The notes under the pieces are model-generated. The model did not search any database, was not told the DNA's origin, and was given only the letters and a program-made list of their open reading frames with translations. Source: Xanthomonas sp. F10 (GTDB lineage: Bacteria > Pseudomonadota > Gammaproteobacteria > Xanthomonadales > Xanthomonadaceae). From it: 64,000 nucleotides of DNA. The stretch covers positions 372,001 through 436,000 of the forward strand of contig NZ_JACHNP010000002.1 in the NCBI RefSeq assembly GCF_014206815.1, read 5' to 3'. A program made the position numbers and the translations under genes. This document shows, piece after piece, positions 1 through 64,000 of the stretch (position 1 is the stretch's first letter; each line of letters opens with the position of its first letter).

Positions 1-148
1 CGAACGTCAGGCGCCGCAGGCCTGCATCGCGGCCTGGGCGCCAATGAACCGTTTAGCTTTCATTGCCGCATGCGTGCCGCGCTTCGGTGCGACCGCGGCG
101 GACACCTCCGTTGTGCGAGCTTCATGCGGTCTATGGTGCAGTGTGCTC

Positions 149-394
149 ATGACAGTCCTGAAACCGCAGATGCGTCGCGAATTGGACGGCTTCGTCCTCG
201 ACGGCTTGCTGCGCGCGTGCCCGGATGGCGTGCTCGAGCCGCAGATCCGGATCACCGGCGACGATGGCGTGGTGCGCGGTCGGCACGCATTCGACGGGGT
301 GTACTTCCGTGATGCGCACGCCGGCGCGTACTTCGTCGCCGAGCGCCTGGCGGCGATCCGTTCGGCACGGTACGGCAAGCTGGTCTTCGCCTGA
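149..394 (+). CDS. Small hypothetical protein
   Basis: An 81-residue protein that I do not recognise. The ATG at 149 is preferred over the in-frame ATG at 44 because the upstream 35 codons look like non-coding shadow sequence. The predicted protein is compact and mixed in character (MTVLKPQMRRELDGFVLDGL at the start, GKLVFA at the end), with no signal peptide, membrane segment or known motif. It stands alone upstream of the convergent receiver gene. Coding status is moderately supported by composition only. Confidence 0.45.
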   Translation: MTVLKPQMRRELDGFVLDGLLRACPDGVLEPQIRITGDDGVVRGRHAFDGVYFRDAHAGAYFVAERLAAIRSARYGKLVFA

Positions 395-456
395 CCCCCC
401 ATGTCGGGCATGCCGCGTGCGAGCGCCGCGGCAACGCATGCCGGCGCGTGCGCCAC

Positions 457-831
457 TCAGCGTCCGGTCTGCAGACGGTCCAGCGCCGCCAACAGGTCGG
501 TGCGGCGGTATGGCTTGGGTAGGAAGCCGGTGCGTGCAGGCAGCATCCAGGGTTCTGGCGCATGCATGCCGGACGTGAGCAGGGCGGGGATGACGATGCC
601 GCGGCGGCGCAATTGACGCACCATGCTCAGGCCGTCGCAGCGGGGCATCTGCACGTCGCTGAAGATCAACTCCACGTCCGGGTGCCGCTCCAGCACCTCC
701 AGCGCTTCCTGTGCGGTCGCCGCCGACAGCACCCGGTATCCATCGGCGGCCAGCATGGCGGCGGCTAACTCCCGTATCGTCTGGTCGTCCTCCACCAAAA
801 GAATGGCGGTGGAGACGGGTGTCGCGCGCAT
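457..831 (-). CDS. Single-domain response regulator (CheY-like receiver)
   Basis: A 124-residue stand-alone receiver domain. The acidic pocket is visible as VEDD near residues 13-16, the phospho-acceptor Asp is in IFSDVQMP (about residue 59), the conserved Thr/Ser is in ALLTSG and the Lys is in LPKPY. There is no output domain, so it would act by protein contact or as a phosphorelay intermediate. It is divergently transcribed from the PAS histidine kinase at 946, with about 115 bases between them holding both promoters; pairing with that kinase, which lacks its own receiver, is a reasonable inference. Confidence 0.9.
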   Translation of the reverse strand: MRATPVSTAILLVEDDQTIRELAAAMLAADGYRVLSAATAQEALEVLERHPDVELIFSDVQMPRCDGLSMVRQLRRRGIVIPALLTSGMHAPEPWMLPARTGFLPKPYRRTDLLAALDRLQTGR

Positions 832-945
832 AATGCCGTTATCGCCCCGTGAGTGATCGTTGTCAGATTCACGATTCGGCAGTGAAGCCCTGGTGACGTT
901 GTGTGAATCCCGATATTCTCGACCTTACTTACTGCGAGATGCAGC

Positions 946-2241
946 TTGACCACGCACGCCTACTATCGGCAGATCGTCGAGCTCTCACACGACTGCATCA
1001 AGGAAGTCGGCCGCGACGGCATCGTGCGCTCGATCAATCCCCACGGCCTTGCCCTGCTTGGCGTCTCCGATCCTGCCGATGTGGTCGGCCACCCCTGGGC
1101 CGAACTGTGGCCCGAGGACATGCGTTCGCTCACCCAGGCCGCCTTCGCCGCGGCGCTGGGCAATGAGCAGCGCGAATTCTGGGCGCAGCGCCCGTCGCTG
1201 GACGGACGGCAGCGCTGGTGGCACGTGATGGTCAGCCCGCTGGCCAATGCCGCGGCCCGGGTCGAAAGCGTGCTGGTGATCAGCCGCGACGTCACCCAGC
1301 AGCGCCAGGTCGAACAGGCCCTGCGCGCGCTCGGCCATCTTCCCCCGGTCGAGGGCGAGGGAAACGCGATCGAGGATGCCGATGCCGTCGCGCTGGGCCG
1401 CCGCTGGCAGGCCGAGCATTCGCAACTGCGCGGGCAACTGGACATCGCCCTGGCCGCGCAGCGCGTGGCCGAGCGCGCGATGACCCAGGCGCAGAAGGGC
1501 GAGGCGATCGGGCAGATGCTCGCCGGCGTGGTCCATGACTTCAACAACATGCTGCATACCGCCATGACCTCGGTGAGCATGGTCGCCGACCATCCGCAGC
1601 GCCTGCAGCCGGACCAGCGGCGGCTGCTCGGCATCGCCAACGAGGCCCTGCAGCACGGCGCGGGGATGACCCGGCGCCTGCTCGGCTTCGCCCGCGCGCA
1701 TCCGGTCAAGCCGGCCTGGCTGGACCTGAACGCGTTGGTGACGCAGATGCAGCCGCTGCTGGCGCAGGCGCTGGGCGGCGAGATGCGCCTGCAACTCCTG
1801 CCCTGCGCCGAGGTGGCGACGACCTATGCCGACCGCAACGCGGTCGAGCAGGCGGTGATGAACCTGGCGCTGAACGCGCGCGACGCCAGCCGCCCCGGCG
1901 ATGCGGTGACGATCCGCTGCAGCGCCCTGGAGGTGCCGCCCTCGCGCGCGGCGGCGATGCGCCAGCCCGGCCGCTATGTGACCCTGGCGGTCAGCGACCA
2001 GGGCGAGGGCATGTCCGACGAGGTGAAGTCGCGCCTGTTCGAGGCGTACTTCACCACCAAGCCCGAGGGCAAGGGCACCGGGCTGGGCCTGGCCCAGGTC
2101 TATGGCCTGGTACGCCAGGCGGGCGGCTTCGTCGACGTCGAATCGGAACTGGGATGCGGCACCACCATCACCCTGGCGTTTCCGTTCGTGCCGCGGCCGC
2201 TCGACGACGCGGGCGATGACTTGGTGCCGGCGGCGGAGTAG
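946..2241 (+). CDS. PAS-domain sensor histidine kinase
   Basis: A 431-residue soluble histidine kinase. Residues about 5-120 form a PAS domain (YYRQIVELSHDCIKEV through the ISRDVTQQRQ linker), followed by a short coiled coil. The H-box is VVHDFNNMLH (about residues 195-204). The ATPase domain shows the N-box MNLALNARDA, the G1 box DQGEGM and the G2 box GKGTGLGLAQVYGL. The VHDFNN type of H-box is typical of the hybrid-kinase subfamily, but no receiver is attached here. The start is a TTG at 946, chosen because the PAS domain begins immediately after it. No membrane segments are seen, so it senses a cytoplasmic signal. Probable partner: the divergent receiver at 457-831. Confidence 0.88.
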   Translation: MTTHAYYRQIVELSHDCIKEVGRDGIVRSINPHGLALLGVSDPADVVGHPWAELWPEDMRSLTQAAFAAALGNEQREFWAQRPSLDGRQRWWHVMVSPLANAAARVESVLVISRDVTQQRQVEQALRALGHLPPVEGEGNAIEDADAVALGRRWQAEHSQLRGQLDIALAAQRVAERAMTQAQKGEAIGQMLAGVVHDFNNMLHTAMTSVSMVADHPQRLQPDQRRLLGIANEALQHGAGMTRRLLGFARAHPVKPAWLDLNALVTQMQPLLAQALGGEMRLQLLPCAEVATTYADRNAVEQAVMNLALNARDASRPGDAVTIRCSALEVPPSRAAAMRQPGRYVTLAVSDQGEGMSDEVKSRLFEAYFTTKPEGKGTGLGLAQVYGLVRQAGGFVDVESELGCGTTITLAFPFVPRPLDDAGDDLVPAAE

Positions 2242-2247
2242 CCCCGC

Positions 2248-2910
2248 TCATCGACCCGCGCGCGCCGGCAGCCGCTCGCTGATGTGCACCGCGAACGCCT
2301 CGCGCAGCAGCCGCAGCGCCCGTTGCTGGCGCCCGGCGTCCAGCGCCGCGCAGCACGATGGCGGCACCTGCACCTGGAAGTCGCGCATGCGCGCGTCGAT
2401 CGCGGTGGCCAGCACGCAGGCGTCGGTGGCGATGCCGGTGACCAGCAGGTGGGTGGTCTGCAGCCGCGCCAGCAGCAGGGCCAGGGCCGAGCCGAGGAAG
2501 GCGGAGTGCTTGGGCTTGAGGACGTAGTAGTCCTGCGGGCGCGGCGCCAGGCAGGCGGCGATGCGCGCGCCGCGCTGTTTCGGATCGGCGCACAGCGTCC
2601 ACAGGCCTTCGAAATCGGTGCGCCAGTCGGCGAAGTTGTCGTTGGCGAACAGCACCGGCCAGCCACGGCGATGGAAGCGCGCGCGGACCTGGGCGATGCG
2701 CTCGGCCACCGGCAGCGCGGCGTTCGCCAGGCGCTCGCCGCCGGGGAAATCGAAACGGCTGATCATGTCCACGATCAGCAACGCCGGTTGGCCGGGCTGC
2801 GTCGGTGCCGCCGCGGCCCTCGATGGCCGTTGCTGGTCGTCAGGGGTGTCAGTGCGTCGCCGGGCCGGGTGCCGCATGCGCCGATCCTCCATTGCCGGAC
2901 AGGGCTTCAT
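2248..2910 (-). CDS. Isochorismatase-family cysteine hydrolase
   Basis: A protein of up to 220 residues with the complete catalytic triad of the isochorismatase/nicotinamidase-like family: Asp48 (LLIVDMISRFDF), Lys132 (LKPKHSAF) and Cys165 (TDACVLATA, preceded by the usual cis-peptide region TGIATDA). The substrate cannot be assigned; family members hydrolyse isochorismate, nicotinamide, N-carbamoyl compounds and others. The first 35-40 residues are Arg/Pro-rich and probably not all translated; the ATG at 2877 is an alternative start. The gene ends only 6 bases from the convergent kinase stop. Confidence 0.85.
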   Translation of the reverse strand: MKPCPAMEDRRMRHPARRRTDTPDDQQRPSRAAAAPTQPGQPALLIVDMISRFDFPGGERLANAALPVAERIAQVRARFHRRGWPVLFANDNFADWRTDFEGLWTLCADPKQRGARIAACLAPRPQDYYVLKPKHSAFLGSALALLLARLQTTHLLVTGIATDACVLATAIDARMRDFQVQVPPSCCAALDAGRQQRALRLLREAFAVHISERLPARAGR

Positions 2911-3011
2911 GGTCGGCGCGCGCGGTGAAACCAGGGTGAGCGCGAGTGAAGGCGTGGCTGAACGGACGGGCGGGCAGCGCCGCCATGGCGCCGATGGCCG
3001 CCTTCGCGAAA

Positions 3012-3040
3012 GCTTACTATTTAAGGTTTACATTGACAGG
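3012..3040 (+). promoter_or_regulatory. AT-rich promoter candidate for opgH
   Basis: A short AT-rich island in otherwise GC-rich DNA, holding TACTAT at 3015-3020 and TTGACA at 3033-3038. The two boxes are not in a canonical arrangement with each other, so the exact promoter is uncertain, but this is the most likely transcription start region for opgH and leaves a leader of roughly 140 bases. Confidence 0.3.
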
Positions 3041-3067
3041 CGTCTTTGCCCGTCGACAGGAGAGCAC

Positions 3068-3187
3068 GTGGTAGCAACTGGCGTACATGACAAGACGCGC
3101 GTGGCCGCAGCGGCATCCGCCGCGCCGGCCGCCCGCGGCATTTCCCGATGGCGCTGCGGCGCCGGATGCGATCGGCGGATCGCATGA
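3068..3187 (+). CDS. Possible 39-codon leader ORF coupled to opgH
   Basis: A GTG at 3068 is preceded by a good ribosome-binding sequence (ACAGGAGAG) and opens a 39-codon frame that stops at 3187, its TGA overlapping the ATG at 3184 of opgH as ATGA. The predicted peptide ([12 protein letters not shown] then Ala/Arg-rich) resembles nothing I know. The opgH ATG itself has only a weak ribosome-binding site, so translation coupling through this leader is plausible. It may equally be a fortuitous open frame. Confidence 0.3.
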
Positions 3188-5133
3188 GCGCGGTCGCCCC
3201 CACACCGGCCGTGCCCGTCGATGCGCCCTTGGATGCCGGCCAGGCGGTCTTGCCACCCGAAGCGCCACTGGCCATGCCGCTGCAGTCGCTGCAGGAAGGC
3301 AAGCTGCGCAACAAGCGCCTGCCCAGCACCCCGGTCGGGATCGGCTGGCGGCGCTTCTACGTGTTCGGCACGACCGCGGCGATGACCGCCTATGCCAGCT
3401 GGCTGATCTGCAAGGTGCTGCTGATCGGCGGCGTGAGCGTGCTCGAAGCCTGCCTGATGGTGCTGTTCATCCCGTTGTTCGCCTGGATCGCGCTGTCCTT
3501 CGTCAGCGCCCTGGCCGGCTTCTTCACCCTGGTGTTCGGCAAGGGCCGCAAGCTCGGCATCGATCCGGACGCGCCGTTGCCGGTCGTGCGCAACCGCACC
3601 GCGCTGCTGATGCCCACCTACAACGAGGATCCGCACCGGCTGATGGCCGGCCTGCAGGCGATCTACGAGTCGGTGGAGGCCACCGGCCAGATCGAGCGCT
3701 TCGATTTCTTCATCCTCAGCGACACCACGCGCCCGGCGGTCGGCGCGGAAGAAGAAAAGGTATATGCCGAGCTGGTGGAGCGCGTCGGCGGCCACGGCCG
3801 GCTGTTCTACCGGCGCCGCGCCAGCAACGCCGGGCGCAAGGCCGGCAACATCGCCGACTGGGTGCGCCGCTTCGGTGGCGCCTATCCGCAGATGCTGATC
3901 CTGGACGCCGACAGCCTGATGACCGGCGACAGCATCGTGCGTTTGGCCGCCGGCATGGAGGCCAACCCCGACGTGGGCCTGATCCAGACCCTGCCGGAAG
4001 TGGTCAACGGCAATACCCTGTTCGCGCGCATGCAGCAGTTCGGCGGCCGCGTCTACGGCCCGGTGATCGCCTTCGGCGTGGCCTGGTGGCATGGTTCGGA
4101 AAGCAACTACTGGGGCCACAACGCGATGATCCGCACCGAGGCCTTCGCCGCGCAGGCCGGCCTGCCGTCGCTGCCCGGGCGCAAGCCGTTCTGCGGCCAC
4201 GTGCTCAGCCACGACTTCGTCGAGGCGGCGCTGATGCGCCGTGGCGGCTGGGCCATGCACATGGTGCCGTACCTGCAGGGCAGCTACGAGGAAGGCCCGC
4301 CGACGCTGACCGACCTGCTGGTGCGCGACCGCCGCTGGTGCCAGGGCAACCTGCAGCACTCCAAGGTGGTGCGCGCGCGCGGCCTGCACTGGGTCAGCCG
4401 CATGCACATGCTGATCGGCATCGGCCATTACTTCACCGCGCCGATGTGGGGCATGCTGATGCTGATCGGCATCGCCATTCCGCTGCAGAACGGCGGGTTC
4501 GACCTGGTCGCCTCGGTGATCTCGCCGTTCTCGCCGGCGCGCTACTGGCACCAGCAGGATTCCACGCGGGTGGCCTGGGTGTTCGCGGTGACCATGTTCG
4601 TGCTGCTGGCGCCCAAGGTGATGGGCTACTTCGCGATGCTGCTCAAGCCCGGCGAACGCCGTGGCTGCGGCGGCGGGCTGCGCGCCTTCGTGAGCATGCT
4701 GCTGGAAACGCTGCTGGCCGCGCTGATGGCGCCGGTGGTGATGTACGTGCAGTCGCGCGGCGTCGCCGAAGTGCTGGCCGGCAAGGATTCGGGCTGGGAT
4801 GCGCAGCAGCGCGACGACGGCCGCATTTCGTGGTCGGCGCTGTTGCGCAGCTACGGCGGACTCAGCGCGTTCGGCCTGCTGATGGGCGGCATGGCCTATG
4901 CCGTGTCGCCGTCGCTGGCGGCGTGGATGGCGCCGGTGGTGATCGGCATGGCGCTGGCGGTGCCGGTGGTGGCGATCAGTTCCTCGCGGGCCGCCGGCCT
5001 GTGGCTGCGCAAGTTGCGCATCCTCGCCATTCCCGAGGAATCGCAGCCGCCGGCGGTGCTGCTGCGCGCCGCCGAACTGCGCCGCGAGGCCGCTGCGCGC
5101 CGTGCCGAGGCCGAGGCGCAGGCCCAGGGCTGA
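3184..5133 (+). CDS. opgH: Glucan biosynthesis glucosyltransferase H
   Basis: OpgH (MdoH) is the inner-membrane glycosyltransferase that polymerises UDP-glucose into the beta-glucan backbone of osmoregulated periplasmic glucans. The protein (649 residues from this start) has two N-terminal membrane segments, a family 2 glycosyltransferase domain with [15 protein letters not shown] and the RDRRWCQGN acceptor motif, and a C-terminal bundle of membrane helices. PPEAPLAMP near the N-terminus is a hallmark of the Xanthomonas orthologue. ATG 3184 is preferred to ATG 3148, because the extra 12 residues do not resemble the family. No opgG/opgD is adjacent, as is usual in xanthomonads. In plant pathogens these glucans matter for virulence and osmotic adaptation. 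Confidence 0.95.
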
Positions 5134-5172
5134 CGCGGGCATACTAGCCGGCCTCCTCCATCGGGAACCGAC

Positions 5173-5838
5173 ATGCTGGAAACAGTGGAACACGAGACCG
5201 GCGCTGCGCCGGCCTGGACCGTCCTGTGGCTGCACGGCCTGGGCGCCGACGGCAACGATTTCGCGCCGCTGGTGCCGGAACTGCTGCGGCCGCACTGGCC
5301 GGCCATGCGTTTCGTGTTCCCGCACGCGCCGGTGCGGGCGGTGACGATCAACAATGGCGTGCGTATGCGCGCCTGGTACGACATCGTCAGCATGGATTTC
5401 TCCAATCGCGCCGACAGCGCCGGTGTCGCCGAATCGGTGGCCCAGGTCGAGGAACTGATCGCGCGCGAGGACGCGCGTGGGGTGCCGGCCGAGCGCCTGC
5501 TGCTGGCCGGCTTTTCCCAGGGCGGCGCGATCACCCTGGCCACCGGCCTGCGCCGCGAACGGCCGCTGGCCGGCCTGATCGGCCTGTCCACCTATCTGCC
5601 CGAACTGGAGAGCGTCGCCCGCTGGCACGCGCCGGCGGCCCTGCGGCAACCGCTGTTCATGGCCCATGGGCAGGGCGACCCGGTGATCCCGCAGACGTAC
5701 GCCGAGCGCACCGCGCAGACCCTGCAGGCGCTGGGAATGCCGGTGCAGTGGCGGCGCTACCCGATGGCGCACCAGGTCTGCGCCGAGGAAATCGCCGACC
5801 TGGGCGACTGGATGGATGCCTGCCTCGCCGGCACCTGA
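5173..5838 (+). CDS. Phospholipase/carboxylesterase family hydrolase
   Basis: A 221-residue cytoplasmic alpha/beta hydrolase of the carboxylesterase II (EstB/acyl-protein thioesterase-like) family. The oxyanion segment is LHGLGADGNDF, the nucleophile Ser115 lies in GFSQGG, the acid is Asp169 (GQGDPVIP) and the base His200 (MAHQVC). Length fits the family. It sits between opgH and the algR-like gene with short gaps, probably as its own transcription unit. The physiological ester substrate is unknown. Confidence 0.92.
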   Translation: MLETVEHETGAAPAWTVLWLHGLGADGNDFAPLVPELLRPHWPAMRFVFPHAPVRAVTINNGVRMRAWYDIVSMDFSNRADSAGVAESVAQVEELIAREDARGVPAERLLLAGFSQGGAITLATGLRRERPLAGLIGLSTYLPELESVARWHAPAALRQPLFMAHGQGDPVIPQTYAERTAQTLQALGMPVQWRRYPMAHQVCAEEIADLGDWMDACLAGT

Positions 5839-5941
5839 GCCTGGTGGCCGCCTGGCGGCCTGATGCGATACCCGTGGCGGGCGCCCGGAACCGGGGCTAG
5901 TATCGGCCGCAGCGCACGCCAGCCGAGCGAGGGAGACCTGG

Positions 5942-6673
5942 GTGAAGGTGCTGATCGCCGACGACGAACCCCTGGCGCGCGAACGCCTGCGCACGCTGCT
6001 GGCCGCGCATGCCGGCGTGGAAGTGGTGGCCGAAGCCGACAACGGCATGGACGCGCTGCACGCCTGCGCCGCCGCGCAGCCGGACCTGGTGCTGCTGGAC
6101 ATCGCCATGCCCGGCCTCGACGGGCTGGAGGCCGCGCGCCACCTGGCCACGTTCGAGCCGCGCCCGGCGGTGGTGTTCTGCACCGCCTACGACGCGCATG
6201 CGCTGTCCGCGTTCGAGGCGGCGGCGATCGACTACCTGATGAAACCGGTGCGGGCCGAGCGCCTGGCCGCGGCCCTGCAGCGCGCCCGCACCTTCATGGC
6301 CGGCCGCGTCAACGGCGATGCCGCCGCGCCGGCGCCGCAGCGGCGCACCCACCTGTGCGCGCGCCTGCGCGGCAGCCTGCGGCTGATCCCGGTCGACGAC
6401 ATCCACTATCTGCAGGCCGAGGAAAAGTACGTGGTGGTGCACCACGCCCGCGGCGAGGACCTGATCGAGGAATCGTTGCGCGCGCTGGAGGATGAGTTCG
6501 CCGAGCGCTTCGTGCGCATTCACCGCAACTGTCTGGTCGCGCGCCACGAACTGGTGGAGCTGCGCCGGCTCGGCGAGGGCCAGGTGCAGGCGGTGCTGCG
6601 CCATGGCAAGCAGCCGCTGGAGGTCAGTCGGCGCTGCGTGGCGCAGCTGCGCAAGGAGATCCACCAGCGTTGA
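5942..6673 (+). CDS. algR: LytTR-type response regulator (AlgR-like)
   Basis: A 243-residue response regulator: receiver domain at residues 1-115 (Asp7/Asp8, phospho-acceptor Asp53 in LLDIAMP, LMKPV Lys) and a LytTR DNA-binding domain from about 140 to the end ([26 protein letters not shown]). It begins with GTG at 5942, preceded by GAGGGAGACC. It lies immediately upstream of hemC, the same arrangement as algR-hemC in Pseudomonas, which supports the AlgR assignment. Unlike Pseudomonas, no AlgZ/FimS kinase gene precedes it; the neighbour is an esterase. AlgR controls alginate and type IV pili in Pseudomonas; the targets here are unknown. Confidence 0.88.
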
Positions 6674-6731
6674 CGCCGGCCAGTTCGCACGGCGGCAGCG
6701 GCAGGCAGCGGCTTTCCGCGATAATGCGCGC

Positions 6732-7655
6732 ATGAAGATCCTGCGCATCGCTACCCGCAAGAGTCCGCTCGCCCTGTGGCAGAGTGAGCATGTCGCCGCC
6801 TGCCTGCGCCGCGCGCACCCGCACCTGGACGTGGTGCTGGTGCCGATGAGCACCCGCGGCGACGAAGTCCTGGACCGCTCGCTGGCGGCGATCGGCGGCA
6901 AGGGCCTGTTCCTGAAGGAGCTGGAGCTGGCGATGCTGCGCGGCGAGGCCGATTGCGCGGTGCATTCGCTCAAGGACGTGCCGATGGAGCTGGACCGGCC
7001 GTTCGTGCTGCCGGCGATCCTGCCGCGCGCCGATCCGGCCGATGCGCTGATCTCCAACCTCTACGCCTCGCTGGACGCGCTGCCGCTCGGCGCGCGCGTC
7101 GGCACCTCCTCGCTGCGGCGGCAGGCGCAACTGCGCGCGCGGCGCCCGGACCTGGAACTGCTGGATCTGCGCGGCAACGTCAACACGCGCCTGGCCAAGC
7201 TCGACAACGGCGGCTACGACGGCATCGTGCTGGCCTGCGCCGGCCTGCAGCGGCTGGGCCTGGAGGCGCGCATCACCCAGCGCCTGCAGGCGCCGGACTG
7301 GCTGCCGGCCCCGGCGCAGGGCGCGATCGCGGTGGAATGCCGCGAGGACGCCAGCGCCGCGCTGGCGCTGTTCGCCGCGCTCGACGACGCGCCGACCCGT
7401 CGTTGCGTGGAGGCGGAGCGGGCGATGAACCGCGCCCTGCACGGCAGCTGCCACGTGCCGGTGGCCGCCTTCGCGCAATGGCGCGGCGACGACCTGCTGC
7501 TGCAGGGCCTGGTCGGCGGCGTCGCCGACGGACGCCTGGTGCGCGCGGAGCTGCAGCGCAGCGCCCGGGACCCGGACGCCCTGGGCCAGGCCGTGGCCGA
7601 GGCCTTGCTGGGCGCCGGCGCGCGCGAATTGCTGGATGTCGACCTGCCGGTCTGA
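6732..7655 (+). CDS. hemC: Hydroxymethylbilane synthase (porphobilinogen deaminase)
   Basis: HemC joins four porphobilinogen units into hydroxymethylbilane in haem and sirohaem synthesis. The 307-residue protein is of normal length and starts [17 protein letters not shown]. The catalytic aspartate region is HSLKDVP, the arginine-rich substrate pocket includes [11 protein letters not shown] and [10 protein letters not shown], and Cys240 ([11 protein letters not shown]) is the attachment site for the dipyrromethane cofactor. The ATG at 6732 is far downstream of the first in-frame ATG, which lies inside algR. The following gene is not hemD; a repeat-filled gap follows instead. Confidence 0.97.
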
Positions 7656-7684
7656 TGGCGTGCGCGGTGCCGCGCCAGCGACTG

Positions 7685-7795
7685 GTAGAAGCGGCTTCAG
7701 GGCGCCTCTGACAACGACGAAAGGCCATTCGCAGGAGTGGCCTTGGCCGCGACGGCCGTACCGGAAATGCCCGTCGCGGCTGAAGCCGCTCCTAC
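7685..7795. repeat. REP-like GTAG repeat cluster (partly degenerate)
   Basis: Three half-units of a 23-base REP-like palindrome: a truncated copy at 7685-7700, a diverged left copy at 7731-7753 and a good right copy at 7773-7795 ending GAAGCCGCTCCTAC. The last two face each other and could form a long hairpin downstream of hemC. Confidence 0.8.
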
Positions 7796-7856
7796 GACGA
7801 GAGGCGGATCAACGGGTCGGCTCTGCGGCGCGGCAGCTCGCCGCACCCCCCGTGAC

Positions 7857-7887
7857 TAATCCCGAATCCCCACTCCCAATTCCCGCT
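7857..7887. repeat. Lone right arm of the GGGATT-type repeat
   Basis: Successive units reading TAATCCCGAATCCCCACTCC and then CAATTCCC abut the stop codon of the minus-strand DUF481 gene. No matching left arm is present nearby. The same arm type borders the ends of several other genes in this window. Confidence 0.7.
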
Positions 7888-8681
7888 CACTTGAACTTGT
7901 AGACCAGGTTCATGGTGGTCAAGGTATCGGTCTTCTTCTTGTCGTCGCTGACGTCGCTGTTGTAGCGCGCCTGCCAGCCGGCCTTCAGCGCCAGGCGCTC
8001 GTTCATGCTCACCGAGATGCCCAGGTCGTTCTGCGCGAAGGTGTTGTATGCGCCGGATTCGACCAGCAGGGTGTTGCCCAGTTCGGTGTTGCTGGTCAGG
8101 CCGTACTTGAAGTCGACCAGGCCGCGGCCGATCAGGCCGGTCTCGGTGCGGTCCTCGACCACGTCGTGGGCGCGGCGCACGCCGGGACCGATCTGCACGT
8201 CGATGCTGCGGCGGTCGCCGTCCATGATCCGGGTGCCGTAGCCGATGCCGATCGTGGCCAGGCGGTCGTAGGTGGCGAAGTCGTCGCGCTCGTAGCGCAG
8301 CGAGGCGGTCAGCTGGCGGTGTTCGCCGAGCTGCAGCGCGCTGCCGGCGCTGCCGGTGTAGCGGTTGGAGGTGGTCTGGCGCTTGCGCGTGGTGGTGCCG
8401 TCCGGATTGGTGTCGGTGTACTCGGCGCTGGCGTGCAGGGCAAGCAGGTCCAGGCTGTGGATCCAGTCGCCGTCCACGTACTGGCCCTTGAGCCGGCCGT
8501 TGAGGCTTTCGTTGGTGCTGTTGCCGTGCGAGGAGGCGAAGCCGAGTTCGCCCGATCCGCTCCACGGCGAACTGGCCGGGTCCGTGGTTGCCGACGAGGT
8601 GGCGACGTCGGCGGCCCAGGCCGGGGACGTGCTCAGCAGCAACGAGGCGATGGCGGATACGAGGGTGGCGCGGCGGGACAT
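7887..8681 (-). CDS. DUF481 outer-membrane beta-barrel protein
   Basis: A 264-residue exported protein of the DUF481 (YdiY, salt-induced outer membrane protein) family. Residues 1-23 are a signal peptide ending AWAADV. The rest alternates polar/aromatic strands typical of a small barrel (GSGELGFASSHGNST, SLDLLALHASAEY) and ends in an aromatic-type strand, NLVYKFK. The ribosome-binding sequence GGAGAG lies 5 bases upstream of the ATG, and a TATGAT box is present on the minus strand at 8738-8743. The function of the family is unknown. Confidence 0.88.
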   Translation of the reverse strand: MSRRATLVSAIASLLLSTSPAWAADVATSSATTDPASSPWSGSGELGFASSHGNSTNESLNGRLKGQYVDGDWIHSLDLLALHASAEYTDTNPDGTTTRKRQTTSNRYTGSAGSALQLGEHRQLTASLRYERDDFATYDRLATIGIGYGTRIMDGDRRSIDVQIGPGVRRAHDVVEDRTETGLIGRGLVDFKYGLTSNTELGNTLLVESGAYNTFAQNDLGISVSMNERLALKAGWQARYNSDVSDDKKKTDTLTTMNLVYKFK

Positions 8682-8863
8682 GGCTTCTCTCCGGGGGTGA
8701 GGACGCAGCCTTCGGCTAACGAAATGGAAACGATTTCATCATACCGGATCCACATGACACCCTGGCCGGCCCCGGGCGCCGGCTTCATCGACGGTTCGGG
8801 CGCGCTGCCGGCCGCCGCGCCGGGCAGGCGTTTTCCGCCCGCGACTCAGACATAATCGAGGCC

Positions 8864-9835
8864 ATGGACCGCTACGAACGCATCAACGCACTGCACCGCC
8901 TGCTCAAGTCCGCGCGCTACCCGGTGACGGTGGCGCGGCTGCAGGACGAACTGGGCTGCTCCCGCGCCACCGTCTACCGCGATCTGGCCTTCCTGCGCGA
9001 TGCGCTGATGGCGCCGGTGGAGGGCGACGGCGAGGCCGGCTTCCGCTACGAATCCGGCGAGAGCGACCGTTTCGAGCTGCCGGGGCTGTGGCTGAGTTCG
9101 GAGGAACTGCATGCGCTGCTGGCCTCGCAGCAGTTGCTGGCGCGTACCGGCGGCGGGGTGCTGTCCTCGGTGCTGGCGCCGCTGCAGCAGCGCATCGAGA
9201 GCCTGCTCGCGGCCCAGGCCGGGGCGACCCATTGGCCGGTGGAGCGGGTGCGGGTGATCCCGCACCGCGGCCGCAAGCTCGACGAAGCCAGTTTCCGCAC
9301 CGTCGCCTCGGCGGTGCTGGAGCGCAAGCGCCTGTCCTTCGACTACCGCGCCCGCTCCACCGACGAATCGACCAAGCGCACGGTGTCGCCGCAGCGCATC
9401 ACCCACTACCGCGACAACTGGTACCTGGACGCCTGGGACCATGGCCGCGACGCGGTGCGCAGCTTCGCGGTGGACCGCATCAACCATGCGCGCCTGCTCG
9501 ACCAGCCGGCGCAGGACGTGGCCGACGCCGAGCTGGATTCGCAGCTGGCGGCCAGCTACGGCATCTTCTCCGGCGCGCCCAAGGGCTGGGCCACCATCGT
9601 GTTCAGCCCCAAGGCGGCGCGCTGGGTCGCCGACGAGCACTGGCATTCCAAGCAGCAGGGCCGGTTCCTGGCCGACGGCCGCTACGAACTGAAGGTGCCC
9701 TACAGTGTCTCGCGCGAACTGCTGATGGACGTGCTGCACTACGGCTCGGATGCGGAGATCGTCGAGCCGCGGTCGCTGCGCGAACAGGCCAAGGCGCTGC
9801 TGTCGCTGGCGCTGAGCAACTACAGCGACGATTGA
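8864..9835 (+). CDS. HTH-WYL (YafY-type) transcriptional regulator
   Basis: A 323-residue regulator with an N-terminal DeoR-like winged helix (RYPVTVARLQDELGCSRATVYRDLAFLRD, listed here as positions 18-46 in part), a central WYL ligand-binding domain (ISFxY equivalent LSFDYRARS; NWYLDAWDH; RSFAVDRI) and a C-terminal WCX extension. WYL regulators sense small molecules or nucleic-acid ligands and often sit near DNA-damage or defence genes, but nothing of that kind is adjacent. It is probably monocistronic and divergent from the DUF481 gene. Confidence 0.9.
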   Translation: MDRYERINALHRLLKSARYPVTVARLQDELGCSRATVYRDLAFLRDALMAPVEGDGEAGFRYESGESDRFELPGLWLSSEELHALLASQQLLARTGGGVLSSVLAPLQQRIESLLAAQAGATHWPVERVRVIPHRGRKLDEASFRTVASAVLERKRLSFDYRARSTDESTKRTVSPQRITHYRDNWYLDAWDHGRDAVRSFAVDRINHARLLDQPAQDVADAELDSQLAASYGIFSGAPKGWATIVFSPKAARWVADEHWHSKQQGRFLADGRYELKVPYSVSRELLMDVLHYGSDAEIVEPRSLREQAKALLSLALSNYSDD

Positions 9836-9862
9836 GGCGCCGCTGCGCGCTCTGCGATTTCC

Positions 9863-9920
9863 GTAGGAGCGGCTTCAGCCGCGACATGACGGAAAGCGTC
9901 GCGGCTGAAGCCGCTCCTAC
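9863..9920. repeat. REP-like GTAG inverted pair
   Basis: Two 23-base units in opposite orientation (left 9863-9885 starting GTAGGAGCGGCTTCAG, right 9898-9920) separated by 12 bases, just downstream of the WYL regulator. The pair folds into a near-perfect hairpin and could protect the 3' end or terminate transcription. Confidence 0.92.
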
Positions 9921-9997
9921 CTGGGAACTGGCGTGCCGCGGCGGCGTGCGCCGTAGCGTGCGGGATGCAGTCGTCTCCTGGCGACGCAGCGGCCGTC

Positions 9998-10020
9998 GTA
10001 GGAGCGGCTTCAGCCGCGAC
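9998..10020. repeat. Single REP-like GTAG unit
   Basis: One complete unit identical to the left arm at 9863-9885, without a partner. Confidence 0.9.
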
Positions 10021-10064
10021 CGGGGCATTCCCGACGCTGACCGCTGCAGCCTGGAGATGGACGC

Positions 10065-10490
10065 CTAGGCCGCGTCCAGTGGCGCGCCGCCACCCAGGAT
10101 CACGCCGATATTGCGCTCGATCCAGTCCACCAGCGCGTGCACGTGCGCCGCGGCTTCCTCGCCGAGCGGGGTCAGGTCGTACTCCACGTGCGGCGGCACC
10201 ACCGGGTAGGCGGTGCGCTGCACCAGGCCGTCCGCCTCCAGCGCCTGCAGGGTCTGCGACAGCATCTTCTCGCTGACGCCTTCCAGGCTGCGGCGCAGGT
10301 CGCCGAAACGGTGGGTGCCCTTGCGCAGGGCGACCAGGACGAGCACGCCCCAGCGGCTGGTGACATGGCTGAGCACGGCGCGGGACGGGCAGTTCTGTGC
10401 GAACACCTGGCCGCGCAGCAGGGTGGCGTCCGCGCAGCCGCGGGGCGCTTCGTCGAGGGGTTCGGAAAGGACGCTGGCCAAGCGATGCAC
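10065..10490 (-). CDS. HxlR-family transcriptional regulator
   Basis: A winged-helix regulator of the HxlR type. It shows the characteristic N-terminal Cys (NCPSRAVLSHVTSRWG) and the HTH RFGDLRRSLEGVSEKMLSQT, followed by LEADGLVQRTAYPVVPP and VEYDLTPLG. The GTG at 10490 gives 141 residues and fits the family; the open frame extends to an ATG at 10574, but the extra sequence is Arg/Ala-rich shadow. Such regulators respond to aldehydes, quinones or disulfide stress through that Cys. No divergent target gene is obvious: the neighbour on this side is the lipocalin gene on the same strand. Confidence 0.88.
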   Translation of the reverse strand: MHRLASVLSEPLDEAPRGCADATLLRGQVFAQNCPSRAVLSHVTSRWGVLVLVALRKGTHRFGDLRRSLEGVSEKMLSQTLQALEADGLVQRTAYPVVPPHVEYDLTPLGEEAAAHVHALVDWIERNIGVILGGGAPLDAA

Positions 10491-10715
10491 CTGTCTGTGG
10501 GGGAGGGCGCCCCGATCATACGGGCCGCGCCGGGCGCTTCGCTGAGCGGCGGGTGATCGTGGCGTCGCTCCCATGCCGGGCGTGCGATGGCGTGGCGGCG
10601 GCGAGCGTTGGCAGCCGTGGGACGCTGCGGACCGAACGGCTTGTGGGCGGCACCCGGTGCGCCGGCGGCGCGGGCCGGGTCGTTCGTCGCGACCGGCCTG
10701 GCCCAGGGTGTTGCC

Positions 10716-11303
10716 TTAGGGCTTGTTCGGCACTTCGAAGCCGAGCTTGCCGACCTGGTCGCGGCGTTGCGGCACGCGCTTGAGCTTGTCGATGTTGACC
10801 CCGTACTGGTGGTCCAGCTTGTCGACCAGTTCGCGGTATTGCTTGTGGCTCATGTTCGGCGAGCGTGCGAATACCCAGGCCAGGTCGCGGCCGGGGTAGT
10901 CGATCAGCGCCCAGGAATAGTCCGGCGCCACCTCCAGGATGCGGTACTTGGTGGGCACCATCCTGAAGAACCAGGTGGTCCAGCGGCGGTTGCCGGTGCC
11001 TTCCTTGACCGTGGCGCGGGAGTTGAGCTCCTTGACCGGTTCGTCGAAGCCGTTGCGGTACTCGTAGCGCACCGCGATCTTGCCGTCGTCCTTGAGGGTG
11101 TACTCGTCGCTGCTGGCGACGTGGCCGCGCTCGGCGAAGTACGGCACATGGGCGATCACGTACCAGCGGCCCATGAAGCGTTGCAGGTCGATCGGCGGCT
11201 GTGCCGGCTCCTGTTCCGGGTCCGGCGACTTGGCGCGGGCCGTCGGCAAGGGGACGGCCATGCCCAGCAGCAGCACGGAAGCGAACAGGGAAAGCAGGCG
11301 CAT
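10716..11303 (-). CDS. Exported lipocalin (Blc-like)
   Basis: A 195-residue exported lipocalin. The signal peptide is residues 1-24 (LLLGMAVPLPTARA). The lipocalin G-x-W motif is FMGRWYVIAH; further conserved blocks are VKEGTGNRRWTTWFF, YSWALIDYPGRDLAWVFAR and the C-terminal helix. It resembles E. coli Blc but lacks a lipobox Cys, so it is probably periplasmic rather than anchored. Blc-type proteins bind lysophospholipids or fatty acids. It lies upstream of the HxlR gene on the same strand, with a 225-base gap. Confidence 0.88.
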   Translation of the reverse strand: MRLLSLFASVLLLGMAVPLPTARAKSPDPEQEPAQPPIDLQRFMGRWYVIAHVPYFAERGHVASSDEYTLKDDGKIAVRYEYRNGFDEPVKELNSRATVKEGTGNRRWTTWFFRMVPTKYRILEVAPDYSWALIDYPGRDLAWVFARSPNMSHKQYRELVDKLDHQYGVNIDKLKRVPQRRDQVGKLGFEVPNKP

Positions 11304-11429
11304 AGGAGGGTTCCGGGGCGAAGGGCGAATGCCGGTGAAGTATGCGCGTGCGCCATGTCAATGATGCGTCGCAGCCTCTGAGATGTCGCAGCGGCAACCT
11401 GCGCGCCTCGACTTCCAGGAACTGCCGCC

Positions 11430-11729
11430 ATGCCGATCGTCTCGTCGTCCCCGCGCCACCACGTCCCGCACCCCGGCCTGCGTCGCCTGCTGCGCCAGGC
11501 GATCCTCGCCGGACTGGCCCTGGTCCTGGTGTGGCCGGCCGCGCGCGGCCACAGCGAATGGCTGGGTTGGCGGCCGCTGTGGCTGCTGGGCATGCCGCTG
11601 AGCGCCTGGTGGGCCCTGCATCGCTTCCCGCTGCCGCCGCTGCGCCGGCTGTGGGGGCAATGGCGGGCCCGGCCGCGGGCGCAGGCGCGGCGGCGCCGGC
11701 CGGCGCTGCGGAGCGCGCGCCCAGCCTGA
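11430..11729 (+). CDS. Small hypothetical membrane protein
   Basis: A 99-residue protein with two hydrophobic stretches (about 24-38, AILAGLALVLVWPAA, and 47-62 around RPLWLLGMPLSAWWALH) and a very basic Arg/Pro-rich tail. The composition fits a small inner-membrane protein with positively charged cytoplasmic ends. I do not recognise the family. It lies just upstream of the prolyl oligopeptidase gene on the same strand. Confidence 0.55.
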   Translation: MPIVSSSPRHHVPHPGLRRLLRQAILAGLALVLVWPAARGHSEWLGWRPLWLLGMPLSAWWALHRFPLPPLRRLWGQWRARPRAQARRRRPALRSARPA

Positions 11730-11796
11730 CCTTCGGCAGGGGAGGGCGGCGAGGCCGCATGCTACGGTGCGGCGCTGTCCTTCCCGGATCCGAACC

Positions 11797-13902
11797 ATGT
11801 CCTCACTCGCACACGCCTGCCTGATCGCCGGCCTGCTCGCCGCCGGCACCGCCGCGGCCAAGGAAACCGCGATGCCCCAAGACCCCTATGCCTGGCTCGA
11901 AGACGTCACCGGCGCCAAGGCGCTGGACTGGGTCAAGGCGCAGAACGCCAAGACCGAGGCGCGTCTGGCCGACACCCCCGCCTTCAAGGCCCGCGAGGCC
12001 GGCATCCGCGAGGTGCTGGATTCCGACGCCAAGATCCCGGCCGTGCAGAAGATCGGCCCGTACTACTACAACCTGTGGAAGGACCGCGCGCACGAGCGCG
12101 GCCTGTGGCGCCGCACCACCCTGGACGAGTACCGCAAGCCCGAGCCGAAGTGGGAGACGGTGCTGGACCTGGATGCGCTGAACAAGGCCGAGGGCGAGAA
12201 CTGGGTGTGGCATGGCGCCAACTGCCTGCGCCCGGAGTACCGCCGCTGCCTGATCGCGCTGTCGCGCGGCGGCGCCGACGCCGACGTCACCCGCGAGTTC
12301 GACCTGAGCAGCAAGCAGTGGATCAAGGACGGCTTCTTCCGTCCCGAGGCCAAGGGCGGGCTGAGCTGGATCGATGCCGACACCGTCTATCTGTACACCG
12401 ACTTCGGCCCCGGCTCGCTGACCAGCTCCGGCTACCCGCGCGTCGTCAAGCAGTGGAAGCGCGGCACCCCGATGAGCAGCGCCACGCTGGTCTACGAGGG
12501 CAAGCCGGACGACATGTACATCGCGGCGATGCACGACGACACGCCCGGCTACGAGCGCGATTTCGTCAGCCGCACGCTGGCCTTCTACAACGATGAGATG
12601 TACCTGCGCGGCACCGATGGCCGCCTGACCAAGATCGACGTGCCCAATTCGGCCAACAAGGGCGTGCACCGCCAGTGGCTGACCCTGGAGCTGCGCGATC
12701 CGTGGACGGTGGGCGGCACGACCTACCCGGCCGGTGCGCTGCTGGCGACCAAGTTCGACGACTTCATGGCCGGCAAGCGCAACTTCCAGGTGCTGTTCAC
12801 GCCGACCGAGACCGCGTCGCTGGCGTCCTTCGCCTGGACCAAGTCGCGGCTGGTGCTGAACGTGCTCGACGACGTCAAGAGCCGGCTGTGGGTGCTGACC
12901 CCGGGCGAGGGCGAGTGGGCGCGCACGGCGTTTCCGGTCGGCGACCTGGCCTTCGGCAGCACCAGCGTCGATGCGGTCGATGCCGACGAGAACGACCAGG
13001 TGTGGCTAACCTCCACCGACTTCCTGACCCCGACCACGCTGATGCTGGCCGACGTGCAGCGCGGGCCGCAGAGCATCGAGACGCTGAAGGCGATGCCGAG
13101 CTTCTTCGACGCGTCCAAGGACGAAATCGAGCAGCACTTCGCCGTGTCCAAGGACGGCACCAAGGTCCCGTACTTCCTGGTCCGGCCCAAGCAGCTCAAG
13201 GCCGACGGCAGCGCGCCGACCCTGCTGTACGCCTACGGCGGTTTCGAGATCTCGATGACCCCGTTCTACTCCGGCAGCCTGGGCCGCGCCTGGCTCGACC
13301 AGGGTGGCGTGTACGCGCTGGCCAACATCCGCGGCGGCGGCGAGTACGGCCCGCGCTGGCACCAGGCGGCGCTGAAGCAGAACCGGCACAAGGCCTACGA
13401 GGACATGGCGGCGGTGGCGCAGGATCTGGTCGCGCGCAAGATCACCTCGGCCAAGCACCTGGGCGTGCAGGGCGGCAGCAACGGCGGGTTGATGGCCGGC
13501 AACATGCTGATGCAGTACCCGCAGCTGTTCGGCGCGGTGGTGGTGCAGGTGCCGCTGCTGGACATGAAGCGCTACAGCCACCTGCTGGCCGGCGCCTCGT
13601 GGATGGCCGAGTACGGCAACCCGGACACCGACGACTGGAAGTTCATCCAGACCTTCTCGCCGTACCACCTGTTCGACCCGAAGAAGACCTATCCGCCGGT
13701 GATCTTCCTGACCTCCACCCGCGACGACCGCGTGCATCCGGGTCATGCGCGGAAGATGGCGGCGAAGATGATCGACGCCGGCAAGAACGTGACCTACTAC
13801 GAGAACATCGAAGGCGGCCATGGCGGCGCGGCCAACAACGCGCAGGCGGCGCACATGCAGGCGCTGGCGTACAGCTTCCTGTGGGAGCAGCTGTCCAAGT
13901 GA
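11797..13902 (+). CDS. Exported prolyl oligopeptidase (S9A)
   Basis: A 701-residue serine peptidase of the prolyl oligopeptidase family. ATG 11797 starts a good signal peptide (SLAHACLIAGLLAAGTAAA), so the enzyme acts in the periplasm. An N-terminal beta-propeller region is followed by the alpha/beta hydrolase domain with Ser561 in GGSNGG, the Asp in TSTRDDRVHP and the His in GGHGGAAN. It cleaves short proline-containing or related peptides. Downstream is a hairpin at 13910-13937. A second exported S9 peptidase lies at 16198, suggesting a periplasmic peptide-scavenging role. Confidence 0.93.
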   Translation: MSSLAHACLIAGLLAAGTAAAKETAMPQDPYAWLEDVTGAKALDWVKAQNAKTEARLADTPAFKAREAGIREVLDSDAKIPAVQKIGPYYYNLWKDRAHERGLWRRTTLDEYRKPEPKWETVLDLDALNKAEGENWVWHGANCLRPEYRRCLIALSRGGADADVTREFDLSSKQWIKDGFFRPEAKGGLSWIDADTVYLYTDFGPGSLTSSGYPRVVKQWKRGTPMSSATLVYEGKPDDMYIAAMHDDTPGYERDFVSRTLAFYNDEMYLRGTDGRLTKIDVPNSANKGVHRQWLTLELRDPWTVGGTTYPAGALLATKFDDFMAGKRNFQVLFTPTETASLASFAWTKSRLVLNVLDDVKSRLWVLTPGEGEWARTAFPVGDLAFGSTSVDAVDADENDQVWLTSTDFLTPTTLMLADVQRGPQSIETLKAMPSFFDASKDEIEQHFAVSKDGTKVPYFLVRPKQLKADGSAPTLLYAYGGFEISMTPFYSGSLGRAWLDQGGVYALANIRGGGEYGPRWHQAALKQNRHKAYEDMAAVAQDLVARKITSAKHLGVQGGSNGGLMAGNMLMQYPQLFGAVVVQVPLLDMKRYSHLLAGASWMAEYGNPDTDDWKFIQTFSPYHLFDPKKTYPPVIFLTSTRDDRVHPGHARKMAAKMIDAGKNVTYYENIEGGHGGAANNAQAAHMQALAYSFLWEQLSK

Positions 13903-13909
13903 CTGGTGC

Positions 13910-13937
13910 GGTCCGCGTCCCGGTCGGGGCGCGGACC
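13910..13937 (+). terminator. Hairpin after the prolyl oligopeptidase gene
   Basis: GGTCCGCGTCCC pairs with GGGGCGCGGACC around a 4-base loop, starting 8 bases after the stop. No T-run follows, so it may be a transcript-end stabiliser rather than an intrinsic terminator. Confidence 0.4.
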
Positions 13938-14061
13938 ATTGCCTGGCCTGGCGCCTGCGAGCCAGTGAACGCGCGAGCCCACGCGCAGCGCGTCGCGTCG
14001 CGATCGCGTCGACGCCATGCCTGCTCTCTGCTCGATTTCAGGTCGCCGCCGCAGCGGGTGC

Positions 14062-14545
14062 TCAGGCGCCGCCGGCCAAAGGCTTGACCAAGGTCAGCGA
14101 ACGGACCTCATAACCCAGTTCTTCGTACACGTGCAGCGCGTGCGTGTTGAAGGCCCAGACGTTCAGGCGCATTTCGACACCGCCACGCAGTGCCACCCAG
14201 TCGTGCGCACGCTGCATCAGCGCCGGGCCGATGCCCTGGCCCCGATGGCGGCCGGTGATGCCTATGCTGCCTACCCGGCCGAAGCGCATGGGCTGCAGCA
14301 GCGAGTGCGATTCCGTCACCATGCCGACCGTGACGAAGCCGACGAGAACGCCCTGTGTTTCGGCGACGAAGGTGGTGGCATCGTCCCGGCCAATGCTGCT
14401 GTTCCAGTGCGCCGCATCGCGGTCCGCATCGCCGGCGCCGGCGAAGACGTGGGGAAAATGCCTCATGGTGCAGCGCATTGACTTCTTCGCCGAGTGCGCA
14501 GATCGCACGCAGATCCGATTCCATGGCTTCGCGGTAGATGAGCAT
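14062..14545 (-). pseudogene. GNAT acetyltransferase, single-base frameshift
   Basis: The first frame from ATG 14545 gives MLIYREAMESDLRAICALGE and EVNALHHEAF and then loses GNAT similarity. From about 14458 another frame continues PHVFAGAGDADRDAAHW, FVAETQGVLVGFVTVGM, GSIGITGRHRGQGIGPALMQ (the acetyl-CoA loop) and the C-terminal LGYEVRSLTLVKPL, ending at 14062. The switch falls in a run that reads TTTTCCCC on the coding strand (14451-14458); removing one base there restores AFPHVF and one continuous protein of about 160 residues. This is therefore a real frameshift, a sequencing error in a homopolymer, or phase-variable slippage. Confidence 0.8.
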
Positions 14546-14585
14546 GCCCGGCTCCAGTCGCTGTCCCGTGCCGTTGTTGGTCGCC

Positions 14586-15797
14586 TCAGCGCGCCCAGCG
14601 CGTCAGTCCACGCGCAATCCGCTCCACCGCCTGTTCCAGCCGCGGCAGGCTCTGGGTGTAGGCGATGCGCACGTGCTGGCGGGCGCGGTGACGACCGAAA
14701 TCCACGCCCGGGGTGAACGCGACGTGCTCGGTTTCCAGGAAGTGCGCGCAGAACGCCTGCGCATCGTCGGTGAAAGCGGACACGTCGGCGTACAGGTAGA
14801 ACGCGCCCTCCGGCTCGACGTCGATGCGGAAGCCGAGCGCGCGCAGCGCCGGCAGCAGGTAGTCGCGGCGCTGCGCGAACTCGGCGCGGCGCGCTTCCAG
14901 GATCTGCAGCGTTTCCGGCAGGAAGCAGGCCAGCGCGGCGTGCTGGGCGATGCTGGGCGCGCTGATGTACAGGTTCTGCGCCAGCTTCTCCAGCGACGGC
15001 ACCGCCGCGCGCGGCGCCACCAGCCAGCCCAGGCGCCAGCCGGTCATGCCGAAATATTTGGAGAAGCTGTTGAGCACATAGGCGTCGTCGTCGACCTCCA
15101 GCACGCTGGGCGCGTCGATGCCGTAGCTCAGGCCATGGTAGATCTCGTCCACCACCAGGTGCCCGCCGCGGGCGCGCAGCGTCTGCGACAGCGCGGCCAG
15201 TTCGGCGCGCGACAGGACGGTACCGGTGGGATTGGCCGGCGAGGCCACCAGCGCGCCGACGCTGTCCGCGTTCCAGTGCCGCTGCACCAAATCGGGGGTC
15301 AGTTGGTAACGGCTGTCCGGGCCGACCGGCACCAGCTGCGCGGCGCCTTCGACCAGGCGCAGGAAATGGCGGTTGCACGGGTAGCCGGGGTCGGCCATCA
15401 GCCAGGTGCGGCCGGGATCGACCAGTAGCGCGCTGGCCAGCAGCAGCGCGCCGGAGCCGCCGGGCGTGATCAGGATGCGTGCCGGGTCCAGGTCGACGTC
15501 GTGGCACTGCCGGTAGAAGTCCGCCAGCGCCTGGCGCAGGGCCGGGAGGCCGCGCGCGGCGGTGTAGCGGGTATGGCCGGCGCCCAGCGCGGCCTGGCCG
15601 GCGGCGACGATCGGTGCGGCGGTGGTGAAGTCCGGTTCGCCGATCTCCAGGTGGATCACGTCGTGGCCGGCCTGCTCCAGTTCGTTGGCGCGGGCCAGCA
15701 GGGCCATCACGTGGAAGGGTTCGATCTCGCGGCTGCGCTGGCTGTAGCCGGGCGCGGCGGACGAGGCACTGAGGGTGTCGCCGGGAAGGGAAGCCAT
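14586..15797 (-). CDS. Class I/II pyridoxal-phosphate aminotransferase
   Basis: A 403-residue fold-type I aminotransferase. The ATG at 15797 gives MASLPGDTLSASSAAPGYSQ, then REIEPFHVMALLARANELE. Conserved features are HLEIGEPDF, GGSGALLLA, SPANPTGT (Asn), VVDEIYHGLSYG (Asp/Tyr contacting PLP) and the PLP lysine in NSFSKYFGMTGWRLGW; HVRIAYTQSLPRLEQ holds the carboxylate-binding Arg. It resembles aspartate/alanine-type aminotransferases and their desulfhydrase relatives; the amino-acid substrate cannot be fixed. The broken GNAT gene follows on the same strand 40 bases on, so the two may once have been an operon. Confidence 0.92.
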   Translation of the reverse strand: MASLPGDTLSASSAAPGYSQRSREIEPFHVMALLARANELEQAGHDVIHLEIGEPDFTTAAPIVAAGQAALGAGHTRYTAARGLPALRQALADFYRQCHDVDLDPARILITPGGSGALLLASALLVDPGRTWLMADPGYPCNRHFLRLVEGAAQLVPVGPDSRYQLTPDLVQRHWNADSVGALVASPANPTGTVLSRAELAALSQTLRARGGHLVVDEIYHGLSYGIDAPSVLEVDDDAYVLNSFSKYFGMTGWRLGWLVAPRAAVPSLEKLAQNLYISAPSIAQHAALACFLPETLQILEARRAEFAQRRDYLLPALRALGFRIDVEPEGAFYLYADVSAFTDDAQAFCAHFLETEHVAFTPGVDFGRHRARQHVRIAYTQSLPRLEQAVERIARGLTRWAR

Positions 15798-16197
15798 GTC
15801 GCCGATGATAGAGGAGGGTGCTGTCGCGCGTGTTAGCGATGTCGAGAGGACTGCGAAGCGCGGTGCCGTGCCAGGCGCCGAGTGCGCTGCACCCAGGCGG
15901 AACGCTCGTGCAGCGCGGTGCATGCGCCGGTCGGTGTGTCAGGCGTCGCGTTCCCCGCGAACAAGCGGTCGCGGCATGCGCCACTGGCGCACGGGTCGGC
16001 ATGCCGTAGCGCCATCGCGGCGCCGCGGGTCGCCGAGCGACCGAATTCCACGCCGTCCCGAACGCGCGGCCTCGGCACGCTTGCCACGGCGCGGCGTTGC
16101 AGGGAGACTCGGCCGGCACTGCGCGGCGCCCGCCCGCTGCCGCCGCCCGGCCGGGGCGGCGCGTCCCGTTGCGTTACCGCCGCCGGAGCCCCATTAG
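15798..16197. other. Intergenic region with no recognised feature
   Basis: About 400 bases between the divergent aminotransferase and oligopeptidase B genes. I see no convincing gene, repeat or RNA. It must contain promoters for both genes, but no clear boxes stand out in this GC-rich sequence. Confidence 0.4.
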
Positions 16198-18327
16198 ATG
16201 CCCCACCGCCCCTTGCTAGCGAGCCTTGTCCTGCTCATGACCGCCTCCTTCGCTTCCTCCGCCTCCGCCGCCGCGGCCACTCCGCCGCATCCGGCCAAGC
16301 AGCCGCACGCGGTCAAGGCGCCGTTCGGCGCCGTTCGCCAGGACGCCTACTACTGGCTGCGCGACGACACGCGCAAGAACCCGCAGATGTTGGCCTATCT
16401 CAACGCCGAGAACGCCTACGCCGACCAGGTGCTGAAGCCGCTCAAGCCGCTGGAAGACCGGCTGTACGAAGAAATCGTCGGCCGCATCAAGCAGGACGAC
16501 AGCAGCGTGCCGTATCGCGAGCGCGGCTACTGGTATTACACCCGCTACGAGAGCGGCAAGGACTACCCGATCCAGGCACGCCGCAAGGGCAGCATGGAGG
16601 CGCCGGAAGAGATCCTGCTCGACGTCAACATCATGGCCGCCGGCAAGGGCTATTTCAGCGTCGGCGATGCGGCGGTCAGCCAGGACAACCGCATTCTGGC
16701 CTGGACCGAGGACGAGGTGGGCCGCCGCCAGTACGTGGTGCGCTTCAAGAACCTGGACACCGGCGAGGTCTACGCCGATCGCATTCCCGGCGTGTCGCCG
16801 GACGTGGTCTGGGCCGACGACAACAAGACCCTGTTCTACGTCGAGAACGACCCGGAGACGCTGCTGACGGTGCGGGTCAAGAAGCACGTGCTGGGCACCC
16901 CGGCGGCGCAGGACGTGCTGGTGTACGAGGAAAAGGACGACAGCTTCTACATGGGCGTGGGCCGCACCCGCGACGACAAGTACATCGTCATCGGCGTGGA
17001 AAGCACCGTGTCCTCCGAGCAGCGCTACGCGCCGGCCGCCGATCCGCAGCGCTTCACCGTGCTGGCGCCGCGCGAGCGCGACGTCGAGTACCACGCCGAC
17101 CACTTCGACGGCCGCTGGGTGATCCGCACCAACTGGAAGGCCAAGAACTACGCGCTGATGACCGCGCCCGACGGCGCCACGGCGCGCAGCCAGTGGCAGA
17201 GCTGGTTGCCCTACGACGAGAAGGTGTTCATCGACGGCTTCGAACTGTTCGACGGCTTCACCGCCATCGCCGAGCGCTCCGACGGCCTGGAGCGGATCCG
17301 TCTGCACTTCGCCGACGGCAAGGAGGAGTACGTCAAGGCCGACGAGCCGGCGTATTCGATGGGCCTGTCGATCAACGCCGAGCCGGACACGCCGTGGCTA
17401 CGCTACAGCTACACCTCGCTGACCACCCCGGCCACCACCTACGAACTCAACACCCGCACCGGCGAGCGCAAGCTGCTCAAGCAGCAGCCGGTGATCGGCT
17501 ACGACGCCAGCAAGTACCAGACCGAACGCGTCTGGGTGACCGCGCGCGACGGGGTCAAGGTGCCGGTGTCGCTGGTCTACAAGAAGGGCTTCAAGAAGGA
17601 CGGCAGCGCCGCGCTGTACCAGTACGCCTACGGCAGCTACGGCATGTCCACCGACCCGGCGTTCAACCTGCCGGTGGTCAGCCTGCTCGACCGCGGCGTG
17701 GTCTATGCCATCGCGCACATCCGCGGCGGCCAGGAAATGGGCCGCGACTGGTACGACCAGGGCAAGCTGCTGCACAAGAAGAACACCTTCACCGACTTCA
17801 TCGACGTCACCCGCGGGCTGGTGCAACAGGGCTACGCCGCGCCTGACCGCGTGGCCGCGGCCGGCGGCAGTGCCGGCGGCCTGCTGATGGGCGCGGTGGC
17901 CAACATGGCGCCCAAGGACTACCGCGTGCTGGTGGCGCAGGTGCCGTTCGTGGACGTGGTCACCACCATGCTCGACCCGAGCATCCCGCTGACCACCAAC
18001 GAGTACGACGAGTGGGGCAATCCCGAGCAGAAGGCGTACTACGACTACATGCTCAGCTACTCCCCCTACGACAACGTCACCCGCCAGGCCTACCCGGCGA
18101 TGTACGTCGGCACCGGCCTGTGGGACTCGCAGGTGCAGTACTGGGAGCCGGCCAAGTGGGTGGCCAAGCTGCGCGAGAACGACACCGGCAGCCAGCCGAT
18201 CGTGTTCCGCGTCAACATGGAAGCCGGCCACGGCGGCAAGTCCGGCCGCTTCCGTCGTTACCGCGAAATGGCCGAGTCCTACGCCTTCATGCTGGACCAG
18301 CTGGGCGTGGAGCAGCCGGCCAAGTGA
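16198..18327 (+). CDS. ptrB: Exported oligopeptidase B (S9A)
   Basis: A 709-residue peptidase of the oligopeptidase B branch: VKAPFGAVRQDAYYWLRDDT at the start of the mature part and GYWYYTRYESGKDYPI are family hallmarks. Oligopeptidase B cleaves after Arg/Lys in short peptides. The catalytic Ser558 is in AAGGSAGGLLMG, Asp in GLWDSQVQYWEP and His in EAGHGGKSG. Residues 1-25 form a signal peptide (ending ASSASAAAA), so this copy acts outside the cytoplasm, unlike E. coli PtrB. Length is normal. It is flanked by a REP-rich gap downstream. Confidence 0.92.
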   Translation: MPHRPLLASLVLLMTASFASSASAAAATPPHPAKQPHAVKAPFGAVRQDAYYWLRDDTRKNPQMLAYLNAENAYADQVLKPLKPLEDRLYEEIVGRIKQDDSSVPYRERGYWYYTRYESGKDYPIQARRKGSMEAPEEILLDVNIMAAGKGYFSVGDAAVSQDNRILAWTEDEVGRRQYVVRFKNLDTGEVYADRIPGVSPDVVWADDNKTLFYVENDPETLLTVRVKKHVLGTPAAQDVLVYEEKDDSFYMGVGRTRDDKYIVIGVESTVSSEQRYAPAADPQRFTVLAPRERDVEYHADHFDGRWVIRTNWKAKNYALMTAPDGATARSQWQSWLPYDEKVFIDGFELFDGFTAIAERSDGLERIRLHFADGKEEYVKADEPAYSMGLSINAEPDTPWLRYSYTSLTTPATTYELNTRTGERKLLKQQPVIGYDASKYQTERVWVTARDGVKVPVSLVYKKGFKKDGSAALYQYAYGSYGMSTDPAFNLPVVSLLDRGVVYAIAHIRGGQEMGRDWYDQGKLLHKKNTFTDFIDVTRGLVQQGYAAPDRVAAAGGSAGGLLMGAVANMAPKDYRVLVAQVPFVDVVTTMLDPSIPLTTNEYDEWGNPEQKAYYDYMLSYSPYDNVTRQAYPAMYVGTGLWDSQVQYWEPAKWVAKLRENDTGSQPIVFRVNMEAGHGGKSGRFRRYREMAESYAFMLDQLGVEQPAK

Positions 18328-18540
18328 GCGTGGCGCGCGTCGGCTGACCTGCGGGGCAGCCGATGTGCCGATCCTTTGGGCGCGGTGCCGGGTTAGCCTG
18401 CGCTGAGGTCTGAAGGGACGTTGGCGTCGTTCGTCGCCATGACGGAACTCCCAAGGAGCGGCCTGGCGCACTCGGAAGAGCGGCATCAGCTGACCGATCG
18501 CCTTCCTCTTTTGCGGTCTGGCAGGAAGCGCCGTCGCCGC

Positions 18541-18606
18541 GTAGGAGCGGCTTCAGCCGCGACGGGCATTCCCGGTAACGCGGGTCGCGGCTGAAGCCGC
18601 TCCTAC
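18541..18606. repeat. REP-like GTAG inverted pair
   Basis: Left unit 18541-18563 and right unit 18584-18606 around a 20-base centre (CGGGCATTCCCGGTAACGCG-like), between ptrB and the DUF454 gene. Confidence 0.92.
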
Positions 18607-18671
18607 GAAGGGCGGATCGCGTGTGTCTCGCGCGAGGGCCGGCCGTGGTGCTGATGGTCTGGTCACTCCCT

Positions 18672-18750
18672 GTGGGAGGGACTTCAGTCCCGACTGCAAT
18701 GAGTCGGACACGCCAATGGCTGCGCTCGTCGCGGCTGAAGCGGCTCCCAC
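18672..18750. repeat. Hybrid REP pair (GTGG left, GCGG right)
   Basis: The left unit (18672-18694) is of the variant starting GTGGGAGGGACTTCAG, while the right unit (18728-18750) has the GCGGC core of the main family with a CCCAC end. The arms pair imperfectly, so this looks like a recombinant between two sub-families. Confidence 0.75.
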
Positions 18751-18831
18751 AGCCGCTGCCGCACGGCCACCGCGGTCGCCTCGGCAGGCGGTCGATGCCT
18801 GCCCACGCCGGCGCGGGCTTATCATGGCCCG

Positions 18832-19212
18832 ATGCGTCCGAACTCCCGTTTCCGCTGGGCCTGGTGGCTGCTGGCCTATGCCAGCCTGGCGACCGGCATC
18901 GTCGGCATCTTCGTGCCGGGCTTGCCGACCACGGTGTTCGTGCTGATCGCCGCCTATGCCGCTGCGCGCGGTTCGCCGCGGCTGCGCCGGCGCCTGCTGC
19001 GCGATCCGCGTTTCGGCCGCAGCATCCGCGACTGGGAACGGCATGGCGCAGTCAGCCGCCGCGGCAAGTGGATGGCGACGCTGACCATGGCCGCGTGCGC
19101 GCTGGTGCTGCTGCTGTTCGTGCACCGGCCTTGGGTGCAGACGCTGGCGATCGGCTGCATGAGCGTGGTGGCGCTGTGGTTGTGGTGGCGGCCGGAACCG
19201 CCGCGCGAATGA
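18832..19212 (+). CDS. DUF454 (YbaN-like) inner-membrane protein
   Basis: A 126-residue membrane protein of the DUF454/YbaN family. It has a first hydrophobic segment (WWLLAYASLATGIVGIFVPG) followed by the diagnostic LPTTVFVLIAAYAAARGSPR, a charged cytoplasmic loop (DPRFGRSIRDWERHGAVSRR) and two further hydrophobic segments. The family's function is unknown. It sits alone between the REP-rich gap and lptM. Confidence 0.9.
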   Translation: MRPNSRFRWAWWLLAYASLATGIVGIFVPGLPTTVFVLIAAYAAARGSPRLRRRLLRDPRFGRSIRDWERHGAVSRRGKWMATLTMAACALVLLLFVHRPWVQTLAIGCMSVVALWLWWRPEPPRE

Positions 19213-19273
19213 GCGCGGCGCGGCCTGCGACCGCGGCACGGCCGGTTCATGCCGGTGTGGCTATACTCGGCGC

Positions 19274-19525
19274 ATGAGCACATCGTCTTCTTCTTCGATC
19301 CGTCTCGTCCTCCCCGCCGTTGCGCTGCTGGCCCTGGCCGGCTGCGGCAACAAGGGGCCGCTGGTGATGCCGCAGAAGCCGGTGCCGGTGGAAGCCGCGC
19401 CCGCCACGCCCGCGCCCGACGCGACGCCGCCGGCGACCACCGATCCTGCCGGGCAGGCGCAACCGGTGGACGGGCAGCGCCCGCCGTCCAACGACACCAC
19501 CATGCCCACCAATGGGAATGAGTGA
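19274..19525 (+). CDS. lptM: LptM/YifL-type small lipoprotein
   Basis: An 83-residue lipoprotein with lipobox LALAGC followed at once by GNKGPLVMP, the signature of LptM (formerly YifL), which helps LptD mature in the outer membrane. The rest is a Pro/Ala/Thr-rich tail. It overlaps the start of dapF by 14 bases, the usual gammaproteobacterial arrangement, and probably opens the dapF operon. Confidence 0.9.
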
Positions 19526-20375
19526 GGCCCGCCGCGACGCGCGCCTGCGTTTCAGCAAGATGCAGGGCGCGGGCAACGATTTCGTGGTGCTCGACCTGCG
19601 CGACGGCACCCCGCCGCCGGACGCCGCACTGGCCATGCGTCTGGCCGACCGCCACTTCGGCGTCGGCTGCGACCAGATCCTGACCATCGAAGCCCCGCAC
19701 GCCGCCGACGCGGTGGCCAGCTACCGCATCTGGAACACCGACGGCAGTGCCGCCGGGCAGTGCGGCAACGGCGCGCGCTGTATCGCCGCCTGGCTGGTGC
19801 GCGACGGCAGCGCGCCGGCCGCGGACGATTTCGTCATCGAAAGCCCTGCCGGCAGTCACCACATCACCCGCGGCGCCGACGGCGCGTTCGCGGTGGCGAT
19901 GGGCGTGCCGCGCTTCGCGCCGGAGGACGTGCCGCTGGTCGGCTTCCCGCGCGCGCGCGAGGAGTACGTGCTGCCGCTGCAGGGCGGCAGCGTGCGCTTC
20001 GGCGCGGTGTCGATGGGCAACCCGCACGCGGTGCTGGAAGTGGGCCTGGTCGATGCGGCGCCGGTGGACCGCCTGGGCCCGTTGCTGCAGCAGCACGCCT
20101 CGTTCCCGGATTCGGTGAACGTCGGCTTCGTGCAGGTGATCGACCGCGGCCACCTGCGTCTGCGCGTGTACGAGCGCGGGGTCGGCGAGACCCTGGCCTG
20201 CGGCAGCGGCGCCTGCGCGGCGGCCGCAGTGATGATGCAGCGCGGCCGGGTGGAGCGCGACGTGCGCGTCAGTCTGCCCGGCGGCGAGCTGCGCGTGCAG
20301 TGGCCGGACGACACCGCACCGGTGGTGATGTCCGGGCCGGCGACCTTCGTCTTCGATGGAGAGTGGATCCGATGA
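19512..20375 (+). CDS. dapF: Diaminopimelate epimerase
   Basis: DapF interconverts LL- and meso-diaminopimelate for lysine and peptidoglycan synthesis. The 287-residue protein has both catalytic cysteines: Cys84 in GQCGNGARC and Cys230 in [24 protein letters not shown] opens the first domain. ATG 19512 or 19518 could be the start. The stop overlaps the DUF484 start as ATGA, indicating translation coupling in a lptM-dapF-DUF484-xerC operon. Confidence 0.97.
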
Positions 20376-21037
20376 GCGACAGCCAGGACAAGCTCGGTGC
20401 GCACGAGGTGGCCGCGTGGCTGCGGCGCCATCCCGGCTTCCTCAAGCAGTTTCCCGATCTGGCGCTGACCCTGGTGGTGCCGCGCGACGACGGCCCCACC
20501 GCGTCGCTGGCCAGCTACCAGCTGGAAGTGCTGCGCGACAAGAACCGCGAACTGTCGCGGCGGCTGGCCGATCTGGCCGCCAACGCGCAGGTCAACGAAC
20601 GGCTGGCGGTGCGCACCCACCAGTTGACCCTGGCGCTGATGCGCCAGCGCAGCGCCGCCGACAGCGTGCGCGCCATGGCCGCCTCGCTGCAGGAGGATTT
20701 CCAGGGCGACCTGGTCAGCATCGTGCTGCTGCAGCCCTTGCCCGGCCTGGAGCAGGCGCCGTGGCTGCAGGTGCTGGCGGCGGACGATCCGCGGCTGGCG
20801 CCGTTCCGCGATTGCCTGAAGGACGGCGAGCCGATCTGCGGCCGCCTGCAACCGGAAAAGCAGGCGCTGCTGTACGGCGAGCGCGTGGACGAGGTGCAAT
20901 CCACCGCGCTGCTGCCGCTGCCCGGCCTGGGCCTGATCGCGGTCGGCAGCCGCGACCCGAACCGTTTCTATCCCGGCATGGGCACCTTGTTCCTGCGCAT
21001 GATGGGCGAGGCGCTGGCGGTGGCGTTGCAGCGATGA
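20372..21037 (+). CDS. DUF484 family protein
   Basis: A 221-residue cytoplasmic protein of the DUF484 family, which has a GAF-like fold and is typically encoded between dapF and xerC. Features are [20 protein letters not shown] near the start, a coiled-coil segment ([15 protein letters not shown]), and the GAF-like core ending [20 protein letters not shown]. Its role is unknown. The stop overlaps the xerC start (ATGA). Confidence 0.92.
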
Positions 21038-22044
21038 GTGGGGCCGGGACTCGGGATCCGGGACCCGGGACTCGGGGAAAAGCCACGACCGGGACCGCCG
21101 TCCATGAGGCGGGGAAGGAGACTGCAGGCGCTGCGCACGCTGCCGCTTCTCCCGGGTCCCGGGTCCCGGGTCCCGAGTCCCGGTTCCTCGCCTACCTGCA
21201 GGTCGAGCGGCGCATGTCCGCGCATACCCTGGACGCGTATCGGCGCGACCTGGCGGCGCTGGCGGCGTGGGCGGCAGCCAATCTGCTGGGCGAGCCGGCC
21301 GCGCTCGATGCCGCGCAACTGCGCAACTTCATTGCCGCCGAGCACCGCCGCGGGCTGTCGCCCAAGAGCCTGCAACGGCGTCTGTCGGCGTGCCGCAGCT
21401 TCTACGCCTGGCTGCTCAAGCACGGTCACATTGCCACCAGCCCGGCCGCGGCATTGCGCGCGCCGAAGGCGCCGCGCAAGCTGCCGCAGGTGCTCGACGC
21501 GGACGAGGCGGTGCGCCTGGTCGAAGTGCCGACCGATGCGCCGCTGGGCCTGCGCGACCGCGCGCTGCTGGAGCTGTTCTATTCCTCGGGCCTGCGCCTG
21601 AGCGAGCTGTGCGCGCTGCGCTGGCGCGATCTGGATTTCGTCGCCGGCATGGTCAGTGTGCTGGGCAAGGGCAACAAGCAGCGGCTGGTGCCCGTCGGTT
21701 CGCATGCGCGAAAGGCCTTGCTGGAATGGCGCGAGGAAAGCCGGGGCGAAGCCGCCGCGCCGGTGTTCCCTGGGCGCGGCGGGGCGCCGATCGGCGCGCG
21801 CGCGGTGCAGATCCGGATCAAGCAACTGGCCGGGCGCCAGGGCCTGTTCAAGCACGTGCACCCGCACATGCTGCGGCACAGTTTCGCCAGCCACATCCTG
21901 GAATCCTCCGGCGATTTGCGCGGCGTGCAGGAACTGCTCGGCCATGCCGACATCGCCACCACGCAGATCTACACCCACCTGGATTTCCAGCACCTGGCCA
22001 AGGTCTACGACGCGGCGCACCCGCGGGCCAAGCGCAAGTCCTGA
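21034..22044 (+). CDS. xerC: Tyrosine recombinase XerC with repeat-derived N-terminal insert
   Basis: XerC resolves chromosome dimers at dif together with XerD. All catalytic residues are present: Arg188, Lys212, His278, Arg281, His304 and Tyr313. The core starts at about residue 51 ([20 protein letters not shown]); the total of 336 residues is about 35-40 longer than usual. The extra residues 4-50 are encoded by a GC-rich inverted-repeat element (arms 21045-21075 and 21148-21183) and read [11 protein letters not shown] ... [12 protein letters not shown]. The ATG at 21034 overlaps the DUF484 stop as ATGA, so the element seems to have inserted in frame right after the start codon. Confidence 0.95.
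21045..21183. repeat. GGGACTC-type inverted repeat element inside xerC
   Basis: The left arm repeats GGGACTCGGGATCCGGGACC-like units and is followed by GGAAAAGCC; the right arm repeats GGGTCCC units. It is the GC-rich form of the GGGATT-type element found between genes in this window, here fully open in the xerC reading frame. Confidence 0.8.
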
Positions 22045-22153
22045 GCGCCGCATCGCGGACGCACGGTTGCTAGCGCACCCGCGCTTGTTCTGGATCAAGG
22101 CGAGTCGGCAAAGGCGGGACGACACTGCCCTCCCACGTTGCGAGGGCTCACCG

Positions 22154-22384
22154 ATGGCCAAACCCTTTCCGCTGGCGCCGCGCCATCCCGAACGGTTGTG
22201 CTGGGGCTGCGACCGCTATTGCGCCGCGCATGATCTGGCCTGCGGGAACGGCGCCGGACGCACCCTGCACCCGATCGAGACCGAGGGCAAGGATTGGCAT
22301 CTTGCCTGGGGCATCTCTGCCGATCCGGCCCGGCCGGCGCACGCCCGGCTTGGCGACCACCGGTCTGCGACCGACGACGCTTGA
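22154..22384 (+). CDS. DUF3079 family small protein
   Basis: A 76-residue protein starting MAKPFPLAPRHPERLCWGCD and continuing RYCAAHDLACGNGAGRTLHP, which matches the DUF3079 family. The four cysteines (CWGC, C, C) suggest a small zinc- or metal-binding protein. The C-terminus beyond WHLAWGI is low complexity. It lies between xerC and hslV with short gaps. Function unknown. Confidence 0.8.
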   Translation: MAKPFPLAPRHPERLCWGCDRYCAAHDLACGNGAGRTLHPIETEGKDWHLAWGISADPARPAHARLGDHRSATDDA

Positions 22385-22432
22385 ACCGCGCGTCGCCAGC
22401 CCCCACACCTGAGTCATCGCTCCGGAGGCCGC

Positions 22433-22984
22433 ATGGATCCCAGTCAGAACCCCAATGTTTTCCACGCCACCACGATCCTGTCGGTGCGCCGCGATGGCCG
22501 CGTCGCCGTAGCCGGCGACGGCCAGGTGACCCTGGGCCACACCGTGATGAAGGGCAATGCGCGCAAGGTGCGCCGGCTCGGCCGCGAGGGCCAGGTGCTG
22601 GCGGGGTTCGCCGGCGCCGCCGCCGATGCGTTCACCCTGTTCGAGCTGTTCGAGGCCAAGCTGGAGAAGCACGGCCAGCTGACCCGCGCCGCCGTGGAAC
22701 TGGCCAAGGATTGGCGTACCGAACGCCGCCTCGGCAAGCTCGAGGCACTGCTGGCGGTGGCCGACAAGGAGACCTCGCTGATCATCAGCGGCACCGGCGA
22801 TGTGATCGAGCCGGAGGACGGCATCATCGCCATCGGCTCCGGCGGCTCCTACGCCCTGTCGGCGGCGCGTGCATTGCTCGGCCACACCACGCTGGACGCG
22901 CGCACCATCGCCGTCGAAGCGCTGAACATCGCCGGCGACATCTGCATCTACACCAATCGCAATGTGGTGGTCGAAGAGCTGTGA
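22433..22984 (+). CDS. hslV: ATP-dependent protease peptidase subunit HslV
   Basis: HslV (ClpQ) is the threonine peptidase of the HslVU protease. The 183-residue precursor has [20 protein letters not shown] near residue 10; processing exposes the catalytic Thr of [24 protein letters not shown] and the Gly-rich [12 protein letters not shown] are family features. It is followed by hslU after a 99-base gap occupied by a repeat element. Confidence 0.97.
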
Positions 22985-23101
22985 TTCGGGAGTCGGGATC
23001 GGGGATTCGCAAAAGCGCTCCTCTCCCTGCACCGGACCTGCATCGATCGTTCCTCCTCCGCTCTTACGAATCCCGAATCCCCAATGCCAAATCCCGATAC
23101 C
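22983..23101. repeat. GGGATT-type inverted repeat between hslV and hslU
   Basis: The left arm (22983-23006) contains CGGGAGTCGGGATCGGGGAT followed by CGCAAAAGCG. The right arm (23067-23101) contains CGAATCCCGAATCCCCAATG and CAAATCCCGATAC. The right arm runs over the hslU start codon at 23084, so the apparent first six codons of hslU come from the repeat. Confidence 0.8.
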
Positions 23102-24451
23102 TCCACCATGACCCCGCGTGAGATCGTGCAGGAGCTGGACCGTCACATCGTCGGCCAGCACGAGGCCAAGCGCGCGGTGGCGATCGCGCTGCGCAACCGC
23201 TGGCGGCGCATGCAGTTGCCCGACGCCTTGCGCAACGAGGTGATGCCGAAGAACATCCTGATGATCGGCCCCACCGGCGTCGGCAAGACCGAGATCGCGC
23301 GGCGCCTGGCGACGCTGGCCAATGCGCCCTTCGTCAAGGTCGAGGCGACCCGCTTCACCGAGGTCGGCTATGTCGGCAAGGACGTGGAGCAGATCGTGCG
23401 CGATCTGGCCGACACTGCGGTCAAGCTGTACCGCGAGCAGGCCAAGACCCGCGTGCGCACCCAGGCCGAAGAGCGTGCCGAGGACCGTATCCTCGATGCG
23501 CTGCTGCCGCGGCGCAGCGCCGGCATCGGTTTCGATCCGGAAGCCGCGCGCAACGAGCCGTCGGCGCAGGACAGCGACACCCGCAGCAAGTTCCGGCGCA
23601 TGCTGCGCGCCGGCGAACTGGACGAGCGCGAGATCGAGCTGGACGTGGCGGTCAACGTCAGCATGGACATCATGACCCCGCCGGGCATGGAGGAAATGGG
23701 CCAGCAGTTGCGGCAGATGTTCTCCAACCTGGGCGGCGGCAAGTCGCAGTCGCGCAAGCTGACCATCAAGGCGGCGCGGCCGCTGCTGATCGAGGAAGAG
23801 GCCGGCAAGCTGGTCAACGAGGACGACGTGCGCGCCGCGGCGATCGAGGCCTGCGAACAGCACGGCATCGTGTTCATCGACGAGATCGACAAGGTGGCCA
23901 AGCGCAGCGAGGCCGGCGCCACCGGCGGCGACGTCTCCCGCGAGGGCGTGCAGCGCGATCTGCTGCCGCTGGTGGAAGGCTCCAACGTCAGCACCAAGTA
24001 CGGCACGGTCAAGACCGACCACATCCTGTTCATCGCCTCCGGCGCGTTCCACCTGGCCAAGCCCAGCGACCTGATCCCTGAACTGCAGGGCCGCTTCCCG
24101 ATCCGGGTGGAGCTGTCGGCGCTGTCGAAGGACGACTTCATCCGCATCCTCACCGAGCCGAAGGCGGCGCTGACCAAGCAGTACGAAGCGCTGTTGCTGA
24201 CCGAGGGCGTGAGCCTGCGCTTCACCGACGACGCCATCGCGCGCCTGGCGGAGATCGCGTTCCTGGTCAACGAGCGCCAGGAGAACATTGGTGCGCGGCG
24301 CCTGCACACCGTGCTCGAGCGCCTGCTCGACACGCTGAGCTACGAGGCCCCGGACCGCGACGGGCAGAGCGTCACCGTCGACGCGGCCTACGTCGATGCG
24401 CACCTGGGCGAGCTGGTGCAGGATCCGGACCTGAGCCGTTACATCCTGTAA
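23084..24451 (+). CDS. hslU: HslU unfoldase/ATPase subunit
   Basis: HslU (ClpY) is the AAA+ ATPase that unfolds substrates for HslV. Features: [20 protein letters not shown], Walker [15 protein letters not shown], pore motif GYVGKD, the I-domain, Walker [10 protein letters not shown] and the sensor/arginine region, ending in the HslV-activating C-terminus DLSRYIL. Total 455 residues. The annotated-type start [20 protein letters not shown] places the first codons in a repeat arm; ATG 23108 (MTPREIV) is a sound alternative and matches the conserved part of the family. Confidence 0.97.
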
Positions 24452-24465
24452 GGTCCGGCGCGATC

Positions 24466-24502
24466 CACAGCGGCAGGCGCGTTGCCCGCGCCTGCCGCTG
24501 TG
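24466..24502 (+). terminator. Hairpin downstream of hslU
   Basis: A 16-base-pair stem (CACAGCGGCAGGCGCG with its complement) around a 5-base loop begins 14 bases after the hslU stop. There is no clear T-run, so it may be a terminator or an RNA-stabilising stem. Confidence 0.6.
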
Positions 24503-24540
24503 CACCTGAAAACGTATGTCGTGCCTGCGTCGCGCGCGTC

Positions 24541-24606
24541 GTAGGAGCGGCTTCAGCCGCGACCGGGTCTCCCGGTAACGCCCCGTCGCGGCTGAGCCGC
24601 TCCTAC
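24541..24606. repeat. REP-like GTAG inverted pair
   Basis: Left unit 24541-24563; right unit 24585-24606 lacks one base of the core (GGCTGAGCC). The centre is CGGGTCTCCCGGTAACGCCC. Confidence 0.9.
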
Positions 24607-24689
24607 AAGAGTTACGTGCCGCAGCCATTGCGCTTGCGGGCCCGCCTAGTCGATGCATGGATACGCGCGCCGAAGATGGTATTGCTGTC

Positions 24690-24757
24690 GTAGGAGCGGC
24701 TTCAGCCGCGACCAGGCCTTCCCGGTGACGCCTCGTCGCGGCTGAAGCCGCTCCTAC
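24690..24757. repeat. REP-like GTAG inverted pair
   Basis: Left unit 24690-24712 and right unit 24735-24757 with a centre closely related to that of the pair at 24541, suggesting the two-arm element, not the single unit, is what is copied. Confidence 0.92.
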
Positions 24758-24830
24758 AACAGGCGGCTCCGCCGTGGGCACGCCGCAAAAACCGCACAGC
24801 GTGCGTCACCCGCCCGCACCCGGCGCGAAC

Positions 24831-26195
24831 TCAATACAGCGGCGTGCCCGCCTTGTACGCGGCCACGAACGACTGCCAGTCCAGTTGCACCTGCGCGGCG
24901 TAGTCGAACGCGAACTGGCGCAGTTCCGATTTCAGGCCGCTCTTGCTGGTGACCGCCTGGTCGATCTGCTTGTCGATGCTGTAGGGCACCACGTTCGGGT
25001 CGTAGTCCTGGTCGGACAGCGCGTGCGCCGAGGCCAGGGCCTGGCCCAGGTAGGTCGCGGCGGTGGCGAGCTTGCCGGCGCTGTCCAGCGTGGTCGGGTC
25101 CAGGTCCTGCTGGAACGGCGACTTCTCATGCACGTAGAACGGGGTGCCGTTGATGCTGGCGTAGCCGACCAGCACGTCGGCGTCGATGGTCTGCGCCTTG
25201 GCGGTGCGCGCGACCCGCGCGCCCTCGTTGTTGTCGTAGCTGGAGGCCGGCATCTGCGACGGCGCCGCCACCGCCACCACGCTGGCCGCTTCCTGCTTCC
25301 ATTCCAGGATCACGTCGTCGCTGGTCGACGCACTCGGGCCTTCGATCAGCACGTACAGGCGCAGCCGGCCGAGGCTGCCGGTGCCAGAGCCCAGCTTCTG
25401 GTGCACGTCCTTGATGGTGTAGTAGCTGGACGCATAGCGCTTGGACGCAGCGATCGAGCCGAGGTAGCCGTTCATCGCCGCGGCCACCGCCGAGGCGGTG
25501 TTGGCGTCCACCGCGACCAGGTTGTCCAGGTCCTGGAACTGACGCTTGCCGCCGTTGACCACGGTGTACTTGGACAGCAGGCTGCTGCGACTCTTGCCGT
25601 CGGCGCTGTCGATGATCTTGGCTACCGCACCGCTGGTGTTGCGCTTGCTCAGCTGGAAGCTCGCTTCGGCGTCGCTGCCGCGGAAATCGGCGATCTTGTC
25701 CAGGTAGGCGCCGACCATGGTGTCGATGGCGTCGCCGATGTCGCTGTCGGACAGGCCGTTGTCGCGGCCGGCCAGGACCATGCTCGCGGCCAGCCGGCGC
25801 AGGTCCCACACGTACTGGCCGAGGTGGCCCTCGTCGAAGTCGGCGACCTTGAACACCGCCTTGCCGCTGCTGTCGCGCGCCGCATCGAAGTTGCCGAGGT
25901 GGGTGTCGCCGCCGAGCCAGGTGTAGCCGGTCTGCGGCGAGGTCCACAGCGAGCCCGGCAGGGTTTTCATGTCCTGGTAGAAGATGTGGTCGGTGCCGCG
26001 GTAGAAGGCGTAGGCGCTCGTGGCCATGGTCGCCATCTTGGTGTCCAGCTCGGTCTGCTGCGCGGCGTAGGGATGGTTGTAGTCGTGGATCTGCTGCACC
26101 ACCCAGGCGTCGCGCTTGCTCGCCGCCGTCGCGCATCCGGCGCATGCGGCAAGGGTCAGACCGATCAGCAGCAACGGCGGCAGGCGGGTGGACAT
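24831..26195 (-). CDS. DUF2252 family exported protein
   Basis: A 454-residue protein of the DUF2252 family, distantly related to kinase-like folds. It has a signal peptide with a possible lipobox (LAACAGC) in the first 21 residues. Conserved blocks are FYRGTDHIFYQDM, WLGGDTHLGNFDAAR, VADFDEGHLGQYVWDLRRLA and YVLIEGPS. GDxHxxNF and DFD-type motifs echo aminoglycoside/choline kinase-like enzymes, but no activity is established. ATG 26195 is chosen because the signal peptide begins there. It is separated from the DUF1624 gene by about 80 bases on the same strand. Confidence 0.88.
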   Translation of the reverse strand: MSTRLPPLLLIGLTLAACAGCATAASKRDAWVVQQIHDYNHPYAAQQTELDTKMATMATSAYAFYRGTDHIFYQDMKTLPGSLWTSPQTGYTWLGGDTHLGNFDAARDSSGKAVFKVADFDEGHLGQYVWDLRRLAASMVLAGRDNGLSDSDIGDAIDTMVGAYLDKIADFRGSDAEASFQLSKRNTSGAVAKIIDSADGKSRSSLLSKYTVVNGGKRQFQDLDNLVAVDANTASAVAAAMNGYLGSIAASKRYASSYYTIKDVHQKLGSGTGSLGRLRLYVLIEGPSASTSDDVILEWKQEAASVVAVAAPSQMPASSYDNNEGARVARTAKAQTIDADVLVGYASINGTPFYVHEKSPFQQDLDPTTLDSAGKLATAATYLGQALASAHALSDQDYDPNVVPYSIDKQIDQAVTSKSGLKSELRQFAFDYAAQVQLDWQSFVAAYKAGTPLY

Positions 26196-26276
26196 CGCAG
26201 GTCTCCAGGCGCGGACGAAGGAAGCGGCAGTCGAGCACGCCGGCATTGCACGCAGATGAACCACCCCGGCCCGTCG

Positions 26277-27464
26277 CTAGAAGTAGCGCAGCCAGGCCAG
26301 GTCGCGGCGCCGCGCCTTCAGCCGCGCGAACGCGGCGGTGGGCCAGTACAGGGCCAGGCCCAGCAAGGCGGCGATCGCCCACAAGGCGGCCACGCTGTCC
26401 ACGCCGAACAGATCGCCCTGGTTGGCGCCCCACAGCGCCACCGCGGCCAGGTAGGCGAGCTTCAATACGTACAGGTGCAGCAGGTAAAAAAACATCGGCG
26501 CCGCGCCGATCGCCGCCAGCGGCGCCAGCGCGCGGGCCACGGTGGGGTGTTCGTACAGGCGCAGCAACAGCAGGCCCACGCCCAGGGTCAGCAGCAGGAA
26601 CTGCAGCGACGGTGGGTACTTGGTGACGTTGAAGAAGCTCATCGCGGTATGCGCGAGGTCGTCCTGCACCTGCCACGGCGCATCGCCGTAACCGTTGTGC
26701 CAGCGCAGCAAGTGGAACCCGGCCAGTGCGCCGAGTCCGCAGGCCAGCAGGCGCTGCTGGCGTTGCGTCGGATCGGTGGCGGCGCCGTACCAGGGGCCGG
26801 CGGCGTAGCCGAGCGCGATCACCCCGATCCACGGCAGCACCGGATAGGAGGTGCGCAGGCGCAGGTCACCCAGCTCCAGCCAGCGCCGGTCGTGCAGCAC
26901 CGCCCAGACGGCGGCCAGCGGGCCGTCGCCCTGGACCTGCACCTCGTCCAGCAGGTGGTGACCGGCGACCAGCGCCGCGCCCAGCAGCGCCAGCGCCGGT
27001 CGCGGCAGCCACAGCAGCGCGGCCAGCGCGAGCATGCTCAGGCCGATCGCCCAGATCACCTGCAGGTACAGCGCCTGCGGCGGAAAGGCGCCGCTCCAGG
27101 CCAGGTTGACCAGGGTCAGCTCCAGCACGATCAGGAACAGGCCGCGCTTGAGCAGGAAGCTGGCGGCCGCCGCGCGGCCGTCGGCCTGCCGCGCCGCGTA
27201 CAGCCAGGCCGACAGGCCGGTCAGGAACACGAAGACCGGCGCGCACAGGTGCGCCAGGGTGCGCGCGACGAACAGCGCCGGCGCCGTGCCCTCCACCTCC
27301 ATCGGGTCGCCGACCGGGTGATGCAGGTAGAAGGTCTCGCGCACGTGGTCGAGCAGCATCAGCAGCATCACCGTGCCGCGCAGCAGATCGATCGAGGCCA
27401 GCCGCGCGGCGGGCGTTGCGGGGACGGCGAGGGAGGTAGGTGAGGCGAGGGCAACAGACGGCAT
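26277..27464 (-). CDS. DUF1624 multi-pass membrane protein
   Basis: A 395-residue inner-membrane protein with about ten hydrophobic segments. RLASIDLLRGTVMLLMLLDH and VRETFYLHHPVGDP are typical of the DUF1624/heparan-alpha-glucosaminide N-acetyltransferase-like acyltransferase group; GxxHxLD-type and PxxPWIGVIALGYA motifs are also present. These proteins are thought to transfer acyl groups across the membrane to sugars, but the substrate here is unknown. Start ATG 27464 (MPSVALASPTS); an ATG at 27494 is also in frame. Confidence 0.88.
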   Translation of the reverse strand: MPSVALASPTSLAVPATPAARLASIDLLRGTVMLLMLLDHVRETFYLHHPVGDPMEVEGTAPALFVARTLAHLCAPVFVFLTGLSAWLYAARQADGRAAAASFLLKRGLFLIVLELTLVNLAWSGAFPPQALYLQVIWAIGLSMLALAALLWLPRPALALLGAALVAGHHLLDEVQVQGDGPLAAVWAVLHDRRWLELGDLRLRTSYPVLPWIGVIALGYAAGPWYGAATDPTQRQQRLLACGLGALAGFHLLRWHNGYGDAPWQVQDDLAHTAMSFFNVTKYPPSLQFLLLTLGVGLLLLRLYEHPTVARALAPLAAIGAAPMFFYLLHLYVLKLAYLAAVALWGANQGDLFGVDSVAALWAIAALLGLALYWPTAAFARLKARRRDLAWLRYF

Positions 27465-27706
27465 GCAGTGCGATCGGTATTGATTTTGAAACAATATAAC
27501 ACTCGAGTGGCAAGGCCACTCCCAGACGGCTGGCGCGGGGGCTCAGGCCATGGCGGCGCAGGGTTGCCGGCGCTGCGGCGGCAAGGTTCGGCGGGGCAAG
27601 TCGGCGCGCCGGATTGGCGTCGGTCGGCGTTGCCCGGTTTGGGCTGGTTGGTGCGGCGGCTGGCGACTTGCCTGGTGTGCCGAGCCCGACGCCCGCGGCG
27701 GGCCGC

Positions 27707-28162
27707 TCAGTCCTCGCCGATATCCTCGTTCCACACGTCCGGGTGGGCGGCGATGAAGCCGCCGAGCAGGTCGATGCACTCCTGGCTGTGCAGGTCGATG
27801 ACCTCCACGCCGCTCTCGCGCAGCCAGTCGATGCCGCCCTGGAAGGTCACCGATTCGCCGACCACCACCGTGCCGATGTTGAACTGCCGCACCAGGCCGC
27901 TGCAGTACCAGCACGGCGCCAGAGTGGTGACCATGATGGTGTCCTTGTAGCGGCGCTGGCGTCCGGCCTTGCGGAAGGCGTCGGTCTCGCCGTGCACGGA
28001 CGGGTCGCCCTCCTGCACGCGGCGGTTGTGGCCGCAGCCGAGCAGGCGGCCGTCGCGGTGGTACAGGGCGGCGCCGATCGGGATGCCGCCCTCGGCCAGG
28101 CCCTGGCGGGCTTCGGCGATGGCGGTGTCGAGCAGGGCGCGGTAGTCGGGCGTGGTCAGCAT
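27707..28162 (-). CDS. Cytosine/nucleoside deaminase (yeast FCY1-like)
   Basis: A 151-residue zinc-dependent deaminase. The zinc site is His57 and catalytic Glu59 (SVHGETDAF) with Cys84 and Cys87 (APCWYC). The overall layout, including GGIPIGAAL, the GHNRRVQEG segment and the C-terminal [11 protein letters not shown], matches yeast cytosine deaminase Fcy1 (which ends in a near-identical W-x-EDIGE), rather than the unrelated bacterial CodA. It would convert cytosine to uracil for pyrimidine salvage; related nucleosides are possible. It is divergent from ubiE. Confidence 0.9.
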
Positions 28163-28275
28163 GGAATGGCCTGGGGAACGGGAGTCTGCCGGCAGTCTGG
28201 CCCAGGCGGCCGGCGGCTGTCATCCCGTGCGGCGCTTCACCGGCACGCAGCGGCCGGCAGTGCGATAATCCCGGC

Positions 28276-29037
28276 ATGAGCGAATCTCCCTACAAGACCG
28301 GTACCACCCATTTCGGCTTCCGCGACGTCGCCGCCAAGGACAAGCAGAAGCTGGTCGGCGAGGTCTTCACCTCGGTCGCCGGCAACTACGACCTGATGAA
28401 CGACCTGATGAGCATGGGCATCCATCGGGTCTGGAAGCGCTATTTCGTCGCCACCGCGCAGGTCAAGCCGGGCGACCGCGTGCTCGACCTGGCCGGCGGC
28501 ACCGGCGACATCGCCGCGCTGCTGAAGGACCGGGTCGGCGCCGACGGCGAGATCGTGCTGGGCGACATCAACGCCGGCATGCTCTCGGTGGGCCGCGACC
28601 GCCTCACCAATCGCGGCCTGGTCGCGGGCCTGGACTACGTGCAATGCAATGCCGAGGCGCTGCCGTTCCCGGACCAGAGCTTCGACCTGGTGACCATCGC
28701 CTTCGGCCTGCGCAACGTCACCGACAAGGACGCGGCGCTGCGCGAGATGTACCGCGTGCTCAAGGTCGGCGGCCAGGCGCGGGTGCTGGAGTTCTCCGAA
28801 GTCACCGCCGACTGGTTCAAGCCGCTGTACGACTTCCATTCGTTCAAGGTGCTGCCGCGCCTGGGCAAGCTGTTCGCCAAGGACGCCGACAGCTACCAGT
28901 ACCTGGCCGAGAGCATCCGCAAGCATCCGCCGCAGGACGCGCTGAAGGGCATGATGGAAGAGGCGGGCTTCGCTCGCAGCCACTACAAGAACCTCACCGG
29001 CGGCATCGTGGCGATCCACTCGGGCTACAAGATTTAG
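28276..29037 (+). CDS. ubiE: Ubiquinone/menaquinone biosynthesis C-methyltransferase
   Basis: UbiE methylates demethylmenaquinone and the 2-methoxy-6-polyprenyl-benzoquinol intermediate, using S-adenosylmethionine. The 253-residue protein has [20 protein letters not shown], the SAM-binding [15 protein letters not shown] and [20 protein letters not shown]. Length is normal. Its last 120 bases have a diverged copy about 245 bases downstream (29162-29276). Confidence 0.97.
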
Positions 29038-29041
29038 AGCC

Positions 29042-29076
29042 GGGATTGGGGAATCGGGATTGGGGAATCGCAAGAG
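29042..29076. repeat. GGGATT-type left arm after ubiE
   Basis: Units GGGATTGGGGAATCGGGATT and GGGGAATC followed by GCAAGAGCGG, 5 bases after the ubiE stop. No paired right arm follows before the ubiE fragment. Confidence 0.75.
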
Positions 29077-29119
29077 CGGGCGATCGGTTGCTGACCGATC
29101 GCGGTGCTGTGCCGTCCTT

Positions 29120-29141
29120 GTGGGGGGACTTCAGTCCCGAC
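29120..29141. repeat. Single REP-like GTGG unit
   Basis: One unit of the GTGGGGGGACTTCAGTCCCG variant, lying between ubiE and its duplicated fragment. Confidence 0.75.
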
Positions 29142-29161
29142 GCGCGGTCCGGCGGCGCCGG

Positions 29162-29276
29162 CGCAAGCATCCGCCGCAGGACGCGAAGGCAAGGATGGAG
29201 CAGCCGGCTTCGCCCGCAGCCACTACAAGAACCTTGCCGGCGGCATCGTGGCGATCCACTCGGCGACAAGATCTGA
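29162..29276 (+). pseudogene. Decayed duplicate of the ubiE 3' end
   Basis: This stretch matches ubiE 28918-29037: shared blocks are CGCAAGCATCCGCCGCAGGA, CGCAGCCACTACAAGAACCT and CGGCATCGTGGCGATCCACT. It differs by several substitutions and small deletions that break the frame, and ends AAGATCTGA against AAGATTTAG. It is followed, like the original, by a GGGATT-type arm (29283), so the duplicated unit probably included the repeat. Confidence 0.88.
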
Positions 29277-29282
29277 GTGGAG

Positions 29283-29370
29283 GCGGGATTGGGGACTGAA
29301 GATTCGGGATTCGTCAGCACGCGCCGCACTGCCGTTGCGAATCCCCACTCCCAAATCCCGAATCCCAGGC
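29283..29370. repeat. GGGATT-type inverted repeat element
   Basis: Left arm 29283-29312 (GGGATTGGGGACTGAAGATT, then CGGGATTCG) and right arm 29338-29370 (GCGAATCCCCACTCCCAAAT then CCCGAATCCC) with a short core, upstream of the M1 peptidase gene. Confidence 0.8.
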
Positions 29371-29413
29371 CTTCCGGTAAACTTCCGGTTTCCCCGAACC
29401 GGTGCTGTCTGCC

Positions 29414-31354
29414 ATGCGTTCCCCGTTCCTGTTGTTGTCCCTGGCCGCGATGGTCGCGTCCGGGTGTTCCCGTGAAGCGCCTGCGCCCGATGCGGCCGCA
29501 TCTGCCGCCAAGCCGGCGCCCGCCGCGGCCAAGCCGGCCGACCGCAGCCACGACGAGACGTCCTACGCCGAGCCGTCCAAGGTCGTGATCAAGGACCTGG
29601 CGCTGGATCTGAAGCTGGATTTCGACAGCAAGCAGATCGGCGGCACCGCCACCTACACGCTGGACTGGAAGGACAAGAGCGCCAAGCAACTCGTGCTGGA
29701 CACGCGCGACCTGACCATCGAGAAGGTGCAGGCCGACGACGGCAAGGGCCAGCAGGCGCCGCTGCAGTACGCGCTGGCGCCGGCCGACAAGATCTACGGC
29801 AGCAAGCTGACCATCGAGGCGCCGACGCAGCCGCAGACGATCAGCATCACCTACCACACCGCGCCGACCGCCTCGGGCCTGCAGTGGCTGGAGCCGTCGA
29901 TGACCGAGGGCAAGCAACTGCCCTTCATGTTCAGCCAGTCGCAGGCGATCCACGCGCGTTCGTGGGTGCCGTTGCAGGACACGCCGAGCGTGCGCTTCAC
30001 CTACAGCGCGCACGTGGTCTCGCGTCCGGACGTGATGGTGCTGATGAGCGCCGACAACGATCCCAAGGCGGTGCGCAACGGCGACTATCGCTTCAAGATG
30101 CCGCAGCCGATCCCGTCCTACCTGCTGGCGATCGCCGCCGGCGACCTAGTGTTCAAGCCGATCTCGGCGCGCTCGGGCGTGTGGGCCGAGCCGGCGATGG
30201 TCGACAAGGCGGCCAAGGAGTTCGAGGACACCGAGAAGATGATCGTGGCCGCCGAGACGCTGTACGGTCCGTACCGCTGGGGCCGCTACGACATGCTGGT
30301 GCTGCCGCCGTCGTTCCCGTTCGGCGGCATGGAGAATCCGCGCCTGACCTTCGCCACCCCGACGGTGATCGTCGGCGACAAGTCGCTGGTGTCGCTGATC
30401 GCGCACGAGCTGGCGCATAGCTGGTCCGGCAACCTGGTGACCAACGCCAGCTGGAAGGACATCTGGCTCAACGAAGGCTTCACCACCTACGTGCAGGCGC
30501 GCATCACCGAGGCGCTGTACGGCCCGGAAGCGGCGGAGATGGAGCGCGAGATCGACCAGACCGACCTGCTCGCCGAACTGAAGGGCATGAGCCCGGCCGA
30601 CCAGGCGCTGGCGCTGCCGGCGCTGACCGAGCGCGATCCGGACGAGGCGCTGAGCCAGGTCGCCTACGTCAAGGGCGCGTGGTTCCTGCAGTTCCTGGAG
30701 CAGCGCTTCGGTCGCGACATCTTCGATCCGTTCCTGCGTGGCTGGTTCGACGACCACGCGTTCCAGAGCGCCAACACCGACCAGTTCGTCGAGTACCTCA
30801 AGACCCATCTGCTGGCCAAGAAGCCCGACGCGGTGACCGCGCAGGAACTGCATGCGTGGCTGGACGAACCGGGCATCCCGGCGTTCGCGCAGAAGGCGCG
30901 CTCGCGCAACTTCGCCATGGTCGACACCGCGCGCATCGCCTGGACCGGCAGCGGCACGCTGCCGGGCAAGCAGGTGACCGATGCGTGGAGCACCCAGGAG
31001 TGGACGCGCTTCCTCAGCGGCCTGGGCGAGAAGTTGACCCCGGCGCAGCTCAAGCAGCTCGACGACGCCTATCACTTCACCGGCACCGCCAACGGCGAGA
31101 TCGCCATGCGCTGGTATCCGCTGGCGATCCGCAGCGGCTATGTGGACGCGCGCCCGGCCGCCGGCGAGTTCATCGCCCGCGTCGGCCGCCGCAAGCTGAT
31201 CCTGCCGATCTACGCCGAACTGGTGAAGACCCCGGACGGGCTGGCCTTCGCCGAGGAAGTGTTCGCCAAGGCCAAGCCCGGCTACCACCCGATCACCACG
31301 GTGTCGGTGCAGGAGATGCTGGACAAGGCCAAGGCGGGCAGCACCGCGCACTGA
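29414..31354 (+). CDS. M1-family metallo-aminopeptidase lipoprotein
   Basis: A 646-residue zinc aminopeptidase related to leukotriene A4 hydrolase. It has a lipoprotein signal (lipobox VASGC, Cys at about 18) with an Ala/Pro linker. The substrate-binding GGMEN and the zinc motif H331-E332-LA-H335 with Glu354 (WLNEGF) are intact. The C-terminal domain is helical. It would trim peptides at the cell envelope, in line with the two exported S9 peptidases in this window. The ATG at 29414 is preferred to 29402 since it gives the better signal sequence. Confidence 0.93.
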   Translation: MRSPFLLLSLAAMVASGCSREAPAPDAAASAAKPAPAAAKPADRSHDETSYAEPSKVVIKDLALDLKLDFDSKQIGGTATYTLDWKDKSAKQLVLDTRDLTIEKVQADDGKGQQAPLQYALAPADKIYGSKLTIEAPTQPQTISITYHTAPTASGLQWLEPSMTEGKQLPFMFSQSQAIHARSWVPLQDTPSVRFTYSAHVVSRPDVMVLMSADNDPKAVRNGDYRFKMPQPIPSYLLAIAAGDLVFKPISARSGVWAEPAMVDKAAKEFEDTEKMIVAAETLYGPYRWGRYDMLVLPPSFPFGGMENPRLTFATPTVIVGDKSLVSLIAHELAHSWSGNLVTNASWKDIWLNEGFTTYVQARITEALYGPEAAEMEREIDQTDLLAELKGMSPADQALALPALTERDPDEALSQVAYVKGAWFLQFLEQRFGRDIFDPFLRGWFDDHAFQSANTDQFVEYLKTHLLAKKPDAVTAQELHAWLDEPGIPAFAQKARSRNFAMVDTARIAWTGSGTLPGKQVTDAWSTQEWTRFLSGLGEKLTPAQLKQLDDAYHFTGTANGEIAMRWYPLAIRSGYVDARPAAGEFIARVGRRKLILPIYAELVKTPDGLAFAEEVFAKAKPGYHPITTVSVQEMLDKAKAGSTAH

Positions 31355-31377
31355 CGCGCGGCGTCCGCGGCAGACCG

Positions 31378-31420
31378 CGCACACGGCGCCGGGAGCGATC
31401 CCGGCGCCGTGTGCGTTTGT
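31378..31420 (+). terminator. Intrinsic terminator after the M1 peptidase gene
   Basis: A perfect 17-base-pair stem (CGCACACGGCGCCGGGA with its complement) around the loop GCGA, followed by TTTGT, 23 bases after the stop codon. Confidence 0.8.
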
Positions 31421-31771
31421 GCGACAGGCAGGTTGCGATGATCGCGCCGTGCTGGAGCGAGACGATCGTGGCGACGGATTGGGCGAGCGCGCGTTGCGCC
31501 ATGTCATCGTGCGCGGCGTCGCATGCGCTTCCTCAGGAGGTGCGCATGTCCACCACGGCGTTAACGAATTCCACACGCGCCGCCGCTGCTGGGCAGTGAC
31601 CCGCTGCCACGCATTCGCGATATCCTCGGCAGTCCCGATGGTTCCCGGTCCATGCGTGCATGACATCGTCCGCCACCGCCGCCCCGGTCTCCGCTGCAAG
31701 CGCCATCGCCCCGGCAGGCGACGGCCGGAGCCGATGCAAGCGGACCCACCTGCGCCAGGCGAGGCGGTGAG
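31421..31771. other. Intergenic region with no recognised feature
   Basis: About 350 bases before the cupin gene. Short open frames occur on both strands but none has a recognisable protein character or ribosome-binding site. No repeat or RNA gene is seen. Confidence 0.4.
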
Positions 31772-32122
31772 ATGAGCGACGCCCGCGTCCTGTCCGGTTC
31801 CCTGCTGGCCGCGCTGCCCGATGCGCGTGGCGGCGAAGTCTTCACCGAATTGCTCCGGCGCTCCGGTTGCCGTGTGGAGCGCATCGTCTCGCACGGACAG
31901 ACCACGCCGCAGGACACGCCCTACCAGCAGGCGCACGACGAATGGGTGCTGCTGCTGCGCGGCAGCGCGCGGGTGGTGCTATGCGAGCGCGAGGTGACGC
32001 TGGCGCCGGGCGACCATCTGTTCATCCCCGCCGACACGCCGCATTGGGTCACCTTCACCGATCCCGACCAGCCGACCGTGTGGCTGGCCCTCCATCTCGG
32101 CGAAGCCGACGTGGTGGTGTGA
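31772..32122 (+). CDS. Cupin-domain protein
   Basis: A 116-residue single-domain cupin. The metal-binding motifs are visible as HDEWVLLLRGSARVVLCERE (motif 1, G-x5-H-x-H-like with the first ligands altered: QQAHDE) and PGDHLFIPADTPHWV (motif 2). Small cupins of this type are often enzymes or ligand-binding proteins; no substrate can be given. It ends 33 bases before the alpha/beta hydrolase gene and may share its transcript. Confidence 0.87.
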   Translation: MSDARVLSGSLLAALPDARGGEVFTELLRRSGCRVERIVSHGQTTPQDTPYQQAHDEWVLLLRGSARVVLCEREVTLAPGDHLFIPADTPHWVTFTDPDQPTVWLALHLGEADVVV

Positions 32123-32155
32123 GCGCATGACCCGGATCCGCCCCCTGGTGTCGCC

Positions 32156-33139
32156 GTGCTGGTGCTGACCATGGCCTGGCTGCTGCTGGCAGGGGTGCTG
32201 CTGGTGGTGGCGGCGCTGATCGGCATGGTGCTGGTGCTGCGCGATCCGTTCCTGCTGGTGCGTTTGGAAAGCCTGCGCCAGCGGCGCGGCAGCGGACTGC
32301 AGCGCCGCCAGGCGCACGTCGCCGGGCATGCCTGGACCTATCTGGTGCGCGCCGCGGCCGATCCCGCTGCGCCGACCCTGCTGCTGGTGCACGGCTTCAC
32401 CGGCAGCAAGGAGAACTGGCTGCCGCTGGCGCGCGCGCTGGGCACCCGCTATCACCTGGTGATCCCGGACCTGCCCGGCTGGGCCGAGAGCCAGCGCATC
32501 GCCGGGCAGGATTACGGCTTCGTTGCGCAGGCCGAGCGCGTGGCCGCGTTCGCGCGGCAGTGCGCGCGCCGTGCGGGCAGCGACTGCGTGCTGCTCGGGC
32601 ATTCGATGGGCGGCGGCATCGCCGCGCTGGCCGCGGCGCGGCATCCGGCGGTATTCGACCGGGTCGGTCTGTTCAACGCCGCCGGCGTCCGCTTCGCCGA
32701 CAACGCCTTCGGCCAGGCGGTGCTGGATGGGCACAATCCGTTCGCGGTGCACGATGCCGCATCGTTGCAGCGCTACATCGACACCGTGTTCCTGCTCGAT
32801 CGCGCCAAGCCGCGCATCCCGCGCTGGGCGGTGCCGGCGGTGGTGGCCTGGCGCCGCCGCGAGGCGGCGTTCGAACAGCAGGTGCTGGCGCGCATCGGCC
32901 GCGGCGAGGAGGCGTTCCTGCCGTTCGAGGAGGCCGCGCACATCCGCCAGCCGGCGCTGCTGCTCAATTGCGTGCAGGATGCGGTGATCGACGCCAGCGC
33001 GCTGGCGCTGTACGCGCAACGCCTGCCGCAGGCGATCCAGGTGCTGCTGGACGGCAGCGGCCACATGTCCATCGTCGAGAAGCCCGCCGAGGTCGCGCAG
33101 GCCATCGACACCCTGATCCAACGAGGAACCCCACGATGA
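32156..33139 (+). CDS. Alpha/beta hydrolase with N-terminal membrane anchor
   Basis: A 327-residue alpha/beta hydrolase. Residues 1-30 are a hydrophobic anchor (AWLLLAGVLLVVAALIGMVL). The oxyanion region is LVHGFTGSKENWLPLARALG, the nucleophile Ser in LLGHSMGGGIAALAA, and the catalytic His in GSGHMSIVEKP. It is similar to membrane-anchored lipase/esterase-type hydrolases of Moraxella/Pseudomonas type. Start is GTG 32156 or ATG 32171. The stop overlaps the next gene start. Confidence 0.88.
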   Translation: MLVLTMAWLLLAGVLLVVAALIGMVLVLRDPFLLVRLESLRQRRGSGLQRRQAHVAGHAWTYLVRAAADPAAPTLLLVHGFTGSKENWLPLARALGTRYHLVIPDLPGWAESQRIAGQDYGFVAQAERVAAFARQCARRAGSDCVLLGHSMGGGIAALAAARHPAVFDRVGLFNAAGVRFADNAFGQAVLDGHNPFAVHDAASLQRYIDTVFLLDRAKPRIPRWAVPAVVAWRRREAAFEQQVLARIGRGEEAFLPFEEAAHIRQPALLLNCVQDAVIDASALALYAQRLPQAIQVLLDGSGHMSIVEKPAEVAQAIDTLIQRGTPR

Positions 33140-33855
33140 AACGCATCCTGCTCGGCGCGCTGTGCGCCGTCGCCCTGGCCGCTTGCGGCGATCACGAGGC
33201 CGAGCGCAAGGCGCAGGCGGCCGCCGAAGCGCAGGCCAAGGCGCAGGCCGCCGACGACCTGGCCAAGCAGTACGACGCCGCGGTGAAGTCGGGCAACTGG
33301 GACCTGGCGCGGATCCACGGCGCGGCGCTGCTGCAGCAGTATCCCGGGTCGGACGCGGCCGAACGCATCCAGCCCGGCTACGCCGAGGTCAAGGCCAAGG
33401 GCGAGGCGGCGCGCGAGCTGCGGCGCATGCAGGCGGCCTGGCAGTACTCGCAGGTGCCGGCCGGCAAGGGCGTGCAGCGCTCGGCGATGCTGTACAGCCG
33501 CGACAAGGTCGACGTGGACGGCAGCGGCCCCAAGCCGGTGCAACTGGTGTTCCGCGACCATCCGGAATGGAAGCGCAGCGCCTACCTGGTGCTGCAGTCC
33601 GGCGATTTCCGCTGCGCCGGCGGCTGCAAGGTGGAACTGAAGGCCGACGACGCGCCGCCGCGCGCGGCCGCGGCCTGGCGGCCCAAGACCGACGAGGCCA
33701 TCGCCATGTTCATCAGCGACGACAAGGCGCTGTGGAAGCTGGCGCGCAAGACCACGGTGCTGCAGATCACCTTCCCGGTGAAGGCCGGCGGCACCCGCAC
33801 CGCGGTCTTCGAGACCGGCGGCCTGGACGGCGCGCAGATGCCGGGCTGGGATTGA
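33136..33855 (+). CDS. Hypothetical lipoprotein
   Basis: A 239-residue lipoprotein (lipobox LAAC, Cys17) with a charged Ala/Glu/Lys-rich helical stretch (about 20-45), a short helical-repeat-like region and a C-terminal beta domain containing FRCAGGCKVELKADD and TAVFETGGLDG. I do not recognise the family. It overlaps the hydrolase stop (ATGA) and ends 5 bases before the HAD phosphatase start, so the three genes form an operon. Confidence 0.78.
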   Translation: MKRILLGALCAVALAACGDHEAERKAQAAAEAQAKAQAADDLAKQYDAAVKSGNWDLARIHGAALLQQYPGSDAAERIQPGYAEVKAKGEAARELRRMQAAWQYSQVPAGKGVQRSAMLYSRDKVDVDGSGPKPVQLVFRDHPEWKRSAYLVLQSGDFRCAGGCKVELKADDAPPRAAAAWRPKTDEAIAMFISDDKALWKLARKTTVLQITFPVKAGGTRTAVFETGGLDGAQMPGWD

Positions 33856-33860
33856 GCACG

Positions 33861-34499
33861 ATGCACGCTGCGATACCGCCATCGGCCGAGGCGCTGCGCC
33901 AGGTGCGCCACTGGGTGTTCGACATGGACGGCACCCTGACCCGCGCCGTACACGATTTCGCATTGATCCGCCGCGAACTGCAGATCCCGCCGCAGGCCGA
34001 CATCCTGCAGCACCTGGCGGCGCTGCCGGAGGCGCAGCGCGCCAGCAAGCACGCCTGGCTGCTGGAGCACGAGCGCGTCCTTGCCCAGGAGGCCACCGCG
34101 GCCAATGGCGCGCCGGCGCTGCTGCGCACCCTGCACGCCGCCGATTGCCGGCTGGCGGTGCTCACCCGCAATGCGCGCGAACTGGCGCAGTTGACGCTGG
34201 AAGAGATCGAGGTCGACGACCTGTTCGAGGAGGTGACCATCCTCGGCCGCGACGAGGCGCCGCCCAAGCCGCATCCCGGCGGCCTGCTGCAGTTGGCCGA
34301 GCACTGGGGCGTGGCACCGCAGGCGCTGGCGATGGTCGGCGACCACGCCTACGACCTGCAGTGCGGGCGCCATGCCGGCGCCACCACCGTGCTGCTGCAT
34401 CCGGACAATCCCTGGCCGGCGCTGGCCGACCTGCACTTCGCCGATTGCGCCGCGCTGCTGGCGTGGTGGCAGGACCACGCCGGGCCGCAGCCGCACTGA
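33861..34499 (+). CDS. HAD-family phosphatase
   Basis: A 212-residue haloacid-dehalogenase-superfamily hydrolase. Motif I is VFDMDGTLTR (Asp21 nucleophile, Asp23), motif II LAVLTRNA, motif III the Lys in PPKPHPGGLL and motif IV MVGDHAYDLQCGR. A helical cap lies between motifs I and II, as in phosphoglycolate phosphatase-type enzymes. The substrate is unknown. Last gene of the operon starting at 32156 (or at the cupin). Confidence 0.9.
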   Translation: MHAAIPPSAEALRQVRHWVFDMDGTLTRAVHDFALIRRELQIPPQADILQHLAALPEAQRASKHAWLLEHERVLAQEATAANGAPALLRTLHAADCRLAVLTRNARELAQLTLEEIEVDDLFEEVTILGRDEAPPKPHPGGLLQLAEHWGVAPQALAMVGDHAYDLQCGRHAGATTVLLHPDNPWPALADLHFADCAALLAWWQDHAGPQPH

Positions 34500-34638
34500 C
34501 CGTTGCTCCGCGGCGGCTGCGCGCCGTCGCGCGTTCACCCGATTCCGCCGTCCCACGCGGCGGCGGGCGTGCCGCGTGCGCGCTGCCACCGCGCGTTGCG
34601 CCGTGCGCATCCGCGTGGGACGGCAGCGTGCGCGCCGA

Positions 34639-34655
34639 TGGCACAGGCGGTGCCA
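34639..34655 (+). promoter_or_regulatory. Candidate sigma-54 promoter of the PQQ-dehydrogenase operon
   Basis: TGGCACAGGCGGTGCCA has the -24 box TGGCAC and a GC exactly ten bases after the GG (GG-N10-GC), the invariant spacing of sigma-54 promoters. The -12 box (GTGCC) is imperfect. It lies about 250 bases before the dehydrogenase ATG and a sigma-54 activator gene is at the other end of the cluster. The sequence is also a palindrome and could instead be a binding site. Confidence 0.4.
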
Positions 34656-34696
34656 CGCGCGCGTGCCGGCACTGCGCCAATCGCGATGCAAGGGCA

Positions 34697-34711
34697 TGGC
34701 ACAAAGTGTCA
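34697..34711. promoter_or_regulatory. Palindromic operator-like site
   Basis: TGGCACAAAGTGTCA: TGGCAC and GTGTCA are near-perfect inverted repeats around AAA. It starts 58 bases after a related TGGCAC palindrome. Plausible regulator-binding site for the dehydrogenase operon. Confidence 0.35.
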
Positions 34712-34907
34712 CGTTCTCGAGACGCCTTCGATCGCGATGCGTGCAGCGCTGGGACAACCACCGACGTTGTGATCCGTCCGTCAGGGGATGTTGCATCGCA
34801 GCGGCGCGATGGCATGGACGTTGCTCGTAGATACCCACGCTTCAGGTTCCGTGGCACACGCCCACCAGGTGCAGCTGTCGCGGCTCTTCAACGAGGGGAG
34901 TAGAACG

Positions 34908-36920
34908 ATGCACAGTCATCCACGTCGTACCCAGGCTTGTACATTGCTCGCACTGGCCACTGCGTTGGCGCTTGCGGGCTGCAAGAAGCAGGAAGAGGCC
35001 GCGGCGCCGGCCGCGCCGGCCGCCGCGCAGCAACCGCCGGCCGCCGCGCCGGCCGCGGTCGCCGATACCGACAGTGAGTTCGCCAGCAATGCCGCCAACC
35101 CCGACAACTGGGGCGGCGTCGGCCGCGATTTCGGCCTGACCCGGCACAGCCCGCTGGCCGAGATCAACCGCGACAACGTCAAGAATCTGAAGATGTCGTG
35201 GGAGATGAAGACCGACGCCACCCGCGGCCACGAAGGCCAGCCGCTGGTGGTGGGCAGCACCATGTACATGGTCAGCGCCTATCCGAACAACGTGTTCGCG
35301 ATCGACCTGTCGCAGGAAGACAACGGCAAGGTGCTGTGGAAGTACACCCCGCAGCAGGACGAGCGCGCGGTGGCGGTGGCCTGCTGCGACACGGTCAACC
35401 GTGGCGCCTCCTACGCCGACGGCAAGGTGGTGTTCGGCAGCCTCAGCGGCGACGTGATCGCGCTCGATGCCAAGACCGGCAAGGAAGTGTGGAAGCAGAA
35501 GCTCGCCTATCCGGAGAAGGGCGAGACCATCACCATGGCCCCGATCATCGCCGACGGCAAGGTCGTGGCCGGCATCAGCGGCAACGAGTTCGGCGTGCGC
35601 GGCCGCGTCGCCGCGTATGCGCTGGCCGACGGCAAGCAGGCCTGGTCCTGCGAAGCCACCGGCACCGACAAGGACATCTGCCTCGGCCCGGACTTCAACA
35701 AGGCCAATCCGCAGCACGGCCAGCTCGGCGACCTCGGCCAGAAGACCTATCCAGACGAAGGCTGGAAGCGCGGCGGCGGCGCGGCCTGGGGCTGGTACAG
35801 CTACGACCCCAAACTCAAGCTGGTCTACTACGGCACCGGCAATCCCGGCCTGTGGAGCCCGTCGTACCGCTGCGGCAAGACCACGCAGAAGGAGTGCGAT
35901 AGCGGCGAGTACGACAACAAGTGGTCGATGACCCTGTTCGCGCGCAAGATCGACACCGGCGAAGCGGTGTGGGGCTACCAGAAGACCCCGTTCGACCAGT
36001 GGGACTACGACGGCATCAACGAGCCGATCCTGGTGGACCTGACCATCGACGGCAAGCAGGTGCCCTCGGTGGTGCAGTTCGATCGCAACGGCTTCGCCTA
36101 TGTGCTCGACCGTCGCGACGGGACCCTGCTGCGCGCCAACAAGTTCGTGCCGGCCAACTGGGCCGAGCGCATCGACATGAAGACCGGGCGCCCGGTCAAG
36201 GTCGCGGCGCATTCGCCGCTGGAGCGCGGCCGCAAGGTCGAGGCGTTCCCCTCGGCGATGGGCGGCAAGGACCAGCAGCCGTGCTCGGTGGATCCGGCCA
36301 ATGCGGCGGTGTTCTTCTGCGGCACCAACAACTGGCACATGGAGCTGGACCCGCAGGAGCGCGGCAACACCATGATGGGCCTGCCCTACGTGTTCGCCAA
36401 CGTGATGATGAAGCCGAACGAGCCCGGCGCGCTGGGCATCGTCAAGGCGTTCGACGTGGTCGAAGGCAAATCCAGGTGGGAGATCAAGGAGAAGTTCCCG
36501 GTGTGGAGCGGCACCCTGGTCACCGACGGCGGACTGGTGTTCTACGGCACGCTGGACGGCTGGTTCCGCGCCGTGGACAAGGACACCGGCAAGAAGCTGT
36601 GGGAGACCAAGTTGCCCTCGGGCATCATCGGCAACCCGATCGCCTACAAGGCCAACGGCCACCAGTACGTGGCGGTGTTCTCGGGCATCGGCGGCTGGAT
36701 CGGCCTGCCGGTCGCCGCCGGCCTGGATCCGGGCGATCCGTACGGCGCGCTGGGGGCCGCGGGCCTGGCCTTCAGCAACGGCTTCGACAAGATCCCGTTG
36801 GGCGGCATGGTGCACACCTTCCGCATCGACGGCGCCGGCAAGACCGTCACCCCCACCACGACCGCCACCGCGGCCGCGGGTGGCGGCAGCGCGGCGGTCG
36901 CCGCCAAGACGGTGCGATGA
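34908..36920 (+). CDS. XoxF-like PQQ-dependent alcohol dehydrogenase, lipoprotein
   Basis: A 670-residue quinoprotein of the methanol dehydrogenase family, an eight-bladed propeller that oxidises primary alcohols in the periplasm. Seen: adjacent Cys159-Cys160 (AVACCDTVNRG), metal ligands Glu227 (GISGNEFGVRG) and Asn312 (GTGNPG), catalytic Asp366 and an extra Asp368 in QWDYDGINEP. That second Asp two residues on is the mark of lanthanide-dependent enzymes; calcium enzymes have Ala there. Unusually it has a lipobox (LALAGC, Cys25) and an Ala/Pro linker (residues 26-55), so it is probably membrane-anchored; XoxF/MxaF are normally soluble. A two-Cys insert (YRCGKTTQKECDSG) follows the Asn. Start ATG 34908 has GAGGGGAG upstream. 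Substrate may be methanol or a longer alcohol. Confidence 0.92.
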   Translation: MHSHPRRTQACTLLALATALALAGCKKQEEAAAPAAPAAAQQPPAAAPAAVADTDSEFASNAANPDNWGGVGRDFGLTRHSPLAEINRDNVKNLKMSWEMKTDATRGHEGQPLVVGSTMYMVSAYPNNVFAIDLSQEDNGKVLWKYTPQQDERAVAVACCDTVNRGASYADGKVVFGSLSGDVIALDAKTGKEVWKQKLAYPEKGETITMAPIIADGKVVAGISGNEFGVRGRVAAYALADGKQAWSCEATGTDKDICLGPDFNKANPQHGQLGDLGQKTYPDEGWKRGGGAAWGWYSYDPKLKLVYYGTGNPGLWSPSYRCGKTTQKECDSGEYDNKWSMTLFARKIDTGEAVWGYQKTPFDQWDYDGINEPILVDLTIDGKQVPSVVQFDRNGFAYVLDRRDGTLLRANKFVPANWAERIDMKTGRPVKVAAHSPLERGRKVEAFPSAMGGKDQQPCSVDPANAAVFFCGTNNWHMELDPQERGNTMMGLPYVFANVMMKPNEPGALGIVKAFDVVEGKSRWEIKEKFPVWSGTLVTDGGLVFYGTLDGWFRAVDKDTGKKLWETKLPSGIIGNPIAYKANGHQYVAVFSGIGGWIGLPVAAGLDPGDPYGALGAAGLAFSNGFDKIPLGGMVHTFRIDGAGKTVTPTTTATAAAGGGSAAVAAKTVR

Positions 36921-38665
36921 GCCGGCGGCGCCGCGTCCAGGAGGCGAGCGGGGGCCGCATGGCGCCCGGCTCGTGGCGCCTGCCTGCGGGCGCGCGCGCC
37001 GTGTTGCTGTTGTGCAGCCTCGGACTCGTCGCCGCAGGCTGCACGCGCGAGCCGTCGTCCGCGGCGGCTCGCGCTTCTGCTGCCCCAGCCGCCACCGCGG
37101 CGCCGGCCTCGGCCGCGCCCGCTGCCACGCTGCCGGCCGATGCGCCGGTGCTGCGGGTCTGCGCCGATCCCGGCAACATGCCGTTGTCCGATCGCGCAGG
37201 CGAGGGGTTCCAGAACAAGATCGCGCAGGTGGTGGCCGCGGAGATGGGCCGGCGCCTGGAGTACGCGTGGCGCAGCTACTACCAGCGCGGCCTGGCGCGC
37301 AGCACGATCAACGCCGGGCGTTGCGACGTGCTGATGGACATGAACAGCGATTTCGAGATGGGCCTGCCCACGCGCCCGCTGTATCGCTCCACCTATGTGC
37401 TGGTCACCCGCAAGGGCCTGGAGCTGCGGCCGGCTTCGCTCGACGATCCGGCGTTGAAAAAACTCAAGGTCGGCGTGTTCCAGAGTTCGCCGGCGCGGCA
37501 GGCGCTGTTCGACCATGGCGTGCAGGGCGAGGTGCAGTACCTGTTCTACGACTCGGCCAGTGCGCCGCAGGAGCATCCCGGCAAGCTCGCCGAGCAGGTC
37601 GCCGCCGGCAAGCTCGATGCCGCCGAATCCTGGGGGCCGGTGGCCGGCTATTACGCCGCGCGCGGCGGCCTCGGCGTGGTGCCGTTGAACGTCATCGACA
37701 ACGAGGTGCTGGAGTATTCGATGGCGTGGGCAGTGTCGCGCAAGAACGCGGCACTGCGCGATGCGCTGAACGCGGCGATGCAGCGCAGCGCCGGCAAGAT
37801 CGACGCGATCCTGCGCGATTACCACGTGCCGCTGGTGACCTGCGCCGATTGCATCGTCGCCGGCGACCTGCGCTCGCACGGCCCCTATCCGGTGCCTGCT
37901 GACCAAGACGACACCCCCAGTGCGCAGGCGTCATCTGACATGCTGGCGCAATTGCAGCTGCGCATCGCCGGTGGCGCCGATCCCGACGAGGAACTGGCGC
38001 ATGCGCTCGACGCCGGCGATGGCGTGCGCGTGGCCTGGCTGCTGCGTCACGGCGCCAGCGCCGACCAGCCCAACCGGCTCGGCGAGCCGCCGCTGCAGCA
38101 GGCGATCCGCAACCAGGCGCCGCTGCTGGTCGGCGAACTGCTGGCCGCCGGTGCCCAGGTCGAACGCCGCGACAGCAATGGCTGGACGCCGCTGATGAAG
38201 GCGGCGTGGTCCAACGACGGCAAGAGCGTCGCGCAGTTGCTGGCGCATCACGCCAAGGTCGAGGCCGTGTCCACCGACGGCTGGACGCCGCTGGACCTGG
38301 CGATCTCCTACGCCGATGCCGACGTGGTGCAGGCGTTGCTCGACGCCGGCGCCAGCGTGCGCCGCGCCAATCCGGCCGGCTTCACCCCGGTGATGTTCGC
38401 GGTGGCGCGCAACGATCCGACGATCCTCGACCTGCTGCTCAAGCGCGGCGCCGAGGCCGACCGTGCGAACCGCGCCGGCGTCACCCCGTTGATGCTCGCC
38501 GCCGCGGCCGGGCGCGAGGACAGCGCCCGGCGCCTGCTCGCCGCCGGTGCCAGCGCCGATGCGCGCGACGCCGACGGCAAGACCCCGGCAGCGCTGGCCC
38601 AGCAACGCGGCAATGCCGAACTCGCCCACCTGTTGACGGAGGCCCAGCACCGCCGCACGCAATGA
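36917..38665 (+). CDS. MoxJ/XoxJ-like binding protein fused to ankyrin repeats
   Basis: A 582-residue lipoprotein (lipobox LVAAGC, Cys42, or Cys28 from the alternative ATG 36959). Residues about 75-330 form a periplasmic solute-binding-like domain of the quinoprotein-dehydrogenase-associated type (VLRVCADPGNMPLSDRAGEG, GRCDVLMDMNSDFEMGLPTR, VTCADCIVAGDL), related to MoxJ/XoxJ, which assist methanol dehydrogenase maturation or activation. From about 345 to the end there are six to seven ankyrin repeats (NGWTPLMKAAWSNDGKS, DGWTPLDLAISY, AGFTPVMFAV, AGVTPLMLAAAAGRE). ATGA overlap with the dehydrogenase shows tight coupling. The fusion suggests a protein-docking role for the complex. Confidence 0.9.
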   Translation: MSRRRRVQEASGGRMAPGSWRLPAGARAVLLLCSLGLVAAGCTREPSSAAARASAAPAATAAPASAAPAATLPADAPVLRVCADPGNMPLSDRAGEGFQNKIAQVVAAEMGRRLEYAWRSYYQRGLARSTINAGRCDVLMDMNSDFEMGLPTRPLYRSTYVLVTRKGLELRPASLDDPALKKLKVGVFQSSPARQALFDHGVQGEVQYLFYDSASAPQEHPGKLAEQVAAGKLDAAESWGPVAGYYAARGGLGVVPLNVIDNEVLEYSMAWAVSRKNAALRDALNAAMQRSAGKIDAILRDYHVPLVTCADCIVAGDLRSHGPYPVPADQDDTPSAQASSDMLAQLQLRIAGGADPDEELAHALDAGDGVRVAWLLRHGASADQPNRLGEPPLQQAIRNQAPLLVGELLAAGAQVERRDSNGWTPLMKAAWSNDGKSVAQLLAHHAKVEAVSTDGWTPLDLAISYADADVVQALLDAGASVRRANPAGFTPVMFAVARNDPTILDLLLKRGAEADRANRAGVTPLMLAAAAGREDSARRLLAAGASADARDADGKTPAALAQQRGNAELAHLLTEAQHRRTQ

Positions 38666-38742
38666 CCGCTTCCTGCCGTCCCGCACACGCCGTTCGCGCG
38701 GCCTGTTCTTCCCATCGTGCACTCCGCAAAGGTGTTGTCCCC

Positions 38743-39327
38743 ATGCGTCCTGCCTCCATCCGTCGTCGCACCGTCTCCCTGCTGTTTCCCGTGTTCCTGT
38801 TCGCTTCGCTCCTGTTGTTGGCCGCCTGCGGCAAGCAGGAGACGCCACCAGCCCCGGCGGCCACCCCCGCACCGGCCGCCCCTGCCGCGGCGCCCGCGTC
38901 TGCGCCTGCCTCCGTCCCGACGGCGGCCGCGCCCGCCGCTGCCGCCGCACCGGCACCGGCACCGGCTGCGGCGGTGACGCCGATTCCGAAGGGACCGCCG
39001 GTCAAGGTCACCCCGGAACTGGTCGCCGAGGGCAAGGCGATCTTCAACTCCGCCGGCTGCACCGCCTGCCACGGCGGCACCGGTGGCGGCGGCATGTGCC
39101 CGCCGCTGACCAACGACATCTGGGTGTACGGCAACGACGACGACACCTTGCGTACCCTGATCATCGAAGGCACCGCCGGCATGGCCGCGCACGGCAAGAC
39201 CCGGATCGGCCACGAGAAGGTGGTGGGGCAGATGCCGCCATTCGGGCCGGTGCTCAAGCCGGACGATACCGAGAAGCTGCTGGCCTTCATCCACTCCATC
39301 AACAAGACCGCGGGCGCCACGCAATGA
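38743..39327 (+). CDS. Lipoprotein cytochrome c (dehydrogenase electron acceptor)
   Basis: A 194-residue monohaem cytochrome c. It has a lipobox (LLLAAC, Cys29), an Ala/Pro-rich linker of about 50 residues and a C-terminal haem domain with Cys106-Cys109-His110 (GCTACHGG) and axial Met164 (GQMPPFGPV). It most likely takes electrons from the PQQ dehydrogenase upstream, in the role of XoxG/cytochrome cL. It overlaps the following gene by ATGA. Confidence 0.92.
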   Translation: MRPASIRRRTVSLLFPVFLFASLLLLAACGKQETPPAPAATPAPAAPAAAPASAPASVPTAAAPAAAAAPAPAPAAAVTPIPKGPPVKVTPELVAEGKAIFNSAGCTACHGGTGGGGMCPPLTNDIWVYGNDDDTLRTLIIEGTAGMAAHGKTRIGHEKVVGQMPPFGPVLKPDDTEKLLAFIHSINKTAGATQ

Positions 39328-40343
39328 GGAACGGGTTGCGCTTGTCCGCCGTGGTCGCGCTGTCGCTGTTCGCCGCGGCCTGCCAGCGCACGCCTGCGCC
39401 GGCGGCCGGCACCGATGCCGCGGCGGCCGCACCGGCGCCTGCGGCCAGCGCGGCGGCGCTGGCCTACGTACCGAACCAGCGCAGCGGCACCATTTCGGTG
39501 ATCGACACCGGCAGCGACCGCGTGGTGCGCACGCTGTCGGCGCAGGGCCAGCTCGGCAAGCGCCTGCAGCAGGTGGTGCCGGGGCCGGCCGGGCATCTGT
39601 ACGTCATCGACGCGCAGGGCCATCGCCTGCTGGAGCTGGATACCGTGCAGGACCGCGTGCTGCGCAGCGTCGACATCGGCGAGAACGCCGAAGGCGTCGC
39701 GGTGGCGCCGGATGGTCGCCAACTCGCGGTATGCGTGGAAGGCCAGAACCAGGTGATGCTGATCGACCCGGCCAGCTTCGCGATCGGCGCGCACATCGCC
39801 ACCCGCGGGCAGGCGCCGGAACACTGCGTCTACACCCCGGACGGCGCGTTGTTGCTGACCAGCAACGAAGGCTCCAACGACCTGGACGTGATCGACGTGC
39901 AGGCCGGCACGTCCACCGGCGTCATCGCCACCAGCGGGCATCCGCGCGGCATGGCGTTCGCGCCCGACGGCAAGACGGTCTACGTGGCGCAGGAGTCGGC
40001 CAACGTGGTCGACGTGATCGATCTGGCGGCGCGCAAGCGCGTGGCCAGCATTCCAGCCGGGCAGCGCACCGCCGGCATCGCCATCGCCCGCGACGGCAGC
40101 CGCGTGTACGCGTCCAACGGCGCCGGCACGGTCAGCGTGATCGACACCGCCGCGCGGCGCACGCTGGCCGAGATCCCGGTCGGGCAGCGGCCGTGGAATC
40201 CGGCGCTGAGCGCGGACGGCAAGGCGCTGTACGTGGCCAACGGCCGGTCCAACAGCGTCAGCGTCATCGACACGGCGGCGATGAAGGAGATCAAGCAGAT
40301 CGGGGTGGGCGAGACGCCATGGGGTGTGGTCGTGGCGCAATGA
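39324..40343 (+). CDS. YVTN-family beta-propeller lipoprotein
   Basis: A 339-residue lipoprotein (lipobox FAAAC, Cys20) with an Ala-rich linker and a propeller of YVTN-type repeats (AYVPNQRSGTISVIDTGSDR, LAVCVEGQNQVMLIDP, VYVAQESANVVDVIDLAARK, LYVANGRSNSVSVIDTAAMK). Such proteins occur in many PQQ-alcohol-dehydrogenase clusters; their function is not settled and may be structural or in cofactor handling. Coupled to the cytochrome by ATGA. Confidence 0.9.
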   Translation: MRNGLRLSAVVALSLFAAACQRTPAPAAGTDAAAAAPAPAASAAALAYVPNQRSGTISVIDTGSDRVVRTLSAQGQLGKRLQQVVPGPAGHLYVIDAQGHRLLELDTVQDRVLRSVDIGENAEGVAVAPDGRQLAVCVEGQNQVMLIDPASFAIGAHIATRGQAPEHCVYTPDGALLLTSNEGSNDLDVIDVQAGTSTGVIATSGHPRGMAFAPDGKTVYVAQESANVVDVIDLAARKRVASIPAGQRTAGIAIARDGSRVYASNGAGTVSVIDTAARRTLAEIPVGQRPWNPALSADGKALYVANGRSNSVSVIDTAAMKEIKQIGVGETPWGVVVAQ

Positions 40344-40396
40344 GGTGAGGCCAGCGACGCCAGCGGGCGCCGCGACGGGGAGGCGGGAGAGCCAGA

Positions 40397-41506
40397 ATGA
40401 AGACGCGAGCCGCGGTCGCTTGGGCGGCGAACCAGCCGCTGGCCATCGAGGAGGTGGATCTGCAGCCGCCCAAGGCCGGCGAAGTGCTGGTGCGGATGGT
40501 CGCCAGCGGCATCTGCCACAGCGACGAGATCGCCCTGTCCGGCGCCGATGCCGAGGCGGCGTTCCCGGTGATCCTGGGCCAGGAAGGCGCCGGCGTGGTC
40601 GAGGAGGTCGGCATCGGCGTGACCAGCGTGCGCCCGGGCGATCACGTGATCCCGCTGTACATGCCCGAGTGCGGCGTGTGCAAGTACTGCCGTTCCAACC
40701 GCACCAACCTGTGCCAGGCGATCCGCAGCAGCCAGGACCGCGGGCTGATGCCCGACGGCAGCAGCCGCTTCTCGCTGCACGGGCGCCCGCTGCTGCACTA
40801 CATGGGCACCAGCACCTTCGCCGAATACACGGTGCTGCCGGAGATCGCGGTGGCCAGGATCCATCCGTCGGCACCGCTGGACAAGGCCTGCCTGCTCGGC
40901 TGCACGGTCACCACCGGCATCGGCGCGGTGCTCAACACCGCGCGGGTGCGACCGGGCGAGAACGTGGCGGTGTTCGGGCTGGGCGGCATCGGCCTGTCGG
41001 TGGTGCAGGGCGCGGTGATGGCGCGCGCCGAACGCATCATCGTGGTCGACATCAACCGCGACAAGTTCCCGCTGGCGCGCGCGCTGGGCGCCACCGACTG
41101 CCTGGACCCGAAGGATTTCGGCGCGCCGGTGCAGCAGGTCATCGTCGACCTCACCGATGGCGGCGCCGACCACAGCTTCGCCTGCGTCGGCGACGTGCGC
41201 GCGATGCGCGCGGCGCTGGAGTGCTGCCACAAGGGCTGGGGCGAAAGCATCATCGTCGGCGTGGCGCCGAGCGCGCAGGAGATCAGCACCCGGCCGCTGC
41301 AACTGGTCACCGGGCGCGCCTGGCGCGGCAGCGCGTTCGGCGGGGTCAAGGGGCGCAGCGAATTGCCGGCCTATGCCGAGCGCTACCTGGCCGGCGAGAT
41401 CCGCATCGACGAACTCATCAGCGAAACCCTGCCGCTGTACCACATCAATCGCGGTTTCGAGACGCTGCGCGCAGGCCGCGGCATCAAATCGATCGTCCTC
41501 TACTGA
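40397..41506 (+). CDS. Class III-type zinc alcohol dehydrogenase (formaldehyde type)
   Basis: A 369-residue cytoplasmic medium-chain dehydrogenase most like S-(hydroxymethyl)glutathione dehydrogenase (FrmA). Structural zinc cysteines are Cys92, 95, 98 and 106; catalytic zinc ligands Cys40 (GICHSD) and Cys169 (LLGCTVTTGIGAV) are present; NAD-binding motif is FGLGGIGLS. The third catalytic ligand is unusual: the normally invariant His of GHEGAG is Gln62 here (GQEGAG, codon CAG). In this operon it would remove aldehyde made by the periplasmic dehydrogenase, but activity with Gln62 is uncertain. Gap from the YVTN gene is 53 bases. Confidence 0.9.
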   Translation: MKTRAAVAWAANQPLAIEEVDLQPPKAGEVLVRMVASGICHSDEIALSGADAEAAFPVILGQEGAGVVEEVGIGVTSVRPGDHVIPLYMPECGVCKYCRSNRTNLCQAIRSSQDRGLMPDGSSRFSLHGRPLLHYMGTSTFAEYTVLPEIAVARIHPSAPLDKACLLGCTVTTGIGAVLNTARVRPGENVAVFGLGGIGLSVVQGAVMARAERIIVVDINRDKFPLARALGATDCLDPKDFGAPVQQVIVDLTDGGADHSFACVGDVRAMRAALECCHKGWGESIIVGVAPSAQEISTRPLQLVTGRAWRGSAFGGVKGRSELPAYAERYLAGEIRIDELISETLPLYHINRGFETLRAGRGIKSIVLY

Positions 41507-41522
41507 GCCTCAAGGAACCGGC

Positions 41523-43919
41523 ATGACCCTGACTCCAGGATGCAGCACCCCGCCGGCGAGCCTGCTCGCGCTGGCCGTCGCCACCGCCATCGGCGTGCTC
41601 GCCGCACCGGCGCGCGCGCAGACCACGGTCAACGCCGACGATGCGCAGATCACCGCGCTGGACCGGGTCGAGGTCACCGCCACGCCGATTCCCGGCACGC
41701 TGATCGATGCCGACCTGCTGCCGTACACCGTGCAGACCGCCAATGCCGACGACATCGCGCGCAGCCAGGCCGGCAACCTCACCGACTTCCTGCTGCGCGA
41801 GATGAACGGCGTGGACACCAACGAGGTGCAGGGCAGTCCGTTCCAGACCGATCTGACCTTCCGCGGCTTCCGCGCCTCGGCGCTGCCCGGCGCCTCGCAG
41901 GGCGTGTCGGTGTACCTGGACGGCGTGCGCATGAACGAGCCGTTCGCCGACATCGTCAGTTGGGACATGATGCCGGAGGCGGCGATCCGCAGCGTGGCGC
42001 TGATGCCGGGATCCAACCCGCTGTTCGGTCCCAACACGCTGGGCGGCGCGCTCGCCTTCACCACCCAGTCCGGCCTGACCGCGCCGGGCCTGCGCACCGA
42101 CCTGTCGGTGGGCAGCGGCGCGCGCAAGCGCCTGGACGCGTCCTACGGCTACGCCGGCCGCGACGGCCTGCATGCCTTCGTCGCGGCCACCGGCTTCGAC
42201 GAGAACGGCTGGCGCGACGCCTCCGCCGGCCGCCTGGGCACCGTGTTCGGCAAGCTCGGGCGGCAGGGCGAGCGTACCGACTGGGACGTGTCGCTGCTGC
42301 ACGGGCGCAGCCGGCTGGTCGGCAACGGCCTGCTGCCCAGCCATCGCTACTCCGACGAGGGCATCGAACCTGGTTTGTATGAAGCCGACCGTGCCGCGGT
42401 CTACACCTCGCCGGACCTGACCCGCAACCGCAACACCTTGCTGACCGGCCAGTTCAACCATCGCTTCGACGAACGCACCGCGCTCCATGTGCTGGCCTAC
42501 TACCGGCAGGGGCGCCGCGACACCGTCAATGGCGACATCAACGACGACTACGAAGACTTCGTCGACGACTGCGCCGATGGCTACGCTGCCGATGGCACGC
42601 CGCTGGATGCGGGTTGCACGGTCGCGCGTGCCGATGCCGACGCGCTGCACAGCGGCGTGCTCAACACCACGCAGATGCGCCAGCATGCCGAGGGCGTGGC
42701 GCTGAATCTCAGCCGCCAGGCCGGCGCGCATGCGCTGAGCATCGGCGCCACCTACGACCGCAACCGCGTGCGCTACCGCCAGTACGCGCAGGACGCGTTC
42801 GTGCAGGACGACCGCTCGGTGGTCGCCGATCCCGACGAGGACCGCGCGTTCTTCTCCGGCGTCGACGGCCGCAGCAGCACCCTGGGCCTGTTCGCCGCCG
42901 ATACCTGGGAGTTGAGCGAGGCCACCCATGTCAGCGGCGCGCTGCGCTGGAACCGCGTCGCCGTCGCCAACACCCTGTCCACCGGCGACGACGGCGTGTT
43001 GCCGCGCGAGCGCTTCGTGTTCGCCAAGGCCAACCCCTCGCTGGGCATCACCCAGCGCCTGGGCGGCGGCGTCACCGCGTTCGCCTCGGCCTCGCAGAAC
43101 AGCCGCGCGCCGACCGCGATCGAACTCGGCTGCGCCGACCCGGAGCAGCCGTGCCGGTTGCCGACCGGGCTGCAGGCCGATCCGCGCCTGGAGCAGATCG
43201 TCTCGCGCACCTACGAACTCGGCCTGCGCTGGAACCCGTCGCCGGCGCAGGCGCTGAACGCCTCGCTGTACCGCGCCGACAACCGCGACGACATCCTGTT
43301 CCTGCGCGCGCCCAATACCCAGCAGGGCTATTTCGACAACGTCGGCCGCACCCGCTACCAGGGCGCCGACCTCAGCTACCGCGGCAGCCGCGGCGCGCTG
43401 CGCTGGTTCGCCGGCTACAGCTACCTGGACGCCACCTACCGCAGCGTCGGCGAACTGCTCTCGGGCGAACGCACCGTGGCGCTGCGCCCGGGCACGCGCA
43501 TCGCCGGGCTGCCGCGCAACACGCTGAAGCTGGGCGTGGAATGGCAGGCGCTGGCGCAGCTGGCGCTGGGCGCGGACCTGCGCGCGGTGTCGCGGCGCGT
43601 GGCCAGCGGCAACGAGGACGGGCTGGTCGAGGATCCCGAGGACGGCGAGGCGCCCGCGCGTCACGACCTGTCCACCGGCGGCTACGCCTTGCTCGACCTG
43701 CACGGCACCTGGCAACTCGCCGACGGGCTGTCGCTGTACCTGCGGATCAACAACGTGTTCGATCGCCGCTACGAGACCTATGCGGCGATCGCCGAGGACC
43801 TGTTCCCGGGCGGCGCCTTGGCGCGCCCACAGGACGCTGCGGTGGAGGACGGCCCCTCGCGCTTCGTCGCGCCTGGCGCCCCGCGTCAGTACCAGGTCGG
43901 CCTGCGCTGGCGTTTCTAG
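41523..43919 (+). CDS. TonB-dependent outer-membrane receptor
   Basis: A 798-residue receptor with signal peptide (ending APARAQ), a plug domain (VEVTATPIPGTLIDADLLPY, MNGVDTNEVQGSPFQTDLTF, YLDGVRMNEPF, LFGPNTLGGALAFTTQSG) and a 22-strand barrel ending in VGLRWRF. It starts 16 bases after the dehydrogenase stop, so it belongs to this operon. Several predicted loops are very acidic, notably NGDINDDYEDFVDDCADGY at about residues 335-353, followed by a second Cys. By analogy with lanthanide-responsive receptors of methylotrophs it may import a lanthanide chelate, though siderophore, PQQ or another ligand cannot be excluded. Confidence 0.92.
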   Translation: MTLTPGCSTPPASLLALAVATAIGVLAAPARAQTTVNADDAQITALDRVEVTATPIPGTLIDADLLPYTVQTANADDIARSQAGNLTDFLLREMNGVDTNEVQGSPFQTDLTFRGFRASALPGASQGVSVYLDGVRMNEPFADIVSWDMMPEAAIRSVALMPGSNPLFGPNTLGGALAFTTQSGLTAPGLRTDLSVGSGARKRLDASYGYAGRDGLHAFVAATGFDENGWRDASAGRLGTVFGKLGRQGERTDWDVSLLHGRSRLVGNGLLPSHRYSDEGIEPGLYEADRAAVYTSPDLTRNRNTLLTGQFNHRFDERTALHVLAYYRQGRRDTVNGDINDDYEDFVDDCADGYAADGTPLDAGCTVARADADALHSGVLNTTQMRQHAEGVALNLSRQAGAHALSIGATYDRNRVRYRQYAQDAFVQDDRSVVADPDEDRAFFSGVDGRSSTLGLFAADTWELSEATHVSGALRWNRVAVANTLSTGDDGVLPRERFVFAKANPSLGITQRLGGGVTAFASASQNSRAPTAIELGCADPEQPCRLPTGLQADPRLEQIVSRTYELGLRWNPSPAQALNASLYRADNRDDILFLRAPNTQQGYFDNVGRTRYQGADLSYRGSRGALRWFAGYSYLDATYRSVGELLSGERTVALRPGTRIAGLPRNTLKLGVEWQALAQLALGADLRAVSRRVASGNEDGLVEDPEDGEAPARHDLSTGGYALLDLHGTWQLADGLSLYLRINNVFDRRYETYAAIAEDLFPGGALARPQDAAVEDGPSRFVAPGAPRQYQVGLRWRF

Positions 43920-44011
43920 CGGGCGCGGTGTGGCGGGGCGCTGCGTGGGGCTCATCGGCTTCGTATCCTCCGCCTTGTCCACCGGCCGGGAGCTGGTCGG
44001 CTCCGGCGGCG

Positions 44012-44317
44012 GTCGCGGCTGAAGCCGCTCCTACAGAAGCGCTGCGCCGGTGACGAAGCGCGACCCGTTAGGAGCGGCTTCAGCCGCGACCTAGCAGCCG
44101 TGGAGCATTCGGCTTTGGCAGCAGTCGGGACTGACGTCCCTCCCACAGGGTGTGTCGCCCAATCGGCTTGCCTGCCGTTGTCGTAGGAGCGGCTTCAGCC
44201 GCGACCGTGAGGCCGAAAAGCTTCTGGCTTCGACAACAGCCGGGACTGAAGTTTCCGCCACAGGTTGTGCGGTCTCACCGACTCGCCGGCTGGTGTGGGA
44301 GCGACTTCAGCCGCGAC
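44012..44317. repeat. Cluster of six REP-like half-units
   Basis: Units at 44012-44034, 44067-44090, 44124-44146, 44183-44205, 44239-44261 and 44295-44317 alternate in orientation and mix the GTAG/GCGGC and GTGG/GGGAC variants. This fills most of the 545-base gap between the convergent TonB receptor and sigma-54 activator genes and may act as a two-way transcription end. Confidence 0.88.
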
Positions 44318-44464
44318 ATCGAAGCCAGACATCCTCCAGCCGCCTCAGCGGTCGGGATGCGAATACCGGCAGCACTCACGTCGCTACCGAATGGCAGGTC
44401 GCGACAGACGAGCCTGCATTCGCGACGCCCAGTAAGGTCCGCAAGGGTGCGACACCGCCTCGAC

Positions 44465-46447
44465 TCACACCGTCGCCAACCCATGCTTGCGCAACTTGCG
44501 ATACAGGGTGTTGCGGCTGATGCCCAGCGCATCGGCGGTGCGGCTGACGTTCCAGCGGTGGCGCTCGAGTTGCTGCTGCAGCACGCTGCGCTCGGCGCTG
44601 TCCAGGGCGACGCGGCCGGGCACGCCGTCGGCGGCGTGCGCATCGTCGCCGAGCAGGCACGGCCCGCTGTCGGCGTCGACGATCTCCTGCGGCAGGTTGG
44701 GGATGCGGATGACGCCGTCGGCGCACAGCACGGCGGCGGTGCGCAGCACGTTGCGCAGCTGCCGCAGGTTGCCGGGCCAGGCATAGCTGAGCAGCTTGTG
44801 CAGGGCGTCCTCGCTGATGCGCACCGGTTGCTCGCCGCTCTCCTCGCGCAACAGGGTGCGGATCAGTTCGGCCTTGTCGCTGCGCTCGCGCAGTGGCGGC
44901 AGGTGCAGCACCACGCCGTTGAGCCGGTAGTACAAATCCTCGCGGAAGCCACCGGTGCCGACCATCTGCGCCAGGTCGCGGTGGCTGGCGCTGATCACGT
45001 GCAGTTCCAGCGGCATTGCGCGGTCGCTGCCCAGCGGCGTCACGCTCTGTTCCTCCAGCACGCGCAGCAGGCGCGTCTGCAAGGGCAGCGGCATGTCGCC
45101 GATCTCGTCCAGGAACAAGGTGCCGCCGCTGGCCTGCAGCAGCTTGCCGTGGCGTCCTTCGCGCGCGGCATCGGTGAAGGCGCCGCGCGCGTAGCCGAAC
45201 AGTTCGCTCTCGATCAGCGCTTCGGGAATCGCCGCGCAGTTCACCGCCACGAACGGCCGGTCGGCCCAGGGCGAGCCGCGGTGCACCGCCTTGGCGAATT
45301 CCTCCTTGCCGGTGCCGGTGGCGCCGCACAGCAGGATCGACACGCGGTGCTTGGCCAGCTTCAGCGCATTGTCCAGGTTGTGCAGCATGCGCGGATCGGA
45401 ACCGACATGGTCGTTGGCGCGGCTGGCCTGGCTGTCCTCGCCGGCGGCGCGGGCGCGGCCCGCGGTACTGCGCGCGCGCGGCGGCTGCGCCAGTGCGAAG
45501 AAGCGGCGGCCGTGGCAGGCGCAGCGGATCGACCACAGGGTGCTGGCGTCGTTGCGTGCGCGCTGCTCCAGCGTATCGAAATCCAACTGCATCACCTGGG
45601 CGATGTCGTGCCCGACCAGCGCGGTGCGATCGGGCTTGCCCAGCTGTTCCAGCGTCGCCTCGTTGACCGCGAGCACGCGGCCGTCGCCGCCGACCGCGAT
45701 CAGCGCCTCGTGCAGCAGCCCGGCGAACTCCGGGCGGCTGTGGAAGCGCAGGATCCACGCATGCCGGTACTGCTCCAGGAAGTAGGCGCGGGCGATCTGC
45801 GCCGCCGACATGCGCACCAGCGCGCCGGTATGGCATTGCACCAGCTTGGTGTCGCGCGCGTCGGGCGTGGAGGCATCCAGCACCCCCAGCAGCTGGCCTT
45901 GCGGATCCAGGATCGGCGCGCCGCTGCACGACAGCGGCAGGTGCCGCTCCAGGTAGTGCTCGCCCCGGTGCACGCTCAGCGCGCTGCATTCCACCGCACA
46001 GGTGCCGATGCCGTTGGTGCCCTGGTAGCGTTCGGCCCAGCTGGCGCCGCAGAACAGCCCGGTCTCGCGGAACGCGCGCAGCAGCGCCGGATCCTGCACG
46101 CTGTGCAGCACGGTGGCCTCGGTGTCGGCGAACACCACCGCGTAGCTGCCGCCGGCGATCTGTTCGTAGAGATTCTCCATCTCCACCTTGGCGATGCGCA
46201 GCAGCGCCTCCAGCCGCTGCTGGCGCTCGCGCAGCTGGCCATTGTCGTGGACCATCGGCGAGGGATGGGTGTCCGGGTCCAGGCCGTAGTCGTCGAGGCA
46301 GCGCCGCCAGGAGCGCGCCAGGGCAGGCGGCAACGGATCGATCTGGCGGAACCGGCGCATCCGCGCCAGCAAGGCGGACTCGGCCTCGGCGGCCGATGGC
46401 GCCAAGGCCGCGGCCTGCGGGAGGTTGGCTACAGTCAACTCCGACAC
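44465..46447 (-). CDS. AcoR-type sigma-54-dependent activator
   Basis: A 660-residue enhancer-binding protein. An N-terminal GAF-type sensor (about 85-220, GTNGIGTCAVE), a PAS-like region (235-310), the AAA+ domain with Walker A GATGTGKE (375-382) and Walker B LFLDEI (444-449), and a C-terminal Fis-type HTH (NVSRTADALGISRNTLYRKL). The sigma-54 contact loop reads GAFTDA (422-427) rather than GAFTGA. GTG 46447 is taken as start because GAGGGG lies 6 bases upstream and upstream codons are repeat-derived. AcoR-like activators often control alcohol and acetoin oxidation; here it converges on the PQQ-dehydrogenase operon and is its likely regulator. Confidence 0.9.
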   Translation of the reverse strand: MSELTVANLPQAAALAPSAAEAESALLARMRRFRQIDPLPPALARSWRRCLDDYGLDPDTHPSPMVHDNGQLRERQQRLEALLRIAKVEMENLYEQIAGGSYAVVFADTEATVLHSVQDPALLRAFRETGLFCGASWAERYQGTNGIGTCAVECSALSVHRGEHYLERHLPLSCSGAPILDPQGQLLGVLDASTPDARDTKLVQCHTGALVRMSAAQIARAYFLEQYRHAWILRFHSRPEFAGLLHEALIAVGGDGRVLAVNEATLEQLGKPDRTALVGHDIAQVMQLDFDTLEQRARNDASTLWSIRCACHGRRFFALAQPPRARSTAGRARAAGEDSQASRANDHVGSDPRMLHNLDNALKLAKHRVSILLCGATGTGKEEFAKAVHRGSPWADRPFVAVNCAAIPEALIESELFGYARGAFTDAAREGRHGKLLQASGGTLFLDEIGDMPLPLQTRLLRVLEEQSVTPLGSDRAMPLELHVISASHRDLAQMVGTGGFREDLYYRLNGVVLHLPPLRERSDKAELIRTLLREESGEQPVRISEDALHKLLSYAWPGNLRQLRNVLRTAAVLCADGVIRIPNLPQEIVDADSGPCLLGDDAHAADGVPGRVALDSAERSVLQQQLERHRWNVSRTADALGISRNTLYRKLRKHGLATV

Positions 46448-46531
46448 GTGGCGCCCCTCGATCCGACCCCGGATCAGGCCGCCAGTGACGCACAATCGGG
46501 TGCCGCGCTCAAACCGCAGTGCAGCAAAAGC

Positions 46532-46707
46532 GGGGATTGGGGAATCGGGATTGGGGATTGGGGATTGGGGATTGGTAAGAGCGGCTACCTGGTGCCGATC
46601 CTGTTCCGCTCTGCGGCCAGAACGAAAAAACCGCGCGGTCGCGCGGTTCTTCGTGGCTTCAAGACGCCGGATTCCGCTTTGGCGAAACCCCAATCCCGAT
46701 TCCCGGC
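46532..46707. repeat. GGGATT-type inverted repeat element
   Basis: Left arm 46532-46575 with at least four units (GGGGATTGGGGAATCGGGAT, then GGGGATTG repeated) followed by GTAAGAGCGG; right arm 46684-46707 (CGAAACCCCAATCCCGATTC). The core contains the terminator of the adjacent kinase gene. Confidence 0.85.
46625..46648 (-). terminator. Intrinsic terminator of the PfkB kinase gene
   Basis: On the minus strand AACCGCGCGACCGCGCGG is followed by TTTTTT, a classical stem and T-run about 95 bases after the kinase stop. Confidence 0.85.
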
Positions 46708-46740
46708 TTTTCAGCAGCCGAATGGCTGATCATCCCAGCC

Positions 46741-47673
46741 TTACAACGCGTAGCCGAACTGCTGCTTGAACTGGTCGTTGAACTCGTCGAAGTCGAAGCG
46801 CTGGTTCTGCGTGCCCGGGTGCTCGACCTTCAGCGCGCCCATCAGGTTGCCCATGCGGCCGATGGTCAGCCAGTCGCAGCCGCGCTGGATGCCGAAGATC
46901 AGGCCGGCGCGGAAGGCGTCGCCGCAGCCGGTGGGGTCGACCACGCGGCGCTCGTGCGCCGGCGGGATGTCGTAGGTCTTCTCGGGAGTGTGCACCAGCG
47001 CGCCCTTCGGGCCCTGGGTGGTGATGTAGGCCTGCACGCGCGAGACGATGTCCTTCTCGTCCCAGCCGGTGCGCTCCTGCAGCAGGTTGGACTCGTAGTC
47101 GTTGACCACCACGTAGTCGGCCTGCTCGATGAACTGCCGCAGCTCCGGGCCGTTGAACAGCGGCATGGCCTGGCCGGGGTCGAAGATGAACGGCACGCCG
47201 CCGGCGCTGAATTCCTCGGCGTTCTGGATCATGCCCTCGCGTCCGTCCGGGCCGACCAGGCCCAGGGTCACGCCCGGCACGTCCTTCACGTGGTTCTCGT
47301 AGCTGCGCATCATCGCCCCGGGGTGGAAGGCGGTGATCTGGTTGTTGTCGTGGTCGGTGGTGATGAACGCCTGCGGGGTGAACAGTTCCTCAATCACCTT
47401 GACCCGCGACAGGTCGATGCCCAGTGCCTGGAAATGCTCGCGGTACGGGCCGAAGTCCTGGCCCACGGTGCCCATCGGGATCGGGTGGCCGCCCAGCAGG
47501 TGCAGGTTGTAGGCGATGTTGCCGGCGCAGCCGCCGAATTCGCGGCGCATCCGCGGCACCAGGAACGACACGTTCAGGATGTGCACCTTGTCCGGCAGGA
47601 TGTGGTTCTTGAACTGGTCCGGGAACACCATGATGGTGTCGTAAGCGAGAGAACCACAGATCAGTGCAGACAT
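46741..47673 (-). CDS. PfkB-family sugar/adenosine kinase
   Basis: A 310-residue kinase of the PfkB family, most like bacterial adenosine kinases: MSALICGSLAYDTIMVFPDQ start, GGCAGNIAYNLHLLGG substrate lid region and the C-terminal signature VVDPTGCGDAFRAGL with the catalytic Asp. It would phosphorylate adenosine or a related nucleoside/sugar. ATG 47673 is the family-consistent start. Single gene with its own terminator. Confidence 0.9.
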   Translation of the reverse strand: MSALICGSLAYDTIMVFPDQFKNHILPDKVHILNVSFLVPRMRREFGGCAGNIAYNLHLLGGHPIPMGTVGQDFGPYREHFQALGIDLSRVKVIEELFTPQAFITTDHDNNQITAFHPGAMMRSYENHVKDVPGVTLGLVGPDGREGMIQNAEEFSAGGVPFIFDPGQAMPLFNGPELRQFIEQADYVVVNDYESNLLQERTGWDEKDIVSRVQAYITTQGPKGALVHTPEKTYDIPPAHERRVVDPTGCGDAFRAGLIFGIQRGCDWLTIGRMGNLMGALKVEHPGTQNQRFDFDEFNDQFKQQFGYAL

Positions 47674-47864
47674 CGGGCAGGCCTTGGCGGAGGGATGAGC
47701 CCGCATTCAGGCGGGCGAGGGGCGGGGTCGCCGCGGCGCAAAGGGTAACGGCTGCGGCCCGGCAGGGCCAGAACCACGATCCGCGGCGGTCCCGGCAATG
47801 CCGCGCAACGCGCGGTTTTAGCGAGAATTTTCCTTGCCCGCACCCAGGCGGATTGCTAGGCTAG

Positions 47865-48980
<1,116 letters not shown>

Positions 48981-48988
48981 GCGTGAGG

Positions 48989-49144
48989 CCGGGAATGGGG
49001 AATCGGGACCGGGGAATAGAATGGCCCCTCCGCCTCCGCAGCGCCGGCTCCGTCTCCACTCGCCTGCTCGCGCCCCGGCCTGATCGCGCCGGGAGTGCGC
49101 CATTGCTTTTCGATTCCCCACTCCCGATTCCCCAATTCCGGCTT
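48989..49144. repeat. GGGATT-type inverted repeat between mreB and mreC
   Basis: Left arm 48989-49018 (CGGGAATGGGGAATCGGGAC then CGGGGAATAG) and right arm 49108-49137 (CGATTCCCCACTCCCGATTC then CCCAATTCC). It ends a few bases before the mreC start. Confidence 0.8.
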
Positions 49145-49149
49145 TAACC

Positions 49150-50238
49150 GTGCCTCCTTACGCCGGTCCTCCCGTCACCGCCCGCCCCGGCGAATCCGCC
49201 AGCACGCCGCGCCTGCTGGTCTACCTGGCGCTGGCGCTGGTGCTGATCGTGCTCGATGCGCAGGCCGACTGGCTGGCTCGCCTGCGTAGCCAGGCCACGG
49301 TGCTGGTGCAGCCGATCTGGGCGCTGGCCGGCCTGCCCGGGCGGCTGGGCACCCAGGTGCAGGAGAACGCGGCCAGTCACGCGCAGTTGGTCAAGGAAAA
49401 CCGCGCGTTGCGCAACGAACTGCTGATCGCCAAGGCGCGCCTGACCCGGCTGCAGACCGCGGCGCTGGACAACGCGCAGCTGCGCGAACTGCTGGGCGTG
49501 GCCGAGCGCCGCGGCCTGGACGTGCAGTTGGCGCCGATCCTGGACATCGACCTGGACCCGACCCGGCAGCGGCTGGTGCTCGACGCCGGCAGTCGCGACG
49601 GCGTGCACGTCGGCCAGGCGGTGATCGACGCCGGCGGCCTGATGGGCCAGGTGATCGCGGTGACCCCGCTGCATTCCACCGTGCTGCTGCTGACCGATCC
49701 CGACCACGCGGTGCCGGTGACGGTGGCGCGCAACGGCGTGCGCCTGATCGTCTACGGCCGCGGCGGCAGCCTGGAGCTGCGCGATATCCCGCTCAGCGCC
49801 GGGGTCGAGGTGGGCGACGAGATCGTCACCTCCGGCCTGGGCGGCCGCTTCCCGGCCGGCTTCCCGGTCGGCACCATCTCCGCCTTGCGCCCGGACGACA
49901 CCCATGCCTTCCTGGTCGGCGAACTGAAGCCGGCGGCGAAGCTGGACCGCGGGCGGGATGTGTTGTTGTTGAAGCCGGGACCCGGGGCCCGGGACCCGGG
50001 GCCCGGGGACGAGCAAAAGCCGATGCAGGGCGCTGGTGGCGTGGCGGCGTCCACGGCTGCGTCGCCTGCGCGCTCAGACGGCGCCCGGCCTGCTGCAGCG
50101 CCTCCGACGCAGAGCGGTACGCCCCAGATCGACGCTTCGGCAGCCCCGGCGACCAACTCGCAGCCCGCGGCTTCTTCCCGGGTCCCGGGTCCCGGGTCCC
50201 GGGTCCCGACTGCGGCTCCAGCGGAGTCGCAGCCATGA
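49150..50238 (+). CDS. mreC: Rod-shape-determining protein MreC with repeat-derived tail
   Basis: MreC is a bitopic inner-membrane protein with a periplasmic domain that activates PBP2-RodA. The start is GTG 49150. A membrane segment lies at about residues 24-40 (LLVYLALALVLIVLD), then a coiled coil and the two beta-domains (LVLDAGSRDGVHVGQAVID, VTSGLGGRFPAGFPVGTI). From about residue 276 the sequence changes to KPGPGARDPGPGDEQKP and ends [12 protein letters not shown]...; this tail is encoded by a GC-rich inverted repeat (arms 49977-50009 and 50176-50212). The stop overlaps mreD. Confidence 0.96.
   Translation: MPPYAGPPVTARPGESASTPRLLVYLALALVLIVLDAQADWLARLRSQATVLVQPIWALAGLPGRLGTQVQENAASHAQLVKENRALRNELLIAKARLTRLQTAALDNAQLRELLGVAERRGLDVQLAPILDIDLDPTRQRLVLDAGSRDGVHVGQAVIDAGGLMGQVIAVTPLHSTVLLLTDPDHAVPVTVARNGVRLIVYGRGGSLELRDIPLSAGVEVGDEIVTSGLGGRFPAGFPVGTISALRPDDTHAFLVGELKPAAKLDRGRDVLLLKPGPGARDPGPGDEQKPMQGAGGVAASTAASPARSDGARPAAAPPTQSGTPQIDASAAPATNSQPAASSRVPGPGSRVPTAAPAESQP
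49977..50212. repeat. GGGACCC-type inverted repeat element inside mreC
   Basis: The left arm repeats GGGACCCGGGGCCCGGGACC-like units, followed by GAGCAAAAGCCG; the right arm repeats CCCGGGTCCCGGGTCCCGGG. It is the same GC-rich form as in xerC and is fully open in the mreC frame. Confidence 0.8.
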
Positions 50239-50720
50239 GCCGCCTGCGCAGCAAAGGCTGGGTGCTTCCGGTCAGCGTGATCGTGGCGCTGTTGCTGGGG
50301 TTGATGCCGTTGCCGCTGGTGGTGCAGCCGCTGCGGCCGTACTGGCTGGCGCTGGTGGTGGCGTACTGGGTGATCGAGACGCCGGACAAGGTCGGGCTGG
50401 GCTTCGCCTTCGCGGTCGGGGTGCTGGCCGATCTGCTGTACGGCGGGGTGCTGGGCGAGCAGGCGCTGCGGCTGGTGATCCTGAGCTTCATCCTGCAGCG
50501 CTTCCGCGCGCGCATCCGCTTCTTCCCGATGTCGCAGCAGGCGCTGGCGATCGGCGGCCTGCTGGTCAACGACCGCATCGTCGCCGCGGCGGTGCACCTG
50601 GCGGTCGGCGAGCCGACGCTGCCGTGGAACTACTGGTGGGCGCCGCTGCTGGGCATGGCGCTGTGGCCGCCGCTGTTCGTGCTGCTGGACGCGCTGCGGC
50701 TGGGCCGGCGGAGCAAATAG
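50235..50720 (+). CDS. mreD: Rod-shape-determining protein MreD
   Basis: A 161-residue inner-membrane protein with five hydrophobic segments and the typical VLADLLYGGVLGEQALRLVI stretch. MreD works with MreC and PBP2-RodA. It overlaps the mreC stop by ATGA and ends 1 base before the mrdA start. Confidence 0.95.
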   Translation: MSRLRSKGWVLPVSVIVALLLGLMPLPLVVQPLRPYWLALVVAYWVIETPDKVGLGFAFAVGVLADLLYGGVLGEQALRLVILSFILQRFRARIRFFPMSQQALAIGGLLVNDRIVAAAVHLAVGEPTLPWNYWWAPLLGMALWPPLFVLLDALRLGRRSK

Positions 50721-50721
50721 C

Positions 50722-52782
50722 ATGGCCCTGCATCCGCGCCGCGCGCAGAAGAACCCGCACGCCGAGGCCGAGCAGTTCCGGCGGCGCGCGGCGCTGGGCT
50801 TTCTCGGCGTGCTGGTGGCGTTGCTGGGCCTGGGCGGCTGGTACTTCAAGCTGCAGGTGCTGGACCACGACGTCTACGCCACCCGCTCCGACGCCAACCG
50901 CATCAAGCCGCGGCCGGTGGTGCCCGGGCGGGGCATGATCTACGACCGCAACGGCCGCCTGCTGGCCGAGAACGTCCCCGCGTTCCGGCTCGACGTGACC
51001 CCGGACAAGGTCGCCGACATGGACGCGCTGCTGGCCGAGCTGGGCAAGGTCATCGCGTTGTCGCCGGAAGACATCGAGCGCTTCCAGGCCGCGCGCAAGG
51101 CTAGCCGCAGCTTCCGCCCGATCACCCTGAAGCTGCGCGTCAGCGAGGAGGAGCGGGCGCGCTTCGCGGTGGACCGCTGGCGCTTCCCGGGCGTGGAGCT
51201 GGAGCCCTACCTGACCCGGCACTATCCCTACGGCGACCTGTTCGCGCACGTCATCGGCTACGTCGGCCGCATCGACGAGAAGGACCTGGAGGCGCTGGGC
51301 GAGGGCAACGCCGCGCTGACCCACATCGGCAAGTCCGGGCTGGAGCGCTATTACGAGGAGGAACTGCGCGGCAAGGTCGGCTACGAGCAGGTCGAGACCA
51401 ACGTGCAGGGCCGCGCGATCCGCACCGTCGGCCGGGTGCCGGCGCAGTCCGGCGCCGACCTGCGCCTGTCCATCGACGCCGACCTGCAGCGCGCCATGGT
51501 CGCCGCGTTCGGCGACTACCAGGGCTCGGCCATCGCCATCGATCCGCGCACCGGCGAGATCCTGGCCATGGTCAGCCTGCCGTCCTACGACCCCAACCTG
51601 TTCGTCAACGGCATCTCCCACGCCGATTTCCAGGCGCTCAACAGCGACCCGTCGCGGCCGCAGTTCAACCGCCTGGTGCTGGGCGGCGTGGCGCCCGGCT
51701 CCACCATCAAGCCGTTCATGGGCCTGGCCGGCCTGGACAGCGGCACCCGCCGCCCGGAGGACAAGATCCTCTCCACCGGCATGTTCTACCTGCCCGGGGT
51801 CAGCCGCGGCTGGGGCGACTCGCACCGCGGCGGCCACGGCTGGACCGACCTGCGCAAGTCCATCGCGCAATCGGTGAACACCTACTACTACAAGCTGGCC
51901 ATCGACATGGGCATCACCAAGGTCGACCAGTACATGACCCGCTACGGCTTCGGCGTGCCCACCGGCATCGACCTGGTCGGCGAGACCGGCGGCATCGTGC
52001 CGTCGCCGGCGTACAAGGCCAAGAGCCGCAAGGAAGCCTGGTACCCCGGCGACACGGTCAACATCGCCATCGGCCAGGGCGACTGGAAGGTGACGCCGCT
52101 GCAACTGGTGCGCGGGGTCGCCGGCATCGCCGATGGGCAGTTGCGCACGCCGCACCTGGTGATGGCCACGCGCCAGGCCTTCGACCAGCCGTGGGCGCCG
52201 GTGCAGCCGGGCACGAGCAAGCCGATCAGCGACAACCCCAGCAATCTGCAGGCGGTGCGCGAAGGCATGATGGACACCATGCGCCCGGGCGGCAGCGGCT
52301 ATTCCATCACCGTCGGTGCGCCGTATCAGATGGCCGGCAAGACCGGCACCGCGCAGGTGGTCAGCCGCAAGGGCATCGCCGCGGTCGATCCGCGCAGCCT
52401 GCCGATGCACCTGCGCCACCGTTCGCTGTTCGAGGGTTTCGCGCCGGCCGAGCGGCCGACCATCGCCCTGGCGATCGCGGTGGAGGGCGGCGGCTACGGC
52501 GCCAGCACCGCCGCGCCGATCGCGCGCAGGATCTTCGATGCCTGGTTGCTCGGCCGGCTGCCGCCCGGGGTCGAGCCGCTGGACAGCCTGCGCGGCGCCA
52601 CCGCGTTCGGCAGCCACCTGTACTACGCCGAGGATCCAGGCTCGCGCGCCGCCGCCGATGCGGTGGCGCTGGCCGCCGGCGAACGCCCGGTGCTGATCGG
52701 CCAGGCCGAGGTGGATGCCGCGGCGGTGCCGCTGCCGTCCGCGCCGCCACCGATCCCCGACGAGATTCCGGACGAGCGATGA
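50722..52782 (+). CDS. mrdA: Penicillin-binding protein 2
   Basis: The elongation-specific transpeptidase. A 686-residue class B PBP: membrane anchor at about 28-48, pedestal domain (PVVPGRGMIYDRNGRLLAEN), and transpeptidase domain with Ser327 (GSTIKPF, SxxK), Ser384-Val-Asn386 (SxN) and Lys540-Thr-Gly (KTGTAQ). The C-terminal tail from about 645 is Pro/Ala-rich. It overlaps rodA by ATGA. Confidence 0.98.
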   Translation: MALHPRRAQKNPHAEAEQFRRRAALGFLGVLVALLGLGGWYFKLQVLDHDVYATRSDANRIKPRPVVPGRGMIYDRNGRLLAENVPAFRLDVTPDKVADMDALLAELGKVIALSPEDIERFQAARKASRSFRPITLKLRVSEEERARFAVDRWRFPGVELEPYLTRHYPYGDLFAHVIGYVGRIDEKDLEALGEGNAALTHIGKSGLERYYEEELRGKVGYEQVETNVQGRAIRTVGRVPAQSGADLRLSIDADLQRAMVAAFGDYQGSAIAIDPRTGEILAMVSLPSYDPNLFVNGISHADFQALNSDPSRPQFNRLVLGGVAPGSTIKPFMGLAGLDSGTRRPEDKILSTGMFYLPGVSRGWGDSHRGGHGWTDLRKSIAQSVNTYYYKLAIDMGITKVDQYMTRYGFGVPTGIDLVGETGGIVPSPAYKAKSRKEAWYPGDTVNIAIGQGDWKVTPLQLVRGVAGIADGQLRTPHLVMATRQAFDQPWAPVQPGTSKPISDNPSNLQAVREGMMDTMRPGGSGYSITVGAPYQMAGKTGTAQVVSRKGIAAVDPRSLPMHLRHRSLFEGFAPAERPTIALAIAVEGGGYGASTAAPIARRIFDAWLLGRLPPGVEPLDSLRGATAFGSHLYYAEDPGSRAAADAVALAAGERPVLIGQAEVDAAAVPLPSAPPPIPDEIPDER

Positions 52783-53885
52783 AGGATTTCCTGCGCTGGC
52801 TGGTCGAGATCGGCGGCCGCTTCACCCGGACCCTGGACTGGCCGCTGTGCCTGGCGCTGGGCGCGCTGATGGCGATGGGGCTGGCGGTGCTCAAGAGCGC
52901 CGGCGGCATGCACCTGGTGATGGCGCAGGGCGCGCGTTTCGCGATCGGCGCGGCGGCGATGTGGAGCCTGTCGCGGGTGTCGGCGTTGCGTCTGCGCGCC
53001 TGGACCCCGCTGATCTACGCGCTGTCGATGCTGCCGCTGCTGGCGGTGTTCGTGCTCGGCACCGGCAAGTACGGGCGGCAGTGGCTGGACCTGAAGGTGT
53101 TCTACCTGCAGCCGGCCGAGTTGCTGAAGATCAGCATGCCGATGATGGTGGCCTGGTACCTGCACCGCATGCCGCTGCCGCCGCGCATCCCCACGGTGCT
53201 GGTCAGCGCGGTCATCATCGGCATTCCCACGGCCTTGATCATGCTGCAGCCGGACTTCGGCACCGGCGTGCTGATCGCCGCCAGCGGCGGCTTCGTGCTG
53301 CTGCTGGCCGGTTTGCCGTGGTGGTGGGTGGGCATCGCTGTCGGCGGCGTCGCCGCGGCCGCGCCGGTGGCCTGGCTGTGGCTGCTGCGGCCCTACCAGA
53401 AGGACCGCATCATGATGTTCCTCAACCCGGAGAACGATGCGCTCGGCGCCGGCTGGAACATCATCCAGTCCAAGATCGCGATCGGCTCCGGCGGCCTGCA
53501 CGGCAAGGGCTGGGGCCTGGGCTCGCAGTCGCACCTGAACTTCATTCCCGAGCAGACCACCGACTTCGCCTTCTCCGTGCTCAGCGAGGAGTTCGGCTGG
53601 ATCGGCGTGGCCACGGTGCTGACCCTGTACCTGATTGTGATCGGGCGTTGCCTGTGGATCGCCTCGCAGGCGCGGGATACCTTCTCGCGGCTGCTGGCCG
53701 GCGCCACCGGCCTGGCGTTCTTCGTCTACGTGCTGGTCAACGGCGGCATGATCTCCGGGCTGCTGCCGGTGGTCGGCGTGCCGATGCCGCTGATGAGCTA
53801 CGGCGGCACCTCGGCGGTGTCGCTGCTGGCCGGGCTGGGCCTGGTGATGGCGGTGAAGGCGCACCGTCCGGTGCACGGGTACTGA
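52779..53885 (+). CDS. rodA: Peptidoglycan glycosyltransferase RodA
   Basis: A SEDS-family membrane glycosyltransferase partnered with PBP2. The 368-residue protein has about ten membrane segments, the large periplasmic loop with DRIMMFLNPENDALGAGWNI and the conserved FIPEQTTDFAFSVLSEEFGW and PLMSYGGTSAVSLL. Last gene of the rod cluster; followed by about 320 bases without a gene. Confidence 0.98.
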   Translation: MKDFLRWLVEIGGRFTRTLDWPLCLALGALMAMGLAVLKSAGGMHLVMAQGARFAIGAAAMWSLSRVSALRLRAWTPLIYALSMLPLLAVFVLGTGKYGRQWLDLKVFYLQPAELLKISMPMMVAWYLHRMPLPPRIPTVLVSAVIIGIPTALIMLQPDFGTGVLIAASGGFVLLLAGLPWWWVGIAVGGVAAAAPVAWLWLLRPYQKDRIMMFLNPENDALGAGWNIIQSKIAIGSGGLHGKGWGLGSQSHLNFIPEQTTDFAFSVLSEEFGWIGVATVLTLYLIVIGRCLWIASQARDTFSRLLAGATGLAFFVYVLVNGGMISGLLPVVGVPMPLMSYGGTSAVSLLAGLGLVMAVKAHRPVHGY

Positions 53886-54208
53886 GCCAGCGGTACGGCG
53901 GCGGCGCGCGCTGGCTTAACCGCACCCTCGAGGCAGGTTGCCGCATGATTGCGGCGCGTGTCGCGCTTGCGCACAATGCGCGCCGATGCCACGTGACGCG
54001 CGCCGCTCCCCCCGGCCCACACGCGTGCAGGAACTTCCGGGTAGGCAGGTGCGACCCCGCGCATCCATCCCAGCCCACATCGCCGAGGCACCCACGCAGC
54101 GCATCCGCCGATCCGGGCCCCGGCCCGTCCGTCCGCGTCGTCCGCCGCTCCCTCGCCGTTCCCGTGGTTGTCCCGATGCTCGGCGCTGGCCGAGATGGAT
54201 GCGTGTCG
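53886..54208. other. Intergenic region with no recognised feature
   Basis: About 320 bases between rodA and the VirJ-like gene. It contains no convincing coding frame or repeat. It presumably carries the promoter of the VirJ-GH28 pair. Confidence 0.4.
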
Positions 54209-55549
54209 ATGAAATTCCTGCGCGTGTTGCTGTTGACGAGCGTGGTGCTGGGCCTGAGCGGCTACGCACTGCTGCGCTATTACTTTCCGCCGGGGGCGCT
54301 GCATGCCCGCGGCTATGGCCGCGCGACCCTGGTGCATCCGCAGGGCGCGCCGCAGGGCCTGGTGATCCTGCTGGCCAGCGGCAGCCCGGCGCAGCGGCAG
54401 GCCGCTGCGCAGCGCATCGCCGCCAGCGGCGCGCTGGTCGCGGTGGTCGACGGCCAGCGCTATCTCAAGCACCTGCGCCGTGGCGGCCACGGGTGCGACA
54501 AGGCCTGGCACGACGCCGAGCAGTTGAGCCGGCGGCTGCAGCGGCAGTTGCACGGCGACAACTACTACCTGCCGTTGCTGGCCGGCACCGGTACGGCCGC
54601 CACGCTGGCCGGGCGCATCGTCGGGGCCGCGCCCACCGCGACCCTGGGCGGCGCCATCGGCGTGGCGCCGGCGCCGACCGAGGTCTGCGCCGGCACTGCC
54701 GCCGCCACCCCGGCGCAGGGCTTCGTCGACACCGTGGCGGCGCCGGCCGACGGCGGCGTGGATGCCGCGCTGGCGGCACGGGTCGCCGCGCACCTGCATG
54801 CGCGCGGCCGCGGCGGCGCGTTGGACGACCTGCCGCTGACCGAACTGCCGTCGAACATCCCGGGCGCGCCGCTGGCCATCGTGCTGTCCGGCGACGGCGG
54901 CTGGCGCGACATCGACAAGGGCATGGCCGAGGCCTTGCAGCGCCGCGGCGTCGCCGTGGTCGGCTGGGACAGCCTGCGCTACTTCTGGCGGGCCAAGCCG
55001 CCGGCGCGGGCCAGCGCCGACCTGAGCCGGGTCATCGCCTATTACCAGCAGCGCTGGCGGCCGCAGAAGATCCTGCTGGTCGGCTATTCCTTCGGCGCCA
55101 CCACGCTGCCGTTCATGGTCAACCGGCTGCCGCCGGCGCAGCGCGAGCAGGTCGGCTTGGTCGCATTGCTGGGCCTGGAGCACAAGGCCGATTTCCAGAT
55201 CCGCGTGCGCGGCTGGCTCAATCTCGGCGACGCCGACGACGCGCTGCCGGTGCTGCCGGAACTGGCGCGCATCGCCCCGGCGCAATTGCTGTGCGTGTAC
55301 GGCGACAAGGAAACCGACACACTCTGCCCGCAACTGCGCGCACGCGGCGCGGAGGTGGTGGTGTTGCACGGCGGTCACCATTTCGACCAGCACCCGGCCG
55401 GGCTGGCGACGATCGTCGACGACCGCTGGCAACAACTGTCCGCCGATGCGCAGCCCATCGCCGAATTGCGAACGCCGCCGCACCCCGCGCCGGCCGCAGC
55501 GTCGCCCTCGGCCACGCCGCAGCCAGCGCAGGGCGCACTCCGGCAATGA
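54209..55549 (+). CDS. virJ: VirJ/AcvB-family virulence protein
   Basis: A 446-residue exported protein of the VirJ/AcvB family, with an alpha/beta-hydrolase-like C-terminal domain. Residues 1-25 are a signal/anchor. Motifs are LSGDGGWRDIDKGMAEALQR, VGWDSLRYFWRAKPP and the nucleophile region VGYSFGATTLPF, with HGGHHFDQ near the end. In Agrobacterium AcvB supports virulence and hydrolyses lysyl-phosphatidylglycerol together with the LpiA/MprF system; no mprF is next to it here. It overlaps the GH28 gene by ATGA. Confidence 0.9.
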   Translation: MKFLRVLLLTSVVLGLSGYALLRYYFPPGALHARGYGRATLVHPQGAPQGLVILLASGSPAQRQAAAQRIAASGALVAVVDGQRYLKHLRRGGHGCDKAWHDAEQLSRRLQRQLHGDNYYLPLLAGTGTAATLAGRIVGAAPTATLGGAIGVAPAPTEVCAGTAAATPAQGFVDTVAAPADGGVDAALAARVAAHLHARGRGGALDDLPLTELPSNIPGAPLAIVLSGDGGWRDIDKGMAEALQRRGVAVVGWDSLRYFWRAKPPARASADLSRVIAYYQQRWRPQKILLVGYSFGATTLPFMVNRLPPAQREQVGLVALLGLEHKADFQIRVRGWLNLGDADDALPVLPELARIAPAQLLCVYGDKETDTLCPQLRARGAEVVVLHGGHHFDQHPAGLATIVDDRWQQLSADAQPIAELRTPPHPAPAAASPSATPQPAQGALRQ

Positions 55550-56976
55550 CCTCACCCATGCGCGCGGCGCTGCTGCTCGGCGGCCTGCTCGCCGCCGCTG
55601 CGTGCGGCAGTAGGGCGGCGACCGGCGATTCCCGCCGTGTCGTCGAACCGCGCCTGCCGCCGCTGTGCATGACCCTGGACGCGAGCTTGCAGGCACAGCA
55701 ACGCCGCTTCGCCGATGCGCAGGAACGCAACCCACCGGACACCGCGCGCATCCAGGCCGCGCTCGACCGCTGCGCCGACGGCGCGCACGGCATGGTGCTG
55801 CTGCGCGCCGGCCGCGGCACGGCCTTCCTCAGCGGGCCGTTGACGATGCGCAGCAACACCACGCTGGCGATCGACAGCGGCGTGACCCTGTTCGCCTCGC
55901 GCCAGCCCGCCGACTACCAGGTGCCCGGCCGCAGCGCCTGCGGCCAGGCGGCGACGCGCAGCGGCAGCTGCCGCGCGCTGATCACGCTGCAGGGGCGCGC
56001 CCTGGGCGTGATGGGCGTGCGCGACGCCGCCGGCCACCAGGGCAGCATCGACGGCCGCGGCGACCTGCCGATGCTCGGCGGCAGCGACAGCTGGTGGCAG
56101 TTCGCGCGCAGCGCCAAGGCCGCCGGCCTGACCCAGAACGCCCCCGACCTGATCCGCGCCCAGGACGTCGCCGATCTGCAGCTCTACCACCTCAACCTGC
56201 TCGACGCGCCGTACTTCCACCTGTTCGTGCACGGCGGCGACGGCGTCACCGTGTGGGGCGTGCGGGTCAGGGCGCCGGCCAACAGCCCCAACACCGACGG
56301 CCTGGATCTGGACAGCGTGCGCAACGCGACCCTGGCCGACAACGACGTGATGGCCGGCGACGACGGCGTCGCGATCAAGACCAGCGCGGCGCGTTCGGCC
56401 GACATCACCGTGCGCGACTCGCGCTTCTACGGCACCCACGGCATCTCCATCGGCAGCGAGGTGATGTACGGCGTCGGCAACGTGCTGGTGGACGGCAACA
56501 GCGTGGTCGGCCACGACGCCGACGGCATCGTCGCCACCGACAACTACGGCCTGCGCATCAAGACCGGCCTGGGCAAGGGCGGCCCGGTGCGCGACGTGCT
56601 CTACCGCAACACCTGCCTGTTCGGCGTGGCCAGGCCGCTGGTGATCACGCCGCTGTACGGCCACGACCACGGCGGCAGCAAAAGCGACAGCGTGCCCAGC
56701 TTCACCGGCATCGTGGTCGATGGATTGCGCGCGCAGGACACACCCGCCGGCAAGGGCAGCACGGTGCAGGGCTACAGCGCCGCGACGCCGCTGGACCTGG
56801 TGCTGGCGCACGTGGCCGCCGACGTCACCGCCCTGCATGCCAGCAACGCGCGCATCGGCGTGGACCAGTCCAACCTGCAACCGGGCGAGGACAGTAGCGC
56901 GGCCGCCACTTACGCGACCACGCTCGCAGGCTCGGTCCCGGCCTGCGCGCATGCGCCGGTGTTTCCGGCGCTGTAG
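55546..56976 (+). CDS. GH28 polygalacturonase lipoprotein
   Basis: A 476-residue glycoside hydrolase family 28 enzyme that cleaves polygalacturonic acid (pectin). All signature motifs are present: Asn249-Thr-Asp251, Asp272-Asp273 (GDDGVAIK), His298-Gly299 and Arg337-Ile-Lys339. The N-terminus has a lipobox-like AAAAC (Cys20), so the enzyme may be anchored rather than secreted free. It points to contact with plant cell walls. Translation is coupled to virJ (ATGA). An alternative ATG is at 55558. Confidence 0.93.
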   Translation: MTSPMRAALLLGGLLAAAACGSRAATGDSRRVVEPRLPPLCMTLDASLQAQQRRFADAQERNPPDTARIQAALDRCADGAHGMVLLRAGRGTAFLSGPLTMRSNTTLAIDSGVTLFASRQPADYQVPGRSACGQAATRSGSCRALITLQGRALGVMGVRDAAGHQGSIDGRGDLPMLGGSDSWWQFARSAKAAGLTQNAPDLIRAQDVADLQLYHLNLLDAPYFHLFVHGGDGVTVWGVRVRAPANSPNTDGLDLDSVRNATLADNDVMAGDDGVAIKTSAARSADITVRDSRFYGTHGISIGSEVMYGVGNVLVDGNSVVGHDADGIVATDNYGLRIKTGLGKGGPVRDVLYRNTCLFGVARPLVITPLYGHDHGGSKSDSVPSFTGIVVDGLRAQDTPAGKGSTVQGYSAATPLDLVLAHVAADVTALHASNARIGVDQSNLQPGEDSSAAATYATTLAGSVPACAHAPVFPAL

Positions 56977-57308
56977 CCCGCTGCGCTCTACACCTCGTGA
57001 GTCCCGGCTGGTTGTGCGAGACGCGACCAGGGGCGAATGCGCGGCGAGGGCGGTCCATGCCCATGCTGCTCGCGCGCTCCGTTGCGCGGCCTGCCGTCCG
57101 CTCGTTGCGAGAGCGCTATCACGCGGAGAATCTTGCGCCGCGCGGACGGGCGCTCCGGGCCGGCGTCTCACGTTGCGGCAGCGGCAACCCCGGAAGTGCA
57201 GGGAGCCCCAGGGAGAGAATGCTGCAGGCGCACTTGACCTGGAGCAAACTTCTTTTGTTTCATGGCGTTATTGGTAGAAATTCATCTTGAATCTGGTAGT
57301 CTGCCGGC
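56977..57308. other. Intergenic region with AT-rich patch before mltB
   Basis: About 330 bases with no gene. The end (57240-57300) is AT-rich, with CTTCTTTTGTTTCATGGCG and TTCATCTTGAATCTGGTAGT, and probably contains the mltB promoter. Confidence 0.4.
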
Positions 57309-58442
57309 ATGATCCGACGCTCGCTGATTTGCCTGCTCACGCTTGGCCTGGTCGCATGCGCGACCCAGCCCAAGGCGCCGCCTTCGCCGCCGCAGGCCAG
57401 CGCGCCGCCGCCGGCCCCACGCCCGGCACCGCCGGTCGAAGCCGCGCCCGAGGCGGTGCAGGCGCCGCCGGTGGACCTGACCCCGGTGCCGTTCGAGGTC
57501 GCCCGCGCCAACTTCGTCCGCGACACCGCGGCCAAGTACGGCATCGATCCGGCGCAGATCGAGGCGACCCTGGCGCAGGCGCAGTTCAAGGATGCGATCG
57601 TCGCGGCGATGTCGCGCCCGGCCGAGCGGGTCAAGCCGTGGAGCGAGTACCGGCCGATGTTCATCAGCCAGGCGCGCATCGACGGCGGCCGCGCGTTCCT
57701 GGCCACGCACCGCGACGAACTGCAGCGGGTGCAGGCGCGCACCGGCGTGCCGGCCGAGACCATCGTCGCGATCATCGGCGTGGAGACCAGCTACGGCAAG
57801 AACGCCGGTTCCTATCGCGTGCTGGACGCGCTGTACACGCTGGCGTTCCGCTATCCGCGCAGCGGCGATCCGGCCAAGCTCGAGCGCGAAGTGCGCCGCG
57901 AGCTGTTCTTCCGCGATGAGCTCGGCCAGCTGTTCGCGCTGGCGCGCGAGGAGAACCTGGACATCACCACGCTGATCGGCAGCTATGCCGGCGCGATGGG
58001 CCTGGGCCAGTTCATGCCCTCCAGCTACCGCCAGTTCGCGGTGGACGGCGACGGCGACGGCAAGCGCAACCTGTTCACCGACTACGACGACGCGTTCTCG
58101 TCCATCGCCAACTACTTCGTCAAGAAGGGCGGCTGGGTGCGCGACGGGCTGGTCGCGGTGCCGGCCACGCTGCGTCCCGGTGCCGAGGAATTCAATCCGA
58201 CCGACTGGACGCCGACCTACACCCTGGCCGACCTGGCCGCGCGCGGCTACACGCCGACCGTGCCGGTACCGGCTGGCGCCACCGCCACCCCGATCGCGCT
58301 CGACGGCAGCGCCGGCAAGCAGTACTGGCTGGGCTTCCAGAACTACTACGCGATCACCCGCTACAACAATTCCAAGATGTACGCGATGGCCGTGTACCAA
58401 CTGTCCCAGGCCATCGCCGGCAAGGAGTTACCACCGGCATGA
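57309..58442 (+). CDS. mltB: Lytic murein transglycosylase B
   Basis: MltB cleaves the MurNAc-GlcNAc bond to give anhydro-muropeptides. The 377-residue lipoprotein (lipobox LVAC, Cys17; Pro/Ala linker to about 60) has the catalytic Glu159 in GVETSYGKN, and YAGAMGLGQFMPSSYRQFAVDG. It overlaps rlpA by ATGA and belongs to the cell-wall gene group downstream of the rod cluster. Confidence 0.95.
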   Translation: MIRRSLICLLTLGLVACATQPKAPPSPPQASAPPPAPRPAPPVEAAPEAVQAPPVDLTPVPFEVARANFVRDTAAKYGIDPAQIEATLAQAQFKDAIVAAMSRPAERVKPWSEYRPMFISQARIDGGRAFLATHRDELQRVQARTGVPAETIVAIIGVETSYGKNAGSYRVLDALYTLAFRYPRSGDPAKLEREVRRELFFRDELGQLFALAREENLDITTLIGSYAGAMGLGQFMPSSYRQFAVDGDGDGKRNLFTDYDDAFSSIANYFVKKGGWVRDGLVAVPATLRPGAEEFNPTDWTPTYTLADLAARGYTPTVPVPAGATATPIALDGSAGKQYWLGFQNYYAITRYNNSKMYAMAVYQLSQAIAGKELPPA

Positions 58443-59923
58443 ACCCGAACGCGCTGCTCCGGATCGCTCCCGTCGTCGCTGTGCTGGCGCTGGCCGCCTG
58501 CAGCAGCGCCCCGAAGAAGACCGCCGGCGGCGCCGGGCCCGGCATCCGGGTCGAGGGCAAGGGCCCGGCGCACGTCGCCACCGGCTGCCCCTCGACCTCG
58601 CCCTACGCGCCGGCCAAGGAAGACCCGTCCAAGCGCGGCAACTACACCGCCGGCGGCCTGTACGCGCCCGGCGTGCGCGACACCACCCCGGACTACGTGC
58701 CCAACGTCGCCTGCATCCCCGAGCCGCTGGTCACCGACGAGCCGCGGTCGGCGATCGGCAACCGCTCCCCGTACATGGTGCTGGGCCGCGAGTACGTGGT
58801 CATCGACGATCCGCACAGCTACGTCGAGCGTGGCACCGCCTCGTACTACGGCAGCAAGTTCCATGGCCGGCTGACCTCCAACCGCGAGGTCTACGACATG
58901 TACGCGTTCACCGCCGCGCACAAGACCCTGCCGCTGCCCAGCTTTGCCCTGGTCACCAACCTGGACAACGGCGAATCGGTGGTGGTGCGGATCAACGACC
59001 GCGGCCCGTTCCACGACGACCGGCTGATCGACCTGAGCTACGCGGCCGCGGTCAAGCTCGGCATCACCGGCAAGGGCACCGGCCGCGTGGAAGTGCGCGG
59101 ACTGACCCCGGCCGACAACGGCGACCTGCTGGCGCGGCGCCGCACCGGCCGTGCGCCGGCGACGCTGCTGGCCAGCGCGCGTAGCGATACCGTCACGCGC
59201 GATCCCGCCGCGGTGCGGCGCGCGGCGCAGATGGACGATTTGGTGAAGGCCCTGCCGGCGAAGTCGGCCGGATCGGCCGGCACCACGGTGGCCGCTGCCA
59301 CGACCGTGCCGGCGCGTGCCGCCACGTCCGCGGTCGCCGCGCCCACCGCGGCAGCGGCGACGGCCACGGCCGCGGCGCTGCCGGAAGGCGAGCGGTGGCG
59401 CTATCGCGTCCAGGACGCGCCGGGCCGGGTCGGCGACGCCGACCGCTTCGACGCCTGGATGAAGTCGCGCGGCGTGCGCGTGGCCACCGGCAAGCCGGGC
59501 ACGCCCGCCCCCAGCGTGGCCGCGGCGAGCACGCCGGGGCGCGGCTCACGCGGCACCGCGACCGCCACGCCCACTGCCGCACCTGCAGCCGCCGTGGCCG
59601 CGCCGAGCGTTGCGGTGGCGACGCCGGCAACGCCGCCCAGGGCGGTCGCCACAGTCGCTCCGCGCGCCGAGGCCGACAGCGCGCGCGGGCCGCTCGGTAT
59701 CCTGCTGCAGGTGGCCAGCTTCGCCAGCCGCGAGAACGCCAACCGCGCGCTGTCGCAACTGGCCTCGGCCGGCATCGTCGGCGCCAGCGTCAGCGATATC
59801 GTCTCCGGTGGCCGGACCCTGTGGCGGCTGCGGGTGGCCGCCGAGGACCATGGTCGCGCCGCGGAACTGGCCGCGCGCATCGCCGGCCTGGGCTTCGGCC
59901 GGCCGCAGATCGTCAAGGATTGA
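58439..59923 (+). CDS. rlpA: RlpA septal lytic transglycosylase with SPOR domain
   Basis: A 494-residue lipoprotein (lipobox ALAAC). The double-psi beta-barrel domain (about 120-230) has ERGTASYYGSKFHGRLTSNR and the catalytic-type INDRGPFHDDRLIDLS. A long Ala/Thr-rich linker leads to a C-terminal SPOR domain (LLQVASFASRENANRALSQL), which targets denuded septal glycans. RlpA cuts naked glycan strands. Forms an operon with mltB and perhaps dacC. Confidence 0.93.
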   Translation: MNPNALLRIAPVVAVLALAACSSAPKKTAGGAGPGIRVEGKGPAHVATGCPSTSPYAPAKEDPSKRGNYTAGGLYAPGVRDTTPDYVPNVACIPEPLVTDEPRSAIGNRSPYMVLGREYVVIDDPHSYVERGTASYYGSKFHGRLTSNREVYDMYAFTAAHKTLPLPSFALVTNLDNGESVVVRINDRGPFHDDRLIDLSYAAAVKLGITGKGTGRVEVRGLTPADNGDLLARRRTGRAPATLLASARSDTVTRDPAAVRRAAQMDDLVKALPAKSAGSAGTTVAAATTVPARAATSAVAAPTAAAATATAAALPEGERWRYRVQDAPGRVGDADRFDAWMKSRGVRVATGKPGTPAPSVAAASTPGRGSRGTATATPTAAPAAAVAAPSVAVATPATPPRAVATVAPRAEADSARGPLGILLQVASFASRENANRALSQLASAGIVGASVSDIVSGGRTLWRLRVAAEDHGRAAELAARIAGLGFGRPQIVKD

Positions 59924-60073
59924 GGCGTCGCGCCCGCGGCTGCGGGCGTGCGGCCATGCCGATGGCTTAACGCCGGGTCGTGGCGGCAGCGTGTGTGCGT
60001 CTGCCCGGGCGCCGGCTCGGCCTACAATGTCGCGTTTTCCATCGGCCTTCGGGCCCGCCAGGAGTCGTTTTAG

Positions 60074-61285
60074 ATGAAATTCCGCTTCGCCGTCGCTGCC
60101 GTGGCCACGTTCGCCGTCGGCCTGGTTTCCGCGCAGACGCCCGGTCCGGTTCCCGCGCCGCCGGCCGCCGCTGCCGCCGCTCCGGCCACCGTGGCGATCC
60201 CGCCCGCGCCGAAGCCGGCCGTCTCCAAGTCCTGGGTGCTGATGGATTACGCCACCGGCCAGGTGCTGGCCGGCGAGAACGAACACGAACGCGTGGCCCC
60301 GGCCAGCATCACCAAGGTGATGACCTCGTACGTGATCGCGGCCGAACTGAAGCTGGGCAAGATCACCCGCGACGACCAGGTCATGCTCAGCGAGCGCGCC
60401 TGGCGCGAGGGTGGCGCCGGCACCGACGGCAGCTACAGCGGCTTCCCGGTCAACAAGACCGCGCGCCTGGAAGACATGGAAAAGGGCATGGCGATCCAGT
60501 CCGGCAACGACGCGGCGATCGCGCTGGCCGAACATACCGCCGGCAGCGAGGAAGCCTTCGCGTCGCTGATGAACGAGTACGCGAAGAAGATCGGCATGAC
60601 CGGTTCGCACTTCGTCAACGCCCACGGCCTGTCGGCCGAAGGCCACTACACCACCGCCTACGATCTGGCGCTGCTGGGCCGGGCGATGGTGCGCGACTAC
60701 CCGGAAACCTACGCGTACAACAAGATCAAGGAATTCCGCGTCGGCGACATCACCCAGCCGAACCGCAACCTGCTGCTGTGGCGCGACCCCAGCGTGGACG
60801 GCATCAAGACCGGCCACACCTCCGAAGCCGGCTACTGCCTGCTCAGCTCGGCCAAGCGCGGCGACCAGCGCCTGATCGCGGTGGTGATGGGCGACAGCTC
60901 CGAGAAGCAGCGCGCCGAGGACAGCCTGGCGCTGCTGAACTGGGGCTTCCGCTTCTTCGAGACCCACAGCCTGTACGAGCCGGGCAAGCAGGTCGCGCAG
61001 CAGCGCGTGTGGAAGGGCACCGAGAAGCAGGTGCTGCTGGGCGTGGCGCAGCCGCTGCTGGTCAGCGTGCCGCGTGGCCGCTACAACGAACTGAAGCCCT
61101 CGATCGAAGTGCCCAAGACCCTGGAGGCCCCGATCAAGCAGGGCCAGGCGATCGGCATGGTCAAGGTGACCCTGGACGGCAAGGTGGTGGCGCAGGCCCC
61201 GCTGGTGGCGCTGAAGGCGGTCGACGAGGCCGGCTTCTTCAAGCGTCTGTGGGACAGCTTCTGGATGTGGTGGGAATCGGAATAA
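60074..61285 (+). CDS. dacC: D-alanyl-D-alanine carboxypeptidase (PBP5/6 family)
   Basis: A periplasmic class C PBP that removes the terminal D-Ala from pentapeptides. The 403-residue protein has a signal peptide (ending VSAQ), an Ala/Pro linker, and Ser78-x-x-Lys81 (ASITKVMTSYV), SGN (QSGNDAAIALAEHTAG) and KTG (GIKTGHTSEAGYC). The C-terminal WMWWESE amphipathic end fits membrane attachment. An intrinsic terminator follows. The name dacC rather than dacA is a convention choice. Confidence 0.95.
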   Translation: MKFRFAVAAVATFAVGLVSAQTPGPVPAPPAAAAAAPATVAIPPAPKPAVSKSWVLMDYATGQVLAGENEHERVAPASITKVMTSYVIAAELKLGKITRDDQVMLSERAWREGGAGTDGSYSGFPVNKTARLEDMEKGMAIQSGNDAAIALAEHTAGSEEAFASLMNEYAKKIGMTGSHFVNAHGLSAEGHYTTAYDLALLGRAMVRDYPETYAYNKIKEFRVGDITQPNRNLLLWRDPSVDGIKTGHTSEAGYCLLSSAKRGDQRLIAVVMGDSSEKQRAEDSLALLNWGFRFFETHSLYEPGKQVAQQRVWKGTEKQVLLGVAQPLLVSVPRGRYNELKPSIEVPKTLEAPIKQGQAIGMVKVTLDGKVVAQAPLVALKAVDEAGFFKRLWDSFWMWWESE

Positions 61286-61295
61286 GTTCCTCGCG

Positions 61296-61323
61296 AAAAA
61301 AGCCGGCTGACGCCGGCTTTTTT
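61296..61323 (+). terminator. Intrinsic terminator of dacC
   Basis: AAAAAAGCCGGC and GCCGGCTTTTTT pair around TGAC, 10 bases after the stop. Because both arms end in A/T runs it could act in both directions. Confidence 0.92.
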
Positions 61324-61324
61324 C

Positions 61325-61501
61325 TTGGGGATTGGGGATTCGGGATTGGTGGCAACAGCGCGTGCGTGCCGCCTCTCGCTCTTCGTAGGAGCGGCTTCAG
61401 CCGCGACGCCTTACCGATAAAGCGTCGCGGCTGAAGCCGCTCCTACGGCACTGCGCGCTCGCGAAGACCTCGAATCCCTAATCCCGACTCCCTAATCCCG
61501 G
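61325..61501. repeat. GGGATT-type element with a REP pair nested inside
   Basis: Left arm 61325-61349 (TTGGGGATTGGGGATTCGGG) and right arm 61470-61501 (CGAATCCCTAATCCCGACTC then CCTAATCCC). Inside it lies a complete REP-like GTAG inverted pair, left 61385-61407 and right 61424-61446. The outer right arm abuts the stop codon of the LpxR gene. Confidence 0.85.
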
Positions 61502-61504
61502 CGG

Positions 61505-62560
61505 TTAAAGCCGCCTGCTCACCGTAAAACTCCCGAACACCGGCGTCTGCCGCTGCAGGTCGAACTCGCGGGTGCGCCAGTAGCGGGCGAGCGCGAACTT
61601 CCATTTGCCGCGCATCACCGCCAGGCCGATGCCGGCGTCGCCGACGAAGGGGCGCTTCTTCACGCTGTGGCTGTCGCGGAAGGTGTTGCCGTCCAGGGTG
61701 ATGTCGCGCAGCACCCAGCGGCCGTCGCTGGTCACGAACAGGTGCGCCGACCAGCCGCTGCCGACGCTGCTGGCCGGCGGGGCGACGTTTTCGCCGGCGG
61801 GGCGCAGCGGCGAACTGCCGAAATCGTCGGGCAGCTTCCAGCCCAGGCGCAGTTCCATGCCGGCATTGGCGTGGGTATCCAGTGTGCCCAGCGCGCCGCC
61901 CCAGTGGCTGATCGCGTCCCACCCCCAGCCGTCGCGGCTGCCGTCGCCGGACCAGCGGCGCAGGCGTTCGTGCAGCACGCGGAACACCGGTTCGTCGTGC
62001 AACTGGTTGTCCCAGCCCTGGAACTTGGCGTCGCCGAGCAGTTCGTGCACTGCATCCTGCACCTGCTTGCCCTGCGCCGACGGGCCGATCAGGCCTAGGG
62101 TGAGTTGCGTGGTGCGCAGGCGCTCGTCGTTGCGCGCGTTGTAGCCGATGTTCATCAGCAACAGGCCGGCGTAGGGACGATCGTCCTCGATCAGGTCGCG
62201 GCGGGTCTTGTCGGTGGGGGTGAACAGCGCCTGGCCGATCGCGAAGGTCATGTTGCGCTGGGTGAAGTCGCTGTTCGGCTGCAACCATGTCAGAGAGCGG
62301 TTCACCGCCCGCGCCAACCGCGGCAGGCAGGGGTCGTCGGTGTAGTCGCGCAGATTCGGCGAGACCAGGATCAGGCCGAACCCGTTGGTATAGCCCTGGT
62401 CCTGGCCGGCGCCGCCGAACAGGTCGTTGTCGACGCGGAAGTTGACCGTCGGCGCGGTCGCTTCCAGGGTGTCGCGTGGGCATTGCGCGGTGGCCGCTGC
62501 GGGCGCGGCGATGAGGGCGAGGGCAACAGCCAGCGGAAGAAGCGGGCGCGATGACGGCAT
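61505..62560 (-). CDS. lpxR: LpxR-like lipid A deacylase (DUF2219)
   Basis: LpxR removes the 3'-acyloxyacyl group from lipid A in the outer membrane. The 351-residue protein has a signal peptide (LPLAVALALIAAPAAATA), the active-site strand NFRVDNDLFGG followed by QGYTNGFGLIL, and the family block AIGQALFTPTDKT then DDRPYAGLLLMNIGY. It ends in the typical barrel strand SFTVSRRL. ATG 62560 starts the signal peptide. Convergent with dacC. Confidence 0.9.
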   Translation of the reverse strand: MPSSRPLLPLAVALALIAAPAAATAQCPRDTLEATAPTVNFRVDNDLFGGAGQDQGYTNGFGLILVSPNLRDYTDDPCLPRLARAVNRSLTWLQPNSDFTQRNMTFAIGQALFTPTDKTRRDLIEDDRPYAGLLLMNIGYNARNDERLRTTQLTLGLIGPSAQGKQVQDAVHELLGDAKFQGWDNQLHDEPVFRVLHERLRRWSGDGSRDGWGWDAISHWGGALGTLDTHANAGMELRLGWKLPDDFGSSPLRPAGENVAPPASSVGSGWSAHLFVTSDGRWVLRDITLDGNTFRDSHSVKKRPFVGDAGIGLAVMRGKWKFALARYWRTREFDLQRQTPVFGSFTVSRRL

Positions 62561-62894
62561 GAATGGCGTCTCTGTTCGGAGGAGGGGGACGGCGCCGCCC
62601 GCCCGCCGCCGGTGGCAGGGGTGAACAGCAGGGACCATGAACGCAGCCCGTGCGACAAGGATAGGTGTATGCGCGTCGGCGGACAAATTCGTCCGCTTGG
62701 GTTTGTCCGTCCCATTTGCCCGCTTGCCGTGTGAAGGCGGTAGTGCGACGTGCGAGCAGGAAGCCAATGCACCTGCGCGCAGGGGCATTGGCGCCTGACC
62801 TGCCGGGCGCCTCGGACGCGCCGGCGCCGAGGGCTGCTTCGCTATCCACCGGCGCGGCCTTGGGTTTGCCCGGCGCCGGCCCGATAATGCGGGC
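62561..62894. other. Divergent promoter region of lpxR and ybeD
   Basis: About 330 bases between divergent genes. No coding frame or repeat is convincing. The patch 62655-62700 (GACAAGGATAGGTGTATGCG) is a possible promoter region. Confidence 0.35.
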
Positions 62895-63173
62895 ATGGAC
62901 ATCACTTCCGACAACCCCGATCACGGTTTCCAGTTCCCCGGCGTGTTCGAACTCAGCGCCATGGGTACCGCCAACACCGGCCTGGAGGCCGAACTGCCGC
63001 GCCTGCTCGTCGCCGCCGGCGTGGAGGTGATGGAGGAGCGCATCAGCTGGAAGCATTCGTCCAACGGCAAGTACGTGTCGGTCCGCATCGCCTTTCGCGC
63101 CGTCGACCGCGCTCAGTACGACGCCGCGCACCAGGCGCTGCGCGAGCACCCGGAAGTGAAGTGGACGCTGTAG
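62895..63173 (+). CDS. ybeD: DUF493 (YbeD-like) protein
   Basis: A 92-residue ferredoxin-like-fold protein of the DUF493/YbeD family: [20 protein letters not shown] and [20 protein letters not shown] are typical. It is normally encoded next to lipB, as here, and ACT-like regulation of lipoate attachment has been suggested. It overlaps the lipB start by 13 bases. Confidence 0.93.
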
Positions 63174-63868
63174 CCGAGGACGCGCCGCTGGCGCCGGCAC
63201 CGACACTGCCGCCGTGCCGGGTGCGCCAACTCGGCCGCCAGCCCTACGAGCCGGTGTGGCGGGCGATGCAGCGCTTCACCGACGCGCGCGACGAGGCCAC
63301 GCCCGACGAACTGTGGGTGGTCGAACACGACCCGGTGTTCACCCTCGGCCAGGCCGGCAAGCCGGAACACGTGCTGGCGCCCGGCGACATTCCGGTGCTG
63401 CAGGTCGATCGCGGCGGGCAGGTCACCTACCATGGCCCCGGCCAGTTGGTGGTGTACCCGCTGCTGGACCTGCGCCGGCTGCACATCGGCGTGCGCGACT
63501 ACGTGTGCCGGATCGAGCAGGCGATCATCGACACCCTCGACGAATGGAACATCCTCGGCCAGCGCCGCGAGGGCGCGCCGGGCGTCTACGTCGGCGGCGC
63601 CAAGGTCGCCGCGCTCGGCATCCGCGTGCGCCGCGGCTGCACCTTCCACGGCCTGTCGTTCAACGTGGCGATGGACCTGGAGCCGTTCCACCGGATCAAT
63701 CCCTGCGGCTACCAGGGCCTGCAGGTGACCGCGGTGCTAGACTTGGGCGGTCCCTCCGGCATGCAGGCGGTCACTCCGGTCCTGCTGGCCCAACTGGCGC
63801 GCCAGTTCGGGCTGACCCTGCAGCCGCTCGACGCCTTGCCCGATCTCTCGTTCACGCACGCGGCCTGA
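63161..63868 (+). CDS. lipB: Octanoyltransferase LipB
   Basis: LipB transfers octanoyl from acyl carrier protein to lipoyl domains. The 235-residue protein has [37 protein letters not shown], the catalytic Lys in [11 protein letters not shown] and the catalytic Cys in INPCGYQGL. The GTG at 63161 lies inside ybeD, so the two are coupled. lipA follows 22 bases on. Confidence 0.96.
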
Positions 63869-63890
63869 CCGCCTGCCCGCCGACCACGCC

Positions 63891-64000
63891 ATGACCCAGC
63901 CCAGCGCACGCTCCATTCCCTTGCAGGTCCTTTCCGGCGATAGCGCGTCCGCGCCGCTGCAGACCGGCGTCAAGCAGTTGGGCGGCGACAAGATCGCGCG
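63891..64000 (+). CDS. lipA: Lipoyl synthase LipA (5' part only)
   Basis: The frame begins MTQPSARSIPLQVLSGDSAS and continues APLQTGVKQLGGDKIA to the end of the window. This N-terminus matches Xanthomonas LipA, the radical-SAM enzyme that inserts two sulfurs into octanoyl groups, and the position after lipB supports this. The iron-sulfur motifs lie beyond the window. Confidence 0.92.
   Translation, partial: MTQPSARSIPLQVLSGDSASAPLQTGVKQLGGDKIA

Follow-up and report, generated by a model that had tools for sequence, protein, structure and literature searches.

The 64-kb stretch of Xanthomonas sp. F10 DNA analysed here (the window) contains a conserved operon that, judging from its sequence, is probably functional in lanthanide-dependent methanol oxidation, with four exported proteins predicted to be lipid-anchored together and expression likely governed by sigma-54. 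The literature already records XoxF1 in this family, the Xanthomonadaceae; the predicted variant that joins lipid anchoring of several components with sigma-54 control is new.

All seven ORFs that a sequence-only reading of this DNA had assigned to one block are present, spanning 34908-46447. On the forward strand, a candidate sigma-54 (-24/-12) promoter at 34810..34824 (TGGCATG-N4-TTGC) lies 83 bases upstream of the start codon of xoxF (34908..36920), which encodes a PQQ/lanthanide-type methanol dehydrogenase of the XoxF1 branch. Downstream, on the same strand, are genes for a XoxJ-ankyrin fusion (36917..38665), a mono-haem class I cytochrome c with a CTACH motif (38743..39327), a YVTN beta-propeller protein with TIGR02276 repeats (39324..40343), a glutathione-dependent formaldehyde dehydrogenase of the class III ADH type (40397..41506) and a TonB-dependent outer-membrane receptor (PF00593 and PF07715; 41508..43919). 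A sigma-54-dependent activator with AAA+ and Fis-type HTH domains is encoded on the reverse strand (44465..46447) from a GTG start picked by similarity to relatives; its domains (PF00158 and PF02954) were searched for in a longer reading, 44468-46543. Domain and fold analyses of the cytochrome used 38749-39324, two residues short of the full gene. Given that xoxF and xoxJ overlap by 4 bases, as do the cytochrome and YVTN genes, the arrangement is operon-like. Of the named records among the retrieved loci, Xanthomonas sp. NCPPB 1128 (L064) was closest, its XoxJ and XoxF proteins being 96% and 98% identical, respectively.

By sequence, the dehydrogenase belongs with the lanthanide methanol dehydrogenases of the XoxF1 branch, and it would be expected to share their activity and metal use. 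It scored 599 bits against TIGR03075, the curated model of PQQ methanol/ethanol dehydrogenases (cut-off 480), and its PDB relatives ranked as 7o6z (906 bits), 4mae, a XoxF2 (633 bits), and 4tqo (519 bits), with 7o6z being the first XoxF1-type structure, containing Nd (PMC8546591). We aligned 118 sequences, comprising the window protein, 114 genome sequences and three PDB chains, leaving out duplicates and matches covering <450 query residues. At the four metal-ligand columns, the window XoxF has E, N, D and D, and three of these columns we take to be Glu172, Asn256 and Asp299 in SolV numbering. The other is the lanthanide Asp column, corresponding to SolV Asp301, a metal-binding residue (PMC5606694), and is occupied by Asp in the window XoxF and by Ala in 4tqo. 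Both the family score and this Asp agree with the XoxF-like identity proposed earlier.

In the FastTree phylogeny of these 118 sequences, the 83 that were >=54% identical formed a single group with 7o6z (84 of the 118 tips, support 0.974), separated from XoxF2 and other PQQ dehydrogenases. Placement outside methanol-dehydrogenase-like clades had been named beforehand as a refutation of the proposal; the tree puts the window XoxF beside the XoxF1 enzyme 7o6z. Within the XoxF1 group, the 35 Xanthomonadaceae-type sequences clustered together (support 0.817), and the Xanthomonadaceae rows again grouped, with an SH-aLRT of 100, in a quick IQ-TREE run on 27 rows, which was rooted on 4mae and informs only the branching within the group. 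The latter run gave no resolved order among Coralloluteibacterium, Lysobacter/Pseudoxanthomonas and Xanthomonas. Asp172 in 7o6z numbering has been termed diagnostic of XoxF1 (PMC8546591); the column mapped to it contains Asp in 46 of the 48 other XoxF1 relatives and Asn in all 35 Xanthomonadaceae-type sequences, including that of the window. The latter are therefore a divergent branch within the XoxF1 tree, rather than XoxF1 by virtue of that residue. The closest solved relative, XoxF1 of Methylacidimicrobium thermophilum AP8 (7o6z), shares the clade and the four metal ligands with the window protein, but comes from a methanotroph rather than a plant-associated genus, lacks the lipobox and Ala/Pro linker, and differs at the Asp172 column and at the column mapped to Cys240, where the window XoxF has Ala. 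The membrane glucose/quinate PQQ dehydrogenases (relatives of TIGR03074, also encoded in this genome) are PQQ propeller enzymes too, but of another family, and are held by membrane helices instead of the lipid anchor predicted for the window XoxF. PedH/PedE, likewise PQQ propeller enzymes, belong to different families again.

The second protein scored 255 bits against the XoxJ model TIGR03871 (cut-off 212) and showed the XoxJ/MxaJ fold, with a XoxJ/MxaJ-like domain at residues ~78-310 and about seven ankyrin repeats at ~340-582, so that score and fold agree with the proposed XoxJ identity. A XoxJ domain fused to another part is also found in XoxGJ of Methylacidiphilum fumariolicum SolV (PMC5623727), but there the partner is a cytochrome and not ankyrin repeats. 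Of the expected XoxF/XoxJ/XoxG trio, the first two exceed their curated cut-offs; the window cytochrome obtained 30 bits against the MoxG/cytochrome cL model (cut-off 148). Its fold comparison named no family, with no XoxG among the matches listed, and the protein may still be a XoxG. The YVTN protein scored 173 bits against TIGR03866, below the cut-off of 287. For the TonB receptor, phmmer retrieved no PDB chain at E<=0.01, and a lanthanide or a metallophore as its ligand is a guess.

The idea of a cluster unique to Xanthomonas was rejected, since other lineages also have the XoxJ-ankyrin fusion and the majority of the genes. XoxF1, XoxJ-ankyrin and this cytochrome are widespread in Proteobacteria and NC10, and in 50 XoxF1/XoxJ-ankyrin loci from outside the Xanthomonadaceae type, the cytochrome was detected in 43 and the YVTN protein in 26. 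The remaining genes were found at different frequencies in the 28 Xanthomonadaceae-type and the 50 other loci: 23 and 22 for the formaldehyde dehydrogenase, 23 and 4 for relatives of the TonB receptor, and 17 and 21 for relatives of the sigma-54 activator.

The putative promoter, TGGCATGGACGTTGC at 34810-34824, is the sole exact match to TGGCAYG-N4-TTGC on either strand of the 64-kb window, and it was also the only match found when one mismatch was allowed, with 4.3 expected by chance. In aligned Xanthomonas-type relatives, the strict TGGCA-N6-TTGC pattern was conserved in 15 of 24, with a variant -12 element in the other 9. This strict pattern, defined on the site in the window ahead of the scan of relatives, occurred in 25 of the 70 usable XoxF1 upstream regions and in 5 of 3500 mononucleotide shuffles. 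A widened pattern, defined after inspection of the alignment, matched 42/70 loci and 5/3500 shuffles, and a middle one 34/70 loci (Fisher p 0.008) and 13/3500 shuffles. Strict sites were more frequent where an activator gene was in range (19/35 loci against 6/35 without; Fisher p 0.0024). The difference held outside Xanthomonadaceae (8/18 against 2/24, p 0.010) but was not significant within Xanthomonadaceae-type loci alone (11/17 against 4/11, p 0.25), and these p-values are inflated because loci related by shared ancestry are treated as independent. All 17 Xanthomonadaceae-type loci with an activator gene in range contained the widened pattern. Given these data, and that the window has both a -24/-12 element and an adjacent activator gene, it is likely that the sigma-54 activator regulates the operon.

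A lipobox behind a hydrophobic core is found in the window's XoxF (Cys25, followed by an Ala/Pro linker), XoxJ-ankyrin (Cys42), cytochrome (Cys29, with a long Ala/Pro linker) and YVTN protein (Cys20), at the cysteines that had been listed beforehand, and all four are predicted lipoproteins conserved in Xanthomonas. The rule applied demanded a PROSITE-like lipobox, a hydrophobic core and hydrophilic residues after the Cys, with Pro permitted at -3, and was set after reading the matches of an earlier, looser regex. All four lipoboxes occurred together in 24 of the 25 complete loci of the Xanthomonadaceae type (22 if Pro at -3 is disallowed, which affects XoxF in two loci) and in none of the 24 complete XoxF1 loci outside Xanthomonadaceae; loci missing at least one of the four genes, 3 Xanthomonadaceae-type and 26 from elsewhere, are additional to these. 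In the single exception, Coralloluteibacterium, only the YVTN protein qualifies, and XoxF, XoxJ and the cytochrome look soluble. Coralloluteibacterium sits inside the same XoxF group as the lipobox-bearing Xanthomonadaceae. Among the 50 loci from outside the family, four single lipobox flags were raised (L093, L095, L100 and L110), never all four in one locus. Further flags by the looser regex were discarded, as the Cys was within the hydrophobic stretch that precedes an AxA site. The linkers comprise 24-89 residues, on average at least half of them Ala or Pro, and Asp at +2 was found in none of the four proteins (n=24-27 per protein). Anchoring thus looks special to Xanthomonadaceae. The counterparts in the clusters of Hydrocarboniphaga, Solimonas, Rudaea, Hyphomicrobium, Methylophilus, Methylomirabilis and others, which pair XoxF1 with XoxJ-ankyrin as the window does, look like soluble periplasmic proteins.

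The genome does not lack PQQ synthesis genes, the absence of which would have spoken against a PQQ enzyme: pqqC was above its curated cut-off, and the ORFs adjoining it (C2, ~908-912 kb) are presumably pqqA, pqqB, pqqD and pqqE, read by eye from their features. The window XoxF is the only PQQ alcohol dehydrogenase of the genome above the TIGR03075 cut-off; five weaker matches, scanned as fragments, were either best matched by the membrane glucose/quinate family (two) or assigned to no family at threshold (three). The operon ADH, correctly classed beforehand as class III, is a formaldehyde dehydrogenase, given its 611 bits against the TIGR02818 equivalog of glutathione-dependent formaldehyde dehydrogenase (cut-off 544). 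It would therefore act on the product, adding no alcohol oxidation, and points to methanol as the substrate. A second formaldehyde dehydrogenase copy, to which the operon copy is 62% identical, lies with fghA at C2:509520-512180, and the formaldehyde dehydrogenases beside XoxF1 elsewhere, among the matches listed, were nearly always nearer to the second copy than to the operon's. The window also contains a GH28 gene, suggested earlier as the origin of methanol. GH28 enzymes cut the pectin backbone and neither de-esterify it nor release methanol, for which reason this explanation was rejected; a pectinesterase is encoded elsewhere in the genome (77 bits, cut-off 27), and the link from GH28 to methanol is weak. 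The earlier interpretation is thus supported in part, in its genes, XoxF type, PQQ supply and predicted lipoproteins, and is corrected on Xanthomonas specificity, the role of the ADH, the cytochrome's place in the curated XoxG/MoxG family and GH28.

Taken as a whole, the evidence is best explained by a sigma-54-controlled operon for lanthanide methanol oxidation whose electron-transfer parts have moved onto a membrane, a reading we consider probable. In the periplasm, XoxF1 with PQQ and a lanthanide would oxidise methanol to formaldehyde or further, while the XoxJ-ankyrin protein may aid XoxF maturation or docking. XoxF would hand its electrons to the dedicated cytochrome c, which would deliver them to the respiratory chain. 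Any formaldehyde reaching the cytoplasm would be converted by the operon's glutathione-dependent dehydrogenase and by S-formylglutathione hydrolase, encoded elsewhere (fghA), to formate. It is unlikely that the substrate is instead another alcohol or aldehyde, such as a multi-carbon plant volatile or formaldehyde, with a role in detoxification or sensing and methanol as an incidental substrate. Methylotrophy is not known from Xanthomonas, another formaldehyde dehydrogenase is encoded apart from the operon together with fghA, and no formate dehydrogenase alpha subunit in the genome exceeded the TIGR01591 cut-off (the best match was FdhF/YdeP-like), all of which would fit such a role, and oxidation may indeed stop at formate. 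Yet the XoxF branch adjoins the methanol dehydrogenase 7o6z, and a formaldehyde dehydrogenase gene accompanies XoxF1 even in the distant loci counted above, which argues for methanol.

In Xanthomonadaceae, XoxF, XoxJ-ankyrin, the cytochrome and the propeller would be held by lipid anchors on flexible linkers, so that the electron-transfer parts would share one membrane surface. That four soluble proteins were jointly converted into a tethered array, with long linkers on one membrane face, which plant methanol switches on through sigma-54, we propose only tentatively. The anchors could also be a by-product of a lineage-wide taste for Ala/Pro-linker lipoproteins, with no role in electron transfer, which we regard as rather improbable. 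A crude count over 464 kb of this genome classed 17 of the 53 exported proteins as lipoproteins, using a stringent gene caller (247 genes) that missed the window's xoxJ, cytochrome and YVTN genes, so four adjacent lipoproteins are by themselves unremarkable; ORFs at 29402 and 33136, near the operon, also start with lipoboxes. The weight of the anchoring result lies in its conservation, with the four-lipobox pattern retained in all but one complete Xanthomonadaceae-type locus, and in the contrast with soluble-looking relatives. Moreover, 0.88 Mb of this genome was compared with 1.2 Mb from another member of the order, whose XoxF1 (62% identical) looks soluble. Among the resulting 98 reciprocal-best ortholog pairs, the only three lipoprotein/soluble mismatches were xoxF, xoxJ and YVTN, although this control is weak, its true denominator being small because few pairs are truly exported. 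Signal calls of any kind were made in 31 of the 98 pairs, and many of these 31 consist of membrane proteins or obviously cytoplasmic ones; the operon cytochrome was not recovered, and in none of the 98 pairs were both members called lipoproteins (one such pair was seen by eye). A further possibility, somewhat short of an even chance, is that the anchored system is located on the inner rather than the outer membrane, with a cytochrome oxidase as the direct recipient of its electrons, which differs from the methanol-oxidation reading in place only.

Previous work read the presence of xoxF1 in Xanthomonadaceae as pointing to a potential for methylotrophy and listed the family among 13C-methanol-labelled taxa (PMC9258066), and a XoxF1 protein of Dokdonella was found in a metaproteome (PMC8999231). 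In methanotrophs, XoxF1 has been linked with acidic or hot places (PMC12482762). On the contrary side, one metagenome study reported that its Xanthomonadales genomes had no methylotrophy functions (PMC7589939), and the main text of the source given by PMC9258066 for Xanthomonas xoxF1 (PMC3927605) does not mention methanol, PQQ, quinoprotein or alcohol dehydrogenase. Open-access literature, mostly outside subscription journals and searched largely by title and abstract, yielded no anchored XoxF, XoxJ-ankyrin fusion or sigma-54-controlled xoxF. If the proposed function is correct, a genus of leaf bacteria, with crop pathogens among its members, would gain energy from plant methanol by means of rare-earth metals, and lanthanide biology would enter plant-microbe interaction. 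Given that anchored and soluble-looking forms of the operon exist in related lineages, the effect of tethering on periplasmic electron transfer is directly testable, and the XoxJ-ankyrin fusion and sigma-54 control, which recur across XoxF1 clusters, are handles on a little-studied XoxF clade. In genome samples of increasing taxonomic breadth, XoxF was detected in 16 of 20 genomes of the genus (E<=1e-50), with 4 lacking the gene, in 17 of 149 of the family (E<=1e-100; 13 of these >=76% identical), in 11 of 150 of the order (E<=1e-150) and in 27 of 276 of the class (E<=1e-100).

In the window, the intergenic region between the TonB receptor gene and the gene for the sigma-54-dependent activator contains an element of 23–29 bases (GGAGCGGCTTCAGCCGCGAC), present in direct and inverted copies at 44010–44326. 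Three of the copies lie in direct order with a spacing of 112–115 bases, and the element looks like a REP-type repeat. Two ORFs near the XoxF1 cassette also begin with a lipobox: one at 29402–31354, where inspection by eye suggests an HExxH motif together with an Ala/Pro linker, and one at 33136–33855, for which a Pfam search returned no family.

Among the XoxF1 loci fetched from other genomes, three Xanthomonas records (L053, L058 and L063) carry apparently disrupted cassette genes. xoxF is split over two frames in X. euvesicatoria ATCC 11633 and has its N-terminus out of frame in X. cissicola CCUG 18839, and xoxJ is present as two pieces in X. phaseoli ATCC 49119; these disruptions may reflect decay or assembly error. 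An additional XoxF-like gene (45% identical) was found in one genome of the genus (G161:C1:3085055-3086773) and contains an internal TAG. In the locus from Candidatus Methylomirabilis (L096), two sites resembling the -24/-12 sigma-54 promoter element are located upstream of xoxF1, even though no activator gene was scored within the fetched stretch.

The GH28 domain encoded in the window falls within the C-terminal portion, at residues 698–930 of a 1012-aa open frame at 53938–56976.
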